Positions 1 through 33,803 of a DNA stretch of 33,803 nt are shown piece after piece. The position numbers were made by a program, and so were the translations under genes. A model generated the notes under the pieces. The model saw only the letters and a list, made by a program, of their open reading frames with translations, was not told where the DNA came from and did no database searches. Positions within the stretch are counted from its first letter, which is position 1; every line of letters starts with the position of its first letter. Origin of the DNA: Alphaproteobacteria bacterium (GTDB taxonomy: Bacteria > Bacteroidota > Bacteroidia > Chitinophagales > Chitinophagaceae); the NCBI GenBank assembly GCA_030053915.1, contig JASGCT010000025.1, positions 1 through 33,803 of the forward strand, read 5' to 3'.

Positions 1-2
1 GT

Positions 3-1046
3 GTATCTAATATTACAGGTATTATTGGCGATAATGCCAGCCCGTTTAATATTGCTGATAATCTCTTTGTGCCGTATTTCACCGAAAAAGAAGTTTATGA
101 ACTATTAGCCCAACACGAAGCCGAAAGTACGCAAAAATTCAACGAAGACGTAAAGCAAAAAATATTTCAAATAACGGCTGGACAACCTGGTTTAGTCAAT
201 GGATTCGCTCAGGAACTCATAACTCGCTATAAAGATAGAAAGACTTTAGAGGTAAAAGACTATTTAGAAGTTGAACACTGGTATTTAAATGTAGCTATCG
301 ATAAAAATTTTTCCAACATTTTAAATAAAGCAAAAGAAGAACGACCTTTTGTAGAACGGCTATTATTTACCGAAGATAAAATTCCTTTTAAAATAGATAG
401 AGATAGTATTAAATTATTATATATCAACGGTATCATTAAAGAAGATGAAGATAAAAACATAACCTTTTGGGTACCATTTTATAAAAAGCGTTTGTTTAAC
501 GCCTTTTACCCTTATACCAATGGCGAAAAGAATAAAATTACCTCCGAAATTTATAGTCCCGAATATTTAACCCAACAAGGCGAATTGCGCTTAGAAAAAT
601 TAATAAAAACATATAAAGACTACGTTAAAAGACGCAGTTTTAAAGCCTTTATGTCTAAAAACTCCGATGGCAGTTTTAATACTTTAAAAGAGTCGGCTTG
701 TATTTACAGTTTTGAAACCTTTATTTTTGCGGCAATGGAAGAGCTTCAAGGCAAAATTTATCGTGAAGCCAATACCGGCTTAGGGCGTTGCGATATGATT
801 ATCAATATTGGCAAAGCAGAATTTTTAATAGAAACCAAAGTGTATCGTAGTTTTAGCTTATTTGATAATGGTAAAAAACAAGTAGCAAGTTATTGCAAAA
901 GTTTATCATTGAACAAGGGTTTGTATATTGTTTTTTGTCCAAATTCGGTTCGCTATCCTGAACCAGTTAAAGAGCAAACCGAGGTAATTCAAGATGTTGA
1001 CATTATAACGTATTTAATTCAGTACGACGAGGATAAGGACTTTTAG
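3..1046 (+). CDS. AAA-like ATPase with C-terminal PD-(D/E)XK nuclease domain (5' end outside window)
   Basis: The reading frame is open from the first complete codon at position 3, so the start codon and the P-loop half of the protein lie outside the window. The GTG at 69 is internal, because the residues before it (SNITGIIGDNASPFNIAD) read smoothly into the domain. What remains is the end of an AAA-like domain (NLFVPYFTEKEV, then a helical lid region) and, at the C-terminus, a PD-(D/E)XK-type site: GRCDMIINIG with Asp codon 792-794, then FLIETKVY with the E-x-K codons at 831-839. Fused ATPase-nuclease proteins of this kind are common in Bacteroidota, often in many copies, and their function is unsettled (defence or mobile-element roles have been proposed). 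The nuclease motif is visible; assignment to a particular AAA-like family is inference. It is transcribed towards the giant gene, with 89 bases between the two stop codons. Confidence 0.7.
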   Translation, partial: VSNITGIIGDNASPFNIADNLFVPYFTEKEVYELLAQHEAESTQKFNEDVKQKIFQITAGQPGLVNGFAQELITRYKDRKTLEVKDYLEVEHWYLNVAIDKNFSNILNKAKEERPFVERLLFTEDKIPFKIDRDSIKLLYINGIIKEDEDKNITFWVPFYKKRLFNAFYPYTNGEKNKITSEIYSPEYLTQQGELRLEKLIKTYKDYVKRRSFKAFMSKNSDGSFNTLKESACIYSFETFIFAAMEELQGKIYREANTGLGRCDMIINIGKAEFLIETKVYRSFSLFDNGKKQVASYCKSLSLNKGLYIVFCPNSVRYPEPVKEQTEVIQDVDIITYLIQYDEDKDF

Positions 1047-1135
1047 ATATTTAAATATGGTTTGTTAAGAAAATTAATTATTGCAAACAACTCAGTTTTA
1101 TAAAACATAAAACATCAACATGAACTTATTGTATT

Positions 1136-1380
1136 TTATTGCTTTATCAATTTCAAAGTGCCTTGTACCGTTGTACCATTAACTTTTAACAAATAAACAC
1201 CAGCCGGATAGCCTGACAGGTCTAAAACCACATTCCGATAATTATCTAATATAACCTCTTTAGAAAATAAATACCTCCCTTGTTCGGTAACTAAACGCAC
1301 TTGTAATTTTGTCTCGCTTCCGCCAACGTTTAAAGTTATTTGGTTTGAAGTTGGATTAGGATATAAACTCAAGGTTTCGC
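1136..1380 (-). other. T9SS type A C-terminal sorting domain of the giant protein
   Basis: The last 80 or so residues begin with the diagnostic YPNPTSN motif, continue with beta-strands (LQVRLVTEQGRYLFSKE, VVLDLSGYPAGVYLLKV) and end in GTLKLIKQ. The preceding segment (YTVLVNGKTYQ, then NGVNKIVVKTENACQGIYEE) is the small beta domain that often comes before such sorting domains in Bacteroidota. It marks the protein for export by the Por/Spr/Gld machinery; none of those machinery genes is in this window. Confidence 0.92.
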
Positions 1381-4300
1381 TCACTAAAATTGTTTCTTCA
1401 TAAATTCCTTGACAAGCATTTTCAGTTTTAACCACAATTTTATTAACACCATTCGATAAAGGCAAGTTTAGGTTGTTTGAAGATGTTTGATAAGTTTTAC
1501 CATTAACAAGAACCGTATAATTGTTACTGCCCGACAAATTTAAAGTAAGCTGTTTGTTGTTTGTTGAAAGTTGACTAAAGGCACTTATTTTTGAAGGTTG
1601 GCTTAACATAACACTAAAAATTCTATTGGAATACCCTGTATTTGGCGTGCTGTCATATACATTAATTTCATACAAACTATCAGCATACAAACCATACACG
1701 GTAAAACTTCGAGCGTTTAAAGTATATATCTGGGTATTATTCGTAATTGTATTCCGAACTGAAATTTTATTATAAATAGTTGTATCAATAAAATCAAGCA
1801 CGGCTTGTCCGCTTAATCCATAACAATTAGGATTTGTAACCCTTATGGTTATTGTATTTGACGGTACTGATATCGGTTTAAAGTTTACCCATAAACTGCT
1901 ATCGCCTTGCACACGATTAAAAATATATTCGTTGTTAAAAACCGATGTTAAAACACCATTAACCAATACACTATCAACTTGATATCCTATATTGGGTACA
2001 AATTTAACAGACACATTTGAGTCATATAATACCTTAATATTTCCAAACGGTGTAACAATTCCATTGGCACCAGAATTGATGGCTATTGTAAACATGCGTT
2101 GTTTAAACTTAGCAAAAATAGTGTGGTTCATCATAATATTTGTAAACAAAAATTGCGTTGAATTAGGCACATTTTTTCCGTCTATAAATAAGCTATCCAA
2201 TGCATAGCCTTGGTTTGGTATTATAGAAAATTGCATATTTTTTCCATAACCCACATGACTTATACCACTTGGGCTTATGGTGCCATTAAGTGTTGATAAG
2301 GCTTCAATATTAAAGGTTTTTAATTTATACCTAACTAAAATAGAGGTTTCGTTTTGAACATTATAAAAAGTATAGCTTTGAATAGAGTCGTTACCCACAA
2401 ATTCTTCATTAACAAAAATACTATCTAGTTCGTAACCAATTTGAGGGCGATAGGTAATGGTAATGCTATCACCTAATTTAATAGCTGTTGATTCGCTGAT
2501 AGTGCCATTAATAACTTGTGTATTGATATTCACTATATTACTTTGTGGAAATAATAAATCTGTTGTGTCTGAACTTAGTGATTGTTGCCCCCATGCATTC
2601 ACGGCAAAGACTGTAAATTTATACGCCAGGTTGTTTGATAAATTTTTTACAATAACAGGACTTTCGGTGCCCGAATCTACAGCCGAAGTATTTGTAGAAA
2701 CAACCACATATTTTACAACATCACCACCATTCCAATTTGTAGGCAAATTGAATCTCACAATGGCTTGTCCGTTTCCTGCAAAACCACCTAATAAAACAGG
2801 GGGTGTACTAGGTTCTACACGTCTAAAAGATACGTTAATAGTACTATCACCCGTTACAGCATCAAAGCGATAGGTTAAGCTATCTAAGCCCGCTTGCTGA
2901 CCATTTACGAACTTATAAATCAACCGTCCATTAACCACAATACTATCTATAATAAATGTGTCCATAGCTTTAATAATACAAGTTGTATTGCTGTCATTTA
3001 AAACAATATCGGAACCGTTTTCAAAACCAATGGTACCGCCTTCGTTATTCGAATAAATTATTCGGAAAGAATGCCGTTTAAATACAACTCGAATGGTTTG
3101 ATTATTGGTAACGTTATTAAAAGTATATTCTGAAACATTATTTATTAATTCATTATTTATCCAAATCGAATCAATATCAAATTCGTCATTGGGGGTTATT
3201 GTATAAGTGATGCTAGCGCCGTAATTTACAATATTTAAACCCGATGGCGAAATGCTACCACCGTTTCCAGTAATGGCGTTAATCGTAAAAGTTTTTAATT
3301 TAAAAGTTACCCGCAATGTTTGGTTCAACCTAACACTATCAAACCTATAAAAATTTTCCGTTGTTGCAAAAGTGTCATTCACAAAAACACTATCTATTTC
3401 ATAACCTGTATTAGGCGTGAAAACATATCGAATACTCGAATCATATTTTAAAAGCGTATCGCCGTTTGGATTAACATTGCCGCCGTTTCCAGCACTTGCC
3501 ATAATCGTAAAGGTTTTGTTTTTAAAGGTTACTCGTATGGTTTGATTAAATCTGACGCTATCAAACGTATAACTATTGTTGGTAGTGGCAAACCTGTCGT
3601 TTACAAAAACACTATCAACTTCATATCCAATATTCGGTATAAAAGAATATGTTATATTAGAATCATATTGTATTGTGTCTATTCCCAAAGGATTGATACT
3701 GCCGTTTTCGCCTGCACTTGAAATGATATTAAACCTTTGTTGTTTAAAAATTATCCGAATCATTTGGTTCGTTCGAATATTGTTAAATGTATAACTACTT
3801 AAAGAATCTACATTTCTAGTGCCATTAATAATAACGCTATCTAATTCATACCCCCTGTTTGGGCTATATATAAACTGTTGCGACGTGTCATAACTTAAAA
3901 CAATCAAACCATTAGGTTGTATTGTTCCACCTTCGTTTTCAGTACTTAAAATAATAACCGACTTATTACCAAAAACTACCATAATATTTAAATCTTGCGT
4001 GATGTTTTCTATGGTATATAAATAGGGTGTGTCAATTGATTGGTTTGCAAAACTAACTACTGAATTGTTGATTACAATATACCGTAATGTATTGCCAAAA
4101 CTGGGAATAATATTTAATATTTTATTGGAACCATAGGTTGCGAATGTATCGCTTAATAATTGTATTGTGCCTCCATTGTTAGCCTTGGTAGAAATGGTAA
4201 ATATTTGTTGTTTAAAACTTACATATATTGTTTGGTTCGTTTTAATACTATCAAACGTATAACTTTGGGATGTTGTAACAAAAGTATTGTTAACAAAAAC

Positions 4301-7300
4301 GCTATCTACTAAATAACCTACCTGAGGATGAAATGTGTAAGTTGGTCTTGTCCCATAATCGACTTGGCTTGTACCTTGTGGGTCTATACTACCACCCATA
4401 CCAGCAGTTGCCATTATTATAAAATTTTGTAGTTTAAAAATTACCCGAATTGTTTGGTTAGTTTTAACACTATCAAACGTAAAGTTGTTGGCACTCGTTA
4501 CAAAAATATCATTCACAAAAACACTGTCCACTACATAACCAGTATTGGGAATAAAATTATAAATTGGGGTTGAACCAAAATCAACTGTATCCAAGCCGTC
4601 TGGCATAATGATACCGCCGAAATTAGCAGTGGCTTGCACAAGATAGGTTTGTAAAATAAAAGAAACTCGTAAAGTTATATCATTTTGAATATTTTGTATT
4701 TTGTATAGATCTTTATCGTTTGCTATATAAATATTGTTCACAAAAAGGCTATCAGTTTTATAACCATAATTGGGTATAAAAGATACACTCAAAGATGAAT
4801 TATAATCTACCAAAGTATCATTGTTGATATTAATGCTACCATTGTTACCTATCATACTTCTAACCCTAAATTTTATAATAGAATAATAAACTGCAATGGT
4901 ATGATTGCGCATAATATTTACAAACTTAAACGAATCGGGATATAACGAAATATCCACTTTAACACTATCCACAACAATACTATCTAATTTATAACCATTG
5001 TTGGGATAATAATCAAAAGTTACGCTATCCCCAGTAAGTAAATGTGATACAATAAAATCAATGCCAGACATATTATCTTTAACATCTAATATTGTGCCAT
5101 TTACTACATGCGTTATAATATTATAGAGATTCGGGTCGGGCACAATACTATCGCTCAGGGCTGATAAAGGCGACTCTCCATTTTGGTTAACAGCAGAAAT
5201 TTTAAAAACATAACTACTATCATTGGTAAGACCATGAAGCGTTGCAGGAAAATTATTTACTGTATCAATTCTATTACCTGCATTTGAGTAAGCATATATT
5301 TTATAAAATAAAATTTTTGCTCCGCCCAAGCTTTCTGGAAGAAACGCATAAATTGTAGCAATAGCATTGCCCGCTATAATTGTATCGATACTTGGAGCAG
5401 TACTTATTGTGGATTGTTTAAAAACAACCCTTACAAGGCTATCGCCGGTTATGTTTTGAATTGTTAATTTAAACGTTGAGTCTCCTATATTTTGACCGCC
5501 ACTAAATGCATAGTTTAAATTGTTATTTACTAAAACACTATCAATATAATAACCTGTATTAGACATGATGCTCAAAGCCGCACTGTTTGCATAACGAACC
5601 ATATTGGTGCCGTCATTAAAAATTATCCGTCCGCCATCATTTAATAAAGTAGTTATCGTAAACGTTTTCAGTTTATAAATGACTTTAATGGATTTATTTG
5701 TTGTAATGGTGTCAAAAGTATAACCTGTTATAGAGTCAAGCGAAGCATTTGCATTATAAACTCCATTTATAAAAATACTATCTAATGTATAAGCAAAACT
5801 AATGGGGTTATAGGTTATTCTGTAACTTGAGTATTCATGTACACTTCTTTTGGGCGAAATGGTGCCATTAACAACTTCTGTTAAAATAATATCGAAGGTA
5901 TTGGTGGGCTTAACAACTAAACTTGGATTTGACATTGCAGATGTGCCTATGATATTGGTGGCAGTCATCGTAAAAGTATAAGGACTATCGTTTGTTAAAC
6001 CACTTATATATATTGGGCTTGCAACATCAATGCTTATTAAATTGGGTTTAGAACCAGTTACCGTGTACTTAGTTATAGATGGACAAAGCGTGGCGGGATT
6101 GGGTGTAAAATACACAAAAATCGCGCTATTTAAACCAACAACCGAATCAATTCTGGGAATCATAGGTAAAAATGAAACCACAAAGTCTTTAAAAAATCTA
6201 GTTGTAACCGTATTATTAATAGTGGTTCTCACTTTAATGAGACCACCGTAAAAATTATTTGGCATAGTCGCTTTCCAGTTATATAAAAATGCAGTATCTG
6301 CATCATACCAAGACACGCCGCTATCTACACTATACTGAATAACTTCATTGGGTTGAACTTTATCGGACAGGCTTCCTTCCAAAGTTTGTTCAGCAAAATT
6401 AACGCTATAAGAAGCCCCAGTACTATTTTTACTAATAATTGTAGCCGATGAATTTAATTGACCAGAAGTATTTGCTTCGTTAAATACCTGTGTATTATTT
6501 TGAATTGGTGTATTATTAGACAGCGTTTTGTTTAAGGGTAAATAATAGTACAAAGCCGCCGTATCTATTGGTGTGTTCGTGCTAACAATTGCGCTGATGT
6601 CGTCGTTAGATAACGCCCGTTTCCAAATTCTAAAATCTTGAAACCGACCAACCGTAGTTTTGTCTGCATCCCAATTTGAGCGACCAATAAAATTACTAAC
6701 AAGAATATTAGGTGCAATAGCATATTGATTGTACGTTCTATTGGCTATTAAAATACCATTAAGGAATAAACTTAAACTATTTCCAGAAAATCGGAGCGCA
6801 AAGTGATTCCAATTGGTGCTTATAAAATTTGCTGGCAAATTGGCAATCACGTTTTCATTACTATTGCTATGAAAATAAAGCTGTGTGCTATTTGCAAAAG
6901 CAAGTATAACACCAGAGTTGGCGCCGTTTGCTCCTGTTTTTTGCCCAAAATCAAATATTCTACTATTGTTCCCAATAACACCATCGTTTTTAAACCAAGT
7001 TTCAATGGTATAATTTGAATTACTTATTTCTAAAGCAGGTAAAGCAATATAGTCGCCGCCGCCACCATTGGCATTGGTAGATAATTTAATAGTGGCATTT
7101 CTAAATGTATAAATACTGTCTTTATTATTAGAGGTAACATAAAGGCTCAGGGTATTTGTAAAAGAATCATTTTGGATTGTGTAGCCCTTCACGTTTAAGA
7201 TATAGTTTCCAGAAGGTAAGGTATTATTCCAACTGATGATGCCAGTAACCGTATCAATTGCAATGCCATTCACCGGGTTCAAAATTTTAAAAACCATGCT

Positions 7301-10300
7301 CGGTTGATTTGAAACTGGCGCTTCTGATTGCCCTGAAATATAATTATTAACAGTTACAATAGCGTTGGGATAGTAAAAATTGGGTGTTTGGTAATAAAAA
7401 GGCTTTAAGTTTAAATAGCCATTGGCTGTAGCCGGATGAAAAGTAAATGAAGAACCATCAATCGTATAATATCCAGCACCACCATTGACGCCTATTTCAT
7501 TAATAACAATGCGGGCTGTGGGTATAAAATAACTTGAGCCACCGCCGCCGTTAGTGACATCACCACCACCACCACCATACCAACCGCCGCCGCCGCCGCC
7601 GCCATCAATGGTACCTAAGCCACCCTCACCAAAACTACCACCTGTAGCACCACCATAAGTATAGTCTGCCGCTTTACCTCCTGATGATTGGCTACCACCA
7701 CCCGTATTATTTGCCGAACCATTGGCTACCAAACCGCCACCGCCGCCGCCCGTAAACGATGCACCTTGACCGCCGCCGCCGCCAGCAACAATAATTCTGT
7801 TATTTAAACCTACACCACCCCTACGAATATCTGTAGCACCACCGCCTGCCGCCGAGCGCAGCGCCGGAAGATAACTATAATTACCCCGTTGCGTGGATCC
7901 ACCACCATTGTAACCGCCTATTTTAGCCACAAAAGTTCGTCCTGAATATCCTGTATTGTCCTGACCAGAACCACCCACAAACAAATTTAAAGTTTCGCCC
8001 GGCGTAACTTTAATATAGGCACGTACTCGACCTCCTGGAGGACTAAAGAGTTCATAAATATCGTTTATGCATCCACCACTTGCACCAACCGCTTCTACAT
8101 ATAATAAATAAACATTGGCGGGCACAGTAAACGTTTGTTGCGTATTTGTATTTCTATAATTATATACAGGATAGTCGATGAATACATGAACGGTTCGGAT
8201 AGCAAAACTATCCCCAAAATCGGCAGTAATTGTGTAAAAAGTTGATTGGACAGGGGTGGTGCTTCTCCAAATTATTCTACCTGTACTTGGATTTATAGAT
8301 ACACCCAAATTATTAGGCGCTATCGTAAAATGTTTTTGTAAAATCGCACTCGATATTGCAGGAAGGGCGGTGCTATCTGCCACTCCCAAAGTCCCAGTAT
8401 AATCATCTGGATTGTATTGAAATGAACTTGCTAGAGCAACTTTTGCAACCTTTAAGAAAAATTGGGTTGTAATCGTGCCTAAATTGTTAGATGCTTGGAT
8501 TGTTAGATTATAATTACCAATAGCCACAGCATTTGTCCAGTTAATAACCCCTGTCATTGAATCAATATCAATACCTGAAGCCCCTCCGGATATAATGCAA
8601 TATTTTACGTTACTACCAGCTTCAAGATGTGGTATTACCGAGTTTCCAGAATGTAAAAATGTATCTAAGAAGTAGGCATGCGAATAGTAAAAATTTTGTG
8701 GTGGAATCATTACAATATAATCTTTAAAAATCCTATTAGAGTTCGTTGAACTTTTTACTTTAATAGTACCGGTTTTAAAACTTGCTGGTAATGTTGCATA
8801 CCAATAAAGTTCCGTTACTCGATCTACTATTTCCCAACTATAACCATTATCAATGCTATATAAAATCGTTTCGAAGGAATCTAATGGCGTTAATAAACTC
8901 CCAAATAATTCTTGTTTGGTGCTATCGTAAACATATTGTGCCCCCGTGTTATTTTGACTAATGATTGTTGAATTTGAAACTAAAGCGCCATCCGCCGTTG
9001 AGGCGTTATTTAAAATAGTATTATTATTAATATTCATAGTTTTTGCTTGATTGTTTTGATAAAGTGGTAAGTAATAATATAAACCCACTGTGTTTGTTAA
9101 AACATTCATGTCATAATTTTGCTGAATCTCCTGTGCAGTGCGGGCAACTTTCCAAATTCTAAACGTATTAAATAAACCCTTGGTAGTTACATCATTCCAA
9201 TTAGAACGCCCAATAAAATTACTAACACAAGTACTTGGCAAAATATTTTGTTGACCATTTGAAACTGAACTTATTAAAACGCCATTGATGTATAAACTCA
9301 CTGATATACCATTCCAAACCAAGGCATAATGATTCCAACTTAACGGATTGTAACCTAAAGGAAATGAAACTAACAAGTCGCTACCGTTCACGTGAAAACC
9401 AAATTGATTCGAATTTGGAAACCCAAGTAAAACGCCCTCTGAAGTGCCATTACCATTAATACTTTTACCAAAGTCAAAAATTCGTTCCCAACTACTTACC
9501 GAAACATTGGCTTTAAACCATGTTTCTATTGTAAAATTCCCAGACATATCTAAACTTGGTAGTTGAACATAATCACCCGCACCACCGCTTCCCGAACTTG
9601 TAGTTTGAAAATTATTATTACTATAATATAATATGCTATCTTTTTGAAAAGGATTAAAAGGTATTATGGTGTCACTCACTGCCGACAAGCCCGATTCACC
9701 ATTAACATTCACTGCCGAAACCTGAAATGAATACTTATTTCGATTCACTAAATTTTGAATTGAAGTAGCTAAGGTTGTTGATGTTGAAATAATAGTATCA
9801 TTATTTAAATACCTATAAATTTTATAGTACAAAATAGGCACACCTCCAAAATTAGTAGGACTTGTTAAATATAAATTAGCAATAGCGTTTCCTGCAAAAA
9901 CAGAATCGATAGTTGGTGCTGTAGCTATGGCAGTTCTTTTGAACGAAACCGTTACAGAAGAATCCCCTCTTACGTTTAAAATACTAAAATTATTGGCTGT
10001 ATCTCCAATGCTTCTGCCGCCGCTAAAACGATAGTATAAAGAAGTGTCTTTCCAAATACTATCTATTATATAGCCCGATTGTGCCCTAATATTAATGGTA
10101 GCGTTGCTTCCATAATTCACTTTATTTGAACCCATAACAGAAATCGTTCCTCCAGCCGTATTCGCTCGAGTGGATATTGTAAAGGTTTTAATTCTATAGG
10201 TTACCCGAATGGTTGGACTGGCACCAGTTAAATTATAAAACGTAAAACTTGTTAATGAATCTGTTGAAATTCGAGCATCATAACTATTATTAATAAAAAT

Positions 10301-13300
10301 AGAATCTACCTGATAGCCAAGATTGGGTTGGTATGTAACACGAAAATTATCACCCCGTTTCACAAAAGTAGTAGGTGTTATTACACCATTGGCACCAGCC
10401 CTCGTTTGCACGGCAATTTTTGTAAAAGCATAACTACCATAAGACGATGATCCAGTAAAAATTGCCACGCCATATTGTATATTAAAAGGTATATTAAGCT
10501 GACCATAGCCATTAGATCCCCATGCTACAATAGTACCATCTTTTTTTAATGCTAAAGAATGGTTTATGCCAGCAACAATGTATCTCACATTGTTTAAATT
10601 AGCTGGTACATTAAGTTGGCCTTTATCATTACTACCCCAAACACTTACGCTGCCATCATTCTTTAAGGCTATTGAATGTTGTAGTTCTGGAATGTTATCA
10701 TTTCCTCCAACTGAAATTTGTTCAATATTGTTGAGTCCACTTGGAATATTATAAGGTCCATAAATATTACCCCAACCAGTAAGTGTACCATCATTTTTTA
10801 AAGCTAAACTATAACCAGAAGCCGTTGCAATGTGTTTTATATTATTGATACTTGCAGGAACTGGTGTATTGCCAGAACCGCTTATGCCACTTGCTCCCCA
10901 ACCTACAACGGTTCCATCATTTTTTAAAGCCAAAGAAAAATTAGTACCCGCCGCTACTTCAATGACGTTGTTTAAAGTGGCTGGAACAGTCGTTTGTCCA
11001 TATAAATTAGTACCACCAAATGCCCACACCTCGCCGTTGCTTCGTAATGCCAGCGTATGCGTTGAGTTCGATGATATTTGAACTACTTGATCTAAGCCGT
11101 ATGTGATATTTAATTCTCGGTTACTATTACCGCCCCAACCTACTAAAGTGCCATCTGTCTTTAAACCAATATTATAATATATACCACCTGAAATTTGAAC
11201 TAAATTTACATTGGTTGGAATATTATTAAGGCCATTAAAAGTTGCACCCCATGCTACATAACCAACGCTATCCGCACCAAAATTATAAACATTAATTAAA
11301 AATCGATTGTTAGCCCTTGTTTGGTCTTTAATCGCTTGCACATAATAAAGTCCAATAGCAGAACTTGCCGGTATCGTAAAATAAAAAATCGTGTCTAAGG
11401 TATTCATAATAGCTTCCTTATGTATATAGCCAATTTCTGAACTGTCATTATCTCTTCTTAAAACAATTTTATCAATGGTTTGTCCGCGAACCATTAACTG
11501 TTTACCAGCTTGCACCTGCGGCGTTACCGGACTAACCGAAAATGGCTTCACTTTAAAGACAACTTTTAAACTTGGATTAACCAGCACATTATAAAAAGTA
11601 TAACCTGTTACAGAATCCCTAGAGGCATTGGCATTATAAACCCCGTTGATATAAACGGAATCTAAAGAATAAGGCGGAAATGGCGCATACGTTACACGAT
11701 AATTACTACCTGAAAATATTTTAGGAGTCGATTCAATATACCCATTCACAACCGAAGTGTTCACCGAACTAAAAACAGAATCAAAATTAAACACATAATC
11801 ATTAAAAAATCTATTTGGATTGTTGTTTAATCTTACTTGAATCCTTCCAAATTTAAAACTTGGCGGAAGGGTTGCTAACCAATAATAACCTATCACTGTA
11901 TCTACATTGTGCCAACTTTGACCGCCATTTAAACTATATTGTACATGTTGCCCAATAGGTATCGTGTCGCTCAATGAACCATATAAAAACTGACGATTGG
12001 TGTCATAAAAATAACGGGCGCCGATATTAGTTTGACTTATTATCATTGCCGAATCATTCAAAGCAGCAAATGCCATTGACGCATTATTTAATTTGGTGCC
12101 ATTGGGAATAGTAACAGTTTGTACAAGATTCTTTTTATTTAAAGGTAAATAATAATATAAGTTAAAAGTATTATTTAAAACTGAAATCTTGTAATTTTGC
12201 TGAATCTCTTGGGTGGTTTTGGCAGTTTTCCAGATTCTAAATGTATTAAAAAATCCTTTAGTTGATAAATCGTTCCAATTAGATCTTCCAATATAATTGC
12301 TGACACAGGTTCCTGGTAAAATATCCTGCTGACCAGCAGATGTAGAACTCGTTAAAACCCCATTGATATACAAATTTACAGACGAGCCATTCCAAACCAA
12401 AGCATAATGGTTCCAATTTAAGGGATTAAAACCTGATGGAAATGAAATAACACTGTCGCTGCCATTCACATGAAATCCCAATTGGGTAGCAGTAGGAAAT
12501 CCTAGCAAAACCCCTTCGGAAGTTCCATTACCGTTAATACTTTTTCCAAAATCAAAAATTCTTTCCCAACCACCAACTGTTACATTACTTTTAAACCATG
12601 TTTCTATGGTAAAATTACCAGACATGTCTAATGCGGGTAATTGTATATAATCACCTCCCTGTCCAGAACCAACTGTAGTAGTTTGAAAACTATTATTACT
12701 CAAAAACAAAATAGAATCTTTTTGAAATGGATTAAAAGGCCTAATTGTGAGACTCATAGCCGATAAAGGCGACTCACCAATAATATTCACTGCTGATACT
12801 TTAAAAGTATAATCTCTTTTATTCATCAAATTTACTGCCGTAAAAAACTCTGTTGTAGCAGTTGATACTAAAGTATCGCTATTAGAATATGTATATATTT
12901 TGTAATACAAAATGGGTGCCCCACCAAAATTATTGGGGCTTGTAAAATATAGTTTTCCCGAAGCATTGTCAGCAATAACCGAATCAATTACGGGTGCTGA
13001 TGATGGCGTGATGCTTCTAAACCATGCTTTTATCGAACTATCCCCTTTTACCTGCAATAACGAAAAACTATTGATGTTGCTTCCTATATTTCTACCTTGT
13101 TCAAAAGCATAATACAAGTTGCCGTTTTTCCATATACTATCAACAATATAGCCCGATTGAGCTACCACATTGATAACCGCTGTGCTATCATATTTTACAA
13201 TATTGCCACCTACTACATTAATAACGCCACCAGTATTGGTGCTTGTAACAATTCTAAACGTTTGATTTCTATAGGTAACTTTAAATGTAGGATTCCCCTT

Positions 13301-15841
13301 AATACCCTTAAAGGTGTATCCCGTTAAAGAATCTGCGGTTACAATCGAATCATATACGCCATCTATAAATATAGAATCAATAACATAGCCTATATTGGGT
13401 GCATAAGTAACTCTAAAAGTATCATTATATTTAACAAAAGTCGTGTCGGTTATAGAACCATGAGGCGTTGGTATTGTTTGTACACTTACTTTAGATATCA
13501 CAAAACTAAAATAAGCATCACAACCACTACTAACCTGAACCGCATTTTTAATATTCGGCGGAATATTTAAAGACCCAAAATTATTATAGCCAAAACCAAC
13601 GATAGTGCCGTTTTGTAATAAACAAAGTGTATGTATTGCGCCATTGGCAATTTGAGTAACATGTCTTAAATTTGGCGGTTGGTCTATTTCACCAAGATCA
13701 TTAATACCCCAACCCACAACGGTACCATCTTTTTTTAAGGCTATAGAATAGCCGCCTATGGCTTGAATATCAGCCGAACCCGCTTTTACTTGTACCACAC
13801 CACTTAACCCCTGTGGTATTGGATATTGTAAAACAGAATTAAATCCCCAAATCACCACAGTACTATCATTTTTAATACCTAAGGAATGACCATAACCTGA
13901 ACTTAATTGAACAAGATCATGATTGATGTTTGCTGGAAACGCGACGTTTATATTGCCAGAAGGTCCCCAGGCAACAATAGTCCCATCCGACTTTAAAGCT
14001 ATGGAGTGAAATGGACCAGCCTCCACTTGAACCACATTGTTTAAACCCTGCGGCACATTAATTTGTTGGTTAAAATTATTACCCCAAGCGACTACTGTGC
14101 CATTCGAACGCAAGGCTAAAGAATGTCGCGACCCTGCAGATATTTGGACAAAATCGTTTTCCCCTGTCGGCGTATTTACTAATTCACCATAGCTATTATT
14201 ACCCCAAGCTAACACGCTGCCATCTTTCTGCAAAGCTACTGCAAAAAATCTACCCGCCGCTAATTGAACCAGCGTTCTTACATCGGGAACATTTAACTGA
14301 CCACCACCATTTTCGCCCCACTTATAGATCGTAACACTATCCGTGCCAAAATTATAGATGGTTATAGCAAAAGTATTTACAGAACGAGCCACACCGCTTA
14401 CACCCGTTACAGAATAAGTACCTACAGATAAATAATTCGGCAAAATAAAATAATAATTGGTGTCTGATATAAAAACGGCTTCCCGTTTAAAATTGTTTAT
14501 TACAAAACTATCATTAAATTTCTTTAAAATTATACTTTCAAGCCTATCACTTCTAACTATTAAAGTATCTCCAGCTCGCAAAACCCCTTTTTTAATTTGT
14601 TTTAATTTAAACTGATTCGTATAAACAACATGGATGGCTTGATTGACTAAAATATTATAAAAAGTATAACCTGTATTAGAATCTAAGCTGGCATGTGGGT
14701 CGTAAACACCATTAACGTAGATGCTATCAATATAATAGCTACTGTTTCCTGAATACGTTACCCTATAAGAACTTAGATCGGTAAATACATTTTGAGTAGG
14801 GCTTATACTACCGTTGACTACATGTGTTGTAATTGAATTAAATATGGTGTCTATAGAAAAGGTAAAATTGGTAAACAATCTACTGGGTTCATTATTAATT
14901 CTCATTTGAATCGTTCCAGATCTAAAACTTGTTGGCAAAGTTGCCACCCACTGATTATTTATAATAGTATCTACTTTTGTCCATGTAAAACCCGCATCTA
15001 TACTATACTCTAATGTGTCGTTGGTTACCAGCGGTGCTGAGAGTGTTCCCAATAATAACTGCCGTGTTGCATCGTAAAAATATCGAGCACCTAAGCCGTT
15101 ATGGCTTATGATAGTTGCACTTCTATTAAGCGACCCCACAGTGGTTGACGCATTGTGTAGAATCGTATTATTTGGAATTAAGATTAACTGAACCAGACTA
15201 TCTTTTGTAAGTGGCAAATAATATAATAAGTTCGGGCTGTTTGGTAGCGTTCTAAATCGATAGTTTTGCCGTATCTCTTGGGAAGTTTTAGCCACTGACC
15301 ATATTCTAAACTCTTGAAATTGCCCAATTGTAGAAGCATTATTATAATTTGCCGCTCCTATTTTACAGGTACTTAACACTAAATTTGTATCACGAAAACT
15401 ATACGTATCGATACTTTCACCATTTATATATGTAGAAATAAAACCATTGTTTTTAACCATCGCAACATGATACCATTGATTATTATTAATCGTATTGGGT
15501 GTGCCAATCATGCGATCACCATTGATAAACAATTGACCACTTGTGGCATGAAATCCTATGGATAACACATTGTTTCCTGGTTGTGTACCTGCTTCAAAAA
15601 TGCGTTGAAAACTTCTGCTTTTATCAGAAACTCGAAACCAAACTTCAATCGTAAAATTTGACTTGGCTAACGAATCTAAACTTGGCAATTGAATATAATC
15701 GCCATTACTTCCAGAGGCATCTGTTGTAGTCTGAAAACTGTTGTTATTCAAAAACAAAATGGAGTCTTTTGACTGCGCGGTCAATTTGAAAAAACCTAAA
15801 AACAAAAAATACAAAAATACAATAAAAAGTCTCATATACAT
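1136..15841 (-). CDS. Giant multidomain secreted protein (LamG, RCC1, InlB-B-like, FN3, Gly-rich) with T9SS sorting domain
   Basis: This 4901-residue protein has a signal peptide (cleavage likely after LTAQ, residue 23; Met3 is an alternative start) and a type A T9SS C-terminal domain (about 4821-4901, beginning LSLYPNPTSN). It is therefore predicted to cross the outer membrane through the type IX system and be displayed on or released from the cell. Approximate order: LamG (24-215), beta-sandwich, InlB-B-like repeat, IPT/TIG-like domain, seven RCC1 repeats (504-782), two InlB-B-like repeats, FN3 (948-1036). The same set recurs in 1040-2066, with LamG at 1040 and RCC1 at 1527-1806. Then come a third LamG (2066-2262), two cadherin/He_PIG-like domains, a glycine-rich domain (2559-2801), a fourth LamG (about 2907-3105), FN3 domains near 3230, 3480 and 4343, long InlB-B-like arrays, and an SprB-like segment (about 4661-4747). 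LamG and RCC1 folds usually bind glycans or proteins, so adhesion or matrix binding is plausible but inferred. No catalytic domain was recognised. Confidence 0.93.
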   Translation of the reverse strand: MYMRLFIVFLYFLFLGFFKLTAQSKDSILFLNNNSFQTTTDASGSNGDYIQLPSLDSLAKSNFTIEVWFRVSDKSRSFQRIFEAGTQPGNNVLSIGFHATSGQLFINGDRMIGTPNTINNNQWYHVAMVKNNGFISTYINGESIDTYSFRDTNLVLSTCKIGAANYNNASTIGQFQEFRIWSVAKTSQEIRQNYRFRTLPNSPNLLYYLPLTKDSLVQLILIPNNTILHNASTTVGSLNRSATIISHNGLGARYFYDATRQLLLGTLSAPLVTNDTLEYSIDAGFTWTKVDTIINNQWVATLPTSFRSGTIQMRINNEPSRLFTNFTFSIDTIFNSITTHVVNGSISPTQNVFTDLSSYRVTYSGNSSYYIDSIYVNGVYDPHASLDSNTGYTFYNILVNQAIHVVYTNQFKLKQIKKGVLRAGDTLIVRSDRLESIILKKFNDSFVINNFKREAVFISDTNYYFILPNYLSVGTYSVTGVSGVARSVNTFAITIYNFGTDSVTIYKWGENGGGQLNVPDVRTLVQLAAGRFFAVALQKDGSVLAWGNNSYGELVNTPTGENDFVQISAGSRHSLALRSNGTVVAWGNNFNQQINVPQGLNNVVQVEAGPFHSIALKSDGTIVAWGPSGNINVAFPANINHDLVQLSSGYGHSLGIKNDSTVVIWGFNSVLQYPIPQGLSGVVQVKAGSADIQAIGGYSIALKKDGTVVGWGINDLGEIDQPPNLRHVTQIANGAIHTLCLLQNGTIVGFGYNNFGSLNIPPNIKNAVQVSSGCDAYFSFVISKVSVQTIPTPHGSITDTTFVKYNDTFRVTYAPNIGYVIDSIFIDGVYDSIVTADSLTGYTFKGIKGNPTFKVTYRNQTFRIVTSTNTGGVINVVGGNIVKYDSTAVINVVAQSGYIVDSIWKNGNLYYAFEQGRNIGSNINSFSLLQVKGDSSIKAWFRSITPSSAPVIDSVIADNASGKLYFTSPNNFGGAPILYYKIYTYSNSDTLVSTATTEFFTAVNLMNKRDYTFKVSAVNIIGESPLSAMSLTIRPFNPFQKDSILFLSNNSFQTTTVGSGQGGDYIQLPALDMSGNFTIETWFKSNVTVGGWERIFDFGKSINGNGTSEGVLLGFPTATQLGFHVNGSDSVISFPSGFNPLNWNHYALVWNGSSVNLYINGVLTSSTSAGQQDILPGTCVSNYIGRSNWNDLSTKGFFNTFRIWKTAKTTQEIQQNYKISVLNNTFNLYYYLPLNKKNLVQTVTIPNGTKLNNASMAFAALNDSAMIISQTNIGARYFYDTNRQFLYGSLSDTIPIGQHVQYSLNGGQSWHNVDTVIGYYWLATLPPSFKFGRIQVRLNNNPNRFFNDYVFNFDSVFSSVNTSVVNGYIESTPKIFSGSNYRVTYAPFPPYSLDSVYINGVYNANASRDSVTGYTFYNVLVNPSLKVVFKVKPFSVSPVTPQVQAGKQLMVRGQTIDKIVLRRDNDSSEIGYIHKEAIMNTLDTIFYFTIPASSAIGLYYVQAIKDQTRANNRFLINVYNFGADSVGYVAWGATFNGLNNIPTNVNLVQISGGIYYNIGLKTDGTLVGWGGNSNRELNITYGLDQVVQISSNSTHTLALRSNGEVWAFGGTNLYGQTTVPATLNNVIEVAAGTNFSLALKNDGTVVGWGASGISGSGNTPVPASINNIKHIATASGYSLALKNDGTLTGWGNIYGPYNIPSGLNNIEQISVGGNDNIPELQHSIALKNDGSVSVWGSNDKGQLNVPANLNNVRYIVAGINHSLALKKDGTIVAWGSNGYGQLNIPFNIQYGVAIFTGSSSYGSYAFTKIAVQTRAGANGVITPTTFVKRGDNFRVTYQPNLGYQVDSIFINNSYDARISTDSLTSFTFYNLTGASPTIRVTYRIKTFTISTRANTAGGTISVMGSNKVNYGSNATINIRAQSGYIIDSIWKDTSLYYRFSGGRSIGDTANNFSILNVRGDSSVTVSFKRTAIATAPTIDSVFAGNAIANLYLTSPTNFGGVPILYYKIYRYLNNDTIISTSTTLATSIQNLVNRNKYSFQVSAVNVNGESGLSAVSDTIIPFNPFQKDSILYYSNNNFQTTSSGSGGAGDYVQLPSLDMSGNFTIETWFKANVSVSSWERIFDFGKSINGNGTSEGVLLGFPNSNQFGFHVNGSDLLVSFPLGYNPLSWNHYALVWNGISVSLYINGVLISSVSNGQQNILPSTCVSNFIGRSNWNDVTTKGLFNTFRIWKVARTAQEIQQNYDMNVLTNTVGLYYYLPLYQNNQAKTMNINNNTILNNASTADGALVSNSTIISQNNTGAQYVYDSTKQELFGSLLTPLDSFETILYSIDNGYSWEIVDRVTELYWYATLPASFKTGTIKVKSSTNSNRIFKDYIVMIPPQNFYYSHAYFLDTFLHSGNSVIPHLEAGSNVKYCIISGGASGIDIDSMTGVINWTNAVAIGNYNLTIQASNNLGTITTQFFLKVAKVALASSFQYNPDDYTGTLGVADSTALPAISSAILQKHFTIAPNNLGVSINPSTGRIIWRSTTPVQSTFYTITADFGDSFAIRTVHVFIDYPVYNYRNTNTQQTFTVPANVYLLYVEAVGASGGCINDIYELFSPPGGRVRAYIKVTPGETLNLFVGGSGQDNTGYSGRTFVAKIGGYNGGGSTQRGNYSYLPALRSAAGGGATDIRRGGVGLNNRIIVAGGGGGQGASFTGGGGGGLVANGSANNTGGGSQSSGGKAADYTYGGATGGSFGEGGLGTIDGGGGGGGWYGGGGGDVTNGGGGSSYFIPTARIVINEIGVNGGAGYYTIDGSSFTFHPATANGYLNLKPFYYQTPNFYYPNAIVTVNNYISGQSEAPVSNQPSMVFKILNPVNGIAIDTVTGIISWNNTLPSGNYILNVKGYTIQNDSFTNTLSLYVTSNNKDSIYTFRNATIKLSTNANGGGGDYIALPALEISNSNYTIETWFKNDGVIGNNSRIFDFGQKTGANGANSGVILAFANSTQLYFHSNSNENVIANLPANFISTNWNHFALRFSGNSLSLFLNGILIANRTYNQYAIAPNILVSNFIGRSNWDADKTTVGRFQDFRIWKRALSNDDISAIVSTNTPIDTAALYYYLPLNKTLSNNTPIQNNTQVFNEANTSGQLNSSATIISKNSTGASYSVNFAEQTLEGSLSDKVQPNEVIQYSVDSGVSWYDADTAFLYNWKATMPNNFYGGLIKVRTTINNTVTTRFFKDFVVSFLPMIPRIDSVVGLNSAIFVYFTPNPATLCPSITKYTVTGSKPNLISIDVASPIYISGLTNDSPYTFTMTATNIIGTSAMSNPSLVVKPTNTFDIILTEVVNGTISPKRSVHEYSSYRITYNPISFAYTLDSIFINGVYNANASLDSITGYTFDTITTNKSIKVIYKLKTFTITTLLNDGGRIIFNDGTNMVRYANSAALSIMSNTGYYIDSVLVNNNLNYAFSGGQNIGDSTFKLTIQNITGDSLVRVVFKQSTISTAPSIDTIIAGNAIATIYAFLPESLGGAKILFYKIYAYSNAGNRIDTVNNFPATLHGLTNDSSYVFKISAVNQNGESPLSALSDSIVPDPNLYNIITHVVNGTILDVKDNMSGIDFIVSHLLTGDSVTFDYYPNNGYKLDSIVVDSVKVDISLYPDSFKFVNIMRNHTIAVYYSIIKFRVRSMIGNNGSININNDTLVDYNSSLSVSFIPNYGYKTDSLFVNNIYIANDKDLYKIQNIQNDITLRVSFILQTYLVQATANFGGIIMPDGLDTVDFGSTPIYNFIPNTGYVVDSVFVNDIFVTSANNFTFDSVKTNQTIRVIFKLQNFIIMATAGMGGSIDPQGTSQVDYGTRPTYTFHPQVGYLVDSVFVNNTFVTTSQSYTFDSIKTNQTIYVSFKQQIFTISTKANNGGTIQLLSDTFATYGSNKILNIIPSFGNTLRYIVINNSVVSFANQSIDTPYLYTIENITQDLNIMVVFGNKSVIILSTENEGGTIQPNGLIVLSYDTSQQFIYSPNRGYELDSVIINGTRNVDSLSSYTFNNIRTNQMIRIIFKQQRFNIISSAGENGSINPLGIDTIQYDSNITYSFIPNIGYEVDSVFVNDRFATTNNSYTFDSVRFNQTIRVTFKNKTFTIMASAGNGGNVNPNGDTLLKYDSSIRYVFTPNTGYEIDSVFVNDTFATTENFYRFDSVRLNQTLRVTFKLKTFTINAITGNGGSISPSGLNIVNYGASITYTITPNDEFDIDSIWINNELINNVSEYTFNNVTNNQTIRVVFKRHSFRIIYSNNEGGTIGFENGSDIVLNDSNTTCIIKAMDTFIIDSIVVNGRLIYKFVNGQQAGLDSLTYRFDAVTGDSTINVSFRRVEPSTPPVLLGGFAGNGQAIVRFNLPTNWNGGDVVKYVVVSTNTSAVDSGTESPVIVKNLSNNLAYKFTVFAVNAWGQQSLSSDTTDLLFPQSNIVNINTQVINGTISESTAIKLGDSITITYRPQIGYELDSIFVNEEFVGNDSIQSYTFYNVQNETSILVRYKLKTFNIEALSTLNGTISPSGISHVGYGKNMQFSIIPNQGYALDSLFIDGKNVPNSTQFLFTNIMMNHTIFAKFKQRMFTIAINSGANGIVTPFGNIKVLYDSNVSVKFVPNIGYQVDSVLVNGVLTSVFNNEYIFNRVQGDSSLWVNFKPISVPSNTITIRVTNPNCYGLSGQAVLDFIDTTIYNKISVRNTITNNTQIYTLNARSFTVYGLYADSLYEINVYDSTPNTGYSNRIFSVMLSQPSKISAFSQLSTNNKQLTLNLSGSNNYTVLVNGKTYQTSSNNLNLPLSNGVNKIVVKTENACQGIYEETILVSETLSLYPNPTSNQITLNVGGSETKLQVRLVTEQGRYLFSKEVILDNYRNVVLDLSGYPAGVYLLKVNGTTVQGTLKLIKQ
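2830..4880 (-). repeat. Tandem InlB-B-like repeats (nine consecutive units) inside the giant gene
   Basis: Nine adjoining units of roughly 70-75 residues follow one pattern: F-x-I-x-x-x-A-x-x-G-G-x-I-x-P-x-G, then Y-x-x-D-S-V-F-V-N-D, then Y-T-F-D-S-V-x-x-N-Q-T-I-R-V-x-F-K. This matches the divergent InlB B-repeat family. Units near 3300-3550, 4220-4450 and 4440-4640 are the most alike and share long stretches of DNA sequence, which suggests recent duplication. About twelve further single or paired units lie elsewhere in the gene, roughly 21 in total. Confidence 0.8.
7441..8166 (-). repeat. Glycine-rich domain with GGC/GGT triplet tracts inside the giant gene
   Basis: Residues about 2559-2801 start with a beta-sandwich-like lead (QTFTVPANVYLLYVEAVGAS) and continue into a glycine-rich region with GGGATDIRRGG, IIVAGGGGGQGAS and GGGGGGGWYGGGGGD. 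The lead-in and the ATDIRRGG motif resemble the glycine-rich domain of the ALK/LTK type found in many secreted Bacteroidota proteins. On the + strand the coding shows as uninterrupted CCG triplets at 7584-7603 and CAC/CCA triplets at 7560-7576, a local G+C-rich island in AT-rich DNA. Confidence 0.75.
10425..11263 (-). repeat. RCC1 repeat array 2 (seven units) inside the giant gene
   Basis: A second set of seven W/F-G units (AWGATFNG, GWGGNSNRE, AFGGTNLYG, GWGASGISG, GWGNIYGP, VWGSNDKGQ, AWGSNGYGQ) with the same L-K-x-D-G-T and H-S-L-A-L pattern, residues about 1527-1806. It sits in the same position relative to LamG2 as array 1 does to LamG1, as expected if both came from duplication of one super-module. 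Confidence 0.85.
13497..14331 (-). repeat. RCC1 repeat array 1 (seven units) inside the giant gene
   Basis: Seven units each carry a W/F-G turn (KWGENGGGQ, AWGNNSYGE, AWGNNFNQQ, AWGPSGN, IWGFNSV, GWGINDLGE, GFGYNNFGS). They are separated by about 40 residues with the pattern L-K-x-D-G-T-V and V-Q-x-x-A-G-x-x-H-S-L-A-L. Seven blades is the number needed for one closed RCC1-type beta-propeller, so the array is probably a complete domain (residues about 504-782). Family assignment is from the motif; the propeller is inference. Confidence 0.85.
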
Positions 15842-15939
15842 AAAAAATTTAATTAAAAAACCATGCCATAAACAATTTTGGGCTTTTTAAAGCCACTAAA
15901 ATGATAACAAAAATAATATTTCATGGTTATTAGAAAGTG

Positions 15940-15947
15940 CAAATGTA
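15940..15947 (-). promoter_or_regulatory. Promoter -7 element of the giant gene, with flanking inverted repeat
   Basis: The minus strand reads TACATTTG, a match to the Bacteroidota -7 element TAnnTTTG, 98 bases before the ATG. No good TTTG lies at the expected -33 distance. The element overlaps the inner edge of one arm of a perfect inverted repeat, AAAGTGCAA (15934-15942) and TTGCACTTT (15968-15976), separated by 25 bases. The missing -33 box plus a dyad over the core promoter suggests a regulated promoter, which is inference. Confidence 0.5.
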
Positions 15948-16302
15948 CTATTTTTAATAATAATTTATTGCACTTTTAAAAACAAAGTTGAGTTTTAATT
16001 AGAAATCATAGACATAAAAATGTTGTTTCGAGAAGCAAATTGTTAAATGCACCCTGTTAGAAAAGGTATTGTTTATTTAAATTTTCGATTTGTAACGATC
16101 TTTTTGTTATTAAATTAAATTTGAAATTATACAAAAAACTCATAGAACCTATGTGCGAAGCTGAAAATATTATCTTTAAAGCCAAAAGTTTTGTTACCGT
16201 ATCTAAAAGTAATTTGAAACTATGATGAGTCAAGTAAAAATAGTACGTTATTAAAAAAGTAAAAATTCAATATTTATATAACGACACAAGTTCTAGTCCA
16301 CA

Positions 16303-16328
16303 GAAACAAAAATAAACTGAGGTCAGTT
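16303..16328 (-). terminator. Probable intrinsic terminator of the lyase/CoA-transferase/hydratase operon
   Basis: On the minus strand AACTGA-CC-TCAGTT is followed at once by TATTTTTGTTTC, 35 bases after the stop codon of the MaoC-like gene. An outer GAAAC/GTTTC pair (16303-16307 with 16329-16333) could form an alternative larger stem. The stem is short, so efficiency is uncertain. Confidence 0.5.
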
Positions 16329-16363
16329 GTTTCGTAAAGTAAATCAGGAACCAAGATCTTTGT

Positions 16364-17407
16364 TTAGTAATTACTATTTAGATACGTTGGGGCGTTGTTT
16401 CGATATACTAATAGAACCCTCTCAAAACTTACCACAATAGATTTTGAACTATCAAAAGCCCGAGTTGTAACTGTTAAGATACCTTGAGTGGGTCGAGATT
16501 TCGACTCTTTCTTAGCTATAATTTCGGATTCTGTAAAAAATTCTTCATCTGGAAAAACCTCTCGTTTAAGTTCTATGTTTTTCCATTCTAAATTAGCTAC
16601 AACCTTTCCAAATGTTCGTGTTGTGGCAGTAGTAACGATGGTTAAAGCCGACATTTCGTTTATAGGATTAAGAGGCAACCCAAAATATTGTTTATAGTAG
16701 TTACTATTTACATATTTTGGATTCCATTCTAATGCTAACAAGTCGTTATTAATAGATTCATCTGCATAGAATTTTCTTGAAGGGAAATGTTCGTATATTT
16801 CGCCCTGATTAAAATCTTCAAAAAACAAACCCGATTGTTCCATCAAAGTATTATTGGCATTTTTATAAGCTGAAAATCTATCTTCAAGATTTTCTATGGC
16901 TAAGGATTGATAATAAGGATGCTTCCCTTGGCGATACACAGCAATAACATATTGAATTTTAGTAATTAAAATATTAGATTGATTAAATCCTCGTGTTTCC
17001 ACTAAAATTTTACCTGTGTCTGGGCTATCTGAAATGATAATCTCAAGAATTTCACTTTCTGAATATATTGTGTCGCCAGAAAATACTGGGTGTAACATTG
17101 CAATACTATTAAAGCGTTCTATTCTTAGTTTTTTAAAAAATGTTTTCCATGTCATGCCAATAACTCTTTTAATAGTTACTGTACTTACAACCAAGCATTG
17201 TTTCCATTCGGTTGAGGCGCCATAATTACCGTCATAGTGGAGTTGGGCAAAATTAGTGGTGCTAAGGGCTTCGTTTTTATTGTCTTCTTGAGAAACAGTA
17301 ACTCCAGGCCGATGTTTGAATATTTGACCTACTTGAAATTGTTCAAAATCTAAGCCATAAACTTCCCTATATTTTTGAGAAGCAATTTTTGCATATGCTG
17401 AAAACAT
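16364..17407 (-). CDS. Double-hotdog MaoC-family enoyl-CoA hydratase (itaconyl-CoA / mesaconyl-CoA hydratase type)
   Basis: 347 residues with two hotdog (MaoC) halves. The first (about 15-160) keeps the substrate/catalytic motif N-F-A-Q-L-H57-Y-D59 and HPVFSGDTIYSESEIL. The second (about 195-337) has the matching FPDEEFFTESEII and SRPTQGILTVTTRA strands, but Leu-Glu-Trp-Asn (226-229) where L-H-x-D would sit, so it is probably structural only. Length and double-domain form fit mesaconyl-CoA hydratases and related MaoC hydratases, which add water across C4-C5 branched unsaturated dicarboxyl-CoA esters. It is the third gene of an operon, 16 bases after the CoA-transferase stop. With that transferase and the CitE-like lyase it forms an activate-hydrate-cleave set, as in itaconate degradation (Ich/RipB). 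Substrate is inferred from context. Confidence 0.8.
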   Translation of the reverse strand: MFSAYAKIASQKYREVYGLDFEQFQVGQIFKHRPGVTVSQEDNKNEALSTTNFAQLHYDGNYGASTEWKQCLVVSTVTIKRVIGMTWKTFFKKLRIERFNSIAMLHPVFSGDTIYSESEILEIIISDSPDTGKILVETRGFNQSNILITKIQYVIAVYRQGKHPYYQSLAIENLEDRFSAYKNANNTLMEQSGLFFEDFNQGEIYEHFPSRKFYADESINNDLLALEWNPKYVNSNYYKQYFGLPLNPINEMSALTIVTTATTRTFGKVVANLEWKNIELKREVFPDEEFFTESEIIAKKESKSRPTQGILTVTTRAFDSSKSIVVSFERVLLVYRNNAPTYLNSNY

Positions 17408-17423
17408 ATATTTATTTTTTTAG

Positions 17424-18779
17424 TTAAATTAGATTTATTTTTTGGGCTTCAAAACTAAGTTGTTCGCGAAAACTTGGGTGGGCTAATTGAATTAAAGCTA
17501 AGGCACGTTGTCTATTGGTTTTTCCCTGGATATTCACGCAGCCGTATTCGGTTGCTACAAATTCAACATCTGTTCGGGCGGTAGTTACAATATTGTTTAA
17601 TTTTGGCACAATCTTTGAGATGGTGCCATTTTTAGCAGTAGAATTTGCAGCTAAAAAGCTTTTTCCGCCATTAGATAAAGTAGCCCCTCTAATAAAATCT
17701 ACTTGACCACCTGTGCCAGTGATTTGCTTCCAGTTAACCGATTCTGATGCTACTTGACCAAATAAATCTATTTCAACAAAAGAATTTACAGATATTACGT
17801 TGTCGTTTTGTCTAATAATATCGGGATCGTTAACATAATCGGCAGGATAGCATAAAATTGAAGGGTTATTATTAATAAAATCGTAATGTTCTTGAGTTGG
17901 CAGCATGCAAACGTTAAAAACCGTATGGTATCTATTTGTTTTTTTATATTTATTTGTAACATTGCCGTTGGCAATCAATTCAATCATGGAGCCACCTAAA
18001 AGTTCAGTATGAACACCTAAATCATTTAAGTTAAACAAATTGTCGCCAATGATATCTGGAATGCCTCCGATACCTAATTGTAAACAATAGCCATCTTTAA
18101 TAAAGGGTAAAATAAATTCGCTGATGGCTTTACTTTCGGGTGCAATCGAAGGGCTGGCGGAAATTCCTAAGGGTTCATCGTTTTCAACAATCATATCAAT
18201 TTCACTAATATGTATCAACCCTTCCCCAAAAGTTTTCGGCATATATTTATTCACCTCAACTATTTTCTTTTTGGCTATTTTAGACATTGGAATTGAGTAA
18301 CTACCATCCACTCCAAAACTAAAATATCCCGATTGGTCCATAGGCGACACTTGAAACATGTGAACATCTGGTGGACTGATGTGATTAAATAAAAAACCGG
18401 AACTCATTTTACTAAAATGAGACGGAATATATTCAACTGTATGAAGATGGTGTTCGTTTGAAAAATTTAAAATGGCACCAAAAGCACCGCCAACAAAAGG
18501 GAGCTCCAAATGAATTTTATTTAGTAATTCTTTGTCTTTAAATAAAACGGCAACATTTTCGGAAGATCTAAACAAAAAAAGTGTAGGCACCTCTAAAAAA
18601 TTATCCGCTTTAACAGCTGAGATAAAAGATTTGATTAGGGTATTTGGGGTTGCTGAATAAGCGCCACAGGTAATTGTTTTGGCTGATTTTTCTATGTTTA
18701 AAATGGCTTCATCGGGTGTTGTTTTTTTTTGTTCATAAAGACTTTGGATATTACTTGCAGAAAATTTATAGTTTTTCAT
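17424..18779 (-). CDS. Family I CoA-transferase (acetyl-CoA hydrolase / 4-hydroxybutyrate CoA-transferase family)
   Basis: 451 residues, the usual length of the Cat/4-hydroxybutyrate CoA-transferase family. Visible motifs: the glycine-rich loop LQLGIGGIPDIIG (233-245), the catalytic glutamate in GVHTELLGGSM (Glu259, which forms the glutamyl-CoA thioester in this family), and GTGGQVDFIRGA (355-366), which helps form the oxyanion and CoA pocket. The enzyme moves CoA from a donor such as acetyl-CoA or succinyl-CoA to a free carboxylate in the cytoplasm. Its place between a CitE-like lyase and a MaoC hydratase suggests it activates itaconate, mesaconate or a similar C5 acid, as Ict/RipA does. Simple acetyl-CoA hydrolase or succinate:acetate CoA-transferase activity remains possible from sequence alone. 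It starts 52 bases after the lyase stop. Confidence 0.85.
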   Translation of the reverse strand: MKNYKFSASNIQSLYEQKKTTPDEAILNIEKSAKTITCGAYSATPNTLIKSFISAVKADNFLEVPTLFLFRSSENVAVLFKDKELLNKIHLELPFVGGAFGAILNFSNEHHLHTVEYIPSHFSKMSSGFLFNHISPPDVHMFQVSPMDQSGYFSFGVDGSYSIPMSKIAKKKIVEVNKYMPKTFGEGLIHISEIDMIVENDEPLGISASPSIAPESKAISEFILPFIKDGYCLQLGIGGIPDIIGDNLFNLNDLGVHTELLGGSMIELIANGNVTNKYKKTNRYHTVFNVCMLPTQEHYDFINNNPSILCYPADYVNDPDIIRQNDNVISVNSFVEIDLFGQVASESVNWKQITGTGGQVDFIRGATLSNGGKSFLAANSTAKNGTISKIVPKLNNIVTTARTDVEFVATEYGCVNIQGKTNRQRALALIQLAHPSFREQLSFEAQKINLI

Positions 18780-18831
18780 AGCTTATTAATTTTTTTTATA
18801 AATTTAGTTGTGTGTATCGCTTTTAATATTA

Positions 18832-19698
18832 TTATGGTTTTTGTAAAGTGGCATTGTAAATAGCCATGGTTTTTTGAGCTTTTTTTATAACAGGATAGTC
18901 AACCATTTTTCCATTAAATTCAAAAACATTACCATGTGATTTTTCCATTTGGTCTAAGAGATTTTGAGCTTCCGCAACTTCTTCTGGAGAGGGTGTAAAA
19001 ATTTTATTAATACTTGGAACTTGTTTAGGGTGAATAGCAAATTTTGCTGAAAATCCTAAATTTTTTACATGTTGAATTTCGTTGTCTAAGGGTCCATTGT
19101 CAGCGTCTTTGAGTCCTAAATATGGCACATCATAGGCCGGAATACCTGCATTAGCGGCGGCTGACACAATTAAAGATCTGGTAAACAACATCTCTTCCCA
19201 ACTTAATATTGCGCCAATATCTGCCGAAAAATCTGCGCCGCCAAATACTAAGGCTTTAATATTATTACTGGCTTTGGTAATATTATAAATTTCATGAAGT
19301 CCTTTTGCTGTTTCTATAAGCAAAATTAAAGGCAAAGGATTATAAAAAAACAAATTGTTTAAAACATCAATTTCTCCAGCTGTTTCGGTTTTAGGAATTA
19401 ATAAAGCATCTGGGGTAATTTTGTTTTCAATAATAGTTTGCGCATCTTTAAGTCCTGCAAGGGTTTTTATAGAGTTCATTCTTAAAAATACGCCAACTTT
19501 ACTATTTTGAAAATTGTTTTGATTAAAATAATCTACGACTATTTTACGAGCTGTGTCTTTATCGTTTAACGATACAGCATCTTCTAAGTCAATTACAATG
19601 GCATCCGCTCCAGAATCAAGGGCTTTTTGAAAACGATCTGGACGATTAGCCGGAACAAACAAAACAGAACGGCAACAGCTGAATTGAAATGTACGCAT
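18832..19698 (-). CDS. HpcH/HpaI-CitE family beta-hydroxyacyl-CoA lyase (citramalyl-CoA / malyl-CoA lyase type)
   Basis: 288 residues, a single TIM-barrel domain of the CitE-like family. It carries RSVLFVPANRPDRF (10-23, Arg10 for CoA/carboxylate binding), VIDLEDAV (35-42), Arg73 in FLRMN, and the Mg2+ ligands Glu129 (LLIETAKGL) and Asp156 (FGGADFSADIG). These enzymes cleave malyl-CoA, beta-methylmalyl-CoA or citramalyl-CoA by retro-Claisen reaction to acetyl-CoA or propionyl-CoA plus a 2-oxoacid. It lacks citrate lyase alpha and gamma partners nearby, so it is not a citrate lyase subunit. As first gene of the operon with a CoA-transferase and a hydratase, a (S)-citramalyl-CoA lyase role (Ccl/RipC) giving pyruvate plus acetyl-CoA is the best guess. 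I saw no good TTTG / TAnnTTTG promoter before it. Confidence 0.85.
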   Translation of the reverse strand: MRTFQFSCCRSVLFVPANRPDRFQKALDSGADAIVIDLEDAVSLNDKDTARKIVVDYFNQNNFQNSKVGVFLRMNSIKTLAGLKDAQTIIENKITPDALLIPKTETAGEIDVLNNLFFYNPLPLILLIETAKGLHEIYNITKASNNIKALVFGGADFSADIGAILSWEEMLFTRSLIVSAAANAGIPAYDVPYLGLKDADNGPLDNEIQHVKNLGFSAKFAIHPKQVPSINKIFTPSPEEVAEAQNLLDQMEKSHGNVFEFNGKMVDYPVIKKAQKTMAIYNATLQKP

Positions 19699-19887
19699 AA
19701 TTTTATGTTTTTTGCAAAATACTTCCTTTTAAATTAATTTAATTAAAAAAAATGTTAAAAAGCTTAAAAAGAGCATTTTCAGTTGAGATGGCAAGGGACG
19801 TTTTTCAGATCCTTTATTTTTACTTTGGGTACGTTCTTGTGGCGTTAGGTTCTTAAACTCTATTAATTCAACGGCTTTAAACAACCA

Positions 19888-21538
19888 TCAAAACCGAACT
19901 TCTAAACGCACAAACAAAAACCGTCCGTTAATGCCTAATTGCGACACACGACGCGAATAATTAAGTTGATTAAAGTTTGAGGTTGCATCATTATTGGTAA
20001 CCCCGGCCTCTTGAGCACTTAAACTTCTTATAAAACTATTATAAGTATTGCTTGATGGATTAACATCTAATTGTAAAAATCGCCCTTGTGAAGCCACAAG
20101 CACATCTGGATATATATCAAACAAATTACTGCCCCCTATTTCTAAATGAAAGGTATTCCCAAATAAATATCCAATTGTTAAGTCTGTTATAAACTTAGCA
20201 CCTAACGGTTGTTTATAATACCAACCTGACGCCCCAAACAAACTTGCTACTGATGAACCAACGGAAGCTGTTTCGGTATGGGTTACACTACCAATATATC
20301 CCACTTTGGCAAATATGGAAAGTTTTGACAATTTAAAAAGAGTTGAAACATAACCTTTTGAACCTGGAATAGCATCAAAAATATAAGACTTATTTAATGG
20401 ACTCAGATAGATATGCTCCTTTTCCTTTAACAAGTTGGAGCTTCTTATGTTCCAGACTGCCCTGTTTTTACTTTAAAATCATTTCTAGTTAATTGTAATG
20501 CATTTAATAGGGCGGTACTTGCCAAGTCTCCCGGCGTTCGATTGTCTAAATTGCCTGTTAATTCCCCAGACCGAATCGTTGGTTCCCTGGATTCGTAAAG
20601 CATAGAAAAATTAACAAAATCAGTCTTGAATTTACCTAATTGCCAACCATAGTTTAGTGAAATTAAAAACCTTTGTCCATCTATGCTATGGTTATTGACA
20701 TATACAGGGTTTTGATGGTCTTGAAAATTGCCTCTATTGGCTTGAGTATAACTTTTAAAAACGGTGTTATTGAATCCATAATACATTGTGGCCGTAACTT
20801 GTTTGACGTTTTTTATTAACTGGATGTTCAATACACCAGCGATAGCATCCGACCCGTATTGAGCCGACGCACCATCTCTTAAAAGCTCTATTTTATCAAC
20901 GGCATTCGCCGGAATTGCATTTAAATCTGTTCCTACCGACCCCCTGCCTATATTACCATATACATTTACTAAAGCAATTGTATGGCGCCTTTTGCCATTA
21001 ATTAAAACAAGGGTTTGGTCGGTTCCTAAGCCTCTAATACTTGCCGGTTCTACATGATCTGTCCCACCAAGAATTTGGTTGGGGGCGGTAAAAGAAGGTG
21101 CCAAATTATTTAAAATATCGGTTAAAGTAACTTGAGGTAGCTCTTGCCAAAGTTTTTTTATATTAAAAACATCCACCGGAACAACTGTTAAAGCCCTCGA
21201 ACGTCCTGCAGAACGACTTCCTAAAACCACAACCTCTAAATCTTGTATATTTTCTAATAAAACAACCACGATATTAGTATCGTTACCTAAGGTATATTTT
21301 TGAAATTTAAATCCTTCGCCCAAAATAGCCATCTCGTTTCCAGCATACGAATCTATAACAACCTGACCAAAAGAATCGGTATATTGAACATGATTTTTAT
21401 AATAATGAATGGCAATATTCGATAACGGTTTATGATCTGTGTTTTGAACTTGTAGGATATATTTTTTAAAAGGATGTTGAGAATATGTATTAACTATAAA
21501 AAATTGTCCGATTAAAAAAAAAATAGTTTTTTTATCAT
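19888..21538 (-). pseudogene. Broken TonB-dependent outer-membrane receptor
   Basis: Three disjoint parts of one receptor. The ATG at 21538 begins MIKKLFFF and hits a stop straight after a T10 tract. One extra base there (or in the A7 tract before it) would continue in frame as LIGQFFIVNTYSQHP, a good signal peptide. The frame then runs through a carboxypeptidase-regulatory-like domain (LQVQNTDHKPLSNIAIHYYK) and a complete plug (TDILNNLAP, PASIRGLG, DQTLVLINGKRRHT, VDKIELLRDGASAQYGSDAI) to a TAA at 20445-20447. The rest, 19888-20433 and a few codons upstream in another frame, is the C-terminal barrel with TDLTIGYLFG, GSNLFDIYPD and the terminal aromatic strand LFVRLEVRF. Intact relatives have roughly 900 residues or more; here about 550 remain, so much of the barrel is deleted. 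A working receptor cannot be made from this copy. Confidence 0.88.
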
Positions 21539-21594
21539 AACTATATTAAAAAAGCACCCGCTTCTTCAAAAAAAGATTAACTTAAGATTCCTTG

Positions 21595-21602
21595 CAAAAC
21601 TA
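21595..21602 (-). promoter_or_regulatory. Promoter -7 element of the receptor pseudogene
   Basis: The minus strand reads TAGTTTTG (TAnnTTTG), 56 bases before the receptor ATG. The -33 region is only a weak TTTA. The promoter lies among three direct copies of TACATTTTA (21601, 21634, 21687) and a small stem TAGCTT/AAGCTA at 21619-21635, which could be regulator sites. Confidence 0.4.
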
Positions 21603-21791
21603 CATTTTAATTTTGAATTAGCTTAAAAAAAGCTACATTTTATTTAAAATGATAATTTTATGCTTTATTATATTGGCTTTATGGGGTACATTTTATTTGA
21701 CAAGTAAACTAAAATAAAACCATATAAAATCCATTTTATTAAATTTTATTTGCAGAATTACAAAATAATTATTAAATGAATGCCTAATTTT

Positions 21792-21823
21792 TTTGTAATA
21801 AATCCTTTTTTTTTGTAACTTTG
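21792..21823 (+). promoter_or_regulatory. Promoter of the VanZ-like gene
   Basis: TTTG at 21792-21795, a 20-base spacer and TAACTTTG at 21816-21823 give a near-perfect Bacteroidota housekeeping promoter. The -7 box ends only 14 bases before the ATG, so the leader should be about 10 bases. Confidence 0.65.
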
Positions 21824-21837
21824 CTAAAACTAAGTTT

Positions 21838-22269
21838 ATGAAATTTAAAAGCCATGTATTTGTGCACACATTTTTGCCATTAATACTTGGGTTTTGTATC
21901 TATATTTTATTTAAAAGTCCAAAGCTATCACTCAAAGCCTTCTTTTTTCATCAGAGTCCTTTTAAAATACATGTTCCAAACAATATATTTTTTAATCAAT
22001 TTAAGCATAATCTTCCCGATGGTCTCTGGTCTTATTCACTCATGTCATTAATTATACTGGTTGTTGGAAATCCTTTAACAAAACAAAATGTGCCTTGGAT
22101 TGTGTGCGCGCTGATCTTTCCCATTATTTTTGAAATGTGCCAATATTTAAAATGGATTCGAGGCACTTTTGATAGTCTCGACCTTATCTATTCTATTACC
22201 TTTTCTCTCGGCAGTATATTTTTTTTAACCTCAAAATTTTTAAATGATGAAAAACAAAAACAATTTTAA
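21838..22269 (+). CDS. VanZ-like family membrane protein
   Basis: 143 residues with four predicted membrane segments (about 10-26, 65-78, 86-100 and 115-132). Two motifs are typical of VanZ-like proteins: NLPDGLWSYSLM (58-69) between helices 1 and 2, and RGTFDSLDLIYS (108-119) before helix 4. VanZ itself gives low-level teicoplanin resistance, but most family members, including short Bacteroidota ones like this, have no assigned role, so no resistance function should be read from this. The ATG is supported by a consensus promoter just upstream. The 3' end overlaps a possible 27-codon gene by 23 bases, and the DUF5685 gene follows on the same strand. Confidence 0.75.
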   Translation: MKFKSHVFVHTFLPLILGFCIYILFKSPKLSLKAFFFHQSPFKIHVPNNIFFNQFKHNLPDGLWSYSLMSLIILVVGNPLTKQNVPWIVCALIFPIIFEMCQYLKWIRGTFDSLDLIYSITFSLGSIFFLTSKFLNDEKQKQF

Positions 22270-22330
22270 ATTCGGTGCGGTCATTTGCATTTTAGTTCTC
22301 TATGCTTTTATGGCCATGTCAACTTTATAG
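22247..22330 (+). CDS. Possible 27-residue single-pass membrane peptide
   Basis: An ATG inside the end of the VanZ-like gene, in another frame, opens MKNKNNFKFGAVICILVLY and ends AFMAMSTL. The layout is a basic N-terminus followed by one hydrophobic helix with no charged residue after it, as in a small inner-membrane protein. It overlaps the upstream gene by 23 bases, which would allow coupled translation, and lies 50 bases before the DUF5685 gene. I do not recognise a family. Short AT-rich frames are easily hydrophobic by chance, so confidence is low. Confidence 0.35.
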   Translation: MKNKNNFKFGAVICILVLYAFMAMSTL

Positions 22331-22380
22331 GTAATTAAAACACAACGACATTATTCCCTTTTATTTAATAGGACTGTGGC

Positions 22381-23451
22381 ATGTTTGGATTAATGCATTT
22401 TCAATGGACACCACATGTTTATCAAAACTATGCTGAGTACCGACTTCACTACTGTGGCGTCTGTAAATCTATTGGCACTTTGTATAATCAAGAATGCCGT
22501 TGGTTACTAAACCGAGATATTGTTTTTCTTGTTGATTTAATACAAAAAATTGATGCGAATAACACACTGAAACAAAACGAAAGTTTTCTGTCTCAAAATT
22601 GTTTTGTTTTACCACCATCTAAACAAATTCCAAAAATTTTTCAGTTTATCGCCGCGATGAATTTAGTTTTAGGTTATTATAAATTATTAGACAATATTCA
22701 TGATGAAAAAGGGATGCGTGCCCTTGGAAGTAAAGTGCTTTTAAAGCGACTTAAACCCCAATTTGTTGAAGCTGAACACAATTTAGTTTCTTTAAATTTT
22801 AATCTTGATTTTTTAAAACAAGCTCTTGAAAATCAATATTTAATAGAACAAAAATTACTATTCAACCTCGAAGATTATGCAGCAAACATTGGCTCGATAA
22901 CGGGTTTCGTAGCCGCCCATTGTTTTAAGCTTATTGATAAACCAGAACTTAGTAATTTAGGAAAAACATTAGGTAATTTATTTGGAAATTTGGTATATAT
23001 TATTGATGCTGTAAATGATCTAGAATCAGATTTTAAAAAAAGGCGTTTTAATGCTATTCTATCATCTTTACAATTAAAAACACCACATCTCACGCCACAT
23101 CAAAAGCATAAATTAGCCACCTTTATTATCAATACACTGTTTCATATTAAAGAAATAATAGCCACCTTGTTAAAAAATCAATCACATCAAACCGAACTCG
23201 TGTATAGGCTTGAGGAAAATGTGTCTAAAACATTATCAAAATTGGGTGTAACCAAAAATCACAATCCCGAAATGCTTGTTTTGCTAAAAAGATTTTATTT
23301 TAAATTGATTACTAGGTTATCATTTTTGATTGGGATTATAGGTTATGCTATTTTACCTAAAAAAAATTTTTACCAATCAACTTTTATGACGCGAGTTTTT
23401 AAAACAGTTTCTAAAGATCGAACAAAATATTTTTATAAAAGCCCCATTTGA
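22381..23451 (+). CDS. DUF5685 family protein
   Basis: 356 residues, mostly helical. The N-terminus fits the DUF5685 signature: MFGLMHF, a YAEYRLHYCGVCKSIGTLY segment with Cys25 and Cys28, and a following RDIVFLVDL helix. Two Asp-rich helices stand out: YYKLLDNIHDEKG (Asp104, Asp108) and LVYIIDAVNDLESDFKKRRFN (Asp209, Asp213, Asp217, with Lys/Arg after them). Their spacing recalls the two metal-binding helices of all-helical prenyl/terpene synthases, so a prenyl-synthase-like fold is a possibility, though this is my inference and no activity is established. It lies 50 bases downstream of the small membrane ORF, has no promoter of its own that I can see, and is followed by a hairpin terminator. 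A hydrophobic segment near 312-325 (LSFLIGIIGYAILP) may touch the membrane. Confidence 0.75.
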   Translation: MFGLMHFQWTPHVYQNYAEYRLHYCGVCKSIGTLYNQECRWLLNRDIVFLVDLIQKIDANNTLKQNESFLSQNCFVLPPSKQIPKIFQFIAAMNLVLGYYKLLDNIHDEKGMRALGSKVLLKRLKPQFVEAEHNLVSLNFNLDFLKQALENQYLIEQKLLFNLEDYAANIGSITGFVAAHCFKLIDKPELSNLGKTLGNLFGNLVYIIDAVNDLESDFKKRRFNAILSSLQLKTPHLTPHQKHKLATFIINTLFHIKEIIATLLKNQSHQTELVYRLEENVSKTLSKLGVTKNHNPEMLVLLKRFYFKLITRLSFLIGIIGYAILPKKNFYQSTFMTRVFKTVSKDRTKYFYKSPI

Positions 23452-23546
23452 AATAGATATGTTTCTACTTTTTTAAACATATTGTGGTGTTTTTTCAAAA
23501 TAGTTTTAATAATTACAATTTTTAGTACAAGATTTTTAATGTTTTG

Positions 23547-23610
23547 AAATTGTAGTAGAATACCTTTCTCTAATAGTGCTTGGTATTCTTGTAATTTTTT
23601 ATTTTTTTTT
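23547..23610 (+). terminator. Intrinsic terminator after the DUF5685 gene
   Basis: AGAATACC (23557-23564) pairs with GGTATTCT (23582-23589) across a 17-base loop. The stem can extend by AAATT/AATTT after a small internal loop, and is followed by T6-A-T9 (23595-23610). The orientation of the T-run serves the + strand transcript. recQ converges from the other side, and no equivalent T-run serves it. Confidence 0.65.
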
Positions 23611-23639
23611 GTTAAATTTTTAATTATTTAAACGGGTAA

Positions 23640-25547
23640 CTAATTCTTAATTTCTTTTAAAAAACCCTGTTCATCTATAATAATTTTATTTTTATCAATC
23701 ATCTCTTTTAAAAAATCGTTTAATATTGATTTTTTAGAACTAGAAAAATCGTTTAATAAATCTGAAATTTTAAAAGGTTGCCCTGCGTATCTTTGCAGTA
23801 TTTGCCAACATTCGGCATAAAGTTGTTGTTTTGCTGCCTGATTCTTGCGTTCTAAACATAAATCACATATTTGGCAATCGTTGGCAATAGATTGGCTAAA
23901 ATACTGCGCTAAATATTTGGCTCTACATGCCTGCGATGCCAAATTTAAATAGGCGAGCATTCCTTGAATTTGTTGCTTCATAACTTGTTGTCTGGCAATA
24001 ATTAAATTGTCATCGAAAACAAAGCCAGACTTTGGAATGTCGTTACAAAGCCACTCTATATTTACAGAATGGTGGTTCTTTTTATAGTCAATTATTTTAA
24101 GATGGTGTAACGCTTCTAATTGATTTTGAATAGCCTCAGTTGATAATGACGTTATGGCGCACATTTGTAACATGGGTACGCTCACATGTGAAGTAAATAG
24201 GTGCGATACTAATTTCACTAAACAAGATAAAACTGGATAATATTCATAACTTGGTATTACTAAATGATTATAGGCATCTACGGTAATAATAATTTTAATT
24301 TTATCAGGCTTTGTACTTTTATCTAAGGGTTTAATATAGTTTCCATGTTCCAAATATAACAAGACATTTTGTAACATATCAAAGGTTATTTTATTAATAT
24401 TTATAAACTCTCCAAGATTTACATTGGACGCATTTGTTTTTGAAAAGACAAATAATTTTTGAGCGATTTCTTGCCATTTATGTTTAGGTTCATTTAAAGT
24501 ATGTAGTTTTGTTTTAAACGCCTTTATATCATCTTGCGTATATAACAGCACTGCAAAAGCATTTTTATTGTCTCTACCAGCTCTCCCGGCTTCTTGGTAA
24601 TAATTTTCGGGCGAATTTGGAATATCATGGTGTATTACGCAACGCACATTGGGCTTATTGATACCCATTCCAAAAGCATTAGAACACACCATAATTGATG
24701 AGTCGTCTTCTAACCAATTTTTTAATTTGGTAGTTCTTGATTCTAAACTGAGTCCAGCATGATAAAAATCGGCTTTAAAATGTGCCTTTAGAAGCATATT
24801 ATAGCATATTTCAGTTTTGGTTTGCGTTGCACAATACACAAGGGCACTTCCTTTAACCGAACTTAAAATTTGAATAATTTTATTCATTTTAACGGCTTCA
24901 TTAAAGCAACTATAACTTAAATTTTTTCTTGAAAAATCGCCCTGAAAAATAGTAACTTTTTTTAAAAATAAAAAATTAAATATATCGTCTTGCACTTGGG
25001 TAGTTGCTGATGCTGTTAATGCTAAAATGGGAACTTCAGGACATAGTTTTTTTAAAATATTGAGTTGAAGGTAAGCAGGACGAAAATCATGTCCAAACTG
25101 CGAAATACAATGGGCTTCGTCTATTGCAATCAAACCAAACTGAGATTTTTGTATAAGTTCTTGGAATTTTTTAGAGATTAAACGTTCAGGTGCAATATAA
25201 ACAAACTGGTAGTTACCTTGCAATAATGTCGTTTCAAATTCTAGATATTCTACGTTGTCTATATGACCTTGCAGATAAACAGCCGCAATATTTTTTTTTA
25301 TCAGATCATTTACTTGATCTTGCATCAAGGCAACTAAAGGACTAATAACAAGGGTTGTTTTATTAAAATAAAGTCCAGGTATTTGAAAACACAACGATTT
25401 TCCACCGCCTGTTGGCAATAAAGCTAAGACATCATTTTTTTGAATAATTTGCTTAATAATATCTTTTTGAATAGATCTAAAATCAGTATAGCCCCAGTAT
25501 GTTTTTACAATCAATGAAATCGCGTTATCTACCATATTTAGAGGCAT
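23640..25547 (-). CDS. recQ: RecQ-family ATP-dependent DNA helicase
   Basis: 635 residues. The two-lobe SF2 core is complete: LLPTGGGKS (Walker A, Lys50), LVISPLVALMQDQV, IDEAHCISQFGHDFRPAY (DEAH 143-146 with the RecQ aromatic-rich loop), LTASATTQV, SALVYCATQT, and VCSNAFGMGINKPNV leading to YYQEAGRAGRD with the arginine finger. A zinc cluster near the C-terminus, C541-x16-C558-x2-C561-x2-C564, lies far downstream of the core, after a winged-helix-like region; no HRDC domain follows. This layout is shared by the shorter RecQ proteins of Bacteroidota. It unwinds 3'-5' in recombination and fork repair. Its first 23 bases overlap the end of mreD, so it is probably translated from the mreBCD transcript. 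Met5 is an alternative start, still inside the overlap. Confidence 0.95.
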   Translation of the reverse strand: MPLNMVDNAISLIVKTYWGYTDFRSIQKDIIKQIIQKNDVLALLPTGGGKSLCFQIPGLYFNKTTLVISPLVALMQDQVNDLIKKNIAAVYLQGHIDNVEYLEFETTLLQGNYQFVYIAPERLISKKFQELIQKSQFGLIAIDEAHCISQFGHDFRPAYLQLNILKKLCPEVPILALTASATTQVQDDIFNFLFLKKVTIFQGDFSRKNLSYSCFNEAVKMNKIIQILSSVKGSALVYCATQTKTEICYNMLLKAHFKADFYHAGLSLESRTTKLKNWLEDDSSIMVCSNAFGMGINKPNVRCVIHHDIPNSPENYYQEAGRAGRDNKNAFAVLLYTQDDIKAFKTKLHTLNEPKHKWQEIAQKLFVFSKTNASNVNLGEFININKITFDMLQNVLLYLEHGNYIKPLDKSTKPDKIKIIITVDAYNHLVIPSYEYYPVLSCLVKLVSHLFTSHVSVPMLQMCAITSLSTEAIQNQLEALHHLKIIDYKKNHHSVNIEWLCNDIPKSGFVFDDNLIIARQQVMKQQIQGMLAYLNLASQACRAKYLAQYFSQSIANDCQICDLCLERKNQAAKQQLYAECWQILQRYAGQPFKISDLLNDFSSSKKSILNDFLKEMIDKNKIIIDEQGFLKEIKN

Positions 25548-26049
25548 GTCGTCTAAAAAGTAAATCTAAAATAAACAATGCGGTGCAGCTAAAAATAGTA
25601 GTAAATATAAAATTTAGTGTCAACTGAAAGCTAAAACTATTTTTTAATCCTTCAATCAAAAAAATCGTTAAACTATGTATGCAACAAGCAAATACAATAA
25701 AAAAGCTATAGGTATTCACATTAAAACTAGTAAACGAAGGCTCCCTGTTGTTTAATTCACGTTTATCTTTAAAGGTTAAAGAAATAAACTGAATTCTTAT
25801 TAAATTTACAACCACACAGGCTAAGGCATGTACACCAAAAACACCAAAAACACAATCCATAAAAAGCCCTAAAACAAAAGCAATAATCGTTGTAAAATAC
25901 AAATCGGTATTTAAAGGAAGCCAGAGGATAAATGCAAAATAAATATAAGGAAAAAAATACACAGACTCTAAAAAAGAAGTATTAATAAGAATGGTTTGTA
26001 AAAAAATGATACCAAATAAACGAAAAATTTGTTTAATAATTATTATCAT
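25525..26049 (-). CDS. mreD: Rod shape-determining protein MreD
   Basis: 174 residues, five to six hydrophobic segments, and the family signature GLFMDCVFGVFGVHALACV (about 61-79), in which the Asp and Gly-x-H pattern is typical. MreD is the inner-membrane partner of MreC in the elongasome, which guides lateral peptidoglycan synthesis. It begins two bases after mreC stops, and its last 23 bases overlap recQ. Sequence is weakly conserved in this family, but position after mreB and mreC makes the call firm. Confidence 0.9.
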   Translation of the reverse strand: MIIIIKQIFRLFGIIFLQTILINTSFLESVYFFPYIYFAFILWLPLNTDLYFTTIIAFVLGLFMDCVFGVFGVHALACVVVNLIRIQFISLTFKDKRELNNREPSFTSFNVNTYSFFIVFACCIHSLTIFLIEGLKNSFSFQLTLNFIFTTIFSCTALFILDLLFRRHASKYGR

Positions 26050-26051
26050 TA

Positions 26052-26891
26052 TTAATTTTCATTAAGTTCTTTTTGCAACAGAGCTCTTAAATTTTCTATA
26101 ATGTAAACGTAATTGAGGTTAGAAAAGTCAGTTGCTAATTTCACTTTAAACGATTTTAAAGATGGACTATGTTCATCAATTTCGCTTACTATAGTACCTA
26201 TAATAACGTTCGGGGGGAAATTAGCCGAATAATTACTAGTTAAAACAGTATCCCCTTCTTTTACCAAGGCGTTCTTAGAAACATTTCTGAATAAAACAAA
26301 ATCTGTTGATGCACCATCCCATTCGATATTACCAGATTCTTTAGATTTTTTTAGCATGGCACTTACTTTGCAGTCCACGTTCAATAAGGTCATTACTTTG
26401 GTGTATTTTGAATTCGATTTTATGGTTATCCCCACAAGGCAATTGCCTTTTGTAACAACAGCCATATCTTTATCTATATGGTTATCTGTTCCTTTTTCTA
26501 AAATAATAAAATTGTTTTGAAATTGCGTTGTATTCTCAACAACTTCTGCGGCATACACTTTAAATTTTCTTATAATTTCTAAGCTGTCTTTTTTAAATTT
26601 AGCTATACTATAATAGGTTGACGTGTCAATCTTAATAAAATTATCTTTAAGATTATTTTTCAATTGGGCGTTTTCGGATAAAAGGTCTTGATTGCGGTGT
26701 TTTAAAGTAAAAATATGCGTTAGTACATAAAATTTTTCATATATATAAACACTGGTTGTGTTGTACGCACTCGTAAAATACTCAAATTCGGGGTCGTTGT
26801 AACGAATGATAAAAAAAATAGACATAACCAATATAAGAATCAAAAATATTGAAGGTATGTTTCTTTTTAAAAATTTTAATAAGTTTTTCAC
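26052..26891 (-). CDS. mreC: Rod shape-determining protein MreC
   Basis: 279 residues with one N-terminal membrane helix (about 12-30), a coiled-coil stretch (about 60-90, NQDLLSENAQLKNNL) and the periplasmic double beta-barrel domain (about 110-275). Recognisable strands are NNFIILEKGTDNHIDKDMAV, TKGNCLVGIT, VLTSNYSANFPPNVIIGTI and FKVKLATDFSNLNYVYII, all typical of MreC. It links the cytoplasmic MreB filament to periplasmic cell-wall enzymes. The gene is 22 bases downstream of mreB and 2 bases upstream of mreD, clearly one transcript. Confidence 0.95.
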   Translation of the reverse strand: MKNLLKFLKRNIPSIFLILILVMSIFFIIRYNDPEFEYFTSAYNTTSVYIYEKFYVLTHIFTLKHRNQDLLSENAQLKNNLKDNFIKIDTSTYYSIAKFKKDSLEIIRKFKVYAAEVVENTTQFQNNFIILEKGTDNHIDKDMAVVTKGNCLVGITIKSNSKYTKVMTLLNVDCKVSAMLKKSKESGNIEWDGASTDFVLFRNVSKNALVKEGDTVLTSNYSANFPPNVIIGTIVSEIDEHSPSLKSFKVKLATDFSNLNYVYIIENLRALLQKELNEN

Positions 26892-26913
26892 ATAGTAATG
26901 CTTAAATGATAAA

Positions 26914-27939
26914 TTAACGCATTATGAAGGGGTAATTTTTGTAAGTTTTTAAAGCGATTCCTGTGCCACGAACCACGCTTTTTAGAGGTTCTTCGGCAAC
27001 ATGTACGTTTAATTTTATTTTTTGGCTAATTCTTTTATCTAATCCTCTTAATAGCGACCCTCCTCCCGTTAAATAAAGTCCTCTTTTATAAATATCGGAA
27101 GCCAATTCGGGCGGTGTCGTTTCGAGTGCCTTTAAAATAGCCTCTTCAATTTTTAAAATACTTTTGTCAAGTGCTTCAGCAATTTCTTGGTACGAAATCA
27201 TAATTTGTTTTGGAATGCCTGTTACTAAATCTCTACCATTAACAGGTAAATCATCTGGCGGATTGTCCAAATCTTTTATAGCGGCTCCAACTTGAATTTT
27301 TATTTGTTCCGCGGTTCTTTCTCCTATGAGCAGGCTATGGTATCGTCTAAGGGCTTCCATAATATCTGCTGTAAATTCATCGCCGGCAATTCTAATACTT
27401 TGGTCGCAAACAATACCTGCTAAAGCAATCACTGTGATGCCGGTTGTACCACCACCAATATCAACAATCATATTTCCAATAGGCTCTTCAACATCAATGC
27501 CAATTCCTAAGGCGGCGGCCATTGGTTCATGAATCATATAAACCTCTTTGGCACCAGCTTGTTCAGCACTATCTCTAACAGCCCTTTTTTCAACTTCAGT
27601 AATAGACGATGGGATGCAAATAACCATTTTCCAACTTGGTGGGAACAAAGGCTTTTTAGGATGAATCATTTTAATAAGTTCACGAATCATCAATTCAGCC
27701 GCATTAAAATCAGCAATAACGCCATCTTTTAAGGGTCTAATCGTCTTTATATTTTCATGAGTCTTTTCGTGCATCAACAAGGCTTTTTTACCTACACCCA
27801 AAACTTCTTTCAAATTGTTTCTGTTTAAGGCAATGATCGATGGTTCGTTTACAACGATTTCATCATTAGCAATAATTAGAGTATTCGCAGTACCCAAATC
27901 CATTGCAATTTCTTGGGTAAACAAGTTTAAAAATGACAT
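26914..27939 (-). CDS. mreB: Rod shape-determining protein MreB (bacterial actin)
   Basis: 341 residues, full length for the family. Actin-fold nucleotide motifs are present: AMDLGTANTLI (12-22, phosphate 1), the connect segment VRDSAEQAGAKEVYMIHEPMA with the conserved Glu-Pro, IVDIGGGTTGITVIAL (phosphate 2), and YLTGGGSLLRGLDKRI (adenosine). MreB filaments organise elongation of the rod-shaped cell. It heads the mreB-mreC-mreD-recQ operon and is divergent from thrC, with a good promoter 16 bases before its ATG. Confidence 0.98.
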   Translation of the reverse strand: MSFLNLFTQEIAMDLGTANTLIIANDEIVVNEPSIIALNRNNLKEVLGVGKKALLMHEKTHENIKTIRPLKDGVIADFNAAELMIRELIKMIHPKKPLFPPSWKMVICIPSSITEVEKRAVRDSAEQAGAKEVYMIHEPMAAALGIGIDVEEPIGNMIVDIGGGTTGITVIALAGIVCDQSIRIAGDEFTADIMEALRRYHSLLIGERTAEQIKIQVGAAIKDLDNPPDDLPVNGRDLVTGIPKQIMISYQEIAEALDKSILKIEEAILKALETTPPELASDIYKRGLYLTGGGSLLRGLDKRISQKIKLNVHVAEEPLKSVVRGTGIALKTYKNYPFIMR

Positions 27940-27955
27940 GTTATTTATATTTTTG

Positions 27956-27988
27956 CAAAGTTAATCAAAAAAAAATTGATTTTTCAAA
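27956..27988 (-). promoter_or_regulatory. Promoter of the mreB-mreC-mreD-recQ operon
   Basis: On the minus strand TTTG (27985-27988), a 21-base spacer and TAACTTTG (27956-27963) match the Bacteroidota housekeeping consensus. The -7 box ends 16 bases before the mreB ATG, predicting a leader of about 10-12 bases. Confidence 0.65.
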
Positions 27989-28009
27989 CTTTTTATTAAT
28001 TTTTATTTT

Positions 28010-28017
28010 TATTTTTG
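28010..28017 (+). promoter_or_regulatory. Promoter -7 element of thrC-rpoN-carboxypeptidase
   Basis: TATTTTTG matches TAnnTTTG and ends 15 bases before the thrC ATG, the same spacing as for mreB. No TTTG lies at the -33 distance, so it is weaker or assisted. A TTG at 28015 overlaps this box and so is unlikely to be the start codon of thrC. Confidence 0.45.
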
Positions 28018-28032
28018 CTGACAATTAAAAAA

Positions 28033-29325
28033 ATGACGTATTTTAGCTTAAATTTTGGGTCGCAACCCGTTAGTTTTCGTGAGGCTTTATTGACAGGCCA
28101 AGCACCCGATAAAGGCTTATATTTTCCTACAGAAATTCCTAAATATTCCCCCAAAAATTGGCTTGATTTTAAGTCGTTATCTTTAACGGAGCTCGCTTTT
28201 AAAATCATAGAACCTTATATAAAAGACGATATTCCAGCACCCATTCTACAAGATTTTATAAACAAAACGCTCAGCTTTTCCTTACCAATCGTAAAAATCA
28301 ATGAATCTATTAAGGTTTTAGAGCTTTTTCATGGACCCACCTTAGCATTTAAAGACATCGGTGCCAAATTTATGAGTTTATGTTTGGGCTATTGTATTCA
28401 AAACACTAACAAAACAACTACTGTTTTAGTAGCAACCTCTGGCGACACAGGAGGTGCTGTAGCCCAAGGATTTTTAAATGTTGCTGGTGTTGAAGTAGTT
28501 ATATTGTATCCCAAAGGTAGGGTTAGCGCTCTTCAAGAGCAACAACTTACTACACACGGTAGCAACATAAAAGCGTTAGAAGTTGAGGGTAGTTTTGACG
28601 ATTGTCAGGCAATGGTTAAAGAAGCATTTATGGATACGCAATTAGTAGAATTAAAAAATCTTACTTCGGCTAATAGTATTAATGTTGCCCGCTGGCTACC
28701 TCAACAATTTTACTATCTTCACCTATGGCAATCTTTCAACCAAGCTATCGATGTGGTCTCCGTTCCAAGTGGAAATTTTGGTAATATTGCCGCCTTGTTG
28801 ATAGCCCAAGCTTCTGGATTACCTATCAAACACGTAATTGCTGCGTGCAATGCCAATAAAATTATTCCAGACTATTTCAAATCCCAAAACTTTATTGAAC
28901 GCTCAAGTATTGCCACCATCTCCAACGCCATGGATATCGCCAAACCAAGCAATTTTGTTAGAATTCAACAAATTTTTAATAACAATTTCAACGCCTTAAC
29001 TTCTGTAATGTCTGCTTATAGCTTTAGTGATGACGAAACCAAAGATGCGATGCGATATTTATTTAAAAATTATAACTATATTGCTGATCCTCACGGCGCT
29101 GTTGCTTTTTTAGGTTTAAAAAACTATCTAAACAACAAGCCGCAGCAACAGGGTGTTTTTGTTGAAACCGCCCACCCATATAAATTTTCTAACATTGTAG
29201 AAGAAACCCTTGTTACAAAACTTACCCCTCCTGTGGCTATACAAAATTTATTGCATGTACCGCAACATAAAACAAAAATCAAACCATTTTATAAAGACCT
29301 AAAAGACTATTTATTATCAACCTAA
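28033..29325 (+). CDS. thrC: Threonine synthase
   Basis: 430 residues from the ATG at 28033. Earlier in-frame codons from a TTG at 28015 overlap the promoter, and the family begins at MTYFSLNFG. A pyridoxal-phosphate fold II enzyme: Lys107 in HGPTLAFKDIG binds the cofactor, ATSGDTGGA is the phosphate/PLP loop, and SVPSGNFGNI and DPHGAVAFLGL complete the site. It converts O-phosphohomoserine to threonine, the last step of the pathway. Homoserine kinase and aspartokinase genes are not adjacent, unlike the thrABC layout. It is first in a run with rpoN (4-base gap) and the LD-carboxypeptidase, and is divergent from mreB. Confidence 0.97.
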   Translation: MTYFSLNFGSQPVSFREALLTGQAPDKGLYFPTEIPKYSPKNWLDFKSLSLTELAFKIIEPYIKDDIPAPILQDFINKTLSFSLPIVKINESIKVLELFHGPTLAFKDIGAKFMSLCLGYCIQNTNKTTTVLVATSGDTGGAVAQGFLNVAGVEVVILYPKGRVSALQEQQLTTHGSNIKALEVEGSFDDCQAMVKEAFMDTQLVELKNLTSANSINVARWLPQQFYYLHLWQSFNQAIDVVSVPSGNFGNIAALLIAQASGLPIKHVIAACNANKIIPDYFKSQNFIERSSIATISNAMDIAKPSNFVRIQQIFNNNFNALTSVMSAYSFSDDETKDAMRYLFKNYNYIADPHGAVAFLGLKNYLNNKPQQQGVFVETAHPYKFSNIVEETLVTKLTPPVAIQNLLHVPQHKTKIKPFYKDLKDYLLST

Positions 29326-29329
29326 AACA

Positions 29330-30790
29330 ATGGCAACTAAACAAAAACAAACTTTACAACTCTCTCAACAACACAATATTGCACAAATAGAACTTATGAA
29401 ATATGTGCAAATGCCCGCTTTAGAATTTGAAGCCCATCTACAAACCTTATTAATAGAAAATCCTTATTTAGAATTGAAACCAAACGAACAGCTTACCGCC
29501 CCGCCTTCTTCCAGCGATTCTGAAAACGAACTTAATGATGATTTATCTAAAGAATCGCTTTATGAAGTTGATGATGAAGGCAAGTTTGATTGGGACAAAA
29601 ACGACCCAAATTTTTTACCAGAATTTGAAGGCGAAGCTCCAGTTTTTAACATTCAAAACGCTGAAGATCAATACGATTTTTCTCATCAAATACAAAGTTT
29701 AAATTTAGATACAACAAAAACACAATTAATAGAATTTATTTTCGAGAACTTAGAAGAAGATGGTTATTTAAAAACACCTACGGTAACACTAATGAACGAT
29801 ATTTCTATTCAATTTGGTTTAGATCTTAATAGCACCGACTTAGAACTACTCATAAACATCATACAATCGTTAGACCCACCAGGTATTGGCGCGCGAAGCC
29901 TTCAAGAATGTTTAAGTATTCAACTGCAACGACTCCCTGAATCAACCCCATATAAAAACATAGCGATTCAATTAATAAATGACTATTTTACAGAAATCTC
30001 TAAACACAACTATAACGCTATTTGTAATGCCCTAACTTTAAAAATGGAAGATTTAAATCTTGGTCTCAACCTCATTTCAAATTTAAAACCTCGACCCATT
30101 GAATACCTTCATAACAAAGAAATAAAAAAACAAAATATCATTCCTGACTTTTTTGTTACATCAGAAAACGATCAGCTTTTTTTATCATTACATCCTAATA
30201 ATGAATGTAAAATTCAACTGAGCCCCGAAATAGAAAAATCTCTTCATGATACAAAACTAAAAACTAAAAAAGATGCTCAATATTTTTATAAAAATTATTT
30301 AGAAAGTGGACAGTATTTAGTAAAACTTATTGAATTACGACAAAAAACCTTAACCAACACGATGAAAGCAATTATGCAAAAACAAAAACCGTTTTTTTTA
30401 AATGGCGACCCTGATAGTTTAAAACCTATGCTATTAAAGGATATAGAAAAACTTACTGGTTTTGATGAAAGCACAATTAGCAGGGTTGTAAATAGTAAAT
30501 ACGTTCAAACCGAGTTTGGAATTTATAAACTTAAATTTCTTTTCAACAAGGCAATTCAAATTACACAATCTCATAAAACAGGAACTGTTACAAAATTACA
30601 ATTATTAAAAGTCATTCAAAATATTATTGATACCGAAGATAAATTGAACCCGTTAAACGACAAACAAATGGTTGAAATTTTAAATCAAAAAGGATTTGAT
30701 ATTAAACAAAGAATGGTTGTGAATTATCGTAAGGAATTAAATATTCCTCAAGCGAGCGAACGAAAACAAAACACACCACATAATTTATGA
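29330..30790 (+). CDS. rpoN: RNA polymerase sigma-54 factor
   Basis: 486 residues. Region I at the N-terminus is glutamine/leucine-rich and ends in LLIENPYLEL (39-48), the activator-interacting part. An acidic region II follows (about 58-100), then the core-binding domain (ENLEEDGYLKT, LDPPGIGARSLQECL) and the DNA-binding domain with a helix-turn-helix (DIEKLTGFDESTISRVVNSK) followed by GIYKLKFLFN. The RpoN box near the end reads KQRMVVNYRK (459-468) against the usual ARRTVAKYRE; the VxxYR core and the following LNIPxAxxR are kept. It directs transcription from -24/-12 promoters with AAA+ activators, none of which is in the window. It starts 4 bases after thrC and its stop overlaps the next start (ATGA). 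Confidence 0.95.
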   Translation: MATKQKQTLQLSQQHNIAQIELMKYVQMPALEFEAHLQTLLIENPYLELKPNEQLTAPPSSSDSENELNDDLSKESLYEVDDEGKFDWDKNDPNFLPEFEGEAPVFNIQNAEDQYDFSHQIQSLNLDTTKTQLIEFIFENLEEDGYLKTPTVTLMNDISIQFGLDLNSTDLELLINIIQSLDPPGIGARSLQECLSIQLQRLPESTPYKNIAIQLINDYFTEISKHNYNAICNALTLKMEDLNLGLNLISNLKPRPIEYLHNKEIKKQNIIPDFFVTSENDQLFLSLHPNNECKIQLSPEIEKSLHDTKLKTKKDAQYFYKNYLESGQYLVKLIELRQKTLTNTMKAIMQKQKPFFLNGDPDSLKPMLLKDIEKLTGFDESTISRVVNSKYVQTEFGIYKLKFLFNKAIQITQSHKTGTVTKLQLLKVIQNIIDTEDKLNPLNDKQMVEILNQKGFDIKQRMVVNYRKELNIPQASERKQNTPHNL

Positions 30791-31692
30791 CAATTTTAAA
30801 GCCGCCTTATTTAAAAAAGTTTGATAAAATAGCTTTTATTGCTCCTTCGGGATGCATAGAGATAGGGATTGTTGAAAATGCCATAACCATTTTTAAAGAT
30901 TGGGGGTTTCACGTGGATGTTTCGCCTTCTGTTGGGCGTTCTTTTCATTATTTTTCTGGGAGCGATGATGACCGCCTTCAAGACTTGCAATTTTATTTAG
31001 ACGACCCACATACAAAAGCCATTTTTTGTGTTCGGGGAGGTTATGGTTTAAGTAGAATTATAGATGCATTACATTTTGAAAAATTTATTCAAAATCCTAA
31101 ATGGGTGATTGGTTTTAGCGATATTACCGTATTATTATGGCATATTGCTTTTACATACAATATGCAATGTTTGCATGCACCTATGGCTTCTGCCTTTAAT
31201 AACATAGATAGTTATTATTATAACACATTAAAATACAGTTTAATAGGAGAAAAACAAATTTTTAAACATACCACGCATTCATACAATATTTTGGGGTCGG
31301 CTACGGCTCCATTAATTGGCGGCAATTTAGCCATAATTGCTCATTTAATTGGTTCGGATTCTTTAAAAAGTCTCAAAGGATATATTTTATTTTTAGAAGA
31401 CGTTGGGGAATATTTATATAATATAGACCGGATGTTAATTCAATTAAAAAGAGCTGGAATATTTGAAGATTTAAAAGGATTAATTTTAGGAGGTTTTACA
31501 AATTTAAAAGATACCCAAAAGCCTTTTGGAGAATCGATAGACAACATTTTAAACGATCATTTTAAAGATGCCAATTTTCCTGTTTGCTACAAGTTTCCTG
31601 TTAGTCACGTAACCGAAAATGTAGCGCTTAAAATAAATGCCCAATACGAATTACATGTATTACAAAACGAAGTTATTTTACGAGAAATTTAA
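30787..31692 (+). CDS. LD-carboxypeptidase, peptidase family S66 (muramoyltetrapeptide carboxypeptidase)
   Basis: 301 residues. Family S66 motifs are all visible: IAFIAPSGCIE at the N-terminus, FCVRGGYGLSRI, the nucleophile Ser111 in VIGFSDIT, Glu204 in LFLEDVGEYLYNIDRM and His274 in FPVSHVTEN, giving the Ser-Glu-His triad. These cytoplasmic enzymes remove the terminal D-Ala from tetrapeptide during peptidoglycan recycling. The start overlaps the rpoN stop by four bases, so the two are probably translationally coupled. Its stop overlaps the stop of the convergent ABC transporter gene, leaving no room for a terminator between them. Confidence 0.93.
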   Translation: MTILKPPYLKKFDKIAFIAPSGCIEIGIVENAITIFKDWGFHVDVSPSVGRSFHYFSGSDDDRLQDLQFYLDDPHTKAIFCVRGGYGLSRIIDALHFEKFIQNPKWVIGFSDITVLLWHIAFTYNMQCLHAPMASAFNNIDSYYYNTLKYSLIGEKQIFKHTTHSYNILGSATAPLIGGNLAIIAHLIGSDSLKSLKGYILFLEDVGEYLYNIDRMLIQLKRAGIFEDLKGLILGGFTNLKDTQKPFGESIDNILNDHFKDANFPVCYKFPVSHVTENVALKINAQYELHVLQNEVILREI

Positions 31693-33488
31693 TATTGTTT
31701 TTCGTCTATGAGTTGTTTGGTATAATACTTACTGTATAAATTATTAAGTGCCATCAATTGGGCATGCGTGCCAAATTCGGCAATGACGCCCTTATCTAAA
31801 ACCATAATACGATGCGCGGCACGAATGGTAGATAATCGATGCGCAATAATAATGGTGGTTCTATTTTTAACTACTTTTTCAAGAACATGTTGAATGTGTT
31901 CTTCAGATTTTTTATCGATTGATGCAGTCGCTTCGTCTAAAATTAAAATTTTAGGATCTTTCACTAAAGCTCTCATGACAGTAATAATTTGTTTTTGACC
32001 AATACTAAGTCCTGCACCACGTTCTTTAACCTGATAATCATAATTATTGGGTAAATTCATAATAAAATCGTGGACGCCTAAGGCTTTCGCTAAGGTTTCA
32101 ATTTTTTCTAAAGACACATCAGAGTTTTCAAAAATTAAATTTTCTTTAATAGTCGTAGAAAATAAAAATAAATCTTGAGACACAACGCCAATTTGTTTTC
32201 TAAGTGATTCCATTTTAATAGATTTCAGGCTAATATTATCAAATAGCAGGTCTCCTTTTTGATACGGATACATACCATTAATGATACTTATTAAACTTGA
32301 TTTTCCACTTCCTGTTTGACCAATTATCGCAATAGTTTCTCCGGCATTAATAGTAAAATTTATGTTTTTAAGTACCCAATTTTCATCGTTGTAAGCAAAC
32401 CAAATATTTTTAAATTCTATAGCCCCTTTTAGCTTAATATCTTGTTGATTTTCAAGTATATTTTTGGACTCTTGGTCTTCATGTAACAAAGAAAACACAC
32501 GTTCTGCCGCAATGATTCCCATCTGTAAGGTATTATATTTATCGGCAATAAAACGAATGGGTCTAAAGATTAAATTTAGGTATAAAATAAATGCCAAAAG
32601 TTCGCCAATATCACCATTAAAACCAATAACATACCATATTAACAAACCCAAACTAATCGAAAAAACAACTTCAGCAAAAGGTATAAATAATGCATAAGCA
32701 AAAACACTTTTTATTTGGGCGGTTTGGTGTTCATGGTTAATTATATTAAACGTAGCATTTATTTGTTTTTCTTTTGAAAAAGCTTGAATGACCATCATTC
32801 CAGAGAGATGTTCCTGAATAAAACTATTTAATTTTACCACAGCCGCCCTAACATTTTTAAAACTAATATTAATGGCATTTTTAAAAAGATAGGTGCCATA
32901 TAAAAATAAAGGCAATGAAGATAAACCTACCAAAGTAAGTTTCCAATCTAAATATAACATGGCGGCTAAAACAGCTATAATGTTTAAGACATCACCCGTG
33001 ATCGACAACAAACCTTCTGTAAAAATCTCTTGAATACTTACCATATCGTTAATAGTTCTGGTAGTAAAGGTGCCAATGGGGGTTTTATCGAATTTAGAAA
33101 TTTTAAAATTCAAAATTTTATTAAACACCGCCAACCGTAAATCATACACGACATTTTGTCCTAATTTATTGCTACAGTAACTAAACGCAATCCTTAAAAA
33201 AAACTCTATGAATATAGTTATTGCCTGTAAAACACATAAAAAAATAACACAAGCAATAACATCGTTCAAATGTATCCCAAAAGAAAAAAACCTGATATAC
33301 CAAGGGAGCATGTTTAATTTGTGGGTTGAAAAATCGATGGTTAATTGCACTAAATAGGGTCTGATGGGAATGATGATAGAAATGATAACAGTAAAAAAAA
33401 TACATAACCAAAATAATTGTGGGTATTTAAATACGAAGGGTTTCAGCTGTTTAATAATTGAGGTTTTGCTATAATTGGTATTGGACAT
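31689..33488 (-). CDS. ABC exporter half-transporter (membrane domain fused to ATPase)
   Basis: 599 residues. The N-terminal exporter membrane domain (about 20-325) has six helices. The ATPase domain (about 350-590) has Walker A GQTGSGKSS (about 388-396), the Q-loop VVSQDLFLFSTTI, the signature LSIGQ (about 492-496, I replacing the usual G at the third position), Walker B ILILDEATASID and the switch histidine in IIIAHRLSTI. It would act as a dimer exporting a lipid, drug or peptide, in the MsbA/MdlB-like group; the substrate cannot be told from sequence. It stands alone on this strand with its own promoter, and no partner half-transporter is next to it. It is convergent with the LD-carboxypeptidase, the stop codons overlapping. 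Confidence 0.93.
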   Translation of the reverse strand: MSNTNYSKTSIIKQLKPFVFKYPQLFWLCIFFTVIISIIIPIRPYLVQLTIDFSTHKLNMLPWYIRFFSFGIHLNDVIACVIFLCVLQAITIFIEFFLRIAFSYCSNKLGQNVVYDLRLAVFNKILNFKISKFDKTPIGTFTTRTINDMVSIQEIFTEGLLSITGDVLNIIAVLAAMLYLDWKLTLVGLSSLPLFLYGTYLFKNAINISFKNVRAAVVKLNSFIQEHLSGMMVIQAFSKEKQINATFNIINHEHQTAQIKSVFAYALFIPFAEVVFSISLGLLIWYVIGFNGDIGELLAFILYLNLIFRPIRFIADKYNTLQMGIIAAERVFSLLHEDQESKNILENQQDIKLKGAIEFKNIWFAYNDENWVLKNINFTINAGETIAIIGQTGSGKSSLISIINGMYPYQKGDLLFDNISLKSIKMESLRKQIGVVSQDLFLFSTTIKENLIFENSDVSLEKIETLAKALGVHDFIMNLPNNYDYQVKERGAGLSIGQKQIITVMRALVKDPKILILDEATASIDKKSEEHIQHVLEKVVKNRTTIIIAHRLSTIRAAHRIMVLDKGVIAEFGTHAQLMALNNLYSKYYTKQLIDEKQY

Positions 33489-33492
33489 AATG

Positions 33493-33523
33493 CAAAACTA
33501 CAACATTTTATTGAAATTACAAA
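33493..33523 (-). promoter_or_regulatory. Promoter of the ABC exporter gene
   Basis: On the minus strand TTTG (33520-33523), a 19-base spacer and TAGTTTTG (33493-33500), exactly the Bacteroidota consensus spacing. The -7 box ends only four bases before the ATG, so the transcript should have almost no leader. Confidence 0.6.
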
Positions 33524-33803
33524 AATTATAGGGAGATACCTTTGGGGGGTTGGTTTATATTTTTAGTTTGAGATTATAATATTGAAACCATTTTAAAAAT
33601 TTTAATGATTTACATAAATTGTTAAAGGAAGATTTTTCGATACTTATAAATCAAAAAAAACATGATCATTTTAAAATCAATTATTTTTGGACTTTGATGG
33701 CGCATAATTTACATTCATATTTATAGGTACTGTAAATACAACATACAAAAAAAGTACTAAAATTTTCCAAAATGATATGTTATTTTACTCAAACTTGGTT
33801 TTA
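33524..33803. other. Non-coding tail of the window
   Basis: Beyond the exporter promoter I see no gene. The only ATG frames are 9-11 codons (near 33662-33730). A lone TATTTTTG at 33682-33689 resembles a -7 box without a -33 partner. A gene may begin just outside the window. Confidence 0.5.

Follow-up and report, generated by a model that had tools for sequence, protein, structure and literature searches.

A 4,901-residue putative T9SS surface protein with tandemly duplicated LamG and RCC1 cassettes and a mosaic relationship to its paralogues

The window analyzed is the whole of contig C138, 33.8 kb long, from a draft genome of 2.72 Mb in 166 contigs (95% complete, 0.5% contamination). An ORF at 1136-15841 on the minus strand is a single uninterrupted frame of 4,901 codons, with its start and stop both within the contig. 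Three genes upstream of it (16364-19698, minus strand) resemble an itaconate-degradation (rip) set and encode a double MaoC-type hydratase (RipB model 238 bits, below the cut-off of 340), a CoA transferase, and a CitE-like lyase. A TonB-dependent receptor at 19888-21332 (minus strand) is apparently split or truncated, with a 295-aa plug-domain piece and a separate 181-aa piece that has no Pfam match. Promoter-like TAnnTTTG words occur upstream of the giant gene (e.g. at 15947), which in AT-rich DNA is a lead only. A Pfam search of the giant protein returned LamG (PF13385) in four stretches, RCC1, FN3, an InlB-B-type repeat, an ALK/LTK glycine-rich domain (GRD), and a Por secretion tail. The domain order was annotated with HMMs built from the protein itself, and the small beta-sandwich found after each LamG, which lacks a confident Pfam name, is labeled SAND. 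The order LamG, SAND, InlB, IPT, seven RCC1, InlB, InlB2, FN3 occurs twice and is followed by LamG, SAND, two Ig-like domains, GRD, and a further Ig-like domain, then by a fourth module, an InlB/FN3 stalk, and the tail. The features are as follows.

1136..15841 (-): giant gene for a putative T9SS substrate, 4,901 aa, ATG to stop, complete inside C138
15776..15841 (-): putative N-terminal signal peptide, residues 1-22; hydrophobic start and cleavage between LTA and Q, called by eye
12722..15769 (-): module 1 (M1), residues 25-1040; LamG, sandwich, InlB, IPT, seven RCC1, InlB, InlB, FN3, PFNPFQ linker
15056..15769 (-): LamG1, pentraxin-like jellyroll of the C109b type; 65% to the C109b LamG, support 100/99
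13511..14611 (-): IPT-like domain and first seven-bladed RCC1 propeller, residues 411-777; AlphaFold2 pLDDT 90.9, best match BLIP-II
9644..12721 (-): module 2 (M2), residues 1041-2066, order as in module 1; 48.8% identity to module 1 over 1,009 aa
11993..12721 (-): LamG2, chimeric, first ~160 aa C24-like and end C109b-like; model pLDDT 89.8
10439..11272 (-): second RCC1 propeller, seven blades, residues 1524-1801, from domain annotation
7124..9643 (-): module 3 (M3), residues 2067-2906; LamG3, sandwich, two Ig-like, Gly-rich domain, Ig-like; colinear with C24 residues ~343-880
7514..8101 (-): ALK/LTK-type glycine-rich domain, residues 2581-2776; Pfam PF12810, E 1.1e-23
5138..7123 (-): module 4, residues 2907-3568; LamG4, sandwich, FN3, InlB, InlB, FN3; LamG4 pairs with C24 LamG2, support 85/89
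1862..5137 (-): stalk of InlB-B-like repeats and FN3, residues 3569-4660; 3720-4560 C109b-like, up to 78%
1367..1861 (-): conserved ~160-aa region ahead of the sorting tail, C24-like; C138 with C24, support 97/93
1139..1366 (-): type A T9SS C-terminal sorting domain; TIGR04183 32.4 bits (cut-off 23), PF18962 30.5 bits (cut-off 27)

An earlier note on this DNA described a 4,901-residue T9SS protein of repeated blocks of about 1,020 residues, and the frame, the type A tail, and the alignment of M1 with M2 bear out this description. The KDSIL motif recurs as it reported, at residues 25, 1041, and 2067 (nt 15769, 12721, and 9643; spacings of 3,048 and 3,078 nt), and the PFNPFQ linker stands ahead of the second and third copies at residues 1035 and 2061. 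Pfam and the HMMs both recover the domain order that it gave as common to modules 1 and 2. Two details need revision. The count of three LamG domains becomes four with the LamG module at residue 2907 (KDSIY...) that had been missed, and module 3, said to keep only its LamG, also keeps the small sandwich domain behind it. The glycine-rich domain of module 3 scores 85 bits against a curated cut-off of 24.5, and among the ORFs examined a second copy is present only in C24.

The tail matches both TIGR04183 and PF18962 over their cut-offs, which places it in type A. The genome has 24 type A and 10 type B tail matches, and the C138 protein is not among the type B (TIGR04131) matches. SprB repeats (PF13573) are absent from its Pfam matches at E <= 0.1. 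A spacing of 157-168 aa before the sorting tail is alike in most type A tail proteins of the giant family. Searches of the genome found SprA at 1987 bits and a PorV family match at 259 bits. The sortase PorU gave no match with NF033707 or PF01364 (Peptidase_C25) in searches whose controls were weak, in a genome 95% complete. Cleavage between LTA and Q would agree with the Q-rule of Bacteroidota (PMC5837995). Export of the protein by the T9SS is predicted from its tail together with the SprA and PorV genes.

Internal repeats were mapped by tiled protein queries against the C138 protein. M1 and M2 can be aligned end to end with small gaps over 1,009 of about 1,020 residues at 48.8% identity, and the score of 2332 compares with a mean of 65 and a maximum of 94 for shuffled sequences. 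The module-length diagonal anticipated by the earlier note is present as a single line at a constant offset of 1,016-1,026, spanning residue 25 to about 1,403. The high-identity diagonals of ~3 kb that it also expected did not appear; DNA identity is 59% over 1,365 aligned codons, and the best local value is 69%. The closest relative of the InlB2-FN3-linker segment of module 1 is that of module 2, and the reverse also holds (FN3 62% identical, sisters in the tree at 89/91). Because the backs of the two modules are mutual nearest relatives, these comparisons indicate that a tandem duplication within the giant gene did happen. The two propellers tell less about their origin, being 42% identical to each other and 39-43% identical to those of other paralogues, which is about equal distance.

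Fourfold-degenerate sites between the modules differ at 0.64, where saturation is 0.72, and the longest exact direct repeat within the gene is 21 bp. With silent sites near saturation and exact repeats this short, the duplication is an old one and no product of faulty assembly. Collapsed or falsely joined repeats would be a natural concern in a 166-contig draft where many family ORFs stop at contig ends and two N gaps lie in or near family ORFs. As the source of the length of this gene they are extremely improbable given these values, a window without N, and one frame of 4,901 codons. LamG2 and LamG3 are 77-80% identical as proteins, and their fourfold sites differ at 0.66 (NG86 dN 0.19, dS 1.5; the dS is near saturation and rough). 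Recent conversion between them was considered and rejected, since their silent sites are as saturated as those elsewhere; their likeness therefore appears to have been kept by purifying selection.

The C138 protein was tiled against its paralogues, including C109b (2,796 aa) and C24 (3,339 aa), and trees were built for LamG and for separate blocks. Tiling places residues 1-340 nearest C109b, with 58-75% identity over the first 160. In LamG2 and LamG3 the opening ~160 residues are nearest C24 (60-74%), and the ends of both domains together with their sandwich domains are nearest C109b and each other. Farther along the protein, residues 2361-3300 are colinear with C24, 3420-3660 are nearest C24, 3720-4560 are mostly nearest C109b (up to 78%), and 4560-4901 are nearest C24 (55-72%). 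The order IG-IG-GRD-IG-LamG4-sandwich-FN3 is also colinear with C24. The trees concur with the tiling wherever they have resolving power. In them LamG1 pairs with the C109b LamG at 100/99, and its identity to that domain is 65% versus 43% to LamG2. LamG2 and LamG3 are closest to the first LamG of C24 (60-62%), a grouping supported at 63/66. Forcing LamG1-3 into one clade costs 99.5 units of lnL and is rejected (p-AU 1.1e-5). The block 4241-4520 groups with C109b at 98/99, and the C-terminal 265 residues fall with C24 (97/93).

These data bear on the proposal of the earlier note that a cassette of ~1,020 residues was duplicated in tandem from M1 to M2 to M3, after which the end of M3 was replaced, read here as a history with no exchange between genes. 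The constant offset, the same order in M1 and M2, the common PFNPFQ linker, and the mutual nearest relationships of FN3 1/2 and InlB2 1/2 all agree with it, and the tandem duplication of a unit of about 1,026 residues stands on the diagonal and the module backs. The descent of LamG2 from LamG1 does not stand. LamG1, LamG2, and LamG3 do not form one clade, so the proposal is already rejected for the LamG part; LamG1 is nearer C109b than LamG2, and LamG2 is nearer C24 (62%) than LamG1. Nor does an unspecified replacement in M3 fit, as the replaced part is colinear with C24. Duplication without exchange is thus unlikely as a full account. The rejected clade and the colinearity of the end of module 3 with C24 make recombination between paralogues the better reading of the replacement. 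The history supported by these sequence comparisons is that the C138 gene is a mosaic to which at least two paralogues and internal duplication have contributed.

A search of the same genome with module 1 gave 197 matches, spread over many other giant frames. At least 33 ORFs or ORF fragments carry at least three of the same domains each and sum to 78,312 codons, at least 8.6% of the 2.72 Mb; several are cut by contig ends, and some fragments may belong to one gene. The family genes are dispersed over many contigs. The small sandwich follows LamG in 19 of 19 annotated pairs, and 31 of 32 IPT-like domains stand ahead of RCC1 repeats, most often with seven blades. These regularities suggest that LamG-sandwich and IPT-RCC1 are fixed cassettes whose order has been permuted. 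The largest frame (C109:99160-139035) encodes at least 13,292 aa and runs off the contig end. This frame (L061/L043/L044) has two LamG-sandwich pairs near its start and a type B T9SS tail, and about 11,000 of its residues lie outside the family HMMs. Another giant frame of 6,937 aa, with a sub-cut-off type B tail, begins at 42175 of C58 on the minus strand (L120/L121).

Other family members have repeats of different units and ages. C109b duplicated another unit than C138, and its two propellers are 62% identical. C68 (L047:9678-17267) contains a head-to-tail unit of 3,795 bp, or 1,265 codons, that is in frame and includes two IPT-propeller cassettes. Its copies have four differences, all within the first 23 bp, and the remaining 3,772 bp are exact. 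The frame that contains the repeat is 3,751 aa long and runs into a 100-N gap some 2 kb downstream; with the gap so close, the repeat could be an assembly error. C165 has a repeat with a 450-bp period at 99.3%, and C109b has 222-bp InlB units at 95.6%. If the assembly is right, these repeats suggest that cassette duplication is still going on. C158 (L059 ~7870-9200, minus strand) is a broken miniature relative with a LamG start that has an internal stop, a frame change, and a C138/C24-like tail. This decayed gene suggests loss of cassettes in addition to gain.

The model of the IPT-like domain with RCC1 (pLDDT 90.9) has BLIP-II as its best match (TMt 0.91, 30% identity, profile E 3e-57), and its seven short blades close a propeller; seven RCC1 repeats are annotated per cassette. 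The LamG-sandwich model (pLDDT 89.8) matches pentraxin/LamG folds over model residues 4-242 with Z about 20. Ligand binding by the LamG domains and propellers is predicted from these folds, and a common fold is not proof of a ligand. The domains could alternatively belong to enzymes or degradative complexes, with LamG and InlB as accessory carbohydrate-binding parts of a catalytic unit. LamG-type domains often occur alongside glycan-active enzymes, the AbnA arabinanase hit being one example, and a Pfam match to 3-keto-disaccharide hydrolase overlaps LamG4. That match falls on a LamG-family jellyroll that fits far better overall as LamG, and the Pfam search found no catalytic family elsewhere in the C138 protein, which makes an enzymatic role improbable.

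We consider it about two-thirds probable that the C138 gene encodes a T9SS-exported, surface-displayed, multi-ligand binding protein that grew by cassette duplication and paralogue recombination. It would belong to a family of giant surface proteins, exported by the T9SS, whose genes are found across the genome. The gene would have grown by in-frame tandem duplication of multi-domain cassettes and by recombination with at least two paralogues, C109b and C24. Export would start through Sec, as judged from the signal-peptide-like N terminus only, and the type A tail would guide passage through the T9SS to display on the surface or release from it. The LamG jellyrolls and the BLIP-II-like seven-bladed propellers would serve as the heads that bind ligands, with the InlB/FN3/Ig repeats as a spacer stalk, roles suggested by the folds. 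Growth and exchange would thereby alter the number and type of binding heads. A bolder reading is that the genome holds an actively recombining, dispersed store of interchangeable cassettes (LamG-sandwich, IPT-propeller, InlB stalk), in which ongoing duplication and paralogue exchange remodel the heads fast enough to switch partners or evade recognition, making it a diversity-generating system for T9SS surface proteins. We regard this as conceivable but doubtful. For the multi-ligand binding protein, the LamG-sandwich and IPT-propeller cassettes supply defined units for binding tests.

The earlier note called the combination of LamG, RCC1, and a Gly-rich domain in a T9SS substrate unusual, and its rarity is weakened by an ORF of 2,837 aa from a different genus within the family (G268, L115:8992-17502) that likewise has RCC1 repeats, LamG, and a type A tail. 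The G268 ORF differs in its Ig_3/Ig_7 domains and domain order, and the HMMs built here detected neither the small sandwich nor InlB-like domains in it. It adjoins a 2,934-aa neighbor (L115:2-8803) with SprB repeats, LamG, and a type A tail; in a related genus, then, giant T9SS genes can be neighbors. Of the order's 396 genomes, 199 have a LamG or RCC1 match, with two candidates per genome scored. The whole cassette had no match outside this genome in order and phylum scans that scored two to five candidates per genome. The phylum-level scan with LamG-sandwich, in which five candidates per genome were scored, listed matches to LamG only; outside this genome none of them extended over the small sandwich (positions about 235-306). 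Searching the contigs of other genomes with module 1 gave distant LamG matches at 27-28% identity and no near orthologue. No relevant paper linking RCC1 to LamG in Bacteroidota turned up in our literature search. Type A tails are often more numerous in relatives than in this genome, so the features that stand out are size and cassette sharing, not the number of tails.

Several known systems resemble parts of this protein. BLIP-II (beta-lactamase inhibitory protein II) is a bacterial RCC1-like seven-bladed propeller that binds an enzyme tightly. The C138 propeller has the same fold and sequence profile; it lies within a surface protein and has an IPT domain in front. RemA is a lectin-bearing T9SS adhesin of Flavobacterium johnsoniae. 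The SprB/RemA gliding adhesins of that species are likewise giant or lectin-bearing T9SS surface proteins, and the way of working, adhesion, is likely similar. The C138 protein differs in having a type A tail, where SprB has type B (PMC9143113), and in showing no SprB repeats. The type A sorting tail and RCC1 repeats are shared with THC0290_2385 of Flavobacterium psychrophilum, an RCC1-repeat protein with a TIGR04183 tail that is in the wild-type surfome and not in that of gldD or gldG mutants (PMC5682007). The comparison covers the tail and RCC1 only; the C138 protein has 4,901 aa with LamG, glycine-rich, Ig-like, FN3, and InlB domains. Giant1-5 of Apilactobacillus kunkeei are giant surface genes that take up about 6% of a small genome and are diversified by intragenic recombination (PMC12863079). 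They resemble the present family in their share of a small genome and in recombination-diversified giant surface proteins, and differ in phylum, in their beta-solenoid heads, and in forming one gene cluster, whereas the LamG/RCC1/InlB cassette genes are dispersed. Giant bacterial surface proteins are usually seen singly, but here old, intermediate, and apparently fresh duplications and paralogue exchange occur in one 2.7-Mb genome, so that the steps in building giant proteins of this kind can be dated and put in order.
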